A stretch of 64,000 bases of DNA from Nigrospora sphaerica (taxonomy: Eukaryota; Ascomycota; Sordariomycetes; Amphisphaeriales; Apiosporaceae): the NCBI GenBank assembly GCA_018287875.1, contig JAGVVL010000009.1:3906001-3970000 (forward strand). The letters are read 5' to 3'. Below, piece after piece: positions 1-64,000 of the stretch (positions within the stretch are counted from its first letter, which is position 1; every line of letters begins with the position of its first letter). The position numbers were made by a program, and so were the translations under genes. The notes under the pieces are model-generated. The model saw only the letters and a list, made by a program, of their open reading frames with translations. It had not been told where the DNA came from and did not search any database.

Positions 1-236
1 CAGCTTATTAATATCATTTTTTTAAACTGTAAGTCTCATTATGAAGTTGTCGCTCACTAAGATATCTTTCATCTCGAGACGGCAGCCGCATAGGCCATAG
101 GTTATGCTCAACCCTATCTCTAAGACACCTGCGGCTGTCACCACCTGCCTTATGCAACTAATGCACAATCCTTATGCACTACATCATAGATGCTACATAG
201 GATGTTCCTGTATGCTGACAGTACAGATCGTCGGGC
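1..236. other. AT-rich stretch, no gene seen
   Basis: The first 236 bases are AT-rich with frequent stops in all frames and no recognisable motif. The stretch borders the GC-rich ankyrin remnant that follows and looks like the edge of a decayed, repeat-rich compartment. Confidence 0.5.
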
Positions 237-237
237 C

Positions 238-690
238 GGCGCTCGTCCGGGCTGCGCGCGCTCTACGTAGCCGTCGACACGGGGGCCGCCGCGCTGGCCG
301 CCGCGCTGCTCGCGGCCGGGGCCCCCTGCGACTTTCCCGGCGTCGACCCCCGGCCCCCCGGCATCCCCCAGTGCAGCGGCGACCGCTACATCCCGGCCTA
401 CGGGAATTTCGCCGTCAGCGATTACACGCGGCCGCTCGTGCGCGCCGTCCGCCTCGGCCGCGCTGGCCTCGTGCGCACGCTGCTAGCGCAAGGCGCCGGC
501 CCGAACCGCGGCTCCCACGCGCCGCTAAGTGAAGTCGGCGGCCCCTGGGACGACGTGGTGCCGGCGCCGCCCCCGCCCGCGCCCCAGACGGTGTGCGGCC
601 GGCCGCTGCAGATGGACATGGAGCTCGGGCACGTCGGCATCGTGCACCTGCTGCTCGACGCCGGCGCCGACGCCGCGCCCTGGCGAGGGT
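238..690 (+). pseudogene. ankyrin-repeat protein remnant
   Basis: A GC-rich open stretch (codons in phase with 438) translates to degenerate ankyrin units: a helix pair ending in LLAAGAPCDFPG, a second ending in LLAQGAGPNRG, and a third reading GHVGIVHLLLDAGADAAP. The hydrophobic helix plus G-A-[DG] turn is the family signature. There is no credible start codon in frame: the segment begins after AT-rich DNA, and after about 690 the sequence stops resembling ankyrin and becomes AT-richer. It is best read as an internal fragment of a larger ankyrin protein (for example an F-box or NLR-associated one), left as a GC-rich island in decayed DNA. A real exon of a gene extending left of the window is possible but less likely because no splice signals frame it clearly. 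Confidence 0.5.
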
Positions 691-769
691 GGGCATATAG
701 GAGAGGGATGGGATTCGGTAAGGTCGTGGATAGACGCGGTCTCCCACTGGGCATTTCATGTATATAAGG

Positions 770-1697
770 GAGTCGCCTGACGGGTGATGCTGGGACTGCC
801 TGGGGTGAGTTGACATTCCACACACTGTGTTCCCGAGACACCGAACGGGGTCAAGGGAAGCTAACCCAGCGCCGTAAAAACTCTAGGCAAGCTTTCCACA
901 ACAAGGAGTGTATAGGATATAACCTCTACAAGCCCTCTATAAGGGCCCTTCATACGTGGCCATCGACAGGGGGGTCACTAGTACTACTAGGGCCATGCTC
1001 GCGGTGAGCGCTGCCCTCTAGCACTAGACGAAGGTATATACTATGAGTACTCAAAGAAAGAAGCTCGGCTCGTATAGTGTAGAATCGCGTACACTGGTGG
1101 CTGCACCCACCCCCCCCCGCGCGAACTTTAGTAAAGCGCATAGTGAACATAAACAATCTTCACCGCAAAGAGAAACCAGCCCACAACTCATCCACCTCTT
1201 CGTCGCGCTAAAGCTCTCTGTGTCGGTCGAGACCCCCGCAGCCCTGCAGCGACGAAGCCGATGCCACTGGGCCAGAGTGATGGATAGTCATAAATGTGGG
1301 TTCTGATCGCCAGTTTCGAGACGGAGATAGAGAGACAGCGTCTGCAGAAGAAGGCTAGTGACTATCCAAAAGAATTACAGGGGGCAGCGGTGCGCCAGCG
1401 TCGTCGATGTAACTACCGTTATCTCGGCGTGGACCAAGACAAGTTATTCGCGGCAGCGTACCGACATAAGCACCGCGGGCCGCAGCCGTGCAGCATATGC
1501 AGCAAGGAGTTGGATAGTTTCTGCGACGAAGCAGCCAAAACATACAAGATTATATATTATAATAAACAAGGATCAGGCTTGGTGGAAGACATCACTGTTC
1601 AGTCATGAACCCCTTGCCAGCTCGGGAGGAGCCCAACATATCAGACGAGCCCACTTTTCGCCCTCAACCCCTCTCTTCTCCCTTAAACTCCGCGAGC
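770..1697. other. intergenic, nothing recognised
   Basis: Short open frames occur (for example a 104-codon one from 1294) but their translations show no domain, compositional bias or splice signals typical of a gene. The right part is the 3' flank of the secreted-protein gene on the minus strand. Confidence 0.4.
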
Positions 1698-2126
1698 TCA
1701 GTTCAGGTACGAGACGGGCCAGCTCCGGTCGGGCACGACGAACCTGTCGTTGACGAGCTGGCCGTCGGTGTAGGCGGGCCAGGCGATCAAGCGCTTCTTG
1801 TGGTCGACGACGGACAGCGTCGTGAAGCCCTCGGCGAACTGGCCGCTCCAGCCGGTGCTGATGGTGAAGGCGCCGCAGACGACGCCCGACGTGTAGCCCT
1901 GGCTGCCGCCGCGGACGCCAAAGGTGCAGGGCGTCGCCGGCTCGAGGTGCGTGTTGACGCGGAAGTTCCACTCGCAGTACGAGTTCTGCGGGTTACAGTG
2001 CCGCACGAGGGCCTCGATGGTCCAGTCCGGGACGCCCGCCTTCATCGCGACGGCGGCCGCGGGGGCCGGAGCGGCGAGGCCGGGGGCCGCGAGGGCGGCG
2101 GTGAGGAGAAGGGTGGTGGGAAACAT
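1698..2126 (-). CDS. small secreted four-cysteine protein
   Basis: This is a 142-aa intronless frame. Residues 1-18 form a clear signal peptide (Leu/Ala core ending in GLA), so the product should be secreted. The mature part has four cysteines (44, 51, 67, 84), enough for two disulfides, and a conserved-looking core with W35, a CEWNF block, an STGWSGQF block and a PAYTDGQL block near the end. I recognise this arrangement from small hypothetical secreted proteins that recur in plant-associated Sordariomycetes, but no function is established that I know of. A TATA-like TTTAAATA lies about 130 bases upstream (near 2255). The gene sits alone between the ankyrin remnant and AT-rich DNA, a setting typical of effector candidates. 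Secretion is a strong call; an effector role is inference. Confidence 0.75.
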   Translation of the reverse strand: MFPTTLLLTAALAAPGLAAPAPAAAVAMKAGVPDWTIEALVRHCNPQNSYCEWNFRVNTHLEPATPCTFGVRGGSQGYTSGVVCGAFTISTGWSGQFAEGFTTLSVVDHKKRLIAWPAYTDGQLVNDRFVVPDRSWPVSYLN

Positions 2127-3117
2127 GGTGACTAGAGTAGTTGGATGATGTCAGGAATGCAGATACAGGATGGTTGGTTATGCTGGGTATTTGTGCTGTG
2201 GTACAATGGGTCGATGGTGATAATGATGTGTTAACACAGAGACGGCCCACTCGTGTTTAAATACAGGCTCGGTCTGTATTCCCTCATGTCAGGTTGTGCC
2301 ATTGTCGTAAGAGGCGAGACGTCGAAGCTGGGTTGAGTGATGCTGTCAGCCGTCAGCAATATGCTCGTATATGCGATATAACTCGTGTTGTCAATAACAA
2401 GCGCTGATGCCGTTGTAGCTACCCAGCCCACAGAATCGTCTCTTGAGGCTGGGCAGCTGACCCCGGGTATAGCCAGCCAGTGGACTGCCAAGTCTGACAT
2501 GCATACGAGCGGCACGGCCATCGTCTCGTATTACCGAAGCGGTCCAATCGAACACAATACCCGTATACGGTCTAGGCAGATCTAGCAATGGGGAGTGGGG
2601 GGTAAGCGTCGATTACTAGGTATGTACCTAGTCAACGGTCAGTCCCTTGGTTGTAAGTAGCCAGAATGCTTTTCTCACGACACGCTGTAGGCTTATAAAG
2701 ATCCGTAGATACGCTATAGGCTTTAGAAGTTATTATAAATAAAAACTCAAGTTATGAAAAGTCACTTTATAATATGAACCAATAAATAAGAAATAAGTTG
2801 ATGCTAAAACGTTACATCAAACACGGGTTTATTATCTCGATATATATATATATATATATATAATACACTTAAGGGCCGTGACTATAGAAAGACATGTAGA
2901 CCAAGACGGGATAATGACTAGTTAAACGCTTAGATTCGATATAGCTTATCACGAGCACGTCCGTTAAATGTGTACATATATAGCAAGCTACTTATAGAAG
3001 TATATGATATTCGGCTTAGTATATGTAGTGGAATAGACTATAAGACTGCTAATACAGCCTTAACTTAACTACTACATCATTCCAGTCTAGAGTGCAACAA
3101 AGATACTGTTCCCCAGA
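2127..3117. other. AT-rich gene-poor stretch with (TA)n microsatellite
   Basis: Strongly AT-rich DNA from about 2600 onward with frequent stops in every frame and a pure (TA)11 tract at 2841-2862. No coding segment is visible. The composition fits RIP-decayed repetitive DNA, but no second copy is in this window to prove it. Confidence 0.55.
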
Positions 3118-3540
3118 TTACAAGTAACTAGCCATTCCACCATAGACATCGACACTCTCATAGTTCAGACCGAAGTCGCTCAACTCAGGGATGATTCGGA
3201 AGTAAAAGTTGGCCTTGTGCTCCGTCTTAGCTAAGCCGACGTACTCCGACATGTCCGAAATCTCGGCGGCGTCTACCCAGTCGGCGGCAATCATGCGTGC
3301 CATCTCGTTCTGGTGGGCCTCGTTCAGTTTCGAGGGCTCGCGGGTGGTTTAGAAGAACTTCATGCCGCGGCTGTCGAAGCGCTTGCCAAGCGTGTGGGCC
3401 TCGCCGACAAGGGGCGCCACGGGGAGGAGAACTCGAGTATCAAAGAGGTAATAGGCAATAGAAAAGGCATGCGCGACTTACCCATGCCAACAACGGCAAT
3501 TGGCTCGGGGGCCGGCTCGTTCTGCTCGATAATCATAGGC
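3118..3540 (-). pseudogene. unidentified two-exon gene fragment
   Basis: Read on the minus strand, a start at 3540 opens a short peptide containing EPIAVVGMG, followed by a splice-donor-like GTAAGT at about 3482. A second coding-like stretch (about 3430-3118) includes a run around KRFDSRGMKFF, then an in-frame TAA, then a well-composed stretch with AEISDMSEYVGLAK to the end. The first motif resembles either the opening of a ketosynthase domain or a dinucleotide-binding loop; the second part I cannot assign. The in-frame stop and the missing remainder of any domain say it is broken. Codon composition is clearly coding-like against the AT-rich surroundings, so it is probably a relic stranded here by rearrangement. 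Confidence 0.35.
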
Positions 3541-4922
3541 ATCTTGACTTGTTCTTTCAGTTGTCTGGGTACCGCAAAGTAGGGTGTCTAGTTACTGGAG
3601 CGTTAAAGGATAATATACAGCGCGGAAGCTGGTCTTGGTCAATATGTATTGAGTACTTGCTCTTCTCCTTCGAAATTGCTCCTGTACCCGGGTGTTTATC
3701 TACATTTTTGCTGAGCCCACCAGGAGAGCCCCAATTTCCATAAAGAAGAGCTGAATGATGTAAGTTCGTACCTTCATAGGTCTTGGGCTGCGGTCACGCA
3801 GCTCTGTATAATCACACTGGAAGTACTCCTCCAACATAATCAAGCACAAACAACTCGCCTCTCTGGATTCGTCCTTGGAGTGGAGTGCGTATTCGTCCTT
3901 CTGTTGAATTCATGACTCCTTTGCTCGGCGTCCAAGTTCTCAAGTCTGTCAGGCACTACTGACTATAGTTAAGTACCTAACGAAACTAGAGACGCATCCG
4001 TTCATATAGAGACTCGGGGCTCATGTCGATAAACCCGCTTAATATGCTGGCCTCTCCGCATATGTCTCAGAAGTCGTGTACTTCTAAGACTGATCGGCAA
4101 CCCATACTGGGTGATAGGTTGTGGCCATCGACTCTCTGAACGTAAATCGCCCGTTTTCGTACCACGATGCGCTGGGGCATCAGCCCGAAGCGTGTATACG
4201 AACATGTTATTGCTTGCGGACTACTTAAACTGCTGGGACGGACTAAGCGAGGTCCCTCTATGCGGCGATGGGAAGACGTGCCTTAGTTCCTTAAGCTACG
4301 GCATCATTTAATTCAATACCTAAATCTACTCTCGAGGGAGAAGCCGTATTTTGGCTTTTCATTTTTTGAACAATGACACTCCTCTAACACCTAGTCTAGG
4401 GATTATCAGAGTATCGCGCTATATAAGCCTTTCAACAATTAGGCGACAACTTAAGGTGACAGCTAATGATCGGGGGGTTATAAACCCTGGAAGCAATGTC
4501 AAACTTAGCCATTAGCTACTGAGCAACCTGTTAAGAATTTTAAGGTGTGAGACTGCGATCAAATATGGATGTATTGTAGCACGGTGGAGGACCCTGCGTT
4601 TGTCCAAGCTGCCTCTAGATGTAGAATATCGAACCCAGCACATGCTTCTGCCCAGAACAAATTATGTCTAAATAAGGAGTGTCTCCTCCCTCCGCCTAAA
4701 AACCACATGAATAAAGACCGACAATCAATTTGATAGAACCTTCGTCCAAGTCCATAACAACGCCTTCAAGATTTAATCTAAAGTGTTCGGAGCGGCCGTT
4801 GTTGAGACCAGACTCCCCTACCCGTTCCCGATGGGGATAGAGGAAGAGAAAGTCAGCATGAGCCGGACAGGCTGAGCGGCCGCGGTGTGAACCGAGAGGC
4901 GGCCGTTTCCCGCCCAGGGGTC
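3541..4922. other. intergenic, nothing recognised
   Basis: AT-rich to mixed composition. It holds only short frames without domains. The last 200 bases are the 3' flank of the minus-strand DUF1275 gene. Confidence 0.4.
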
Positions 4923-5917
4923 TCACTTCCGCCTCGCGATGCGAAGCAGGCCGAGGAGGCCGAGCCAGAAGAGGGTGATGACGGCCTTGATGGCGGCGGC
5001 GAACCAGAGGGATGGCTGGACGGCGCCGATGCTCTTGGAGAGCCAGCCGCCGGCGATGGCGCCGACGAGGGTGAGGACGAAGGCGGCGGCGCGGCGGTCG
5101 CGCTTGCCGTTGGCGCGGGCGAGCAGCTGGGGGTCGCCGAGGAGGTCGCAGAGGAGGCTCGTGATGACGACGGTGGGCACCTCGCCGACGCCGAGGCCGC
5201 GGCTGTTGACGATCTGGCCGGCCGCCTGAAAGCTGAGGAGCGCGACGATGGCGAGGTCGCGGAAGTCGGGCCGCACCGACCGCGTCGGCGACGGGTACGC
5301 GCCGTTCACCACGCTGCCCTGCACGAGCGCCGCCGCCACCGCCACGAGCAGCGTCTGCGTCAGGAACGACAGCGCCACCGTCCGCCGGAGCCGCCCGCCC
5401 CCCGTGAGCTTGTGCGCCCGCGAGAAGGCCACGCTGCCCACCCCGAAGCACCCGATCGAGCACAGCGAGTACGCCCACCCGAACGGCTTGTTGTTCTGCC
5501 CTGATGTGCCGAGCGCCACGAAGATGGTGTTTCCTGCTCGCCGGGGAAAAAGGGGCCGAGGGGTCAGCACGCAGGTCCCTCTGGCGGGTATTTGGGGGGC
5601 CGGGGACTCAGTCCTCCTTACCTGTTTGCATGGAAACGAAAGTGCCATAGGCTGCACAGAACTACTCAATATTTGTCTCGAAGCAAAAGGCCGGTCGCGG
5701 TGCGTGTGGGCCCCCATTACTGACCGTTGTATATGGTTCCGTCTGTCAGGCCGGTCACGAAACAACACACCAACAGCGGGATGTAGGCACTCCTGGTCTC
5801 GACAGCCTCCTCAAAGTGCCTCTTGACGAGCTCGAAGCGCGTGGGTGCTTTGGACGGCGTCATCCCCAGGTCCGAACCCGGGTCCTCGGGCGACTCGATC
5901 TTCTCGTCCGACGACAT
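4923..5917 (-). CDS. DUF1275 (YoaK-like) multi-pass membrane protein
   Basis: Three exons join in phase (5917-5725, 5651-5622, 5533-4923) to give 277 aa. The N-terminal 50 residues are hydrophilic; then a helix reading YIPLLVCCFVTGLTDGTIYNAYGTF runs into FVSMQTGNTIFVALGT. The G-L-T-D and S-M-Q-T-G-N motifs are the hallmark of DUF1275/YoaK proteins. Further hydrophobic segments follow (about six in all), including one with S-R-G-L-G-V-G-E-V-P-T-V-V-I-T-S, and a short RRK tail. The middle exon is only 30 bases and carries the key motif, which is why simple frame calls split the gene. The family has no settled biochemical role; transport is commonly presumed from topology. The gene shares a 2.2 kb divergent upstream region with the lyase at 8132. 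Membership of the family is confident; function is open. Confidence 0.88.
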
Positions 5918-8131
5918 CCTGGAAACTGGAGTTTGTGAGTGAGATGGGACGAAAGGGGATTCCTGACTTGAGAACAGTCGGCGGCTTACTAGAGATGAGG
6001 GTAAGCGCCCGGTAATGGTGAAAGACGCGGAGAAGAGGGCGATGGTGACTCGAGTCGCGGGTAAGTTGTCCGAGATCAGTGGGGGGGGGGGTGTTAGAGC
6101 TGGCCTGTCTGCCCGACAATACCCAAGTTTCAGGTCTTTGTACACGGGCACACTAACCTCCGAAGCTCGGAAAGCGAGGAAGGGTCCTTTTACACCCGGA
6201 AGGATTGCCGATAGCCGTCGTAGACCGAGGCTAGACGCGTCACCAAAAAAAAAAAAAGAAAAAGGAAATACGAACGATGGGAGGGAGAGAAGGAGCCGAC
6301 CACGACAGACGGATGAGCCCTTCGTATGGCGGATGAAAGGCACAGACAACCCACCGGGCTCGGAGAGGAAAACGAGGCCGGTCCAGTGACAGGCCAGTGT
6401 GACCGAGGAGTGGGAAGGGCCGCTTCCCTAGACGGAGGCTCTGAGGACACGGGATGACTCGCAGGCTGGGCGCCGAGCCCTTGGCGCCGAGGAGGTCTAA
6501 TAAGCCTGCCTTTACCGCTTGGGTGCGCAACAGTGGTAAACGGGCCGTTGCGGCCTTGGCAAACCCGGGCGGCTAATGCGAGTTTTTCCCGCCAATGGCG
6601 CCGGAAACAAAGGCTTGATGGCCAGCATGTACCGGCGAGGGAATTTGTCCGGTGGGGGTGGGGGTTTAGGAACGACATGGGCGCCTTGGGTACTCTCAAG
6701 CTTTTTCCTCTCGTCGCGAGCCGTCTGCCGGTCGGACCCCATCCGTCGAAGGGTGCGAATCAGGGGCCGGCGTCCGCGGCCGCGGAGCGGCCTGATAAGC
6801 TCGCTTGAGGCCCGGCCAAGCATCTTGGCGGACAGTTGGAGATAACGTTTCCCGCGAACCCCCGGCTGGAGCGGATTACACGGGGATGGTGGCGCGAATT
6901 ATCTTTACCCGACTTGGCCTCCGCTTGGCCGCGCTGACCCTCCGCTTGGCGGACGCCGGGTCCGCCTATAGGACGTCTTGGCCCCGCCCACGACGGCGCT
7001 TGGGACCCATTGGCCCTCCTATCCACTTGCCTTGGCAGCTCTTGGCCCGGGCCCACGCGGCGGATAGCAGGTGGAACGGCACTATCCACGATCAGCCGTC
7101 CGCACCAGGATTCTGCCCCCCCCCCCCCCTTGTTTGCGGTAGGGATCGGCGCTACCTCTATGGATCGAGCGGAGACTCCCACTAGTCCGCGGGACGGCCC
7201 TGGGGTAACAGAACCGGCAAGGCGCCCTCCAGCCTCTTTTTGTCACCCTAACTACCCCGGTTCCAGCAGAGCCTCTCGAACCTTACCCGGTGCCAGTGCT
7301 GCTCAGCAACGGTAGGGACACCGCAGCGCAACGTGTGGGTTGAGGACCGGACCGTTGATGGGTCTTCTTCCCCGTGGGACAAGAAGGACCCCGAATCGTC
7401 TCGTTTGGGGTTCAGGAAAAATCGAGTTGTCGCCCCCGGGGCCAAAATGTCGACTCGGGAAATCCGGCCCGGAGTGAGAGTGTAATCAGCCAAGAAAACT
7501 CCGATAACCAGAGGGCCCCTCCTGGAGAACATACGGCGTAAGACTCGACGCCGGCTGGTCCATTTTCAGTAATTCTCGCAGTGTATACTGCTTGGCTTGC
7601 AGATGTGCCACACTCCGTCTATCTGGCTGGCAATGTCCCGCTGCTGATTTCGATCCGGGCGTGTGCCCCGTTCTTGGCGCGCTGCAGACGACGACATCTT
7701 CCTGTTTTTTCCGTAGCCGGAGGGGGGCATCGCGTCTCCGTGAAACATTGGCATCCTCGCCCCATGCCTAATGACGATAGCTTCGCCGACCCTGTTGCAT
7801 AGGATTGCCGGCAGGAGACGAATGAGGCTTCAGCCAGGGGTCGTGAGGTCCCGGCCAAGCATCAAGGCCCCCATGAGCAGAGATTTGCCGTCAAGGGCGA
7901 CAGCGGCATCTCGGTAAAGTGCGTCAAGCGGATGGACAATCGCCAAGGCGAGGACCGCACGAAAAGTGTATAAGTAGACGGCGATTTCGCCCCAGGAAGT
8001 TGTTTGCGTATTCCCATCATCATCAGACCTCACCGGCACTCAAGCATTCTCCTTCCCGCCTATTTTTTCTACCGTGCCTTTCCCGTCCTTTTCGATACCC
8101 TCCTCTGCCCTTTTTACCCTTTTCGCCCACC
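5918..8131. promoter_or_regulatory. 2.2 kb divergent promoter region with clustered TTGGC motifs
   Basis: No gene is supported between the DUF1275 gene (-) and the lyase gene (+). The segment 6481-7046 holds ten TTGGC (6481, 6556, 6825, 6914, 6925, 6946, 6978, 7010, 7032, 7042) and two GCCAA (6591, 6815), far more than chance. Further copies lie at 7495-7950. A 14-mer CCCGGCCAAGCATC occurs twice, at 6811 and 7850. There are homopolymer runs: A13 at about 6245 and a poly-C of about 14 at 7118. A TATA-like TATAAG lies at about 7970, some 160 bases before the lyase start. Which regulator would bind is not known. Confidence 0.5.
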
Positions 8132-9652
8132 ATGTCTGCCGTTGCCCTTGCCAAGGAGCCCGTTGTCGTGTCGGAGCCGGGGTACGTCGCCGACAGCGGC
8201 ATCGTCGATGCCACCAAGCCGCGGTCCATGATCAACACGACCGAGCTGGTCGACCTGGACCAGAGCGCGCCGGTGACGCCTACCGACTCGGAACAAAGCG
8301 GCAACTCGTACCTGCCCCTGAACCACGTCGCCGCCGGCGTCGACAAGCCCATGTCGGGCGCCACCAAGCTCAAGAAGATGCTGCTGGAGAGCAACGAGCT
8401 GATCGTCTGCCCGGGCGTCTACGACGGGCTCTCGGCCCGCACTGCCATCGAGGTGGGCTTCAACGGTCTGTACATGGTCAGTGAACATCCCGCATATTCC
8501 CCTCCCAGACGCCCGCCGTTGGGAGTGGACACGGCTAACGCATGACATTTTCCAGACGGGTGCCGGCACAACCGCGTCCCGCCTCGGCCAGCCTGACCTG
8601 GCCATTGCGCAACTCCACGAGATGCGTGAGAACGCGGAGATGATTGCCAACCTCGACCCGTTCGGCCCCCCGCTCATTGCCGATATGGATACCGGTTATG
8701 GAGGTGAGTGATACCCCATGGGCCGCTCGAGCGGTCGGATCACGACACAAGTTCCTCATTTCCCCCCTGACGATCCATTGAGTCTTATCCCCTGTCACCC
8801 ACACTTTCCGTTTTCTTTCCTCCGGGGGGGGAGAGGGCCTTCGGCCGAGAGGGCTCTTCTCCTCCCGGGTCTTCCCGTCTTTCCCCATCCTCCCTTCCAC
8901 CCGCTTCCCGCGGCCGCACGGGGAAAGAAGCGCGCACTGACAGTTTCCCCTCTGTCCAGGTCCCATCATGGCGGCGCGTACGGTAGAGCAGTACATCCGT
9001 GCGGGCGTGGCGGGGGCGCACCTCGAGGACCAGGTGCTGCAGAAGCGGTGCGGGCACCTGGCGGGCAAGGCCGTCGTGTCGCGGGATGAGTACCTGGCGC
9101 GGATCCGGGCGGCGCACGCGGCGCGGGTGCGGCTGCAGTCCGACTTTGTCCTCATCGCGCGTACCGACGCGCTGCAGCCGCTCGGCTACGACGAGTGCAT
9201 CGCGCGGCTCCGGCTCGCGCGCGACGCCGGCGCCGACGTCGGCCTGCTCGAGGGTTTCACCTCCAAGGAGCAGGCCGCCCAGGCCGTCCGCGACCTCGCC
9301 CCCTGGCCCCTCCTCCTCAACTCGGTCGAGAACGGCGCGAGCCCCGTCATCACCGTCGACGAGGCCCGCACCATGGGCTTCCGTATTGTCATCTTCTCCT
9401 TCGCCACCCTCGCCCCCGCCTACGTCGCCATCCGCCAGACCCTCCTCCGCCTCAAGAACCAGGGCGTCGTCGGCACCCCGGACGCCATCACCCCCCGCAA
9501 GCTCTTCGAAGTCTGCGGCCTTTCCCACAGCAGTACGTTCTCCCCCTCGCCGACCTCCCCGCCCCTTTCCCGCTGGCAGACCCATGTGCTAACCCGCAGC
9601 AGTGGCGGTGGATAAGAACGCCGGTGGCGCTTCCTTCGCCGGAGGAGTCTAA
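8132..9652 (+). CDS. isocitrate lyase/PEP mutase superfamily enzyme (C-C lyase or oxaloacetate-hydrolase-like)
   Basis: Four exons join in phase (8132-8476, 8556-8703, 8960-9532, 9603-9652), giving 371 aa. After a hydrophilic N-terminal extension of about 80 residues the TIM-barrel core begins (LIVCPGVYDGLSA). The metal-binding loop is D158-M-D160-T-G-Y-G-G, and the flexible active-site loop holds K193-R-C-G-H197 with catalytic-type Cys195. Later strands carry DFVLIARTDA and LLEGF. These are diagnostic of the superfamily that includes methylisocitrate lyase, 2,3-dimethylmalate lyase and fungal oxaloacetate acetylhydrolase; all cleave a C-C or C-P bond next to a carboxylate using Mg2+. The length and the lack of the large isocitrate-lyase insert exclude classical Icl1. 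The substrate cannot be fixed by eye. The gene has a long, motif-rich promoter and is convergent with the ABC transporter gene downstream. Confidence 0.85.
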
Positions 9653-11272
9653 GCCCTCGTGTTTTCCTGTTTTGTTCATTTCTGTTATTGTGGTTCCATG
9701 CCGCCGGCTTTTGTCTTTTCCATCCTGCTGTTCCTGTCCCGCCCGGCTCGGCTTTTGCTTGCTTGCTTTTTTTGCGGCCGGATCTTATATCCCCTGTTAT
9801 GCAGTTTGGTAGATTGTGAATGACACCCGTTTGTCTTGTTTGACCTTCCGCGCGCCCATTCAGCCTCTGACGTCTCCCACCCCCTGCTCCTCCGCGAAGT
9901 CAAATCTTACAAGCCTTCCCGAATATGGAATCTTTAGCGGCTCCTATGGACCCCTGTCGACCCCCGCTAAGCGGCAGCTTGGCACGTTTTCTCCATCGTA
10001 CCCCTGTCCAGGCCCCCCACGCTGTACAAAAGTACCGGGCAAGAGAAGTGCGTTGCAGTCGTAGGGCAAGCGCGGGGCCAAGGAAGTGGCTGGCCATATC
10101 TGCTTGATATATTTGTAGCGTATATCATAACGCTCTTTGCTCGCAACCCAACCTGCAAGGCGCACGCGAAAGGAAACACCGTTGCGAGCGGAGATGTGGA
10201 CGCAAGAGTGCGGGTCTTCATAGTGACGGCAGCTGCCGTGTATGACTAGGACACGGGTTCAGCCGAGTCTAACTGCAATCAGTACCGAGCAAGATGGGAC
10301 CCGGTGGGGGAAGCAGGGTTTTACATCCAAGCTGCGCCCTGGTGACGGGAAATCGGGATTTGCTGACCCTGCCCGGCCCGTACACGCGTCTTTCCTGTTC
10401 GTCGCCCTGCCGTCGGCATCCCGTTGCCTTTCGTCAATCTGAGGCTGAGCGAGGGCGTCGTAGCCGGCGTCGCGTTCCCGTCTGGCCGGCTTCAAGGACC
10501 AGAGGAAGATGCCAAGGCGGCAGAAACGGTGGACGGAAAAGCACGCAATCGTGCGCGAAGCAATCTTATCCAGATCCAACCCCGGCCCGCGCCCAGCCTC
10601 CCACCGGCTTGTCATTGCACCTTGCCAAGACGCCGAAACCGTAACCGGCACAATGATGACGGGAAACTAACAGACGCCCGGTCCCGGCTGCGGGAACAGA
10701 CAAACTGTTGGAAACCCTGGTTGCAGCCGCCATCTTGCATCTATACCAAAGCGGAAACCTGTGCCGATGAAGCTCAATCTGCAACGTAGGATCGAGTCAG
10801 CCACTCCGACCTTGCATGCTAGGCTTACTTTCAGCATGCCCGAGTCAGATTGTGCCAAAGGGGAAGGTGGCCGTGCTCGTTGAGGAAATTCCAGCCAGTC
10901 AGTCTTACCTGCATGACTGCCCAGACGCGCCGAGCCGTCAATCCTTCAGCACTATCTGATCCAGCCATATTGTTAGCCTGGCTGTGACGTCATGCGACAT
11001 GCCCAGAGTTGTTTCGCGCGGCCGAAGGATGCACCGTCACATCAATAGTAACACTTGGCGTGGCTGGTAGCAACCCTGGGCTGGGCTGGTAGGGCACGCA
11101 CTTTATCGAAAGCTCAAAAAGGGAACAAGACCATTATTTTGCCCAAAGCTGCAACTGAGCACCATTCACCTGGGAAAAGAGTGAAAACCGCTCATCTAAA
11201 CAAACGCCTAGAAAAATGGATACATCCCAACACTGTGCCTTCCCGCGAAGCCCGAGGCGGCAGAATGACTGT
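9653..11272. other. convergent intergenic region
   Basis: This is the 3' flank of the lyase gene, with a T-rich tract at about 9660-9800, followed by about 1.4 kb of mixed sequence up to the stop of the minus-strand ABC transporter. Short open frames show no domain. Nothing else is recognised. Confidence 0.45.
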
Positions 11273-14200
11273 CTACTTTCGCCGCGTCCTCCACGCCATA
11301 ACCAAGAAGAAGAGAAGATAGACGCCAGCGGCAAAGGCGAGGACGATTCCGGTACTGAGCCACCCATCAGCGTATGTCGACACGTTCAGTGTGCCCAAGT
11401 AGTCGGTGCCGTCTCTGAATTGGCACACGCGGCAACTGAACGCACTAGCCGTCTTCGGATCGCGGGACAAAAGGACAGCACCCCTCCCCGCACCCTCCAA
11501 GTACGGTGATAGGTACGCTTGACACGTCGTGTTGGTCAGGGGCTCGAACACGGCAAGCTCGTCCGGAGCGCAGTCCACGGGGACACCCCAAAGGTTGAAG
11601 GTGAGAAGACCGCGCATCAAGTGCGTGAAGGGATTGGCGGGATAAAGCCAGGTTCGCCAAGCGTCGGGCATGTACGCGTGCGGCACCAGGACGCCGCAGA
11701 AGGGAACCATGACGCCCAGAAGCACAGGGCTGGCCAGGGCCGCGGCCGCGGGGCCAGAGGCAACCGCCCCAGTTACGTTGCCAATGGCGGCAACAAGAAG
11801 CTCGTAGATAGCCATGAGGAAAATGGTCGGCCCCGCTGCTGACGGCGACGGCGGGACCCCGGTTCCCAAGCCCACGGTCCAATACCAGCAGACGAAGTAC
11901 AGCGCCGTGCAAAGAAGGATGTACGGCAACTCGGCAACGACCAGGGCGACGCAAAAGGAAAACCAGCCGTAGTAGTGATTGCGTGCTTCTCGACCCTCGA
12001 ACAGGGCCCGGCGCTCCAGGACAAGGGGAACCTGCTTGCTGAGCATGGCGACCGCCAGAAAAATGAAGGCAAAGAGGGTGAAGAGGCGTGATTGCAAGCC
12101 GGCGATGGACGAATCGAGTCGCCAGAAGGAAAAGCCGTTAAAGAGGGCCAATCCCACGTGCATCGAGACCATGCCATTCAAGTAGTCCGTATTACGATAC
12201 AGCGCCACGCTGGTGCGCCTGGTGACTAGCCAGATCTGCTGCCAGAGTGCAGCGGCGAGGGCTGGCCCGAGGGCAGTACTCGCCAATGGTGACGACGCAG
12301 GCTTGGTGGCGAGCGCTGTCTGTTCTAAGGCTTGAATTTGCGAACAGACGTGGGCATGATCCGATGATGCGAGCCAAACCTCGGCCCAGTCGCGGTCCTG
12401 CATCAAGGGACCGGATGCGATGTCCACGAGGTAGGTTGCGGGATTTCCGCTCACAAGGCAGGGCGCACCGTGGCGGTCAAAGTAGTTCTTGACGGTCTGC
12501 GCATTCGGACCAATCTCTCCCGAGTAGGCCATCCGTCCGTGGCTGTCGAGGAGGAAGAGGGTGTCAAACTGCGAGAATACCGGAGCCGACGGACGGTGCA
12601 TGGTGACGATGACGGCGTGACCAGCATCAGCCAGCTTGCGGAGGATTCGCGCCGTGTTGTGCGCGGCACGTTCATTCATTCCCGTGGTGGGCTCGTCCAG
12701 GAGGAGCAAGCACGGCTTGGCGACGAGCTCAATGGCGATGGACAGGTGCTTGCGCTGCTCATGCAACAGGCTGCCCAGGGCCCCGGGTCGTCCGATGAGA
12801 ACGTGCTCGATGTGGCGCAACTCCAGCAGGTCCAGCACCACGTCGACGTATTGTAGCTTTTGCGCGTGCGGCATATCCCGATCCAGCCGCAGCCGGGCGG
12901 AAAACTCAACGGCCTCGCGCACCGTCGCATAGGCTTCGTGCACGTCCTGCTGCTCACAATAGCCCACCGACTGCGCGAAAGACGCGGAAAAGGGCTGTCC
13001 GCCCAAGCAAACCGTGCCCTGGACCCAGCCGCGCGTGGCACGCCGTGCGAGCACCTCGAGCAGCGTCGTTTTGCCCGCGCCCGACGCCCCCATAATGGCA
13101 CCCAGCATGCCCGGTTTGATCCAGCCCTCGACCCGATCGAGAAGTACATTTTCGCCCGCCGGTGTCGGAACCTTGTAGGACAGGTCTTTCCAGGTGAAGA
13201 CGCTTGTGTCTCCTACCACTTCCCGATTCTGAGAGGAAGTTCTTGCGCCACGTCGATTTCTGCTGGTCTTCAGAGCAGCGGGCCGATGCTTCTCGGCGTC
13301 CGTGAAAAACACCTGTGCCTCCGTGTCTGCCCGTGGCGATCTCACCCGCCCTGCCATTTCTCTTGGCACTCGTGGTGTCTGGGTATGCCGTATCCGATAG
13401 CGCCAGCGGGAAGTACAGAAAACGGTGACAGCCGCAAAGAAGACCCAGAGCGGCCACAAGATAGCGAAGTTGCGCCAAATGTGACTGGCGCTGTAGTTGA
13501 GCGAGGCGAGGTGCTCCTCACCAGTCAGCCCCACCTGGCCAGGCACTGCGCCACCTACCCCAGAACACGCCTGTTCCCCTGGCCCCGCGTCTTCGTAGCG
13601 GGATCCATGAGGGACGAGATGGGCACCCGCGCAGGCAATCGTAGTACCGCGCAGCTCGTTGGACAGCAGCGCGTCTGAGGCATAAGCCAGTGGATTCAAG
13701 TAGTAGATCCAGACAAACCATGGATGCATCTGATGGTAGGTGATCATGTAACCCTGGAATGACACGAATTAGCGACGGACCTGGGAAGCAAAACGAGCCT
13801 AACGAGAAAGTTGCCGTATCAGGCAACCTGCACCCCTGATGCGCCCCGTTGATTGGCGCGCCCGTGAGCGACGACTGGCTAGTACGCGCAAAGATATACC
13901 GCTCGATGAAGGATGCGTGGTACGTACTGTGTACAGGCTCAAAACTCCGAGTGTAATGACCGACCACTTCGAGGCGCCGCTGAAGTTCGGCGACATGGCC
14001 ATCAGCGCCCGGAACACAGCTGTGGTTGTCTAGAGAGTGGTATGTTAGCGCGGCGTACCAGGCAGGAATCACACTGGGAGCCAGCTGCGTACCAACGTTG
14101 TCACGAGTAACACGACCCAGTAGGTGAAGAATGCACCCGCAGTTGCGTTGAAGCCAATCATGAAGTAGAGCACCAGTGAGAATAGAGTGACCTGGAGGGT

Positions 14201-16037
14201 AATCAGGGGCACGTCTGCCGCCATCTGAGCCAGACAATGCGCCACGGGATGGTGGAAGCCCAGGGCCTGGTAACGCAGCAACACAGACCGGCGACGGAAT
14301 GACCGGGAAACTTCCGCGAAAGAACCGAGGGTGTTGAGAAGAAGCGCACAGAAGATGGCTCCCGACTTGAGAAAGAGACCCTTCGAGTTAGATGGCTCGT
14401 TGTAGAAGAGGGACCCAAGAATGAGTGCCAGCACGAGGGTTAAAAGCTGTCGCAGAGCAAAGGCCCATTTGTTGCCCAGAATGATTTGATACTCTCGCAC
14501 CAGACAAGCCCATATCTGCATGGGATAGCCAACCGTGTAGGGACTTCGAGGCCTGAGTGCTGGACTTTTTTCGTGCTTGATGACCCTCTGAAAGAACCGG
14601 GTCCGGTATCGAGCCAAGTGCGACCTGGGGTACAGACATTCCTCGGCCATCTGTGGATACAGGTGTGACTTTTGATACGCGCGACGCACAGTGCACGCGC
14701 TGCGTGGAAAAGTGATTTCGCACCCGGGGCGGACCTCGCGGTCGCTGGGCACCGTAACTCCCGTGAGAAAATCTGCCAGATTGCCGCCTCGGTACACGAA
14801 GCCCAGGCTTTCCATGAAGGGCTGTGCGGCGTCTCGGGGCCCGTAGTACACCTGCTCACCCTGATCCAGGACCAGGACTTTATCAAAATGCTCGAAAGCC
14901 GCGTTGCCCACCTGGTGCAGCGCCACGACGGTGGTAAGCCCAAGAATGTCCGTGAAGGCTCGCAAGGTTTTGATGAACCGAAGTGCCCTGTTGAACCGTC
15001 AGCGAACATGTATACGATTTTTGGTGCACTTGCCGCTCCTTGGGCACAGCTTTTGGGAGGAATGGATAATAGAACACTCACGCTCCCGCGTCCAATCCCC
15101 TCGACGAGTTGTCCCAGCAAAATACCGACCCTCGTGTAGCCAAGCATTCGGCAATCGCCACACTTCTCCTCTCGCCACTGGAGATCCCGGGAATCGTTTC
15201 GTTTCCAATCTTGGTGTCAGAGATATGCTCCAGCCCCATTGTCTTGAGTAAGAAGTCGCGCATCTCTGCGCGAAAAGCATCCTCGCTCTCGACCCCTGTT
15301 GGTAGCTGAGCCGGGACTTTCAATCTCGTCGCGAAGTCAATGGTTTCTCGGACGGTCAGAGTTGGAAACATGGCAGCGTCGCTGTCTGCCGGTTCGTCCA
15401 CGTGCAAGCATATTTGACCAGCGTATGCTCGCGCCGCGTCTGCATCCATGCAGCCATAATGCACTTCGCCTGATACCGAAGCATAGTCGGTGCGGTCCCG
15501 GTTACCCAGTAGTTGCATCAGCGTGGAGCAGCCAGCTCCAGCCCGACCCAAGACGAGCAGCATCTCGCCTGGCTGCACACATCCATGGCTGTTGCGTAAC
15601 AATGTCCGGGTGGGAACCTCGCGGGGGCGGTGCAGTGCTTCGCTTATCCTCCGGGGAAAATTAAGCTGTGAGAGAAAGTTCTCGTGCCGTTTAAATGACG
15701 CTGTGTGATCCGGCACTTTGACGGTCAAATTCGTCCACGTCAGACCCAGCTCGCGCGGCGGCAAGCCCGACTCTATCTCGCGGTCTCGTTGAGCTTGTAT
15801 CTGGCTAATGAAGTCGAAGCCATCACGCCCTCTATCCTGTGTATCCCGAGTAGTACCGCGCGGGTTGAGTCCGTGGTCTTTTTCGAGTCGGGCAAGATAC
15901 TGTGCCCAGAGGCGTCCGCTGCTGGCTATGGAAGGGACGTAGCCGTTTCGTGTCTGGTCCGAGTAGACTGACACGCGATCATGAGGGTCGTCGTAGTACA
16001 TGGAGCTTTTGTCGTCGCTGCTATAGCGCGACCCCAT
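11273..16037 (-). CDS. full-size PDR-type (ABCG) ABC transporter
   Basis: Four exons (16037-15082, 14987-14093, 14029-13928, 13753-11273) join in phase to 1477 aa with the reverse layout NBD1-TMD1-NBD2-TMD2. NBD1 has the degenerate PDR Walker A G164-RAGAGCS-171 (Cys where Lys is usual), an atypical signature ISSGERRSVAIAE and the PDR-specific CWDNSSRGLDA. NBD2 has a canonical Walker A G873-ASGAGKT-880, signature-like LHEQRKHLSIAIE, Walker B LLLLDEP and the H-switch in VTMHRPSA. TMD1 ends with a YTGYMITYHQMHPWFVWIYY-type block typical of PDR proteins. Such pumps sit in the plasma membrane and export hydrophobic drugs or metabolites using ATP. Oddity: the NBD2 D-loop reads T-G-M-N1011-E-R instead of S-G-L-D-S-Q. 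The substrate is unknown; PKS-related export is only a guess given the 13 kb distance. Confidence 0.92.
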
Positions 16038-17752
16038 CGTGGCGGTAGAAAAAAGTGCGGGAGAATAGAAACTAGCTTAGTACGTGAACAGCGCAGGAGT
16101 CGGTCGTATGGAACAACTTACAGCAACACACTGCAGGACAGCTGGACAAATAAGGGTCGAGAAAGCAGGACATTGCTATTGACGGCGCCGTGGATTGGAG
16201 GCTGGGCCAACCCCCTTCTCCCGCCATATGAATGCGCTGTAAACCGAAATCGACGCCAATCTATCGCGCGGTCCAGGGCTGTGTGCGCCGTTTGAATGAT
16301 GTCGGTGCGGGCTTCGCCGACGCAGAAGGGGCAGGTCCCATGATTTTTGAAACAAGAAGACTGGGCATCCTTCAAATCCACAGAGTCAAATGATATAAAC
16401 TGTCTCACACAAGCTGGCTGGGAACACGTCGGCCGAAGAGAGAGGCCCGGTCGCGCCAGCCTCCCTTAATCTACGGTTACAGGTACTTTGATGTTGCTTG
16501 GCTCTTTCTTCCCATCTAAGTATTCATCAGGCCAATTGCAGACAGCAAGTACAGCTCCCCTGATGGGGAAGGCGCAGCGCATCGAGTGTTGCCCGGCCAT
16601 CCGATTTTCCCGCCCCCTGTTCTTAGCGTGCAAATCAAGGCTGGGACAAGCCGACGCCAATGCTCACAGACCCAACCACTCCTGCTACCGCAATTTGAGA
16701 TGGGAACCTTTTTTTTGACTGTTAGTGTGGCGAATTTTTCAGATGGTACCCTTAAATGCACTGCCAAGTGCACATGTCACTGTCGCGTTCACGTGAGGCT
16801 TTAGACTCGAGGAATTCCGGCAAATGAATGCCAGTTCTCTTTTGTCGACCTGCTTTTCAAAATCTAGCTGGCATTCAAGGTACAGAACCGTGGACTACGC
16901 ATCAGAAGTAAGCTATCCAGATGATGTTTACATTCGCTTCTTCTCAAATATCGTGTAAGCTCTCGCGGCCGATCCCAGTCCAGCACGGCCGAGCCGATCT
17001 GAAGAACTTTATCCCATCATGACCCCAAATCCTCATCCACCGGGTTGGTAAACAGCCCATCAATACCTTTGCCTGACACTTAACCATATGTGAAAAGGCT
17101 GGTGATGGTGGACCCGGCCCAATTGTCATCACAGGATAATGACGCGTTGAGAGCTCCGCCCATCCCCTCGATGCCGTCTTTCGAGGTAGCTGTCTATCAA
17201 AATATCTAGTCGTACTCGCCTTGGCTGCATCGGCAACCACAGCTTCGGCAAACCACGTCGACACTGCAATCAGTAACCCTCCCCTTCCTCGGACAGTTAT
17301 AAAATTCCATCCCTTCGGCGGACATATTTTGTCCCGATCCATCTTCTCGTAGTTCGTGGATTTGGTCGTATTGCTGTTGTAGTAGGGGGCCAATCATCGA
17401 GGGCCTGAGACTCAAGACGCATCCGCTTCTACTTCGCAATGAAGAAATGACACATCTAGTCCTTGTGATTGGCTATGCCAAGTTTGTCATGCGAGGAAGC
17501 TGTGCCTTGGAAGATGCTCTTCGTCTTCGCCATATTCCGCGTGGCAATTTTATGGGTGTGCGGGACTCTGCTTTGGGCTTGCCGCTGACCTGGGCGCCCC
17601 GCTGGTCTCGGCATCCTCGTCTTCGCCCATGCTTTGAGCGAACACTCAATGCTTGTGTGGGTAAATAGGCTTGGGCGCATGCATGCCCGATCCTTATCCT
17701 CTGGATCGCCTTAATCGCTCTTGATGTTCGTGTTGGCAATAACTTCGCGGTA
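16038..17752. other. ABC transporter upstream region and intergenic DNA
   Basis: This is the 5' flank of the minus-strand transporter followed by mixed sequence up to the transposon. Only short frames without domains occur. No RNA gene was recognised. Confidence 0.4.
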
Positions 17753-17798
17753 AGCTAGGGGGTCGATCAAGGGACAGGCCCATCAAACCGCCACGCGT
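17753..17798 (+). repeat. left terminal inverted repeat, 46 bases
   Basis: Begins AGCTAGGGGGTCGATC and ends CCACGCGT. It is the exact reverse complement of 19640-19685. The two ends diverge immediately after this point. Confidence 0.93.
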
Positions 17799-17912
17799 CT
17801 GGCGACAGTTTAAGGTGTTTCTTTTTTGCTTCAACACCGAATATATCAACCACCTACGGTTACATTTATTTAGAAGTCATACCATTCGAATTGCCACATT
17901 CTGTTCTTTCGT

Positions 17913-19481
17913 TTGATATCTATTATTATGGATGAATTGCAGCTGGCTGCCGCTCTCCTCCAAGTCTGCCAAGGAGATTCCATCCGGTCTGTCGCCAAGC
18001 AATACAGAGTCTCTAGACACTACCTCACGTCTCGTTTCGAGTGCAAGCCTCTTAAACGCACTGCTCAAAGGCATCGTCAAGCCCTCAGTGAGGTCCAGGA
18101 GCACTGGCTAGTCCAGTGGGTGTTGCTCCAGGTCAGACTTGGCTGGGCTCCTCAGCACAACCGCTTCAAGCTCTTCGCGTAGTCAATTATCTGTCAGTCC
18201 GGCAGCAGCCACACCATCGGAGATAGGTGGCATCGCCGTTTTTTTAGGCGCTGGCCGCAGCTGAAGACCATGCTCTCAAGGGGAATGGATTTCCAGCGCG
18301 TCAACGGCGCCACACGCGAAAACATCGAGGAGTTCTTCTCGAGGCTGAACGAGGAGCGTATCCGCGATATCCCTAAGGAGCACACATGGAACTTTGACGA
18401 GGTTGGAGCTCAGATCGGCCTTGGAGACTGCCCTTTTGTTATCGAACTATCTGCTCTCACGAAGGTCTTCACTTTAGACATCACGAGAGGCGAGTGGACG
18501 ACGTCTCTGGAGTCTGTCTTTGCAGCTGGCCGAGCCCTGTCTCCCCTGGTTATCTTTAAGGGAAGGCAGGTCCAACAGCAATAGTTTACCACTTAATCAG
18601 ACGACGAGGACTTCGCAGACTGGCAATTTGAAGCCTCAGAGGCCAGCTGGACCTCCAATTCAATTGCCCTGCGCTGGCTAAGACAGGTGTTCTTACCACA
18701 GACTACTCTAGACGACCCCAAGCAGTGGCGCCACCTTATACTCGACGGCCATGCTAGCCACTGCAGCGAGGAGTTCATATTGGAGTGTTTTAAGGCTAAG
18801 GTCTAGCTGAACTTCCTTCCGGTACACACCTCGCAGGTCCTCCAGCCTCTAGACCTTGGCCCCTTTTCGGTGTTGAAGCGCGCGTACCGGAAACACCTTC
18901 GCTAGGCCTGCGTGTCTAGTTTAACAATGACGCCAAAGAAACCGGAGTTCCTGGAGGCCTGGAAAAAGGCTCGGAAGGAAGCCCTGACTCCAGAGCACAT
19001 TACCACAGGCTGGAAAGCGACCGGTATCTATCTAAGGGACCCCCTCAAGGCCATTAACAGCCGACTGGCAAGGCAAAGGGACCAGGATAGGCCGGAGGGG
19101 TCAACTTGGAGCGTTCTGCAGCTGCCAGAGGACCCCCTGCTGTCGGAGATGTCCGCTATGGACGTTAAGACCCTAAGGTCTTCAAGGCAGATACAGCACA
19201 TCCATCGCGAATTACATGTGGTTAACTCAGTATACAGCAATGCCACCTTACGCCAGGTCTTCAGGAAGACCGGAAAGGCCTTAGACCTTGCAAGCGCCGA
19301 GATCTCCAGCCTTAAGCATGAACGCGACCAATTGGCTGCTGCGCTGGATCTCCAGAAGCCCCAAAAACGTCGCAAGGTCCAGAAAACTGCTCAAGAGCGA
19401 TTCGTGACCATGCTAGACGTTCGTAAAGTTAAGGAGGACTTGGCGACACCTGGTGGTGAGACTGGTGCGGTCACTGCGTAG
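17913..19481 (+). pseudogene. pogo-type transposase, five in-frame stops
   Basis: One frame runs the whole length and is broken by TAG at 18180, TAG at 18582, TAA at 18594, TAG at 18804 and TAG at 18903. The N-terminus (MDELQLAAALLQVC..SVAKQYRVSRHYL) is a psq/CENP-B type helix-turn-helix for binding the element ends. The DDE domain follows with its three acidic positions: WNFDEVG, LILDGHASH and QPLDLGPFSVLKRAY. The last part from 18930 is a charged, coiled-coil-prone tail (SAEISSLKHERDQLAAALDL) ending with basic RRKVQK. Every stop is one C-to-T or G-to-A step from CAG, CAA or TGG and no TGA occurs, which fits mild RIP at CpA. There are no frameshifts, so inactivation is recent. No restored version is implied here. 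Confidence 0.88.
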
Positions 19482-19639
19482 TCGCCATCGATCGCGTCGG
19501 GAAGTTCGGTTGCAGAAAGCATTTCTGACATAGAGGAGGAGATAACAGTCTCTTTGAGCTAATCGGTCTGTCTGTATCTATTGTGGTTGTTAAGATAATT
19601 GGTTTTGTTTGCTTTAATGTTACATGGCGATGTCTTAAA

Positions 19640-19685
19640 ACGCGTGGCGGTTTGATGGGCCTGTCCCTTGATCGACCCCCTAGCT
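19640..19685 (-). repeat. right terminal inverted repeat, 46 bases
   Basis: Exact reverse complement of 17753-17798, followed by the TA duplication at 19686-19687. Confidence 0.93.
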
Positions 19686-21150
19686 TACCTCATCATAGGC
19701 TTAGGGTGTTACTGAAGTCTTGTGCGCCCCCGGAAGACCACTTTGCACTGGATCCCTCAGCAACTTCTGAAGCTACACCTGCTGCGGCCACGCCAAAGTT
19801 TCTTCGTAAGGGGCTGCGTGCAGGATACCGCGATCGATGAAACGCTTGACCTTCTGGGGCTTCAAAATTGAAGATTTTCCACAACTGGAGTCCCTTTCGG
19901 TGAGAACACTTTGCAAATATTCTGCCCCGGGGCACTGTGCACTTTCAAACCACGGAGATTTGTCACATTCGTGACGTTCTTCGTGAACTTCGTATCTTGA
20001 ATGACATCTTCACGTGATTGGACGTACTTTGATCCCTATTATGCCCAACAAGGGGTCTTGCGCCTGACACCAGATATCTATGTTTAGCCGGATTTAATAC
20101 CCCCCTCCTACAGGCCACCTTGTACAAGGTAAGTGTTCCACAGTGCCCCAGCTCCTCCCAAATGATAGATGGTCAGCGATTACGTTGCTTCTTGGGGCGG
20201 ATTACATCTTGTTAGGTGGCTTACGTTTGCAAACCATTGAGGTCCGTTGTTTGGATGGAAGGTGGCACATAGGCTGTTTATTTTCATTTCTGCTATCAGA
20301 CATCCCGGTGTGGAGTATAACCGTCGCAGTGTCGTGCTTGCACCCTCCCAAATATGGTCGGTGCTTAGTTCTCCGGAAGCATAACGGAAAATGGGAGTCG
20401 CAATGAAGACCGTATTCTAGCCAACGAGATAAATTGCCATGGAAACGCCTACGAGGTTCCCGGTGGGAGAGCTTGATGGAGGAGTGCACAACGGTGTCGC
20501 GAACCACCATCGCGTAGCATGCACCCAGTCCGTAAGGGGTGTAAGTGGAACTGTTATTGGAAAAGAGCCCCGAGCTAGTCCTAACCAGTCGCTATTCCAG
20601 TGGCTGTGTCTGGTAGCCCCATCCAGACTGCAATCATTTCCGGTGTACGACTTGGGTACTTAAGTACCTACTTCAAGTACTTATGTAGTTAAGGAAGTAT
20701 CAGTGGAAGGAAATTTCACGTGATTCAGTCAGATTGGACGGCGGCGGTTCAACGTTGGCAGCTCAAGGCAGGCGAGTGGCTAATGGAACGACTAACGGTA
20801 TTCGCACCCGGAAGCTTCGATCATGGTCGACCAAGCGTTACACGGGCAACGCTGGGTGTACTACAACTGACTGATAGATGGATTCGGGAAGTCCAGTTGT
20901 CGTCGATGGGGATGGGCCCTCGCGCGATCCCACGCAAACGTCCACTATCCATCCACTTAGGCCCGTCAGCCGCGCGCTAATATAAGCGTCCCACTCCAAC
21001 TGTAAACAGACGTCAGCCGGTAAGCCTGCTCGGCTCCCACCAGCTTGTGCTCCCTACCAAAAGCCGTCGTCGCATGCCAGCATCTGGCGCATTGTCGGCC
21101 CCTCCTCGCCTTCATCACAGCCGCGCCATCCCACCTCAGACTCGTCCAAG
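19686..21150. other. intergenic, nothing recognised
   Basis: Mixed composition without a supported gene. Around 20655-20695 there is a run of near-palindromic AAGTACTT/TTAAGTACC units. The last 200 bases are the SPC19 upstream region, with a TATA-like TAATATAAG near 20980. Confidence 0.4.
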
Positions 21151-21733
21151 ATGGCGGGACGCTCCGCCTCGTATGGCGACTGCGTTCGGTCGCTGCAGAA
21201 CTCCCTTTCTCACCTCGAGGGTTCCGTCTCGACGCTCGGCGCGGGTGTTTCCGACTTGCCCCGCCTTGTGAACGTGCTGAAGACTGTCCGCGTACGCGTC
21301 GCATCCGCACACCCACCACCGCCGGCCGAAGCTGACTCAGGCTCTCCAGCACTACGAACTAATTCCCCAGCCGACCCTCGCCGCCGCCGAGGCATCCCTA
21401 CGCGACGAAATTGGCCCCGCCATCTCGGTCCTCCTCGACCGTGCCGACACCCACATCGACCGCGTGGAGCGCCGCATCGAGTCCCTGAAGGCGCGCGCTG
21501 AGCTGCAGCAGGGTCGTCTGACCGAGACCCCGGGCTCCCACATGTCGGCATCCTACGGCAAGCGCAAAGAACGCGGGTCTGGAAGCGGCGGCGGGAGGTT
21601 GACCGAGGAGGCGAAGCTGCGCGCAAAGGTCGTCAGGCAGAGGAAAGAAGCGCTCAAGTACAGCGTCGAACGGCTGGAGCTCGAGGTTCTGCAGAAAGAG
21701 AGGGAGTTGCGCAAGCAGATAGAAAATGCCTGA
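21151..21733 (+). CDS. SPC19: DASH/Dam1 complex subunit Spc19
   Basis: Two exons (21151-21291, 21350-21733; intron of 58 bases) join in phase to 174 aa. The N-terminal half matches the Spc19 pattern: C-V-R-S-L-Q-N-S-L, then L-E-G-S-V-S-T-L-G-A-G-V-S-D-L-P-R-L, then K-T-V-R-H-Y-E-L-I-P-Q-P-T-L across the splice junction. The fact that the intron removes exactly the break in that motif supports the model. The C-terminal half is strongly charged and coiled-coil-like (from about residue 125). Spc19 is one of ten subunits of the fungus-specific DASH ring that couples kinetochores to microtubule plus ends in mitosis; it acts in the nucleus on the spindle. The length fits the family. The Ser/Gly-rich stretch around residue 115-125 is a likely flexible linker. 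Confidence 0.9.
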
Positions 21734-22351
21734 TGCGGTAGCAAAACCATCTAGCCAGAGGGTCCTAGTATGTTGAAGCTCTGACCATTCTTGGTCATGC
21801 CTGGTAAGGGCTGCGAATCTGCACAGCACTACGGGTACTGTGAACTGACGGAGAGAAGCCCGCCAACGCACCGGGAGAAGTGCGAGTTCGTCAAGCATGG
21901 CGGCCCCGGATGCGCCTCCGAAGAACACGCGGGCGTACCAATATGAGCGGTGTGGAAAGGTGTCGGTGGGCGCTTCCGATTGACAACTGTGTGCGGCTCG
22001 ATGCTTTCTCACCCCGCGCCATTTGAGCTTGCTAGGCAGTGGAGGCGGCAGACAATCGCGTGGAACTGAACCCGAAGGAAAACTACAACGAACCCTAATG
22101 GCTATTGGACTCGTGATCACAGTCCAGCCATGTCGGCACACGGCTTCTACAGGAAACTACCGTTTAAGCCCTCAACGTCTCCCTTTGCTAGCTTTTCAGC
22201 TAGAATAAAGCGTAGGTGTTCGCGGCGCGAGTGATATAAATTTCGCCAGCCGCCTATTTTCGGTTCCGGACTGTCATCTTGTCAAGATGTACCGACATAC
22301 CTTACGCACCAACACCACACCACCTCTGCCGTCATATCTGCTCCCTCAACA
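21734..22351. other. intergenic
   Basis: 3' flank of SPC19 followed by mixed sequence. A TATA-like GATATAAATT at about 22232 precedes the weakly supported small frame at 22352. Nothing else is recognised. Confidence 0.35.
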
Positions 22352-22609
22352 ATGCTGGAGACTCAGAATCCTCAGTTTTCCACTCCGGCTTCGAAGCAAG
22401 TCTCCTTTTCGACTCCGCATCAAGTCCCCGCAGCCCCGCAGCCCCCGCAACCCCGCATCCAGGATGAAGGCGTTGAGGGTGCACAAGAGCACCCCCGGCC
22501 GAGACGCAATCTTGGATCAATGGCCATTGTGGATGTTCGGCCAGTTGGCCAGCCTCTGGTGGTGTCTATGGCCTGCTTGCGGTGCCTGGGGGTACCCAGT
22601 CCCTGGTAA
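22352..22609 (+). CDS. possible small protein, 85 aa, unidentified
   Basis: An 85-aa frame starts with a Pro/Gln-rich, low-charge N-terminus (QVPAAPQPPQP) and moves through an acidic then basic patch (RPRRNLG) to a tail with RPVGQPLVVSMACLRCLG, where a C-x-x-C pair is visible. A TATA-like element lies about 110 bases upstream of the ATG. The tail vaguely resembles the start of a cysteine-rich segment found in some hypothetical fungal proteins, so the frame may be the intact start of a truncated gene. I do not recognise a family and the call could be wrong. Confidence 0.25.
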   Translation: MLETQNPQFSTPASKQVSFSTPHQVPAAPQPPQPRIQDEGVEGAQEHPRPRRNLGSMAIVDVRPVGQPLVVSMACLRCLGVPSPW

Positions 22610-23041
22610 CTAGTGCCTTGGCGAGTGGTATTGATATTTAGCCGGCGCAGGCTCGCGATATTAACCGTACCCAAGCGCTTAGCGCCTCGGCTACCGCCGT
22701 TGAACTTCGCGAGAATGCGTAGGCCCAGAGCAGGAATGACAACATGATCGCACGGCCCTTTGATGCTATTCGCCAATGGCAATGGGCCAGATGCTTCGAC
22801 CGGCCGTCCGGCCAGCGTACCCGCACCAGAGCCCCTGCTCCGGCTCTGTGATCAGCAGATCCGAGACCCCTTCCCCAGAGCTGACAGGCGGAACCTGAGG
22901 TCCCTCCGGGACTTCTGAGTGCATATAAATACGCCCGCGGGGAGCGATGCACCATGCAGGAGACTTCTCTCGCACCCGTAGGCTCCTCGGTCCCCGCCCT
23001 TTACTGTCGTTTAGCCCGTTATACCCCTTACGAGAGTCACC
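22610..23041. promoter_or_regulatory. xylanase promoter region
   Basis: A TATA box (TATAAAT at 22924-22930) lies 112 bases before the GH10 start, the usual fungal spacing. I do not see a clear cluster of GGCTAA (XlnR-type) sites close to it. Confidence 0.55.
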
Positions 23042-24280
<1,239 letters not shown>

Positions 24281-25397
24281 TCAGCATACCGGAGCCCTGC
24301 TTTGAGAATATCCCCATCGAGGCTGAAGATAATTGCTCGAGGGTCTACATGGCTTACGAAAGGGGGCGAAGCCGCTGAGAGTAATAGTAATATACATGTT
24401 CTCAACATGCACCCTACTGCAGTTCCAATTTCGTTATGCCGAAGCAAAGTTCCTCAGAGAGAACCATGGGTCTCCGCAACCGGCCGTGTCAGATCGTCCT
24501 CTGAAGACGCGTGCCGTGCCTCGCTACTGATTCGCGGAGCCCCGCATCCTTCCCTAAGCGAGGCAATATGGCAATACGCCTGGCTGAATCTGGCAGATGG
24601 GTGACAAAACACAACGCCTCCAGCTACATAGGGCATTTCAGTGTGGCCCTGGTAGAGCTCCTGGGGCATGATTTTCCTTTTTAATACGAGTTCCTTTTGG
24701 TTTTGTCATCCACCTCCCTGGTATCGGTCTTCTTTCCCGCGCTTCATGCTGAGGACAGGCCGTCTCCATGCGCAGAAACGCATCTTCGTACTTGCGCGGC
24801 ACGGCCTTGCCCAGACTCTTCCAGTCGCCAGTGCTGAAACCTAACATTTCTTGTGTTGGTTGGTGGTGCAGAGCTAGTTGGTTAGGCCAAGGCCTGGATC
24901 AGAGGGCAAGGGCTGAGTTCCAGCCGTCGTCGGCTTGGAGTGACGGAAAGGTTTCGTCGTTTTCCACCGCTATCAGAGGCACATAAATGGGTGCAAACAG
25001 TGCAGCCACGTAGCCAGGACATGCAGCATGATTGGACCTTGGGCCAAAAACAGCTATATAGAGTTCATTCGGTCGCGCGGAAGTTCCCACGAGCGCTGCG
25101 GCTGAAGAAGGGTTCGCTGGGGTCCCGCGCGATGAGCCCCTATTGGTCGGGCGCTTTCGTTCTAGGCCCGGCAGTGAAAACGGGAGCCATGAGTGGTAAT
25201 TAGCCGTTGATTCAACATCGAGCTGCAATTGTGCCGGTCGCCCGTGATGACCTTGTGATGATACCCACTCATGGCGCTCGTTGTTCATGTATTAAAATCC
25301 GCCGTCTATCCGGCCCGTCAACCCCACGGCCCCAATTGAACTTCTGCACGCATTCCCTACTCTCTACCCATCTTCCGTTCCCAGCGACCAGAAAACT
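24281..25397. other. intergenic, nothing recognised
   Basis: 3' flank of the xylanase gene and 5' flank of the LtrA-like gene. Short frames are without domains. No RNA gene or repeat was seen. Confidence 0.4.
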
Positions 25398-27809
25398 ATG
25401 GAGCCCAGCATCATGGAGACGGAAAAGGACACGAGCCACGAGGGGGTGAACCCCATGCCCAGGCTCACAATTCTTGCAGACCCCAACCATGAAACAAGTC
25501 ATGAGCAGCGCTTTCTCCCTGTCGAGTTTGACGTATGAGAACACCGCGTGCAGTTTGTCGGCTTTTGTTCTGACAGGGCCCAGCTATTCTTCGATCTTTG
25601 GCTCGTGGCAAGCTTGCAGATTCTCGCCGAGGTAATGCACCCTCACGACCTGGCAACCCTTGTTTCATGACTGACCCAACCCAGAACAAGGATATCTCCC
25701 AGCTTGGAGATTTGAAAGAATATGTCGGATTTCTCTGGTATCATGGCCCGCATCCTTTTCTTTGCTGGCACGTCCGTGTCTGATGTGTCTTCTTGATCAC
25801 AGCATTCTCTGGTTCACATGGTTCTCCGTCAGTGTTTTTGACGTTCGCTTCATGACGGACTCCGTCTTCGAGCGCGTCATACGAAGCGTCCATTTCGGGG
25901 CCATGGTGGGCTTCATTGTGGTCCTCTCGCACTTCAAACCGTATGACCAAGTGGGCGACAAACACCACAACCCGTTTCGGACTCTATGTTTGTCTCCCTG
26001 GCTGCTTTTCCCCAGCCCCGTCGTGCTGAGTATTTTCTTCCAGGCATTATCCTCATGACCCTTCGTCTGGCCTTGGTGGTACAGTACTGCACCGTTTACA
26101 AATTCTATCGGGACCGCAAAGACAGCAAGAAGGCCTTCGCAGCCGCCGCCGTGACCCATTTCGTCGCCGCCGCCATATATGTCAGCATATCCCCTCGGTT
26201 CGACCAACTGCACAACAGCAGAGCCCATATCGTCTGGTACGTCGTGTCCGCTGTCGAAGCTCTAATCCAGCTGGGCCTGGCTTGGATGTTCGATGTTCTC
26301 GCGATCAAAGGACCCAAGCTTCCACAACGACTGGCAACTTTGACCGTTATGATTCTTGGCGAAGGCGTGGCCAAGATCGGCAAGAATATTTTCCTGATTG
26401 GAGAGAACGACGGAGAGCCGTGGAGTGAGTAAAACCGCTTTCACAGATCCAATTCGCATGCTAACCGCACTGAAGCATGGGGCACAATTGGTGTCTGTAT
26501 CTCCGCAGTAGCTTCTTCGTACATTTTGTTTTTGATGTACTTCGACTTGTTGCGAAGCCGTGGAAATCTTCAGGGGTGGCGCCAGTTGCTCTACTCGCTA
26601 GTTCACTTTCCCTTTCACGCCTCTCTTCTTCTTTACTCTATTGGATCAGCCACGTTCATTCAGTGGTGGCACGCTGTAAGCACACTGCGTTCTGTGCACG
26701 TTGTATACTTCCAGCTGACCTGCCAATACAGTACGTTACCTGGTTGCCTATCAACGACAAGCTAGGTAAAGAGTTTGATAATTCGATCATGCATGAATTG
26801 GGATCCAAAGGTTATCCCAGCATTAGTACAGCGATTTCTGAGGCTTTCAAAAACCATACCGAGCGCCTGCTAAAGAATTTCCCCTCCAAATCCGCCGAAC
26901 AGCAGAGCTCCATCGAAAGCCTATTCCGCGTCATGAGAAACATGCCCGATACTTACTGGGAGACGAACGATACTATTTTAAAGAAGCTTCGGGGGGCTAT
27001 CAAGGCATCAACTCTCAGCTCTGTTTTCATTCGTTTCGATATTGATGGATACAAAAGAGAAGACGAAACAGATGGTACCAAGCACCCGGCATCATCGGAT
27101 AACTCTACCGACTTTTCCATTGGTACTTTTGATGAGCAGCTGGCCGTTACGGAAAGGATTAGCATGCGTGCCAAGACTGTGGTATGGATTCCTATTTTCT
27201 TACACAGCCGACCATGATGCCCACCCTTCTACCTTCGCTCGATTTTGGACCGCTTGATCAACTGCGCTAACTCCTCGGTCTTTTCAGTTTGTGTATGCAT
27301 TTGTGTGTGTCGGGATGGTTTTGATGTTCATGACCGTCCTACATATACTCACCTTGAACAAATACCGTTGGATGCCGATCGACCACGTACGCATTGGGTT
27401 GTTTGTCTCGGCCAGCCTAGCTCTTGGACTCATCTCCATTACGACCCACAATGTCACTAATACATTCACGATTCCCCTCTGGTGTATGCCCGTCATCTGC
27501 GGCATAACCTTATTTCTCTTCCTCGCCACGCATCTTCAAGGGCTCCGGCTGCATCAGCAGTGTCCGCCACGACGACATGGGCTACGCCCGCTGCGACTGC
27601 GACGATCCTCTTCCATGTCAGCAGGACAGGAGAGCAAGAGCTTGTTTGAGTCGTCGATTTATCATTTCGATAGCCATGGCCAAGGGCACGACTATCGCAG
27701 CAACAGAGGGGTGGAAGCAGGCTCGCCTACCGACTACATGAGTCTGCAGAGCCCGGAGTACAATAGCCACCGCTGGTCTGGTAACGAATACGAACGCGCG
27801 TACTTTTGA
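25398..27809 (+). CDS. LtrA (low temperature requirement A) family membrane protein
   Basis: Eight exons are proposed: 25398-25525, 25577-25631, 25685-25737, 25803-25987, 26044-26424, 26476-26675, 26732-27181, 27288-27809 (about 657 aa). The family core is clear: AQLFFDLWLVASL, then FTWFSVSVFDVRFMTDSVFER, HFGAMVGFIVV, LRLALVVQYC, LTVMILGEGVAKIGKN (the conserved ILGEG motif) and SYILFLMYFD, with further hydrophobic helices in the last exon and a polar cytoplasmic tail. About ten membrane segments are seen. Biochemical function is not established for this family; fungal members are multi-pass membrane proteins of unknown cargo. Oddity: exon 1 joins in phase only with a weak GTTTGA donor (25526); the better GTATGA donor at 25533 would shift the frame. 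The gene lies just upstream of the PKS on the same strand, but 1.3 kb separates them. Confidence 0.83.
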
Positions 27810-29160
27810 TCGATTTACCCCCAAAGCGCACGGATACCTGGCTGGCGTCTGACAAAACCCCACCTTGTCTGCGACAGAGCATTTCAAAGGCTCATACATA
27901 TCACCCAAATGAAATTCACCTTTGGCATTCTTGACAACCGTCAAACTGTAATCATACCATTGATACGTGGAACACTGTGACTTTGGAAAGATCTTGGTGC
28001 GCCGCCCTGGAAAAGTTGCAAACTCCTCATGTCGAGAGCTTTTCCGGAACTCGTACATTTTGTCGCTTAGAGGTCCATTTACTTCGCAAGCATCAGTGGG
28101 GAGGGCGGTGGAACGTCCAGCAAACAAGACACGGCTCGCCCGCCAATGGGAGATCGGGTGCGGTGGTGATGCGCTCAGTCAAAGACGCATTTCTAGCGTA
28201 CCGGTGTTGAGCTTTTGACTCAAAGGTCCCTGTTGCGTTTGGCCCGCCAACCTGATTTAAGCATGTCTTAGTTACTGGCAAACTGGCTATACAGCTGGCT
28301 TGTCTTGAATTCTATTTTCCAGCCAATCTTGGTCCCGAGCCACGTCTTTGTGGCGTTCGTTATGGCCCGAAGATGTTTTCATCTAGATAAACTGGCAAGG
28401 CCGGCCAGCTGCGTCGTTGTCTTGCCCATTCATAGTGGGCTGGCGGGATTTCGGAGAAAAGTGGTCTCGCCTTGTCAAGATCTATGGTGTGTCATTTGTC
28501 ATCAGATCTCCCCCGATCCAGCCGATTAAATCCAAATTCCAGATGGCTAGCAGCGCTGGACAGTCCGTAGGCACCCCGTTCTGCCGTTCCTCAGAACCAA
28601 AAGTACATAGCAGCATGGTGGCTGTTGCCTATGCACACCCCCAAAATCTCGGTACAGCGAGGGACCGTCACAGGCGCCTCAGACAAAAAGTGAGATTGGG
28701 TGTCAATGCGTAAGTACTTGAGCGGGCACAAAGGCCGTTAGAATATCAGCTCGCCAATTGCGGCACCGAAAGCTACCGCTACCGAAGTACATAATTTGAG
28801 AACACAGGCACAACTTTATGAGACTTGTCTTAGACCCCGAATCCGGCACAGCGGGTCAATGCGCCCGGGTTCCTGTGATTGCATTGTTGGCCCTGAGATA
28901 CGTCTGGCCACGGAAGATCCGAGAAAGCCCGTCCGATCACCCACACAAAATCATCTGGTCTCTGGGATCTCCACCGTATCCCGCGCTACTGCCACTCGTT
29001 TTGCACGTACTAACTACCCAAACCGTGTCGCGAGCCCACGCAAGCTCATCAGCGGCCTTTTCCATTGTTTACCCACTTTCTCCCGCCTTTCAGGCTTCTC
29101 ACCTTTCTACCCTCATGACTTTGCAATTATTCTTGAATTCTTAATGTGGCGTCCCATGAA
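27810..29160. promoter_or_regulatory. PKS upstream region
   Basis: 1.35 kb between the LtrA-like gene and the PKS start. No supported gene. Short frames on both strands lack domains. No clear repeated operator was recognised. Confidence 0.4.
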
Positions 29161-32100
29161 ATGGCGAACACGGTCATCCTTTTCGGCGATCAAACAGTCT
29201 ACACATCATCATGCTTCCACTCACTGCAGCATCAGGCTCGACGTTCAACGTTTCTTCAAAGATTCGTAACGGATGCCACCCTGTTAGTGAAAAGAGAAGT
29301 CCAGACCTTGGACCCGGTCTCTCGGGGTCGTTTCTATGATTTCAGTGATTTTGTCGACCTGGCGGACCAATTCAACACCATAGGGCATCCGGATGACTTG
29401 GTTGCCACCGTGCTAATGACCGTTGCTCAGCTTGGGGAGCTCATACTGTGAGCCCAACCATCCTTGCTTTTCCCAGTTTCTACTGACACGACGACGCTTC
29501 CAGTCAGGCAGAGGATGATGCATCAATTCTCAACAATGACGAGACGGTTGTGTTGGGCCTGGGTACTGGGGTGTTCTCCGCAGCCGTATGCGCATATTCC
29601 AGAGGGCTGAATAGCATGCTTCATCTGTGTTTAAAGGCCGTTTCCTTGGCCTTTCGTTTCGCCGTCGAGTCGGGACGCCGATCCCAGGCAATTGAGGACA
29701 GCCCTGGGTACTGGGCATATTCAGTCGTCAACATCACCACCCAAGACTTGGAACGCATCATCGACGACTTTCACACGGAAAAGGTGAGCACGGAAGTGGC
29801 GAGAAACTTGAGAAAAGCAACATGGGATGGGGATTGACATAATTCCAGTGCACTCCTCTGCATAGACACGCCTATCTAAGTGTCGTCGCCGATACGTGGG
29901 CAACAATCAGCGGGCCGCCAACCACACTGGATGAACTTTTTGCCTTCTCTGAGGTCCTCGACAGCGCGCCCAAACTGAGGCTTCCTTTCGGCGCGGCATC
30001 CCATGCGCCTCATCTGCCTCCGCTGAACGTAGACGCTCTGTTGGACGCAAGCGGAATTAGTGACGACATCATCGGCTCGCGCTCCCGCTTGTTTTCGACC
30101 AGTACATGCACACCACATAGAGGACCGTCGATCAGAGACGTCTTGCGAGATGCTCTTGAAGATGTTGCGAGTAGGCCCCTCTCGTTGAGCGATACCTTGC
30201 AAGGTGTCATTGCTGCTTTGGGCTATGGCCACGAAGAAATACGCCTGCTGCCCATTGGGCCTCTGGGCCACACGAATATGGTGCAACGCACACTGCAGCG
30301 TGCCGGGCTGCCCGTGAACGTTTGCAAACCATCACGCCGGAAACAAGTACTACATGAATCACCAGGGCTGCCGGACATTGGAGCCGGGGATAACATCGCC
30401 ATTGTCGGCATGTCGGGTCGTTTCCCCGGCAGCGAAAGCGTGGGCGAGTTCTGGCAATCTCTTCTCGACCAGAAAGCCTTTCACACCCGAGTACGTGATG
30501 GCTTCCTTGGGCTGCACTGAAATGCCTGACTTGTTGCTGATGATCTATCCGCCCAGACATCCGGGCCACACTTCGAACTCGATGGACATCCTGATTTATT
30601 CGAACGCATACAGAACTTACCCAAGGACTCCTACGGATGTTTCCTCGAGCGACCGGGGGTTTTCGATCACCGCATGTTTAACGTTTCAACCCAAGAGGCC
30701 TTAAAGATGGACCCCTTACAGCGCTTGTCATTGATGTGCGCCTACGAGGCCCTGGAGATGGCCGGCTACAGCCCGGACGGGACCCTATCGACACGGACAG
30801 CCCGTATCGCCACCTTTTTCGGACAGGCACGTGATGGCCACCATATAAACGCCGAAGAGAGTTCGTGTGTGTACTTCTTGCCGGCCTCGCAGCGCGCTTT
30901 TGTGCCCGGAAGGCTGAACAATCAGTTCGGATGGGGAGGGCCGACCTATAGTGTCGACACAGCCTGTACCTCGAGCTTGTCTGCCGTCTTGCTGGCCATG
31001 ACGAGTTTGACTTCGGGACAGTGCGACATGGCAGTTGCAGGCGGTGCCTCGATTTTGTCCAATCCACCTTGTGAGTTCAGCACCCATCTATCCATAGGAC
31101 ATGGCCAGAAGTAGAAGTCCAACCTTGCAAGACTAATCACCACATCAGTCAGCGGAAACAAAGACTCCTGCTTCTCACCTACAGAATCCTATAGGAACTT
31201 GCCAGGTTCAGCAGAGGGCTGCTGCCGCGGGGAAGGCGTGGGCGTCATCATCATGAAACGCTACGAAGACGCCGTGGCTGACAATGACAACTTGCTCGCC
31301 GTTATCCGTGGCGCAGTGCGCAACTCATCAGGAAGCTCTCCCTCACGCTCGCATCCGAGTAGCTCCATGCAGTGCTCCTTATACCGCGACCTGCTGCACC
31401 AGACCAATGTCGACCCCCAGAACATTGGTTATGTCGAGATGCACGGCACCGCTACTCAAGCGAATGACATTGCCGAGGTAACAAGTCTAGCCTATGTCTT
31501 CAGTGACGACAGGCTTCCGAGTTGTCCGCTTTACATGGGCGCCGTCAAGGCCAACGTTGGGCATGGCGGTGCAGCTGCTGGCATGGCGTCGCTGATCAAA
31601 TCCGTCATGATGCTCAGAGAACACATCATTCCGGGACAGCCAATATCTCGTCCGGAGTCTCTAGCAACCAGTCATAGCTACCCGCCGTTACATCACATGG
31701 GTGTGCAGGTTGTGCAGCAGCAGCGGGAGTTCAGGGCGCCGGAGTCGGGCGACCGACGGAAGGTTTTGATCAACAATTTTGATGCCGCTGTAAGTCGATG
31801 CCTCCAAAAACAAACTCTAACAAAAAGCCGAAGCTGAGAATTTTTAGGGTGGCAATGTGAGTATGCTACTTGAAGAACATGTCGCAGTATTACCTTCCGC
31901 AAACTGCCCGGCAAAAGTCGCTGGGTATAGAGATCACCACATAGTCACCATCTCTGCGCACACGTCCAGGGCACTCATAGCTAATAAGGAGGCTATGCTC
32001 GCACACCTTGTCAAATCGCCAAGTATTTCTCTCAAGGACCTCGCATACACGACGACGGTCCGGCGCATGCACCATCAGTACCGCAGGGCTTATATTGCGA

Positions 32101-35100
32101 AGTCGCTGGCCGGACTGATGAACGACCTGGAACGGGATAGAGATGTACCCATGCCCCTAAAAATTGAGTCCAGCGCGCAACCGAGTATCGTTTTCACGTT
32201 TACAGGCCACGGTCACGGCTGCCGCATCATGGGTATGAAGCTTTACCACACCTCAGCCAGCTTCCGCAAATCCATCGATTCCTATCACCGTTTATGTGAG
32301 TCGTACCGGTTTGACTCCTTCCTGGGTCTCATTACTGGCGACCTACCGTCGAATGCGAACCCAACTACTGTCCAGACACAGCTCGCCACTGTTTGTCTTG
32401 AGCTCGCTCTCGTCGAACTCTGGAAGGACTGGGGGGTCCGGCCTAGTCTCGTCATTGGCCACGGTCTTGGAGAATATGCCGCCCTGTGCGCCGCCGGCGT
32501 GCTTTCAGTGAACGATACATTGTATCTGGTTGGCACCAGCGCCAGCCTGCTACAGTTGAGTGCACATACGGGAACGCACGCCATGTTGACTCTCAGTATG
32601 GGTCTCGATGACGCACTATCGGAACTTCAGGACTTCCCGTCGTGCGAGATCGCGTGTGTCAACACTCCTACTACGACTGTCGTCAGCGGTCCCATCGAAG
32701 CCATTGTCGGGCTGAAGACGCTACTCAAGAGCGAAGGCCACGATGCCGCGCGGCTGGCCACGCCGTATGCCTTCCACAGCGAACAGATCGATCCGATACT
32801 TGGAGACGTTTTGTTGCTGGGGCAGCAAATCCAGTTCGCAAAGCCTAGTATACCGGTGGCTTCGACACTAAGCGGCACCGTTGTGACGGAAGATGGTCTT
32901 TTCAATATCGAATATTTGCTTCGCCAGGCAAGAGATCCGGTCGACTTTGCCGGTGCTCTGGAAGGCTTGCATTCGTCGGGAATGGTCGACGAAAGCACCC
33001 ATTGGGTAGAATGTGGACCGCATCCCGAGAATCTCAGCTTCGTGAAGGATACGATTGATGTGCACCAGTCAAAGATACTCCCTTCGTTGCAGGCCGGTCG
33101 AGATGACTGGGATGTCATGTCCTCAGCAGCAGCAACACTCCACGCGGAAGTTGGCGTGATCGACTGGACGCGTTTCCATCAAGAGAACGCCAGTGACGTG
33201 AAGCTTCTTGAACTCCCATCCTATTGCTTCGACCTCGAGGACTTCGGGACGTCCTCCGGAGACCATGAAAGGGGCAGTGAGCTGGGCAGGGAGTTAGCAG
33301 GAAAGAAACAAGGGGGCCAAAGAAAGGGGATCGGAAACTTGCTGACAAGTTCGCTTCAGACCCTGGAGGAGCAAGAAGTTTCCGAAACATACGCCACCTG
33401 GGTCTTTTCTTCGGCCGTATCAGAGCCCGAGCTCGCCGCCGCCATCAGAGGCCAGGCCACGGACGGCTACGCTGTCTGCCCTGTGGGCGTATTCCTTGAC
33501 ATGGCCCTGAGCGCCGCGCGGTACGGGTTTCGGAGTATGAACCCCGACGCCAAGATACCCAGCTTCGCGGCGTATGACATGGAGATCACGCAGCCGTTTG
33601 TTATGTCGGGCACTGAAGTTGACAACCAGACCACCATCATAGTAACAGCCACGCGAGCGGGGATGTCTGGGGAAACCACGGCGATCTCCTTCGCATCCAC
33701 ACAAGACGGGGAGAGACGAGTCCATGGCACATGCACCGTAGGCGTCGCCTCTAGCAGCCTGTGGGCCCAGAGCTGGCAGAAGACAGGGCCTCTGGTCAGC
33801 CTGGCCAGGCAGGGACTTCTTGCCGCCGTGGGGAGACACTTGGGTCACAGGCTGTCCAAAGCCATCGTTTACAAGCTCTTTTCGCACGTTGTGAATTACA
33901 GTGCCGCTTACCAAACACTGGAGGACGTTATCGTGTCGGAGGACTTCACCCAGGGGTTCGCACAAGTGCGGATCGGCGCCCATACGTCAGGTTACTTCAT
34001 GCATAGCCCCTACGGGACCGACGGACTCAGCCATCTCGCCAGCTTCATCGCCAACTGCGATCCCGCGAAGACCGATACTGATGTCTGGGTGCCCACGGGA
34101 TTCAGGAGGCTGCATATAGCGGAAGCGCTCTGCTCCACCAAGACGTACACGGCTTTCGTTTCCTTCGGGGGACCCTGCCAGACCGCCGCAACCGCTCTGT
34201 GCGACGCCTACCTGTTCGACGGTACCGAGTTGCTGGCCACGGCGAGTGACTTCAAGTTCACCAAGATGGACAGGGCGCACTTCGGAGCCCTCGCTCGGGC
34301 GCCGGCTCCCGAGTTTCTTCAGAGCCTAGTAGACGCGCAGGTTTGCATGGGAGACAGAGCCATGCTAGCCGTCTCCCACCGCCCCTTGGTGCTCGACATC
34401 AAGCGGGCGTCGCCGCGTACTCTATACGTTCGCCGAAAGCACGCAGAAGAGCCCGAGAGTGAGCCGTCATTACTCGATTTGGAGACCCAGGCCAAGTCGC
34501 CGAGTGAAACTGAGAGCCAGACCGTGATCGAAACCCTCTATTCGCCAGGGGCCGAAAGCAATCCCAAGTCGCCCTCGGTATCTTCGTCAGTGACCGGACC
34601 GTCCGGCTACATGACGCCGTCGTCATCGCTCGGGCTCCCCAGCCCTATCGACGCGACGAAGGAGGAGCTCGCCCCGTCTGGGCTATCGCCGCCGCCGCCG
34701 CCCCGGCACAGCAGCCACGCGGTGATGCTGCAGGGGCAGCAACAGGCGTCCGAGACGCCGCTGTTCCTGCTTGCGGATGGCACGGGCCGCGCGGCGGCGT
34801 ATGCGCAGCTGCCGGGGCTGCCGCGGGGGCGGCCCGTGTACGGGCTCGAGTCGCCGTTCCTGCACGAGCCGGGGGCACTGGCGGGCCGTGGCGGCGTCGA
34901 GGCCGTCGCCGCGCTGCACGCCGCCGAGGTCCGCCGTGTGCAGCCGCGGGGGCCGTACCTGCTCGGCGGCTGGGCCGCGGGCGCCGCCTTTGCCTACGAG
35001 GTCGCCCGCTGCCTGCTCGGGGCCGGCGAGCCCGTTGGAGGCCTCGTCCTCGTTGACGTCGACGTCGGGCGCCCGCCCGCCGCGGCGTCGACGGCCGGCC

Positions 35101-35552
35101 TCGACCGCGGCTCACTCCGCCTCAAGGAGCACCGCGTCGCCGTCTGTTGCGCCCTGGCCCACTACCAACCCCAGCCCATGAGCCCCGGGAAGCGGCCGCA
35201 GAAGACGTACTTGATCTGGGCGCGGCGTAACCCGTCGGGGTCCGCGGGGGAGAGTGACGGCGCGGGCCAGACTCTTGGAGGGTCGGCGCCAGCCAAGAGT
35301 GAGACCAACGACTGGGAATTGGTCGGCAAGTCAGGGGAAAGTTACGAATTGCAGGTGACCCGGGCCAGGATGATGAGCAAGGCCAGCACGCCGAAGGCTT
35401 CCTTCGGACCCCAGGGGTGGGAGGCACTGGTGGGCGCGGATCTGAATACAAGGGTCGTCGACGCCGATGCCTTCTTGACGACGGCACCGCCACACGCGGC
35501 TGAAACGGACGGGCTGATCCGAGATGTGGTCGAGGAGTGTTGTTCTTCATGA
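29161..35552 (+). CDS. non-reducing polyketide synthase with lost catalytic residues and no ACP (SAT-KS-MAT-PT-TE)
   Basis: Six exons (29161-29447, 29504-29783, 29849-30490, 30557-31070, 31149-31789, 31848-35552) join in phase to 2022 aa. SAT (about 1-370): GLGTG at 114-118, so Gly116 stands where GxCxG has Cys; H241 is present. KS (about 385-790): FPGSE, DTAC540TSS, H673GTATQ and NVGH713, so the triad is intact. MAT (about 880-1200): GHG994LGEYAAL instead of GHSLG; the FTGQG motif reads FTGHG; H1098 is present. PT (about 1290-1590): GQ1324ATDG replaces the catalytic-His motif; Asp1513 is present. A Ser/Pro-rich linker (about 1650-1740) follows with no D-S-L ACP motif. TE (about 1745-2022): GGWA1831AG replaces GGWSAG, and the late His site reads DADA1996F. 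An intact relative would make an aromatic polyketide from malonyl-CoA; this one probably cannot do so alone. Confidence 0.93.
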
Positions 35553-37260
35553 AAGGGCCGTAATCTTTCGAATTGGTTCTCCCAGAATCTGCCGGTGTAA
35601 TGCTTTTATAAGAGCCCTCTCTTAACTCTAAACTTAGAGCGGTAGCTAGCAAACAACGGCTCGCTTCGAGGAAAGGTTTCTGAAATACACTTACAGCTCT
35701 AGGGATGCATGATGGGATTTCCGAAAATTCCGCATGGTGGAAAATGGTGCTCTCGGCTGCTTGCCAGGGTTCGCACGGCAATGCATACCAAATAAGTTAT
35801 AGATGCTTCATGCCACCACGGACGTTTATGGAATCACAGGGTAGAAGTACGGCTCAAGTTGTGTTCCGTCACCCTACCCGCCTTGAGTCACTTGGGGCTA
35901 TTTGCAAAAACTCCAAAGAAATGACTCTCTATATGAACATTTCCATTTGGTATAGGCCTGTACCGGGAAAGATTGGACGGTGCAATTGAGGGTGATCATC
36001 AACACATAGACTCTTAGTCTTGCAGCAAGTACAATACCGTGACACGGGGTGACAGTGATGACCCAATGACTTGGTCACGAACTTCAGTGACAAGGTGCCT
36101 TAAGCTTTCCGACTGGGTCCGGAGAAGCGAAATTCCTCGATCAGGGTCGGCGGCGGCTGGCTTCGTGTCTTGAGTGGTGATGGGGACGATTAGCGAGACC
36201 CGTGATACTAATCCTCTACGGTAGACGAGGACGCGAAGGGTGGTATCGACAGCGTCTTGGCTCCCACTGAAACAAGGGTTTGTTCGAATCGTTCTACGTT
36301 CCTTCGCGTCATGGAGGATTCTAGGCCAATAACATATCTGTTGCCCTTGTCCTCGTCCTCTCTGGGTCTTCTCGGCATTTGAGATCGCCGCTTGTCCTCG
36401 GTTGCCGGTTCGCCTTCATTCAATGGCCAACTCACCTCCTGGTATCGTCAAGAAAAGCAATAGACAAGCCTGGCCGATCGGGCGACGGGGCTCCGCAGAT
36501 ATGCCGAGTTGAACGGAGCTTGGCTCGCACGGGGAGGAGGATTGTTCTTTAACCGAGTCGGTTACGCCTAGTAACGACGAGAAGGTGAAGCATCGCTTGT
36601 TGCCATAGGATCTGGCGATGCTACCTTGTTCTATGTGCGAGACGGGCTACCACTGGCTTGCCTTCATTTTCGCGGGAATGTGGCTGGCAGGACCAAGTAA
36701 ATAGACCTGTACTAGCGTACGTGCGTACATGTTAGGGGGGCTTTTAGAGGGGCAGCTGCTGCCCCAGTCCCTGCCACTTTTCTACACAACCCCACCCGCC
36801 CAGTCGAACCGTTCCCACCGCCGCCTCTGCTGGTATCCATTGCAGCATAAGCCTTCTATTTCTCTGATTTCTGACTGGTGATGGATGAGAGAATATGATA
36901 GGTGGCCGATCAGTAGACCATATACAAATCGCCGTAACCCGATGCGACGAAAACGCGGGTTTGGAGTGGCCTCGGCGGGCTTGGCGATAGTTGCTGACAC
37001 TACGGCGCCCAGGCCCCAAGAAAAGCAGCCTTGGCGACTGGATTGCGACATTTTCCTTGACAATCCCAGCGCCTGCGTCTGGCGGTAAAGGCTTCCATTC
37101 TACTCTTCTAGAAGGCAGCTGAATCAGACATCGTCATGACGGCATGCCGATAAGATGGCCGGTTGACATTCACCGTAACTTGCGGATCGCATTTGCCGCG
37201 GCTCTTTACGCCTCACCGTCGCTAGCAACTCCGCCAGAACGATACTTGGCCGCGTCCGAC
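35553..37260. other. intergenic, nothing recognised
   Basis: 3' flank of the PKS, mixed sequence, then the 5' flank of the permease gene. An ATG at 37144 is in frame with the permease and could extend it by 39 residues; the 37261 ATG is preferred because it starts right before the conserved N-terminus. No tailoring-enzyme or regulator gene is visible here. Confidence 0.45.
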
Positions 37261-39563
37261 ATGAACGCCGACGAGCGTCCGCCGCCCCCCGACATCAGCC
37301 GCATCGGCGATTGGCAATCCATCCTCACTCTCATCGTCTTCATCATCACAAGTGGGTTGCGCTTCCTCACTGATGCTTCTTGCATAGCTCTCGCTCACCC
37401 ACAACCCAGATGTGATCGTAAGCTTCCCGTTCCACATTCCCATTCCTGTGCCGGGAACGCTGTGGAATGCCTTCGTCGGGGCACTGCGCAAGCTGCGAAT
37501 CATCCCGCCGCGCGATCAGCAAGACCACTACCAAGATGCCGAGCGCTGGAAGATCTTACGCTTTCATGTGAGCACCGTTATGGCGCCGCTATACGCCTGT
37601 CTTTTCCTGCTGGCCACTCTGGCCATCGGCCGGCGTGAGGTCTACGACGGTCCGTCGGCTCCCCCACTCTCGTGCGTTCCTATGTTGACAACAGCAACAA
37701 GGCGTCGTTGGCGACAGCAATATTGAGCCGTACGATGTCATGCTCTTCTTCATCACGCTGGCTTATGTCGCCATTTCCATCGATGCTTCAGGTAGGTGGC
37801 CCGCCCTCTCGTATCTGCCGTGCCACGCTCCGCCTGCTGATACGAACGCCTAGGCCTACTAAGGTACCTCGCATTCCGTGTCCTTCAAAAGGGCGGTGGC
37901 CACGGCCGGCGGCTTTACCTATACCTGTATTGGTTCTTCTTTGCCTTGGGCACAGCCATCGGCAATGACCCCATCATACTATCTGGTGGGTCGACTCCTT
38001 CTGAGCCGCCTTGTAAGCCGAGCCATTTCCGCTGAATTAGTCTCACCTACAGGAACGGCATTTCTGGCCTACATGATCCGGGGTTCGAGCAATATCGAGT
38101 CGGCACGGGCCTGGGTGTTCTCTCAGTTCGCCGTGGCCAACATCAGCTCGGCGATTCTAGTGTCGTCGAACCCGACAAACCTGGTGCTAGCGGGGGCCTT
38201 CCAGATTAAGTTTATCGACTACACGGCCAACATCGTCGTGCCCGTGCTGTTCACGGCGGCGATCCTATGCCCGTGTCTGCTGTTCCTCGTTTTCCGTAGC
38301 GAGAAGCTCGTGCCGCGCACCATCGGTATACAGCAGTTGCCCGATGCTGAGAAGGACCGCGACCCCGTTAACCCTAACGTGCCCTTCGCGGGCGCCGGCG
38401 AGGACCGTAGCGCCGTATCCGAGATCCTGAACCCCTTCCTCGACCGCCGCCACGCCGCCGTCAGCTGCACCATCATGATCGCCGCTCTCGTTTCCATTCT
38501 GCTCATCAACGCCATCACCGCTAGTCGCGGCGGCCACCCGACGCCTGTGCTGTTCGTCTCGGTCCCCGCCGCAGTCCTATGCTTCGCCTGCGACCTCTTC
38601 TCGGGCTGGCGCCACCGTGCCGCGACGCGTGCTCTGGCCACCCGCGGCCGCCTGCTGGCCGAACGCGCTGAGACCGAGCAGGAACTGCGCCGCCGTGCTG
38701 CCGCCGCCGGCGGTGACCATAGCAGCCCTACGACGGCGGTCGGGCGCGGCTCGTCCTCCGAGGGCCCTGACGGCGCGCGTCTCTTTGAGAAGTTACCCGT
38801 CTCCGACGCGACCGGCGAGGAAATGGCTGCCGCCGTCACGCGCGAGCTGGACCGGCGAAAGACGGTAGAGGCCGCACAGCCCGCCACGCTGGTCTCCAAG
38901 GCCCGCGAGGCGCACGCCTGGTGGCGCGAAACCTTCCCCGCCGCCTCCACCGTCCTCTCCCGCCTGCCGTTCCCGCTGGTGCCTTTTGCCTTTTCCATGT
39001 TCGTTCTCGTCCAGGGATTGGTGTCCAAGGGCTGGGTGTCCGTCTTCGGCTACGGCTGGGACGCGTGGGTGGAACGAACGGGCGTTGTGGGCGCTGTGTC
39101 CGGCATGGCGTTCCTGGCCGTTGTTTTATGTAATGTAAGTCTTCGTCCCCTCACCTCTTGAACGATCATTATCGTCTATACCAGCTTCGATCGCCCGAGC
39201 CTAACACTTTGCCGCCAGTTTACGGGCACTAACATCGGTACCACAATCCTGCTCTGCCGCATTATACAGGCCTGGGAGCAGATCCTGGCCGCCGAGGACC
39301 GGACCGTCAGCGACCGGACCTTCTGGGGCACCGTCTATAGCATGGCGCTGGGCGTCAACTTCGGCGCATTCAGCTCCGTGCTGTGCGCGTCGCTGGCCGG
39401 CCTGCTTTGGCACAGCATTCTGCTCTCCAAGGGCGTCGTCGTGCGCCGCCTCGAATTTCTCCGCGTCAACGCCCCAATCATCGGCATTGCCACCGCCGTC
39501 GGCTGCTCCGTCCTCGTCGGCGAGATCTACATCATGCGCACCGACGAGCCCTACAACCCATAA
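37261..39563 (+). CDS. ArsB/NhaD-type anion or ion permease
   Basis: Six exons (37261-37351, 37410-37649, 37702-37791, 37854-37985, 38053-39134, 39219-39563) join in phase to 659 aa. The protein has about ten to twelve hydrophobic segments: WQSILTLIVFIITNVIVSFPFHIP, VMLFFITLAYVAISIDASG, YWFFFALGTAIGNDPIILSGTAFLAY, and the half-site SSNPTNLVLAGAF typical of the ion-transporter clan. A long polar cytoplasmic loop (about residues 340-450) is Ala/Arg/Glu-rich. The second half repeats the T-N motif in CNFTGTNIGTTILLCR. Duplicated [S/T]NPTN-like and GTN motifs at discontinuous helices are the signature of the ArsB/NhaD/CitM superfamily. Substrate (arsenite, Na+/H+ or an organic anion) cannot be told by eye. 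No arsenate reductase or other ars gene adjoins. Confidence 0.82.
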
Positions 39564-40393
39564 GGGCGGCGGTTCCGAGGCTGAAAGACCAGGGAACCGT
39601 GTTCGTGTCCCAGTGGCGCTTAGGCCATTATACTTCGGGCGTGGCTGGGGACGTATCAGAGTTCAGTCAAGTGGTCGTCTCAAGTTTTTTTGCTGCCCAT
39701 AGGACCGAAAGGGAGCATGGATGATGTCATGCATGGTCTGCTTAAGCATCGGATCCTAGCGTAAGTTAATATTAACCTGTGATGCCGACAGTATCCACCA
39801 ATGCCGCAGGGGTATTTAGCTTCAGTCTGAGACTCCGTAGTACAAGATTTATTGGACACTGAGTCCAGATACGCTCTCCTGTGGTACCTGCTGTCTCCAG
39901 ACCCGAAATCGTTCACTTGTACTTTAGCTACGAGGTGAAACTATCAATTGCCCTGAGGAATGCCTAGTGACTTGGGCTCTCCCATCTGGCACCTGTTCTT
40001 GGATAAGGAAAGTCCTTTTTTGTGTCACAAACAACGATGAGACCAAAGGATACGGTAAGGCAGGCAAAATTAAGGCATACCTAGAAAAAAGATGTTCTAT
40101 GGCGAAGTCCAACTCCTCCTGTCTGTCAATTCGCAATATCGGTCCCAGCTGAGCATCCATGGAGCTGCTCCGCACCCACAAAGACGTGAGTACAACGGTG
40201 AGCATCCGTACTCGAGAACAGCGAATGCCCCATGGGAAACATTCGTGATGGTGCGATCTATTCCATATCAGCCAAGGGCCCTGCGGGAAGCATGAAAAAG
40301 GCTGAAAAGAAGAGCCTGCACTACCTTGGGTGGATGGGGGTCCTGGAGCGACCCCTTCTCACGTCTATCGAAATCGCTCGAGTAAATCGCCGC
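39564..40393. other. convergent intergenic region
   Basis: Lies between the stops of the permease (+) and the LysM gene (-). No gene, repeat or RNA was recognised. Confidence 0.4.
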
Positions 40394-40636
40394 CTAGGGA
40401 CACTTCACGTAAATGGTGGTCCAGGCGGGGACGAAGTCCTTGCTCGGGAGGTTGTTCCGACGCGCAATGTCCTCAGCCGTGTCGCCCAAGTCCGCGGCGA
40501 TCTCGTCCAGGGTGTCTTTTAGGACGACCCAGTACCAACCCATACCCGGGTTCTCACGGTCGTATCGGCAGCCTCGCTTATCGGCGGCGGCGGCAAGACC
40601 GCAGAGCACGGCCAAAGCAAAGAACATGGCGCGCAT
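40394..40636 (-). CDS. tiny secreted single-LysM protein
   Basis: An intronless 80-aa frame. Residues 1-18 form a signal peptide (MRAMFFALAVLCGLAAAA). The mature 62 residues are almost entirely one LysM-like motif: W-Y-W-V-V-L-K-D-T-L-D-E-I-A-A-D-L-G, then a helix with A-E-D-I-A-R-R-N-N-L, and a closing strand T-T-I-Y-V-K-C. The D-T-L.x.I-A..L and N-N-L spacing is the LysM hallmark. Two cysteines remain in the mature form (23 and 79), one at each end, and could close the fold. LysM modules bind chitin or N-acetylglucosamine oligomers; small secreted LysM proteins in fungi often shield cell walls or suppress chitin perception by plants. That role is inference here. Flanking DNA is gene-poor. 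Confidence 0.78.
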   Translation of the reverse strand: MRAMFFALAVLCGLAAAADKRGCRYDRENPGMGWYWVVLKDTLDEIAADLGDTAEDIARRNNLPSKDFVPAWTTIYVKCP

Positions 40637-41692
40637 TTTAAAGTGATGTATTTACATGTCGAGAGGGAAATAGTCGTTGGCGAATTCGTTTTTGGGCCTG
40701 AGGGGCATAAATCTTTAATATGTACGTCGGGTATGTGTAGTATATGTATGCATATCAAGCGATATTACACATCGCACGTGTTCTCGGTAAAACTCTCAGT
40801 TATACGGTCCATACTATGTACTATTTTCGGCGTAGTTGACAGGCCACGGTACGAACTTGGCGCAATGCTTCACAGCCGTGCAGGGTTCAAGGGATACATC
40901 TTCCTTCGGTGAATGGCCGTCCCGAAGTTCCGAAACCAGTGATGCCGGGCTAATCAATCTAGGCGTACCCGCGCCTCGTTCGTAATATCTAAGTACTTTT
41001 CACTATGCTCCGTCTTTCCGAGGGGCCGCCATGACGCGAATTCGTCATTGGCCCTTCTTGCCGAGTATCCCGAACGGAACGACAAGTTCGTTACGAAACC
41101 CCTTTGGCTGAGTCCTTGGCTCATCTGGGCAGGCCGAATCGGTCGGAAACGGGTAGAAAAGTCCAAAAGATAATGGTGGCGAGGATTTGCAGAGTCACTG
41201 CAGAGTCAGAGGCAGGGGCTACTAACCTAACTGGGCAAAGAACCAACAGTCGTCTTGCTCGCAACGGGAATGCACGTTCCGATGAAAGTATCCACGTACG
41301 TTCCGCCAGAACGCCTTGTTGGTCTACGAAAATGTGAAGTACTTCACTGCGCAAAATGAATCGCTCCCAGAATTGAGTAGCCGTGCTAAGAATGACCGAA
41401 CAACGTTTTCAAGACTGACTCCTGCTGCTTTCCTTTTTTCTGGGCCGGAGTAGGTGCTCTTCTCTACAGGTCTGGGTACATCAGCCCTAGGGGTCCATGG
41501 GGTCCGATCCTGCAGGTTTGGACAGGGACCAATCTGGAATCAACACGACATTCCGCACCATCAGCCTCAAGATGAGGGGGTTGCTGACACACGCTCTTTC
41601 ACCATCTCGCCGGGTCCGGCTCCTGGCCCTCCTCTGCAATCGTCCAATTCCGACGTTGCTGGCTCCAACTTTCTGCAAAGCACTGGCGCATC
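40637..41692. other. intergenic between LysM gene and STAND gene
   Basis: About 1.05 kb of mixed, partly AT-rich sequence serving as divergent upstream DNA. No supported gene. Confidence 0.4.
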
Positions 41693-43616
41693 ATGAGCTT
41701 CGGCTTTGGGGTTGGCGACTTCCTCACAGTCATTGAACTGGCTACAAAGATTCGCAAACGCTTCGTGGACGCGCCAGCGCACCTGAAGGCGGTTTCAGAT
41801 GAAGTCAAAAGCCTGAGCAGCCTCATCCAAGATGTCGAGGTCGATATCACCGACCGCGACATGACCACGGACCGCCTTGACAGGCTCAACACCATCATCG
41901 GCGGTGCGAAGAGCGTACTCGAAGACCTAGACGCCTTCCTTGAGAAGAACCGCTCCATCTCCGAGAAAGGCAGAACGAACCTCAAGCGCATCTGGTCGCG
42001 CTTCTCCTTGGACTCCGGAGATGCAAGAGACCTCCGTGACCGACTCACGACGCATGTCACCCTACTCAACACTTTCTTGGACCACGACCTCCGGGATACT
42101 ATATCCAAGGTGCACGAACACATGAACGAAGAGGACCGACAGCGAATCCTGGAATGGGTCAGCAAAGAAGACCACAGCGCACGGCAAGCCAACCTTCTTC
42201 GACGTCGCCAACTTGGAACCCGGAAGTGGTTACTTGAGTCCAAAGAATGGACAAACTGGACAGGCTCACAGGGCCTCACTTTGTATTGTCCCGGCATTCC
42301 CGGCGCGGGGAAGACCTTCACGTCAGCCATGGTTATCGAAAGGCTACAACAAATAACCAAGGACCAGCCATCCATCGCACTGTCCTACGCATTCTGCGAT
42401 TACAAACGATGTGAAGAACATGGATTTGAGGTGACGCTACTGAGGCTCCTTCTGAGAGGGATTCTGGAGCAGTGTTCTTTTCCCACTGAACTTCGTCGCT
42501 TGTACAAGTCCTCTGCAGCACCAAAATGGGAGCTCGAGCTGGACGAGACAGTCGAATTGTTCCGATTGGTCTCACCACAGAAGCGACAAATCTTCTTGGT
42601 GGTGGATGCTCTCGACGAGCTCCAAAGAAACCAAAGGGAAATTCTCGTACAAAACCTCCTGAATCTTCAGTATCATCTTGGTTTCAACCTGTTCTTCACT
42701 TCGCGAAAGATGGGCGACATTTACGAGCTCTTCCCTTCCAAAACCATGATAGTTGAGGTTTTGGCTACAAAGGAGGATGTCTACAGCTACCTGAGCTGCC
42801 GGGTGAATCTTTTACCGAGTGTCGTTCGTAAGAACAAACAGCTACAGGAAGAAATTCAGTACGCCATCGTGGAAGCTGTAGATGGAATGTGAGTTCGGAC
42901 GAGCCCAGGAGCATGACTCCAACGACTAACCTCTTTACAGGTTTCTACTTGCAGATCTTCACTTCGGCTCTCTTCGGGGCAAGTTGACAGCAGGCGCCAT
43001 AAGGAAGGCGCTGGCCGAGCTATCGAACGGTTTCTCTGGAGTCTCTCGAGCATACGAGAAAGCGTACACCAAGGCAATGGCTCGGATTCAGGAACAAGAT
43101 GCCGAAGCGCTGGCTATGGCGAGGCGGGCACTTCTCGTGCTCAGTCACGCAAGGCGACCTTTTCATTCCCTCGAACTCTGCCATGCACTTGGCATTCAGG
43201 ATGATGGAACCCCCTTCGACGAAGAGGATGTTCCGGATATAGGGGACGTTTTGTCCCTCTGTGCCGGACTTGTCATACACCAAACTGAGACTGACATCGT
43301 CGAGCTGGCCCACAGGTCCACCAAGGAGTACTTGGAATCGAGCGCTTGCAAGTGGTTCCCGGACGCAGAAGAAGTCATGTACAGACTCTGCGTGACCTAC
43401 ATTGATTCCTTCGAGAAATCGGCAACTTGTGGGACATCTCCGGAAGACTTTTATTTCCTTGACTATTCTCGGAAACACTACGAAGACCATGGCATCGCTC
43501 TGGAGAAACAACTCCTCGGCGTGGAAGCAGCTGACGTTGAAATCGCCAATACGGATCGCACGGGACACCAAGCGAACCACGAACCTCCACCGACTGCCAC
43601 GTCGCAGCTTCTTTAG
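41693..43616 (+). CDS. STAND NTPase with HeLo-like N-terminus and NACHT domain (fungal NLR, truncated)
   Basis: Two exons (41693-42888, 42941-43616) join in phase to 623 aa. The N-terminus (MSFGFGVGDFLTVIELATKIRK...LKAVSDEVKSLSSLIQDV) is the helical HeLo-like/STAND N-terminal domain common in fungal NLRs. The NACHT module follows: Walker A G201-I-P-G-A-G-K-T208, Walker B F-L-V-V-D305-A-L-D-E-L, then a FTSRKM sensor-like motif. From about 410 the helical region after NACHT includes R-R-P-F-H-S-L-E-L-C-H-A-L and A-H-R-S-T-K-E-Y-L. Such proteins act as intracellular receptors in heterokaryon incompatibility or xenobiotic response, oligomerising on ligand binding. The frame stops at 43616 in a polar tail, just before sequence that still encodes decayed ankyrin units, so the sensor repeats have been lost. 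Whether the truncated form is made is unknown. Confidence 0.88.
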
Positions 43617-44710
43617 CTTTGGATCATCCAAATGACCAAAGAGCTAGAGGGATGAAGTCCAGTCTTGTATGGGCCAGTGGGCACCTGAAACACAACATTG
43701 CCTGGATGCTTCTTTCTTCGAATCTATCTGAGGTGGCCAGCCAGATTGATGAAGCATTGGAGACTGTTGTTCGTGTCGGCGACTATGGCATTGCTTCGAT
43801 GTTCCTGGAACTTGGCGCCGACCCGATTTATCGTACGGGAGTTCGGACTTCTCCTGAAGAAAATCCTCCCATGGTAAGAAAGTACGTCTGCTTCTCACAA
43901 AGTCTTAACCCTCCCTTACTGCAACCCCCTGACTTTTGAATAGAGTCCTGGGCCTCGAGGCAAAGCACCTTGATCCAACTCACCAGAATATATGGACTGC
44001 CCTGTTCTTAACTCGTCTCTTCCCGTTGCTATGTTTTATGGGCAGTAATCTTGTGTCGGCTTCTACTTGCCTGGTTACAGAATCACGGAGATGTGAAACT
44101 AAACAGCCGTGATGGCGAATGGGGAACTCCTCTTACGTGGGCGACTTAAAACGAGATGCTCGACGTTGTCGCTATTTTTTGGAGCACACAAGCGCTGATC
44201 CAAACGGCAATTAAGAGAGGAAAAGTCCACTTTCAGAGACTTGCATCAGAGGAAATCTGGACCTCATCAAGATGCTGCAGGAGAATGGCACTCTTGATAT
44301 GGTCCGCCTATACAACACTCAGCGTTGGACCTGTCTCTTGGAGCTATATCACTTTTGGCCAGCGCCTGTACATGAGACTAGTCGCTTCGGGGCCGTGTAC
44401 TAGGTTGACAAGGCCCACGAATCCGAAGACGCCCTCCTCGATTTGGCCATCCGCGAGCGAGGCTTTCCCACTTTCAAGGCTATGTTGGCTTTGAGCGATT
44501 TTGAGAAGGTGGTCAACGAACGACAGACTTACGGCCGGACACCAATGGCAATCGCTGTAATGAAGAGAAATCTGGAGATTTGCAGATTGCCGTCGTCCCA
44601 TCCATCAATGGATCACAACATCCAGGACGACGGAGGGTTCACGCTCCTGCACTACGCCATACACCAGGCTTCCAAATGGTGCCATCGTCCGGTTTGGAAG
44701 CGAACCGATC
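43617..44710 (+). pseudogene. decayed ankyrin-repeat tail of the STAND protein
   Basis: Ankyrin-like segments persist in different frames: about 43690-43850 with ETVVRVGDYGIASMFLELGADP; about 44110-44220 with TPLTWAT, a TAA, then LDVVAIF, a shift at a T-run near 44175, and LEHTSADPNGN followed by another TAA; about 44222-44400 with GNLDLIKMLQENGTLDMV; and about 44440-44700 with LLDLAIRERGFPTFKAML, RTPMAIAVMKRNLEI and TLLHYAIHQAS. At least two stops and two frameshifts separate them. Together with the preceding gene this is the usual HeLo-NACHT-ankyrin layout with its repeat domain destroyed. The damage includes indels, so RIP alone does not explain it. Confidence 0.72.
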
Positions 44711-45118
44711 TTCCATGACCAAAAGAATGTGTCGGAATCATCGAGTTCTTGTGTTCGAGATCTGACGTCGATGCCGACGTGAAAGCGAACGACAGATACT
44801 ACCCTGAGTTGGAATACGAAAGGGAGGAGAAAAGGGCTGCGGCAAACACGGCGAAGAACCTAGCCTCGTACTTGCTGGATGGTTCTTGCACGAACTGGAC
44901 GCTAAGAGCCACAGCAACCCATACAACATTCAGTGCCTTGTGTCGATCCTCAAATTTCTTGTGGCGCTCATTATCCCAGGTGGTGCAGGGACGAACGAGT
45001 AGTGGAAGTGTGAAGGAAGGTTCGGTACTCCTGATATACTGTGTATTGATTCATTACCCTCGCTCGTTTTATCTGGTTTCACAACATCCCCATCGACCCT
45101 CACCACCCATCGCTTCCT
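44711..45118. other. intergenic, end of decayed region
   Basis: A few coding-like scraps (for example around 44770-44880) may be further remains of the ankyrin tail, but no motif is clear. The right end is the 3' flank of the CBM9-like gene. Confidence 0.35.
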
Positions 45119-45799
45119 TCACACAAAAGTTACGTGGCCAAAGAACGGCGTGACGTGGAAGTTGGCCTCGTCGGGCGGGCTCCAGGCGCCGAGGACCTGG
45201 TCAGGGAACAGGGAGGGGGAAGTGACGGTGCGAAAGAAGTTCATGCGCCAGCGGGTGCCGCGCGCGCAGCCATCCTCGACATTGAAGAGGGCTAGGGGGA
45301 CGACGAGGCGCGACTCCCAGGTCTCGGCGGCGCGGTCGAGGCGGGTCTCGGCGAGCAGGCCGTCGCCGACAGGGTCGGGGATGAGGAAGTGGTCGAAGGG
45401 GGTACCGGGGGCGCGGACGCGCGAGGGGTTGTAGATGAAGGACTGGAAGGTGGCGTTGTTGGGGGCGACCTCGAGCTCGAGGTAGGTCTGCGGGTCGCCG
45501 GCTCCGAGGCTCAGGAAGACCTCGAGGACTTCGTACTCGTACAGCGCGCCGTTGGTGCCGTACGCCGGGTTGAAGAAGAAGGCCGTCTCGTTGTACGCCG
45601 TCAGCGTCAGCCGGATCGCCGCCGCATCGTAGCACAGGTCCGCCGTCGTCAGCGGGAAGTCGTCGCGCCCGGCCGGCACCCCCGCCGTGTACGCGATGTG
45701 CGCCTGCGCCGGGCACGCCGGCACTTCCAGCGAGGGGACCGCGGTGGCGCCGGCCGACAGGGCGGCGGACGCGGTCAGGAGGAGGACGGGCACAAGCAT
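45119..45799 (-). CDS. secreted CBM9-like carbohydrate-binding protein
   Basis: An intronless frame giving 226 aa from the ATG at 45799, which opens a clean signal peptide (MLVPVLLLTASAALSAGATA). The frame extends 31 codons further upstream to 45892, but a TATA-like TATAAG sits only a few bases before that ATG and about 100 before the 45799 one, so the inner start is preferred. The body is beta-rich: a domain with YDAAAIRLTLTAYNETAFFFNPAYG, then LYEYEVLEVFLSLG..DPQTYLELEVAPNN, and a C-terminal ESRLVVPLALFN..WRMNFFRT. The E-V-F-L..Y-L-E-L-E-V-[AS]-P pattern is that of the CBM9/DOMON-like sandwich seen in fungal secreted proteins. Ligand probably a sugar; no catalytic residues are evident. It lies 0.8 kb from the GH32 gene on the same strand. 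Confidence 0.72.
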   Translation of the reverse strand: MLVPVLLLTASAALSAGATAVPSLEVPACPAQAHIAYTAGVPAGRDDFPLTTADLCYDAAAIRLTLTAYNETAFFFNPAYGTNGALYEYEVLEVFLSLGAGDPQTYLELEVAPNNATFQSFIYNPSRVRAPGTPFDHFLIPDPVGDGLLAETRLDRAAETWESRLVVPLALFNVEDGCARGTRWRMNFFRTVTSPSLFPDQVLGAWSPPDEANFHVTPFFGHVTFV

Positions 45800-46610
45800 G
45801 ACGAGGGCTGCGAGAGAGGAGGGACCGAAAGACGGAGGATCGTGGCCCGGGAGCTGTTTCTCGGGGCTCGCCTCACGCAACGACGGCTTCATCTCTTATA
45901 CGATGCGCACTCTGGCCCCTGGGCACTTTCACCCCGCAAACCCCGGGCGGGATATGACGGTGTCCTGCGAATCAGGGACGGCGGACTGCAGCCGGTCACA
46001 TCACCCCCTCACTGCGAAGGATCAGGAACAAACCAATGAGACGGCCAGAAGAGCGGACTGGTGCAGCACGCCCCGCGGCGAAGGATTGCAGGCAAAAGAA
46101 ACGTTGGATTCTTGGCGCTGCGGAGTCCCTTCCGGCAGGAGCGTCATGGCACGTTACCATAGGCGCAGGATAGTTGTGGGAAATGGGATTGATTCCCCCT
46201 CCCAGGAAGATGCGGGATTCCAGTGGCTGTGCATGTAAGATGGCATTCATTGCCCTTCTTGTTTGTCACGTGTCAGCCCCCTCGTGGCGGGAGACGCGCC
46301 GGCACCCGCGACACCAAGGCCACGGGAAAGATCAGATCTGCAATCGGACGGCGCTTAAGGTTTTGCCATTTGGTGGGAAAGCTCGGCCCGGATGGCGGGG
46401 CCTGTCGGATCCGTCTGCTTGGAAACAAGAGATCGTGAGATGACGGCAGGGAGGAAAATGTGGGCACGGTCATGACCAGGGGAGTCCGGGCCTGCAAGAC
46501 AGAAAATATGCGGCCGTGGGGCGAAGCAATGATCGGCACGCTGTGCATTACGAAGTACGTGTGTGATATGCTAATGGATTCTCGGGCATTCCATCCACAG
46601 AAACGTCCCT
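45800..46610. promoter_or_regulatory. upstream region of the CBM9-like gene
   Basis: Minus-strand TATAAG near 45895-45904 is the likely TATA box of the CBM9-like gene. The rest is mixed sequence running to the end of the GH32 gene. No other gene is supported. Confidence 0.45.
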
Positions 46611-48597
46611 TCAGGCCTTCCGCTCAGGCCAGGCGTCATAGAGGCCCTCGTGCACCTCGACGGGGCCAAACTGCACGTCGCCGTCACCCTCCTGGACAAA
46701 GCGAACCTCGGTCGAGTTGGCGTACCAGGAGCTGTTGGTCGGCCACGGTGGTTAGCCTCGCGTCACTTTTTGTAAGAGGGGAAGCGGGAGGGAGGGAAGG
46801 GGCAAATACGTACCGGACCCAGGTGCCCAGGGCGAAGCGGTCGTTGGCGTGCACCTCGAGGATGGCGTTGTCGACGACAAGCAGCAGCTCCAGGGCCTCG
46901 ATCTGGCGGGCGCCGTCGCGCACCACGTCGAAGAGGCGCAGCCGGCCCGTCTCGTCGGTCGTCAGGATGCCGTCCGTCGTGGCCGCCGCGGCGCTCGTGC
47001 GCGACCGGTCGACGACGAGCGCCTCGCTGCCGAGGTCGTACGTGACCGTCGTGGCCTCGCGGTCCGACGCGAGGATCTGGAAGCCAACCTTGAGGGGGCG
47101 GCCGGCCGCGACGGCCGCGCGCGCCGCCGCGGGGAACCGGATGGTCGCGCGCAACGTGAAGAACTTGGACGCCGGCGAGCGCGCGAACGGCACCACGCCG
47201 TCGCCGCCCAGGACGCGCGCCGGCTCCGTCCACGAAGCCGCGGCGCGGTCGGCGAGGGCGGCCCGGGGCTCGCGCGCGATGGACTGGCGCAGCGTTACAA
47301 GGTCGACGGTGCCGTCGGCGCGGGCCGTCCGCTCGTCGACGCGCCAGGAGGCGCCCGCCTCCCGCGCGAGGGCGTTGTCGACGACGCCGACGATGCGGCC
47401 GCGGCTCAGCTCGCGCGGCAGCAGCAGGGCTCCCTTCCAGCCCTGCTGGGCCTCGGCGACGTGGGCCTGGTCGAAGTCGTCGCCCGTGAGCCAGACGTAG
47501 GTGACGAAGCGGTCGGGGGCGCCGCTCGCGCGCGACGCCCGCGCCGTCGCCGGCACCTCCTTGCCAGCCGCCGCGTAGGCCCCGGAGCCCCAGTCGAGCG
47601 TGCCGGCCATGGACGGCGTGAAGGCGGGTAGGCCGGTCGCGTTGTCGAGGCCGACCGTGCCCGCCGCCCAGAGCTGGTCGTGCTGGGTCGTGAGCTGCGG
47701 CGGCGCCGGCGCGCGGCTCCACTCGGTGCCCAAGGTGACGAAGACCTCGCCGGCGCGCGCGTCGTAGCCGGCCTCACTCAGGCCTACGACGCTGGCGGCC
47801 TCGAAGTTGAAGCCCCAGCGGCCGGCCCACGTGCCGTCGCCCCACGTCGTGTTGGCGGGCTCGTGGAAGAAGCGGCCGTGGTAGGTCCAGTTGGCAAAGA
47901 CGCCGGGCGCCGCCTGCTGATACAGGAACAGCGCCCCGCCGACGCCGTGCTCGCCTCCCGATACCACGGCGTACCAGGTGCCGTTGGGCGCGCCGAGCCG
48001 GGCGTCGAGCGCCGCGTGCTGGAACACGAAGGGGTCGCGGAAACCCGTGGCGTCGACGCCGTCGGGCGGGCCCGGGATGGCCGCGGGGCCCGGCAGCTTG
48101 TCGAAGGCTCGGCCCGTCTCGTCGGCGGCAACGGCGAGGGCCTGGACCTCGCTGCCGCGCTGGTAGGGGATGGTCCAGTGGATGGGCAGGTGGGAGACGG
48201 CCGTGTAGAGCAGCGTGGGCCGGCCGTCGAGGCCAGCGGGCACGACGGAGCCGTCGAAGACGGCGAGGGGGTCGAGGGCGCCGCCGGGCTCGATGAAGGG
48301 CGCCCCGCCCGCGCGCAGGTCGCGGTACGCCACTAGGTCGTCGGTCGTCGCCCCCGCGACGCCGTCGCCGTGCAGGAAGCCGACGTGGAACCGCCCCGTC
48401 GTCGGCGACACGTAGTGCATGCACGGGTCGTTGATGGGCCCCCGCGGCGGCAACACGTGCGCCCGCGGCCGCCAGAGCTTGTACAGGCTGCCTTCCGCCA
48501 GCGTCGTGAGGTTGGGCGGCGGCGCCGTCTGGTCGACGACGCCCGTGGGCACCGCCGCCGCGAGCGATGCGGCCGAGAGGAGCGAGGCCGTCTTCAT
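46611..48597 (-). CDS. secreted GH32 glycoside hydrolase (invertase/inulinase type)
   Basis: Two exons (48597-46814, 46731-46611) give 634 aa. The second exon supplies the true C-terminus (WYANSTEVRF...HEGLYDAWPERKA), typical of the GH32 beta-sandwich end. The N-terminus MKTASLLSAASLAAAVPTG is a signal peptide. GH32 landmarks: nucleophile Asp in G-P-I-N-D-P-C (replacing the textbook W-M-N-D-P-N-G), transition-state Asp in G-F-R-D-P-F, and a candidate acid/base Glu in G-F-N-F-E-A-A-S. The enzyme should hydrolyse beta-fructosides such as sucrose, inulin or levan outside the cell. A TATATATA at 48716-48723 lies about 120 bases upstream of the 48597 ATG but only 8 bases from an earlier in-frame ATG at 48708, so 48597 is chosen. 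The P-I-N-D-P-C variant marks a distinct fungal subgroup whose preferred substrate I cannot state. Confidence 0.88.
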
Positions 48598-49566
48598 GCT
48601 TTCTCCGTCGTCGGAGTCGGGTGCGCGAGGCGAGTGGGTAGGAGGGCTGTCAGGAGTCACGGCAGCGCCCGTGGCATGATGCTCCCCATCCCAAGCTTCC
48701 GGCGCCATGGGCGTGGTATATATAGAGGAAAACTCGCTCTGCCGATCGCCGGGCCGCTTGACGGTGACTTTCCTGGCGAGACCTGTCGACTACGCCGCGC
48801 GAAAGGATCCGACGTCTTTCGATAGCGCTCTCCGAGGCCCGCCGTTCATTGCTTTAGAGTTTCTCCCTCGATGTTGCCCGTTCATGGAGGATCGGCCGCG
48901 CACCCCACCGTTTACGTTTTCCGAGGCGGACAGCCCATCCATCCGCCCAGCCGGGACGCCAGAAGAAGAAGGGGCCAAGAGGGACAAGAGAGAAAAAGCG
49001 GCGCCGCCGCCTCTCAGACCATCCGACTCCACCGGCTATCGGCCCGTAACGAGCCTCCGCCCTTGGCGTCCATCGTCCTCGGGCCACTGCCGGGCAAAAA
49101 GCAGGCGAACTAAAGCCCGCAGGGCAATCATCATCTTACGGGCTAGGACGTGCGGACGCGGATGTGACGTATTGCCCCTCCATAGCGTTATATCCCTTTC
49201 GCAGCCTTTTGACGCGGGAAAATGCGATTTTCCGAAAAGGCGGCGCATGACCACGGACTATACGCCCCCCTTTCAAATAAGCATCGCCGGGTAACACCGT
49301 GATGATCATCATTACACTAATGCACGCTGTGGTCCAGTCAGCCACTTCGCGCCGAGGCATTGATCGACTAGCGTTTGAATACGACAGACGATGATGTACA
49401 TTCTCGATATTCGATACACAGCTCTGCTGGCCAGAACTAGGAAGGAAGGGGGGGAGGGGCGCCTCCTGGGCGCCGGAAGCAAGTCAGAGCTCGCCCGTGG
49501 ACCTTGTAACTATCCTGCTCTCTCGTCTCTTTTCTTTTGGGTTTCCTCGCCATCGAACCGAGTCCC
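48598..49566. promoter_or_regulatory. GH32 promoter and RSM22 3' flank
   Basis: Contains the minus-strand TATA box of the GH32 gene (48716-48723). Several short frames show no domain. No further gene is supported. Confidence 0.45.
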
Positions 49567-52197
49567 CTACGACTCGGGCTCCTTCTCGAGCGGAATGCCG
49601 AGGGTGCGGGCGATGACTTGGTAGTTGCGGCTCCGCGTCTTCTTGCCCTTGCGGCGGCTGCGTTCGGGGGCGACGCCGGGGCTACGGCCGCCTTCGGTCG
49701 TCTTGCCCGTGTCCATGTCCATGTTGACCACGCTGGGGCCCGACTTCTTGTTCAGGGCCTGGGCACGCATGTCGCGGACACCGCCGTCGTTGGGCGCCAC
49801 GCCGCCCTTGCCGAGGCGGACGGGTCGCTGCACCCGCGTCTTGGCGCCCAGTGCCCAGAGGTCGCCCCATTTGGCCTTGCGCGCGTCGTGGTACGCCTGC
49901 CGGCTAAAGCTCTTGGGTACCGTCCAGCGCTCGATCGTGCCCGCCGGCGTGCACAGGTCGAACGTCACGTGCCCCTGCCGCTTCAGCGGCTGCATGATGT
50001 TGCGCGGCAGCGCCAGCGGGTTCGGCGCCGAGGCAGCCTTCTCGAAGCCTTTAAACGCCGCCGCCGTCGAGTCCTTACCCGAGGTTTCCCGCTGCGCCGG
50101 CGTCGGCGAGGTCGGCGTCACGCCGCGCTGAACGGCGATAAAGGAGAAGTCGACGTCCTCGTGGTTGCGGTGCGCTGCGTTCAGGATCTGCTGCAGGAAG
50201 GGCGGCCGATGGAATCGCTGGCTGAAGTGGCAGAAGTCCTTGCGGCCATGGGCCAACCCGGGCGTGAGATACATGGGGCACTTTGTGTGGTTGGTGCAAG
50301 GCGCAATGATCATTCCCGGCTCGCGGATGCGTCTTTTTTCCGGCTCGATTTCCAGTAGGGGCTGCGGGTCCGATGTTGGCGACTCGATGAACTCGTCCAG
50401 GAGGCGCTGGCGGACGTCGGCAACAGCCTCAAAGCCACGCGGCATTCCCTTCTCGAGCACGATCAACACGCCACCATCGGGCGACAGCATCTCCCACAGG
50501 TTGTCGAGCAGGTCCCGGCGCTGGTAGTCCTGTTTCAGGGGCAGCAACTGGTGCGACGCAATGATGACATCGTACATCTTGCGAGGCTGCGGTACTTCAG
50601 AGCCGTCCAGCTTCTCGGGGTGATCGCCCGAGTGCAGATAGTCGGGCAGTCGCGGCAGGAACGTGGTGTTGTCCAGGAATCGTGAGACGCGGTGGCGAAG
50701 ATGATCCGACCCAACCACGACCGTCTTTTTGCCAGGGGGGCCGAAAGTTGCTCCTTTGGACCCAGTGCCGTGCAAAAGCTCATATTCGGCTTTTAGGACC
50801 TGCTCCCATGCCGCCATTCCACCACCGGCCGTTCCAACATCCAACACACGAGGGCCTTCGCCGTTGCCGCGGGCGAGGAGGCTATGCAGCCACTGAGGGC
50901 CCATGCGTCTCCGAATCTCCACGAGCACGCTCATGGTGGAGGCATACATGCCCGGAAGGTTCGTCGCAATGTAGGCGTCGGCGTTGATCTCGTTCATCCT
51001 GTGGTGGCCGGCCTGCATGGCGATGGGGTTCTGGCGGCCCTTGCTCTTGCCAATCTGCGGGGTGGCGACCGAGTCGGGCAGTCCGACGCCGCCAAAGGCC
51101 CTTTCAGCAGCCTCTTGCACATGCTTGTGATCGGAGCGGCCCAGAAGCTGAGTGATGGGTTCGACAAAAGATGCTTTAGGTAGCTCAATGGTGCTCGGGT
51201 TGGTCTTCCAATGGCCCATCTCGGTAAACTCGTGAACACGGGATGTTCGACCAAACTCGGCATCCGGAACCTCGCGTTGTTCATCAATGTCCTCTTCGTG
51301 CCTCTCCCATTCCTCCTGTTCCTCGCCAGGTTCCTCTTCTTCGCCCTCCAAGGATGCCTCTGCTTCCCGCCGAGCTGACTCCTCCTCCAAAGCTTCTTCA
51401 GCCTCGGCTGTACGCAGGGTGGCGCGCTCAAAGTCCTTCTGGAGTTTCATGAGAGCATCGAATTCACGCTGGTTTCGCGCCACCGCTTTGACGTAGTCGA
51501 CGCCAGCATCGGACGGCATGCTCACGTCGTTGACCTCAGCATCAGCTGCAGTCGAGACACCAAATTCCTCGGCGGCGAGGGCCACCTCGGCAGGATCGGG
51601 CGCCGTCTGTTCCACATGGTATTCGATTTCCTCCAACTCACCCTGGTCATTCTCTTTCAGAATGACGTTCCGATTCTTCACAAAGACGTATTTGTGGGCT
51701 TCAGAAAGCAAGGCCTTCTCGATGGGCATGCCGATGTCTTCGGGACGGGTTGCGCGAAGCGGCTTGCCGTAAAGTCGTATATAAAGTTTCAGTTCGGCCT
51801 CATTCAGGTAACCCTCGGGCAGGGTATCGCCAAACTGGTGCTTGGTCTGCCGTACTACCAGTTCGATATCGCTAAGCTTCGCGTTGGTGACCGGCGGTTC
51901 CTCGACAGCCAGCACCTCTTCGACGACAGCTGCATCTTCAAAAGCCTCGGGCGGCGTCGAAGGGTCGGTATTCGGGTTGGGCCGCACGTCTTGGGGCTGG
52001 CAGCGCGTGGTCGTGAATGGCCTTGCAGACTGTGACACCCTGAGGGGCAGCGTCCTCGTTCGCAGAATGCGACTGGACGTGAGTGGGGTAGGTCGCGATG
52101 GTCGAACCACTGTAGAAGCGAATCCGTTCTCGAAGATGTTCAGCAGATGCGCCCGGCACTGCGGGCACGCCTTCTGGGCTTTCCTCGCCGCCAACAT
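49567..52197 (-). CDS. RSM22: mitochondrial small-subunit ribosome assembly protein Rsm22 (METTL17 family)
   Basis: An intronless frame of 876 aa from the ATG at 52197; the open frame continues 53 codons upstream to 52356, but the inner start begins a basic, acid-poor presequence-like N-terminus (MLAARKAQKACPQCRAHLL). The protein has an acidic coiled segment (about 270-320, Glu-rich), then the Rsm22 core: YASTMSVLVEIRRRMG and the SAM-binding glycine loop VLDVGTAGGGMAAWEQV (about 450), followed by a cysteine cluster CTNHTKCPMY...KDFCHFSQRFHRPPF (about 630-660) that fits the conserved metal or Fe-S site. Rsm22/METTL17 binds the mitochondrial 37S subunit during assembly and is needed for mitochondrial translation. 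The C-terminal 120 residues are basic (RRKGKKTRSRNYQ), as expected for rRNA contact. Confidence 0.88.
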   Translation of the reverse strand: MLAARKAQKACPQCRAHLLNIFENGFASTVVRPSRPTPLTSSRILRTRTLPLRVSQSARPFTTTRCQPQDVRPNPNTDPSTPPEAFEDAAVVEEVLAVEEPPVTNAKLSDIELVVRQTKHQFGDTLPEGYLNEAELKLYIRLYGKPLRATRPEDIGMPIEKALLSEAHKYVFVKNRNVILKENDQGELEEIEYHVEQTAPDPAEVALAAEEFGVSTAADAEVNDVSMPSDAGVDYVKAVARNQREFDALMKLQKDFERATLRTAEAEEALEEESARREAEASLEGEEEEPGEEQEEWERHEEDIDEQREVPDAEFGRTSRVHEFTEMGHWKTNPSTIELPKASFVEPITQLLGRSDHKHVQEAAERAFGGVGLPDSVATPQIGKSKGRQNPIAMQAGHHRMNEINADAYIATNLPGMYASTMSVLVEIRRRMGPQWLHSLLARGNGEGPRVLDVGTAGGGMAAWEQVLKAEYELLHGTGSKGATFGPPGKKTVVVGSDHLRHRVSRFLDNTTFLPRLPDYLHSGDHPEKLDGSEVPQPRKMYDVIIASHQLLPLKQDYQRRDLLDNLWEMLSPDGGVLIVLEKGMPRGFEAVADVRQRLLDEFIESPTSDPQPLLEIEPEKRRIREPGMIIAPCTNHTKCPMYLTPGLAHGRKDFCHFSQRFHRPPFLQQILNAAHRNHEDVDFSFIAVQRGVTPTSPTPAQRETSGKDSTAAAFKGFEKAASAPNPLALPRNIMQPLKRQGHVTFDLCTPAGTIERWTVPKSFSRQAYHDARKAKWGDLWALGAKTRVQRPVRLGKGGVAPNDGGVRDMRAQALNKKSGPSVVNMDMDTGKTTEGGRSPGVAPERSRRKGKKTRSRNYQVIARTLGIPLEKEPES

Positions 52198-52713
52198 GAC
52201 GCCGCCTGGTGAAATATGGCCCGAACGGCTTTCTTCTTCTTCCGGGAGAATGGAAATAGGGCCTGTTGTTGGAACAGGCTGCTCTTTATGAGCAGAGAGC
52301 TTTCTGACTTTTGAAGCTCGAAATTTAGGGAAAGGCCCGTGCTGGGTGGCAACCAAGGGTCTAGTTTACGAGAAACTGGGACCGGGCCAATCAGACTAGC
52401 TACATTCCTCATCCCTCCACCGGCTTCTGGATTATGCTTCAACTTTGGATGCATGCTGTCGGTCACTCAACTCGGCATGTGGCAAGTACCAAACCGGTCC
52501 GTGAGTGCAGTAGAAGTGGACACACGCTTCCCTTCGGTATAGAGAACCAGACGGCCAAAGGACACGACAATGTGGCTCGAGTGGCAAGCGACACGTAGGG
52601 TGCACGAGTGGCTACACGTACATACATATGTAGGAAGCAGAAGCAAGTCGAGGTAAATGGAAATTATTATAACGGCAAACGCTCAATCCAGCAGCTCGAC
52701 ACACTCGTCCCCA
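52198..52713. other. RSM22 upstream region and thioredoxin 3' flank
   Basis: Half a kilobase between two minus-strand genes. No supported gene or motif. Confidence 0.4.
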
Positions 52714-53531
52714 TTAGCTGCCACCCAGGTCGGCCAGGGTCCGGACGCCGGCGCCGGGACGCGGTGCACCCTTCGAGGCAGCTGGGCCCCCAACCTTCTG
52801 CCCACCCGATCCTCTTCCAAAGATCTGGTCGCGTGGTTTGTGCACATTGAAGTCGGAGTTTTCAGCGGCCTTGTAGGGGTCAAACTGATAGACGGGTTAG
52901 CCTCACCTAAGGCGCAGCGCATCAATGACCGGACTTACCGAGAACAGCGAAACGAGGTACAGGCCAATAAACGTCAGGATAGCGTTCAAGAATTTGAAGG
53001 AATCGAAGCGCCAAGCCGAAGGTCGACCCAGGGTTTGTCCGCCAGCGCGACGGGGCGGGGCACCGGACGAACCGCCGAGGGTGCGGCCGGGGGTGTGGAA
53101 GGAGGCGCCGGCGGCAGCGGTGCCGGCCAGCTTGACGGCCTTTTCGACAGCGGCGGTCAGGGCGGGGGGGTTCGCGCCCTGAATGGTCTCGATGACGGAG
53201 CCGTTCTTGAAGATGAGGAAGGTAGGCATGGCGCGCACGCCGTGAGCCTGGGCGATGGGCTGCTGGTTGTCGACGTTGACCTTGCAGAAGGTAATCTTGC
53301 CCGGCTTGGAGTACTTGGTCGACAGCGATTCGAAGGTGGGCGCAATTATCTTGCAGGGGCCGCACCAGTCGGCGTAGACTACCCGAGGCAACGGTTAGTA
53401 TAACGCGGGGGAGCGGGAGCGTGTCGGGCGACCGAGAGCGCGGGATGCATACAGTCAGTCACGACGATGGTCGACGACCCCAGAATGCGCTGCCACTCAT
53501 TCTGGGAGCTGATGTTGACTGTGGCGCTCAT
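52714..53531 (-). CDS. thioredoxin-domain protein with C-terminal membrane anchor
   Basis: Three exons (53531-53453, 53378-52939, 52884-52714) join in phase to 229 aa. Residues 1-105 are a complete thioredoxin fold: a start MSATVNISSQNEWQ, active site W-C32-G-P-C35 straddling the first intron region, FCKVNVDNQQ, then cis-Pro in VRAMPTFLIFKNG. A Gly/Arg-rich spacer (about 130-155) leads to a hydrophobic helix (ILTFIGLYLVSLFS, about 160-173) and a polar, Gly-rich tail of 56 residues ending LADLGGS that is encoded by the last exon. The redox domain should reduce disulfides. The single late helix predicts tail-proximal anchoring in an internal membrane (ER or mitochondrial outer), with the tail reminiscent of Gly/Arg-rich ends of small membrane proteins. 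It is divergent from the SPOUT methyltransferase gene. Confidence 0.87.
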
Positions 53532-54170
53532 CTTGCTGCGTCGGTGGATCGGCTCGTGTCGTGCGTGGCCGCGGGTCGCGGGCCAATACGTTGCGATCAG
53601 TGAGTTCGTGACCGTTGTCGGATGGGAGAGTGGTGGTGGTCGCTGGTGGCAGGGCTGGATAAGCCGAAATCAGGCAACGAGATGGATAGGTAGACCTATG
53701 GTGGAGAGAGGGAGAGGGAAAGGCTGAAATCCAGCCGTCGGTGATGGAACAGGCACGACGGGACGGGATGCGACAGCTGGCCATTCGCCCCTCCACTTTC
53801 CCCTTCACATCGTCCCGACCGTCCCCCCCACCTGGAGCTGCCACAAAGCCAATGCTGACTTCAGTGAACACGGGGAACTGCAGGGGTCCGTACGCGGTGG
53901 TCAGGGCATCGCAAAGCCTAAGCTGCCCCGGGTAGGCGGTCGCCCGTGATTGACCGATAAGCTTCCCAGGCGCGGCAGAAAAGCGTCCAGGGCCAAATTT
54001 TTGGGGGATTGCGATGCTTCCATACTTGCAGGCTCAGCTGGTTGCGACCGAGATCTGATTGCCTGCCCAAGACACACAAAACCTCGTACGTCACTTGTTA
54101 AGAGCCGGTTGTCACCACTCATACGCCTGGGTACTTCCCGATTTGGCAGTTTGCGATCCCATAGCCGATC
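53532..54170. promoter_or_regulatory. divergent promoter, thioredoxin (-) and SPOUT methyltransferase (+)
   Basis: 640 bases with no supported gene; both flanking genes start from it. No clear TATA box, as is common for housekeeping genes. Confidence 0.5.
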
Positions 54171-55317
54171 ATGTCTCACGACGAGAGAACTCACAAGGTT
54201 GCTCCAACCCTACGCCAACTTCCACTCCTCGCGCCCGCATTCTAACCAGGGCCGCAGAAACGGAGGTTAAACATCGACGAGGCCGATACCTCAGCCGGCC
54301 GTGCCTGGACCATCTCGATTGCCGTTCCCGGCAGTATAGTCGATATGTAAGGCTTGTGTGCCTACCCGGCCTCCCTCACCTCGCTTCCACGCATAGATGC
54401 ATGGGCTGACCCACGGGCCCTCGCGCCACTCCAGCTGCCGCCGCGATGACCAGCGCGTCAGCATCGTGAACCACCTGGCGCGGGCCGCCGCCGTGTTCGG
54501 CATCGACGAGATCGTAGTGTTCGACGACACGCCGGTGGACAAGCGGCCGCGCGATACGGACCCCGAGAGCTACATGGGCGAGACGGACCCGTGCCGCTAC
54601 GTCGAGCACCAGCTCAACTACCTCGAGGTGCCGCCCTTCATGCGCAAGGTCCTGATGCCGCTGCACCCCAACCTGCGCGGCGCCGGCCTGCTGCCTTCCC
54701 TCGACCTGCCTTCGCACCCCAACCCCCAGGACTGGCTGCCCTACCGCGAGGGCGTCACCACCTCGCAGCGGCCGCCCGGCAAGATAGGCGGCACCGTTGT
54801 GGACATCGGCCGCAAGGCCACCGTTACCATCAAGGAAGACATCCCGCCCAACACGCGCATCACGCTGCGCATGGATGACCACGACGAGACGAGCGGCGTC
54901 CCCGTCCACCCCGACGCCCCGCGCACCGAGGGTGGTCTCAACTGGGGCTACAAAGTGCGCCGGTGCGCTTCGCTGGCCGCCGTGTTCGAGGAATGCCCCT
55001 ACGAGGACGGCTACGATCTCAGCGTCGGCACATCCGAGCGCGGGACCCCGATTCGCCAAGCCATATCCGACAAGAAGGCCAAGGATCTGTCACAATTCAA
55101 CCACCTGCTGGTGGTCTTCGGCGGTCCGCGCGGTCTAGAGTACGCCGCCGAGAACGACCCCACCCTGCAGGAGGCTGGAATTATTCGAGGCAAGACAAAG
55201 GAGCTCTTTGACCACTGGGTAAATATACTGCCGAAGCAAGCCTGTCGCGCTGTTCGGACCGACGAGGCCGTCTTCATTGGCATGACGGGTCTGTCGAGAC
55301 TATGGGAAGATAAATGA
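54171..55317 (+). CDS. SPOUT1/C9orf114-type putative RNA methyltransferase
   Basis: Three exons (54171-54197, 54258-54346, 54435-55317) join in phase to 332 aa. The tiny first exon (9 codons, MSHDERTHK) links to KRRLNIDEAD and then AWTISIAVPGSIVD, the conserved family opening. Next come IVNHLARAAAVFGIDEIVVFDD, PCRYVEHQLNYLEVPPFMRKVLMPLHP, LPYREGVT, a small inserted OB-like beta domain (about 140-200, GGTVVDIGRKATVTI) and the C-terminal knot segments LLVVFGGPRGLEYA and NILPKQACRAVRTDEAVFIGMTGL. These are the SPOUT-fold motifs for SAM binding of PF02598 proteins. Human SPOUT1 is a nuclear and spindle-associated RNA methyltransferase; the fungal role is less known, probably rRNA or tRNA. Exon 1 is the least certain part; exons 2 and 3 are firm. 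Confidence 0.87.
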
Positions 55318-55733
55318 TGATTTACTGCGATACCTTCCAGAACCACGTAGCAACAGAGCACCAGGCCGCCCGCGAATTTTATGTGGCATTGTGCGTGCAC
55401 AATAGCGATGCATTTGCCCGCCACCTGTGTATGAGGCCTACTGGGACGTTCCGCGGTCTGGCTGGGTAGAAATGTGGTGCATTATCCGGGCTCCCCAGGC
55501 CGATTGCCCGCAGATTGTGTCAGGAGCACTGAGTGGGGATCTGGGAGGCTTTGCTGCCCTCGGCGGTTGGAAATACTTATCGGCACATATCAATACTCCA
55601 ACTCTGCATGGCTCCTGAATTACAGCTTCTGCACTTATACACCAAAGACTGGATAAAGTGCTTCCTTGGTCGAGTAGCATGTTCCCGCTGGTAGAGCAGC
55701 AGTGGATTACCCCAGCACAATGAAAGACTGGTA
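55318..55733. other. convergent intergenic region
   Basis: Lies between the stop of the SPOUT gene (+) and that of the PNPOx-like gene (-). Nothing recognised. Confidence 0.4.
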
Positions 55734-56722
55734 TTATCCACCATTTACATCTGCACCACCAGCATTCTCTGCTGGTACCAGCACCCAGTCACGAACGCCG
55801 CCCTTCCAATCACTTGTCCGTACGTCGGCGATCTTGACGACGATAACGCGGACTTCGTCGCCGGCAAGGAAGACCTCGCGACCGCAGTCGCCGGCCTCGT
55901 CGCCCTCACGGTGGTTGAGCAGGGGGCTGGGCGCGTCGGACTCGAACGTGTTGTTTTCGAGGTGCTGCTTGCGGTAGAATGCCTCCTCTTCTGAGCCGCT
56001 GGGCACCAGGGCCGCCGTGCCGTTGATGGTGGCGCTGATGCTGCTGATGGCCGAGTTGTTCAGGTCGAGAAGCAGCGAGGCTAAACTCGAGTGGTGCTCC
56101 GTTCGCGAGGGTGAGCCGCCGCCCGAGGGCCTTCGCCCCTGTGTGGGCGGTCGGTGCGAGACCCCTGTGAAGCGAGGCAGGTTAGCCCATGATTACACAC
56201 ATATGCGGTCGTGTACAAGATGTTGCACAGAGGGGGACACATATGGGCTCCCGCAAAAGCACGCTACACCACGGCGGTGCTTCCTTCACGACTTGCGCAC
56301 GACACCTGCGTGCGGAACACGGCGACGACCCCAGAGCTGCAGAGTGGAGGGTGGAACATACAGTCATGCACCAGTAGCGACACGTTCGGGTTCTCGACGA
56401 GGTTGTTGGTCTTCTTGGACGACGGGTTCGTCGTCATCACAATAACGGGAGCATGCGGCGAGAAACGGGACGACGGCAGGTACGTATAGTTCATGAGCGA
56501 GACATGCGGCTGGTTATTGGTGCACGTGGCCAGGTGAAGCTGTCGGCGCGATCCGGTCAGCCGTCTCGACTAGCAGAACAGACCGGGGGAGCGAGAGAGG
56601 GGGTTACGCACGAAGCGTGCATTCTCCAGACATTGCACGACATCAGGGGGCAGCGCCGACACGACCTGTTTATGAGTGTCGCCGGCCGAGGCCTCGTGGC
56701 GCATCGGGATGTGTGCGGCCAT
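55734..56722 (-). CDS. pyridoxamine-5'-phosphate-oxidase-like FMN-binding split-barrel protein
   Basis: Three exons (56722-56612, 56539-56362, 56164-55734) join in phase to 239 aa. The first exon ends in LPPDVVQCLENARF, leading into LHLATCTNNQPHVSLMNYTYLP, then VIVMTTNPSSKKTNNLVENPNVSLLVHDWVSHR: strands of a split beta-barrel with the family's T..K..N-L..N-P-x-V-S-L-L pattern that packs against FMN phosphate. The third exon begins with a low-complexity loop and continues LASLLLDLNNSAISSISATINGTAALV and AFYRKQHLENN, ending with a strand pair (VRVIVVKIADVRTSDWKGGVRDW). The length fits fungal PNPOx-like proteins of unknown substrate; it lacks the C-terminal R-x-H/pyridoxine site expected of true PNP oxidase, so a role in vitamin B6 salvage is not assured. 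Shares a divergent promoter with the carboxylase gene. Confidence 0.84.
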
Positions 56723-57447
56723 GGTGTTTCAGTGATGGTGACGGGCGGGCGTGGCGCCGCGGGCCGGGACGATGGGTAGAGGGAGTTGGTGATGGAGGGC
56801 AATAGCTGACACAGAGCCCGACCTACGACGGGGTTTGGCGGGTGGTTGGCAAGTTGGGTGGATGGTCTGCAGAGCTTTGGCTAGAGATTAGCGGCGGGCA
56901 GATGCCGTACGGCAACTTACCGATGGAGGGGCAGCAACGCGACAGGGGACATCGGACGCTATGACGATGCGGGGGAGCGCGCGAGATGGGGTTCCCGCTC
57001 CATTCTGATGGTCAACATGCCGAACCGATAAGGACAAGGGGCATTCACGCTGGCAGCCCGAGTGGCATTGGCTTCCCACCCCATGGTCCGCAGTCGACGC
57101 TGGAGCCAAAGCTGAAGCGAAGCTGAAGACGGTAACGGATGGGAAACGGGCTGGGCGGGGGAACGGCTAGACCAAGAGACTACAGGGTACCCGGACTCCG
57201 TACCTACCTAGTACTACCCAAGCCCGCAACGCCGTCGCGTCCCCTTCTGTCGGCATTGAACGGCATGGCGCATAGCATCGGCTCCGTGAACCACCACCAA
57301 GGGCATCTCTCATCCGAGGTATGTCGTGTGGTGGACCCTCTACCCTACGAGACTGTCCTTCCGCGCCCATGTCACAGGCGAAGAGAATTGCATCCAGCTC
57401 TTGCTTGCATCCCATAGAGCCCAATTGAACACACGTCCGACCTCGAG
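56723..57447. promoter_or_regulatory. divergent promoter, PNPOx-like (-) and MCC alpha (+)
   Basis: 725 bases without a supported gene between two starts. No distinctive operator was recognised. Confidence 0.45.
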
Positions 57448-58008
57448 ATGCGTACCATCAAGCCCCGGGCCTTCCGCCGCCCGCCCGCCCGGCTCTTCGC
57501 CTCCAGCTCGGCGGCCGCTTCGTCCTCGGTCACGCCCATCACCTCCTTGCTGATCGCGAACCGCGGCGAGATCGCCCTGCGCATCAACAGGACGGCCAAG
57601 CGGCTCGGCATCAAGACCACGACTCTATACACGGACCCGGATGCCGGCTCCCAACATGCCGCCTGCTCGCCCAACGCCATCGGCCTGGGCGCCGCCAACA
57701 GCTACCTGGACGGCGACCGCATCGTGGCGCTGGCCAAGAAGCACGGCATCCAGGCCCTGCACCCGGGCTACGGCTTCCTGTCGGAGAACGCCGCCTTTGC
57801 CGCCCGCTGCGAGCGCGAGGGCATCATTTTCGTGGGGCCGCCCGCCCAGGCCATGGCGGATATGGGCGACAAGGCCCGCAGCAAGGAGATCATGACGGCC
57901 GCCGGCGTGCCGTGCGTGCCCGGCTACCACGGGCCCGACCAGGCCGAGGCCGAGCTGCTGGCCCACGCCCGCGCCATCAAGTTCCCCGTGCTGCTCAAGA
58001 GCGTCAAG

Positions 58009-58039
<31 letters not shown>

Positions 58040-58393
58040 TGCGCGAGGAGGACTTCGTGCAGCAGCTCAAGAGCGCCCGCGCCGAGGCCCGCGCCTCCTT
58101 TGGCGACGGCGGCGAGGTCATGCTGGTCGAGCGCTACGTCGTGCGGCCCCGCCACGTCGAGGTCCAGGTCTTCGCCGACCGCCACGGCGGCTGCGTCGCC
58201 CTCGGCGAGCGCGACTGCAGCGTCCAGCGTCGCCACCAGAAGATCCTCGAGGAGTCGCCCGCCCCCGACCTGGACGAGGCCACCCGTCTGGACCTGTACG
58301 ACAAGGCCCGCACCGCCGCGCTGGCCGTCGGCTACGTCGGCGCCGGCACCGTCGAGTTCATCCTGGACAAGGACAGCGGCGACTTCTTCTTCA

Positions 58394-58427
<34 letters not shown>

Positions 58428-59814
58428 CGTCAGCGAGATGGTCACCGGCACCGACTTGGTCGAGTGGCAATTCCGCGTGGCCGCTGGCGAGAAGCTGCCC
58501 CTGACCCAGGACGAAGTCCTGCAAAGGATCAAGGAGCGCGGCCACGCCATCGAGGCCCGCATCTACGCCGAGAACCCCGAAAAGGGCTTCATGCCCGACT
58601 CGGGCCAGCTGGTGCACCTGACCACGCCCCAGACCAGCGAGGACATCCGGATAGATGCCGGCTTCGTCGAGGGCGACAGGGTGACGGAGGCGTACGACGG
58701 CATGATTGCGAAGCTGATCGTTCGGGGCGACGACCGCGAGACGGCAATCCGGAGGATGGAAGTAGCGCTGCGCGACTACGAGGTAGTGGGCCTGAGCACC
58801 AACATTGAGTTCCTGAAGCGGCTGTGCCGGTCGCCCGCTTTCATCGCCGGCGACGTAGAGACGGGCTTCATCGACAAGTGGAAAGAGGACCTCTTTTCGC
58901 CCCTGGCCGTGGACTCTGAGGTCTTCGTTCAGGCGGCGCTGGGCATGTACGTCTCGTCTTCGTCGTCCACGGGCGCCGACACGGCGCCGCACGGCGCGTC
59001 GCTGGGCTTCGGCAACGCGGCAGCCGCCGCGGAGCGCAAGTTCGCCTTCAAGACGCTCGACGTGCTGAGCGAGAAGGAGGGCGAGGTGGTCGAGGTGGCC
59101 ATCACGCAGAAGAGCCACGAGCTGTTCGACGCGCGCGTAACGCGCGCGGGCCAGGAACCCCAGACGTTTGCAAACCTCGTCTCGTCCCCGCTGGCCCGTG
59201 GCCCGGCGCCAGCACCGTCACCGTCCGCGGCGTCGTCGTCGGGACCCCAGCGCACAGCGCTAAAAACTTTCTTCCCGGACGCGCGGGTCGAGTCGACGGT
59301 GGTGCGCGACCCCAACAACGCCCACAAGATCACCGTCTTCCAGCGCGGCGCCAAGACGGAGCTCGCCCTCGCCGCGCCCTCCTGGTACGAGAAGGCGCTC
59401 GGCCTCAAGGAGGCCAAGGCCTCGGTCGTCGCCCCCATGCCCTGCAAAGTGCTCAAGAACGAGGTTCGCGAGGGCGATCGCGTCCAGAAGGGCGCACCGC
59501 TCGTTGTGTACGTTCCTTTTCTCCCCCCCTCCTTTTCCCCGTGCCATTCCCGGGGCCGCCGAAAGAAACCACGCAGGGAAATCGCTAACCTATCGCCTTC
59601 CCACGTACAGCATCGAGTCAATGAAGATGGAGACCATAATCCGCTCACCGCAAGACGGCGTGGTCAAGAAGTTGGCCCACAAGGAAGGAGTAAGTCTTTC
59701 TGCCACGGACAACAGCACACACTAGGATGCGACAGAGCTAACCTGGGAGAGCAGGATATTTGCAAAGCAGGCACAGTTCTTGTGGTCTTTGAAGAAGAGG
59801 GGGCGACGGACTGA
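57448..59814 (+). CDS. mccA: 3-methylcrotonyl-CoA carboxylase, biotin-containing alpha subunit
   Basis: Three exons (57448-59507, 59611-59689, 59755-59814) join in phase to 732 aa. Residues 1-28 are an Arg/Ser-rich mitochondrial presequence. The biotin carboxylase domain follows: LLIANRGEIALRI, ALHPGYGFLSEN, ATP-grasp loop KSVKGGGGKGM, ERYVVRPRHVEVQVF, QRRHQKILEE-type catalytic loop, and [25 protein letters not shown]. A linker domain and then the biotinyl domain end the protein, with the biotin attached to Lys692 in ESMKMET; the second intron-bounded exon carries this motif. The enzyme carboxylates 3-methylcrotonyl-CoA in leucine breakdown, in the mitochondrial matrix, with a beta subunit encoded elsewhere. 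The E-S-M-K-M lysine site and the overall length favour MCC alpha over acetyl-CoA or pyruvate carboxylase, which are longer; propionyl-CoA carboxylase is normally absent from fungi. Confidence 0.93.
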
Positions 59815-60413
59815 GCACCGGTTGATAACGGCGACGCCGAGGCAACGGCAAACATAGCAATGCCGAGCCTTGGCCTATATCACCCTTAGACTCGGGATAA
59901 GTATTGGGTCCAAACGCCTCGCGACGTAAACAGACATGACACAAACGAAACACTATAGCAACGGCGCGTGCCTCTACAGAAACCTAAGGCCAGAGGTGCT
60001 GTATTTAGTGAAGCGCCTAATCAGAACTCGTCACTGCTGAGTTGAATAGGAGCAAATTACAAGGTATAGCACGTAGACGTAGCCGAACCCATGGTACTTT
60101 GCCCCTGAAGCGCAGGACTTGCGCTTGCTGCGGCCTGGCCCCGGTAACTCCCAGAGCGTGGACCGGATACCGTAACAATTGGTTCAAGTATCGCCCGTAC
60201 AGTACAGCTGCTCTCGATGCGACCTCCTTCGACGGAGCGAGACCCCCCATCTCACCACGAAAACAAAAACGCCTTCGCATGCCTCCTTTCTTGCTCCTCC
60301 CAGTGCACGCGGCGGGCCATGGTATCATACAAGTGCCGTTGCGCTTTCCCGCCACCGGGCTGGGGTTCGGCGCCCCGACCCTCGGCTGGTTCGCCCTCCC
60401 TTCAACACCTCTT
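59815..60413. other. convergent intergenic region
   Basis: 600 bases between the stop of the MCC gene (+) and that of the bS16m gene (-). Nothing recognised. Confidence 0.4.
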
Positions 60414-61004
60414 TCACGCCACCGGGGGCTTGGCGTTGTCGACAAGATCGGCCGGCAACGGGGGCGCTGTCCGCTTGGGCTGATTGCGCCACTTGGGCTC
60501 GATGAGTCCGACCTGATAAAGGGGCAGGGCCCCGGGTTAGCTACTACGTCCGTCTTCGGCGGGAGCCGGCCGGGGAGGGTGGGGGTTTTTCTTTCGCTCA
60601 CCATGGCCAGTAACCGCCACACCGTGTCCGAGGGCTGCACGCCGCAGCCGATCCAGTACTTGGCGCGGTCGCGGTCCAGCTTAATGTCCTTGTGCAGGCG
60701 GCCCGTCTCATCGTACGGGTCCGTCTTGGGCAGCGGGTCGTAGGTTCCGATGACCTCGAGCGGCTTGCTGTTCCGTGCTGTCCTGTCGGGGCGGGAAGAA
60801 AACCGGTTCCCTATGTCAGCCGGGGAGAACCGAGACGGGAGGGGGGCGGGCCGGGCGCTTCCCCGGGGGCTATCGTGATGTCCGCTACGCCGGCGCGCGG
60901 CGGGTGGAGGGAGGGAGGAGGGCGGACCTTGCGTGCTGGATGACAATGTTGTAGAAGGGCGAGTTGCGCTTGCCGAAGCGCGCCAAGCGCATCTTGAGGG
61001 TCAT
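60414..61004 (-). CDS. MRPS16: mitochondrial 37S ribosomal protein bS16m
   Basis: Three exons (61004-60928, 60782-60602, 60512-60414) join in phase to 118 aa. The start MTLKMRLARFGKRNSPFYNIVIQHAR matches the bS16 opening (I/V-R-L-x-R-x-G-x-K-x-x-P-x-Y-x-I-V). The second exon continues TARNSKPLEVIGTYDPLPK, the conserved L-E-x-[I/L]-G-x-Y-[D/N]-P turn, and DIKLDRDRAKYWIGCGVQPSDTVWRLLAMV, the helix with G-x-Q-P-[S/T]-D-x-V. The third exon gives a basic, proline-rich fungal tail (VGLIEPKWRNQPKR). It is a structural protein of the small mitochondrial subunit contacting 16S-type rRNA. Basic N-terminus serves for import without a cleaved presequence. The gene is divergent from the NAD(P)HX epimerase gene. 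Confidence 0.93.
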
Positions 61005-61601
61005 CTTGGGCGGGCGGTTTCCGGGTGGTTTGGGCGGCCGCGTGTGTGTCCTTCTTTTCGCGCGCGCGGGGAGGGGGGCTGTTCCCGGTTCGGCCGTCTT
61101 TCCTTGCGTGTCACGGCGCTCGCTTCTTCCTGCCGGCCTCTCTGGTGCACCGGACGAGCTTCAAAATCGATAAGGAAATTTACCGCGGCGGTGTCGGACG
61201 GCGGTTGATCCGCCCCCGCCACTGGCCAGCACCCGCTCCCCAGAGCTCCAGCTGGCATGGATGGATGGTTGGATTGTTGGTGCCCCACCCTATGCAGCTG
61301 ATCTCCCCCTGCACCTGCTTGGCTCGTGGATGGATGGTGACGGTTGGCAGTCGCGGCCGGGGAACCTGGTGATGTCAGTCGTGGGAAGCCCGTGTAAGCC
61401 TATTTGGCCACAGGCGCATCAGGAAGGTTCTCTCGCATGGGATCCGACCCGCGGAACCTCGCATTACCCTGTTTTCACTTCTCCATCCAGTTCCATACCA
61501 TTAACTACCAGCCTGATCGTCCAGAACGGCTTTCTCTTCTTTTCCGTGTTCCCCAATTGTCCCACCACGCCAATCCGCCCAGCTGCGCCGAGTTCTGCAT
61601 C
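61005..61601. promoter_or_regulatory. divergent promoter, bS16m (-) and NNR1 (+)
   Basis: Nearly 600 bases without a supported gene, shared by two mitochondria-linked housekeeping genes. No clear TATA box. Confidence 0.5.
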
Positions 61602-62884
61602 ATGGCTCTCAAGGTCAGCCGACGTCTAGAATATTTCACCATCATGCTATTGCCCGCCAGCGGCTGACGAATTAATACCGCCAGACTCTCTCCGCCAAGG
61701 CCGCTGCTGCTCTCGATAAGGAGCTCATGAGCAGCGGCGCCTTTTCTATTGACCAGCTGATGGAGCTTGCTGGTCTTTCCGTGTCCCAGGCCGGTGCGTA
61801 CCCTGCATACCCTGCGGACCAACTTACACTACGAACGTACCTACTGCCCAAACGCCCACCAGTTGGCCACCCTGCCTGGTGGAGCCAATTGGGGCGGCAT
61901 AATGAATCGCCCCTGATGATGAACAACGTCACTGACACCTGACACTCGCAGTCTTCAAGGTTCACCCGCTTAATAAGGGGAACCGCATCCTCGTGGCCTG
62001 TGGCCCGGGAAACAACGGTAATTGAAAGAAGACGCCCATCTTTCACATTTCGGCGGCTCACGCTATCTGCCTACTTCAGGGGGGGATGGTTTGGTGGCCG
62101 CTCGTCACCTCCGACACTATGGTTACGAGCCCACCATTTACTACCCGAAGCGCAGCAAGAATGAGCTCTACCAGGTACGTTCTGGTTCCTGGAGATGGTT
62201 CCAGAGTGGAAATTCCATTCAGTCATGGGGTTTCTATCAAGTGCCACCTGCATGCTTCTGTTCTATGCCGGTGTTTTGTCCAAAAGTACCCTGCTGTTGT
62301 ATGTGAATCCGTCGTTAACCCGCGGTATGGTAGCGGCTGGCCAAGCAACTCGAAGACCTTGAGGTCCCGTTCGTCGACGATTTCTCTGGCGCCTTGAAGT
62401 CAACTGACCACATTGTCGATGCGATTTTCGGTAAAGGTCGTTCGCTGAATCAGATGGCAGCATGCTGACAATGCTCCTCAGGATTCAGCTTTTCGGGAGA
62501 GGTTCGGGAGCCATTTCCAGCCGTAATCAAGGCGCTCGAGGATACCAAGCTTCCAGTAACGTCGGTGGATGCCCCTTCTTCATGGAACATCGAGGAGGGC
62601 CCTCCCAAGTCTGGGTTGGGAAGCGCCTTCCATCCCGAGTGCCTCGTCAGTCTGACGGCGCCCAAGCCTTTGGTGAAGCATTTCAAGGGCCGCCATTTCA
62701 TCGGAGGCCGGTACGTGCTCGAATGGACTGTCCCGTGTCCACTCGCTCGGCCAGGTCGCTTGCTTGCTGACGCTTCCGTAGTTTCATTGCCCCTTCCATC
62801 GCCAAGAAGTACGAGTTCGAATTGCCTAGGTACGAGGGCTTGGATCAGGTTGTCGAGGTGAGTCCGTCGGGACAGAAGTTGTAA
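61602..62884 (+). CDS. NNR1: NAD(P)H-hydrate epimerase (YjeF_N domain)
   Basis: Seven exons (61602-61613, 61685-61793, 61952-62017, 62080-62174, 62334-62430, 62482-62710, 62782-62884) join in phase to 236 aa; each junction restores a family motif. Order: [53 protein letters not shown]65GLVAARHL (nucleotide loop), [18 protein letters not shown]123[15 protein letters not shown] (catalytic Asp region), [15 protein letters not shown] and [25 protein letters not shown]. The enzyme interconverts R and S forms of hydrated NAD(P)H so that the S-specific dehydratase can repair them. The dehydratase domain is a separate gene, as in other fungi. The first coding exon has only 12 bases (MALK). The protein should act in cytosol and mitochondria. 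Confidence 0.92.
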
Positions 62885-64000
62885 GGCGCGTGACGAGGCG
62901 CTGGGCGCCGGCCCCGTGAATTCCGTATGGTCAGATGACCTCGCATCCTCCTTGGCGGCCAAATGGACACACACGACTTGGGCACTGGCCTTCCCGCATG
63001 TCATCCGTCACAACAGTGACGCCGCCCGAGCACCGCGTCCGCGGCGGGTGGAATTCGGGACAGAATTCGACATAGACGAGGTACCTTTTCCCGCAGACAG
63101 GGCATTCGTCCGTCCAATGCTCAACGCACATGAAGAGGCGTGGTGGTTTCAGACAAGACAGTAAGGCGGTTGCGTGACAGATGAGTCCCTGGAAGGGAAA
63201 GAGTCGGCAGCAGTCGGCAAATGGTCATAACATCAACCGTCGACACGCGCGAAGAAAAGGACGAATGTTGTCGCAAACGTGTCTTCTTCTAGGCGTCCCC
63301 ACGAGAAGACGACGCGAAGCAAAACGAAAGTACCAGGGCGGGCGGGCGCGATGTCGCCACCGGAGCGAGCGCGGAGAATGGTGACGAGAAAGTGCGGTAT
63401 GGTAACCCCTGGAAGCCGGGCCAGCAGAGGTGTACCAGCAGCCGCCGCAGAATCAACCAACACGCCGGGACGTCGGGTCTGGACAGTGGTACCCGCAGGG
63501 AAGCTGTAGGAAGGGGGGAAGATAGGGCATTCTAACTCACAGCCAGCCATCAATATTCTGCTACAGTACAGTAATGGCCTTTTTCTGCAGCCCTGTTCAG
63601 CAGTGGCTGCGAGGAGGCGAGCGCCGGAGCAAATGCTCCATGAGCACGCTGATTGGATGCCGCCATTTAGGCCACGGGCGGGTCCGATGCTGGGGGGGGG
63701 TTACCTGTAGATCAGACTGGTCCAGGCGATGGGACGCCGTACCGGCGTTTTCCAGGACCCCTGGGGGGGCCAGTGTGGCTATTTCTTTATTTTTTTTTTC
63801 CCCTCCTTGCCGTTTTGGACGGCTCGTATGGCGTCGCGAAGGCGGGCGGGCGAGTTGCGGGACGGGGGCCCCGAGTGTCGACGACGGCACCGGCACGGGC
63901 TATAAGACGACATCGTGCGTCCCACGTCGTCCGAAATGACCGCGCCCAAACAGCAATGACTCCTCCCGATGGGCGGTGATCGACCTTTCGCCGACTTTCT
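62885..64000. other. 3' flank of NNR1 and intergenic DNA, nothing recognised
   Basis: GC-rich mixed sequence with short frames lacking domains, a T-run near 63788 and G-runs near 63693 and 63765. No gene could be supported before the window ends. Confidence 0.4.

What the first reader, a model, noticed from the sequence alone, without database searches (positions are those of the whole stretch)
29161..35552. A full-length non-reducing PKS whose acyl-transfer and cyclisation sites are all substituted while the ketosynthase triad is intact
Sequence shows Gly116 (SAT), Gly994 (MAT), Gln1324 (PT) and Ala1831 (TE) at the expected nucleophile or base positions, no ACP motif, yet Cys540, His673 and His713 of KS in place and six exons joining in phase over 2022 codons. 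In known NR-PKS chemistry each of these residues is needed for loading, extension, folding or release. Loss at four sites without a single stop or frameshift is hard to get by neutral decay of a 6 kb gene. Inference: a retained pseudo-synthase (scaffold, regulator or KS-only partner working in trans with another synthase's ACP). I know of no described fungal NR-PKS with this full set of losses.
Basis: partly seen in the sequence, partly recalled or inferred. Interest (0 to 1): 0.88.

Follow-up and report, generated by a model that had tools for sequence, protein, structure and literature searches.

The report
Intact-frame, catalytically dead fungal polyketide synthase
A fungal gene for a large polyketide-making enzyme has an unbroken reading frame but has lost its carrier domain and several working residues, so on its own it probably makes no polyketide and is either kept for another, unknown job or slowly eroding.

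Summary
Six exons join in phase over 2022 codons with five canonical introns. Further losses: the AT oxyanion Gln and malonate Arg are also replaced, and the TE His probably. The interpretation needs trimming. Gly at the SAT site is usual in published clade V1/V3 enzymes, at least one of them active; natural PT losses are also published. The damaging losses are ACP, AT and TE. The KS is not specially protected: 54 of 151 columns invariant in four sibling NR-PKSs are changed in it, much as in the other domains. Neutral decay fits badly: three AT losses with no stop in 2022 codons reach P = 2e-6 at best. Best reading: an old, orphan, full-length pseudo-synthase, no longer a polyketide synthase in cis, whose frame was still selected while catalysis was lost. 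A present function, a KS-only role in trans, or late erosion cannot be separated without orthologs or transcripts; the homolog database was unavailable. Pfam scans found no tailoring gene within 5 kb on either side.

The parts
29161..29447 (+). exon 1, SAT N-terminal part
   Evidence: PF16073 5e-16; splice and phase check
29504..29783 (+). exon 2, SAT with Gly116 at the nucleophile site (29562-29564)
   Evidence: PF16073 2e-19
29849..30490 (+). exon 3, SAT C-terminal part and start of KS
30557..31070 (+). exon 4, KS with Cys540 (30965-30967) intact, Thr instead of Ser directly after it
31149..31789 (+). exon 5, KS with His673 and His713 intact, HGTA instead of HGTG
31848..35552 (+). exon 6, KS end, linker, AT, PT, ACP-less linker, TE remnant, stop; 1234 codons open
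32190..33128 (+). acyltransferase domain: GQG Gln to His, Ser site Gly994, Arg site Ser1019, His1098 kept
   Evidence: Acyl_transf_1 1.6e-38
33345..34292 (+). product template domain, His site is Gln1324, Asp1513 kept
   Evidence: TIGR04532 236.6 bits; alignment to PksA PT
34293..34709 (+). linker of about 140 residues where the ACPs of siblings L049, L050 and L052 lie; no ACP found
34710..35549 (+). thioesterase remnant, Ser site Ala1831, His site probably Ala1996, Asp1858 kept; C-terminal part poorly aligned
   Evidence: PF00975 6.4e-14 over about 100 residues

Best explanation
The gene descends from a TE-bearing SAT-KS-AT-PT-ACP-TE non-reducing polyketide synthase. The ACP was lost in frame, after which the domains that act on ACP-bound chains were free to lose catalysis: AT lost its nucleophile, oxyanion residue and malonate Arg; TE lost Ser and probably His; PT lost its His. 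Much of this happened while selection still kept the reading frame, so for at least part of that time the protein mattered for something other than making a polyketide in cis. Shown: the anatomy, the losses, the intact frame, the long branch, and no tailoring gene found nearby. Inferred: the order of events, a non-catalytic (structural or regulatory) role, and that selection still acts today.
For: Intact 2022-codon frame and five good introns. Best-case probability under neutrality of three named AT losses plus no stop is 1.8e-6, of four sites 6.9e-8. At 95% at most 68 missense changes can have built up neutrally, 33 or 21 with assumed indel rates of 0.05 or 0.1 per substitution, against root-to-tip lengths of 1.21 versus 0.44-0.63 in KS and 1.14 versus 0.41-0.73 in AT. 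Replacements at columns invariant in four siblings are milder than random single-base missense (mean BLOSUM62 -0.41 versus -0.76, P 0.003, 103 sites; by domain KS P 0.042, PT 0.048, AT 0.125, SAT part 0.58; TE left out for lack of references). AT keeps 15 of 17 columns that are invariant in the 15 other rows; the two changed are the catalytic Ser and Gln. No tailoring gene by Pfam in six frames of 24160-29160 and 35553-40540. No recent duplicate: own-genome matches are 38% identical at most, 43% in KS alone.
Against: No ortholog, transcript or protein evidence. Replacements are less conservative than in the siblings (-0.21 to -0.32 versus -0.08 to 0.74). Third-position GC is low from SAT to AT (0.57-0.64, against 0.72-0.84 in L049 domains; flanks 0.52 overall), as expected of weak selection. 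Two upstream ATGs out of frame open a short ORF that overlaps the start. The long branch may predate the losses, in which case it says nothing about them. The catalytic sites were singled out after seeing the sequence.
Confidence: 0.5

Rival explanations
1. Ordinary gene in late decay: a synthase that had tolerated SAT, PT and TE loss while still active, then lost ACP and AT recently and is now under no selection.
For: SAT and PT losses have precedents in working enzymes; low third-position GC from SAT to AT; less conservative replacements than in siblings; no pathway genes found nearby. Defective fungal PKS genes are reported in print (passages of PMC8403587).
Against: Even the three AT residues alone are hard to lose neutrally without one stop in 2022 codons (1.8e-6 at best); all five introns keep canonical splice sites.
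Confidence: 0.28
2. KS-only enzyme in trans: the KS condenses or decarboxylates chains carried on the ACP of another synthase, and the rest is a scaffold.
For: Cys, His, His and Lys of the KS kept; 26 of 30 columns invariant in 14 other KS rows kept. The KS of L053, a PKS of another class with no sign of death in its KS motifs, differs from the sibling consensus as much (65 of 168 to 90 of 203), so the divergence does not show a dead KS.
Against: Of 14 catalytic positions 7 are lost, so that none of the lost ones falls in the KS has a probability of about 0.1 by hand calculation. KS distance ratio 1.62 (1.42-1.86), not lower than AT 1.33, PT 1.50, SAT part 1.17 or TE 1.11. 54 of 151 sibling-invariant KS columns changed. 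One change directly after Cys, one three residues after the first His. No second KS or any ACP match in the window.
Confidence: 0.14
3. Gene-model or assembly artefact, for example an undetected ACP exon or a collapsed pair of genes.
For: Only one assembly is at hand and there is no cDNA.
Against: Exon 6 is one open frame from the KS end to TE, leaving little room for a missed ACP exon, and six-frame ACP searches find none; motifs were read from the DNA.
Confidence: 0.04

Closest known systems
Fungal NR-PKS of the PksA / CTB1 type (PDB 8cg4, 6fij, 3hrq, 3ils)
   Same: SAT-KS-AT-PT...TE order; PksA is the best PDB match of exon 6 (E 5e-116)
   Different: no ACP found; AT, PT and TE catalytic residues replaced
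Clade V NR-PKSs such as ACAS (passages of PMC10401856)
   Same: Gly at the SAT nucleophile
   Different: ACAS is reported active; that it keeps AT, PT and ACP and has no TE is recalled, not looked up; this gene has a TE remnant and no ACP
SorB, ClaF, MPAS with inactive PT (passages of PMC13300579)
   Same: PT His replaced
   Different: there the PT Asp is replaced too and the enzymes make products; here Asp is kept and AT and ACP are gone
Truncated or split PKS genes of Hypoxylaceae and Xylaria (passages of PMC8403587)
   Same: defective fungal PKS genes present in genomes
   Different: those lack several domains or are split over genes; this one is full length except for the ACP and is disabled by point changes

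Membership tests
Non-reducing polyketide synthase (sequence family) | SAT, KS, AT and PT domains in this order | tested here: met
   PT over the curated cut-off
Non-reducing polyketide synthase (working enzyme) | phosphopantetheine ACP | tested here: not met
Non-reducing polyketide synthase (working enzyme) | AT Gln, Ser, Arg, His (roles recalled) | tested here: not met
   only His kept
Non-reducing polyketide synthase (working enzyme) | KS Cys, His, His | tested here: met
Non-reducing polyketide synthase (working enzyme) | PT His-Asp dyad | tested here: not met
   aligned to PksA His1345 and Asp1543: Gln1324, Asp1513 (dyad numbering from PMC13300579)
Non-reducing polyketide synthase (working enzyme) | TE Ser-Asp-His, in TE-bearing enzymes | tested here: not met
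   Ser site Ala; His site Ala with weak alignment
Clade V NR-PKS | KS phylogeny in clade V | tested here: inconclusive
   no clade V reference sequence at hand; KS tree places the gene near L049 and L052 with weak support
Conserved pseudoenzyme | losses shared and frame conserved in orthologs | not testable with these tools
Ordinary pseudogene | stops, frameshifts or broken splice sites | tested here: not met

The most novel reading that the evidence does not exclude
A full-length NR-PKS converted into a maintained non-catalytic or KS-only protein, for instance one that dimerises with or regulates a working synthase of the same fungus. I know of no described case with AT, ACP and TE all disabled and the frame intact, and the titles and abstract starts listed by my seven paper searches (an open-licence library only) showed none.
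Probability: 0.35. Interest if true: 0.68.

Novelty: new variant of a known kind. Interest (0 to 1): 0.42.

Why it matters
If maintained, it would be a pseudoenzyme version of a megasynthase and a warning that KS-based genome mining counts non-synthases as pathways. It also shows that single-motif losses (SAT, PT) should not be read as death, while loss of ACP plus AT should.

Tried and rejected
Single-sequence structure predictions of AT and PT gave mean pLDDT 34.3 and 34.6 and say nothing; no fold search was run on them. The PDB search with the SAT exon found nothing, so the SAT site rests on Pfam and sibling alignments. A KS-less ACP-bearing half-synthase elsewhere in the genome (L056) was looked at as a possible partner and set aside as a probable truncated relic on another contig. 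The idea that the intact KS triad shows selection on the KS was tested and not supported. Distance ratios of fast domains may be pulled down by saturation, so the KS-over-AT difference (0.98 of bootstrap draws) is used only to say that the KS is not better protected; against PT the figure is 0.65. Catalytic versus other sibling-invariant columns outside KS: 7 of 11 against 67 of 191, Fisher 0.058, suggestive only. The four siblings used as reference are not proven enzymes: L051 itself shows no ACP and has a TAG inside its AT-PT match, and L050 aligns with Gly at the SAT site. Two scripts misfired and were redone: a wrong option and a missed donor; one motif pattern was mistyped and could match nothing.

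Full report
Setting. The window is G000:C33:3906001-3970000 of a 51.6 Mb assembly in 33 contigs. Genes in the window (PDR-type ABC transporter, GH10, GH32, Rsm22, biotin-dependent carboxylase) and the short GT..AG introns fit a filamentous fungus; the species is unknown to me.

Anatomy. Six exons join in phase to 2022 codons. Pfam and NCBIfam, given the exon frames one by one, find SAT, KS, AT, PT and TE but no ACP. The own-genome PF00550 list of 80 matches has none in the window, and the ACP region of sibling L049 finds nothing in this gene. About 140 residues of linker lie between the PT match and the TE match.

Sites. SAT Gly116, AT Gly994, PT Gln1324 and TE Ala1831 are right. PT Gln1324 aligns with PksA His1345 and Asp1513 with Asp1543 (the chain numbers differ from the published dyad, PMC13300579, by 61 at both residues, counted by hand). 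TE Ala1831 aligns with the Ser of the PksA TE motif. Added here: the AT GQG glutamine is His and the malonate Arg site is Ser1019, leaving only the AT His of four residues. In the AT alignment 15 of 15 other rows keep Gln, Ser and His; the Arg column is less constant, 12 of 15. The TE His site is probably Ala1996 but aligns weakly. The roles of AT Gln, AT Arg, SAT His, TE Asp and the TE serine are recalled, not taken from a call.

What the losses mean. SAT Gly is not diagnostic: passages of PMC10401856 say almost all clade V1/V3 enzymes have GxGxG and that ACAS is active. Sibling L050 in this genome also aligns with Gly there (its motif reads AMGCG) and L051 with Ser. PT loss occurs in SorB, ClaF and MPAS; removing the PT from SorB left the product profile unchanged with lower yield. 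The absence of ACP and the three AT changes are therefore what rule out a self-sufficient synthase.

Is the KS special? In four sibling NR-PKSs (L049-L052) 151 invariant KS columns are aligned here; 54 are changed in this gene, against 29 of 96 in AT, 15 of 30 in PT, 5 of 13 in the SAT part, and 25 of 63 in TE with only two references. Leaving out one sibling at a time, siblings change 11 of 169 to 46 of 204 KS columns, this gene 58 of 160 to 83 of 196, and L053, a PKS of another class, 65 of 168 to 90 of 203. So this KS is as far from the siblings as that of another PKS class. Root-to-tip length in the NR clade is 1.21 here against 0.44-0.63 for KS (inner supports 69 and 87, placement weak) and 1.14 against 0.41-0.73 for AT (supports 28 and 38). 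Across 14 other KS rows of several classes, 30 columns are invariant and 4 change here, one directly after the catalytic Cys and one three residues after the first His; the siblings change 0 or 1, but L054 and L055 change 4 of 35 and 4 of 34. The triad is intact, but the domain shows no extra constraint; nothing here proves the KS dead.

Is it neutral decay? With the gene's own codons a random substitution is missense 0.70 and nonsense 0.031 of the time (kappa 2). The best-case probability that three specified AT sites change and no stop appears is 1.8e-6; for four sites 6.9e-8; assumed indel rates make it smaller. At 95% no more than 68 missense changes can be neutral. The sites were named after seeing the sequence, so these figures are guides. 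Replacements at sibling-invariant columns are milder than random missense (-0.41 against -0.76) but harsher than in siblings. Third-position GC is low from SAT to AT and close to the L049 values in PT and TE. Together: weakened but not absent selection over the history of the gene.

Surroundings. Six-frame Pfam scans (E 0.001) of 24160-29160 find nothing and of 35553-40540 only an ArsB/citrate-type transporter; 16077-21070 holds a DDE_1 transposase match. No tailoring enzyme was found, so the gene looks like an orphan rather than part of a cluster; genes split by introns into short exons could have been missed.

Known ground. Defective and split fungal PKS genes are reported from Hypoxylaceae and Xylaria, with the remark in 2021 that no split fungal PKS was known to retain function (passages of PMC8403587). 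The listings of seven searches (one search showed 25 of 27 papers) showed no full-length NR-PKS with this set of losses; only three papers were opened, each by passages.

Verdict. The gene is best seen as an old pseudo-synthase whose frame outlived its chemistry. Whether it still has a job is open.

Noticed in passing
L051 (G000:C12:4376001-4385000): A second NR-PKS without a detectable ACP: SAT GLSIG, KS, AT and PT motifs normal, seems to end after PT beside a Zn2Cys6-type regulator ORF (by eye); KS 70% identical to L050, which has an ACP.
   Followed up: partly
L056 (G000:C16:265001-272000), 2188-5930: KS-less half of an NR-PKS (PT-like and ACP matches, then methyltransferase- and esterase-like frames judged by eye) with a zinc-knuckle ORF just upstream.
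   Followed up: partly
L050 (G000:C1:6329001-6338000): Sibling NR-PKS with KS, AT and ACP motifs that aligns with Gly at the SAT nucleophile column.
   Followed up: no
window 29144-29269: Two upstream ATGs (29144, 29156) open a short out-of-frame ORF across the PKS start; by eye the PKS ATG has the stronger context.
   Followed up: no
window 18492-19013: DDE_1 transposase match on the + strand.
   Followed up: no
G000:C19:60672 and C19:827429; C20:60969 and C21:52337: KS matches with the same or nearly the same scores at paired places, suggesting duplicated segments or redundant contigs.
   Followed up: no
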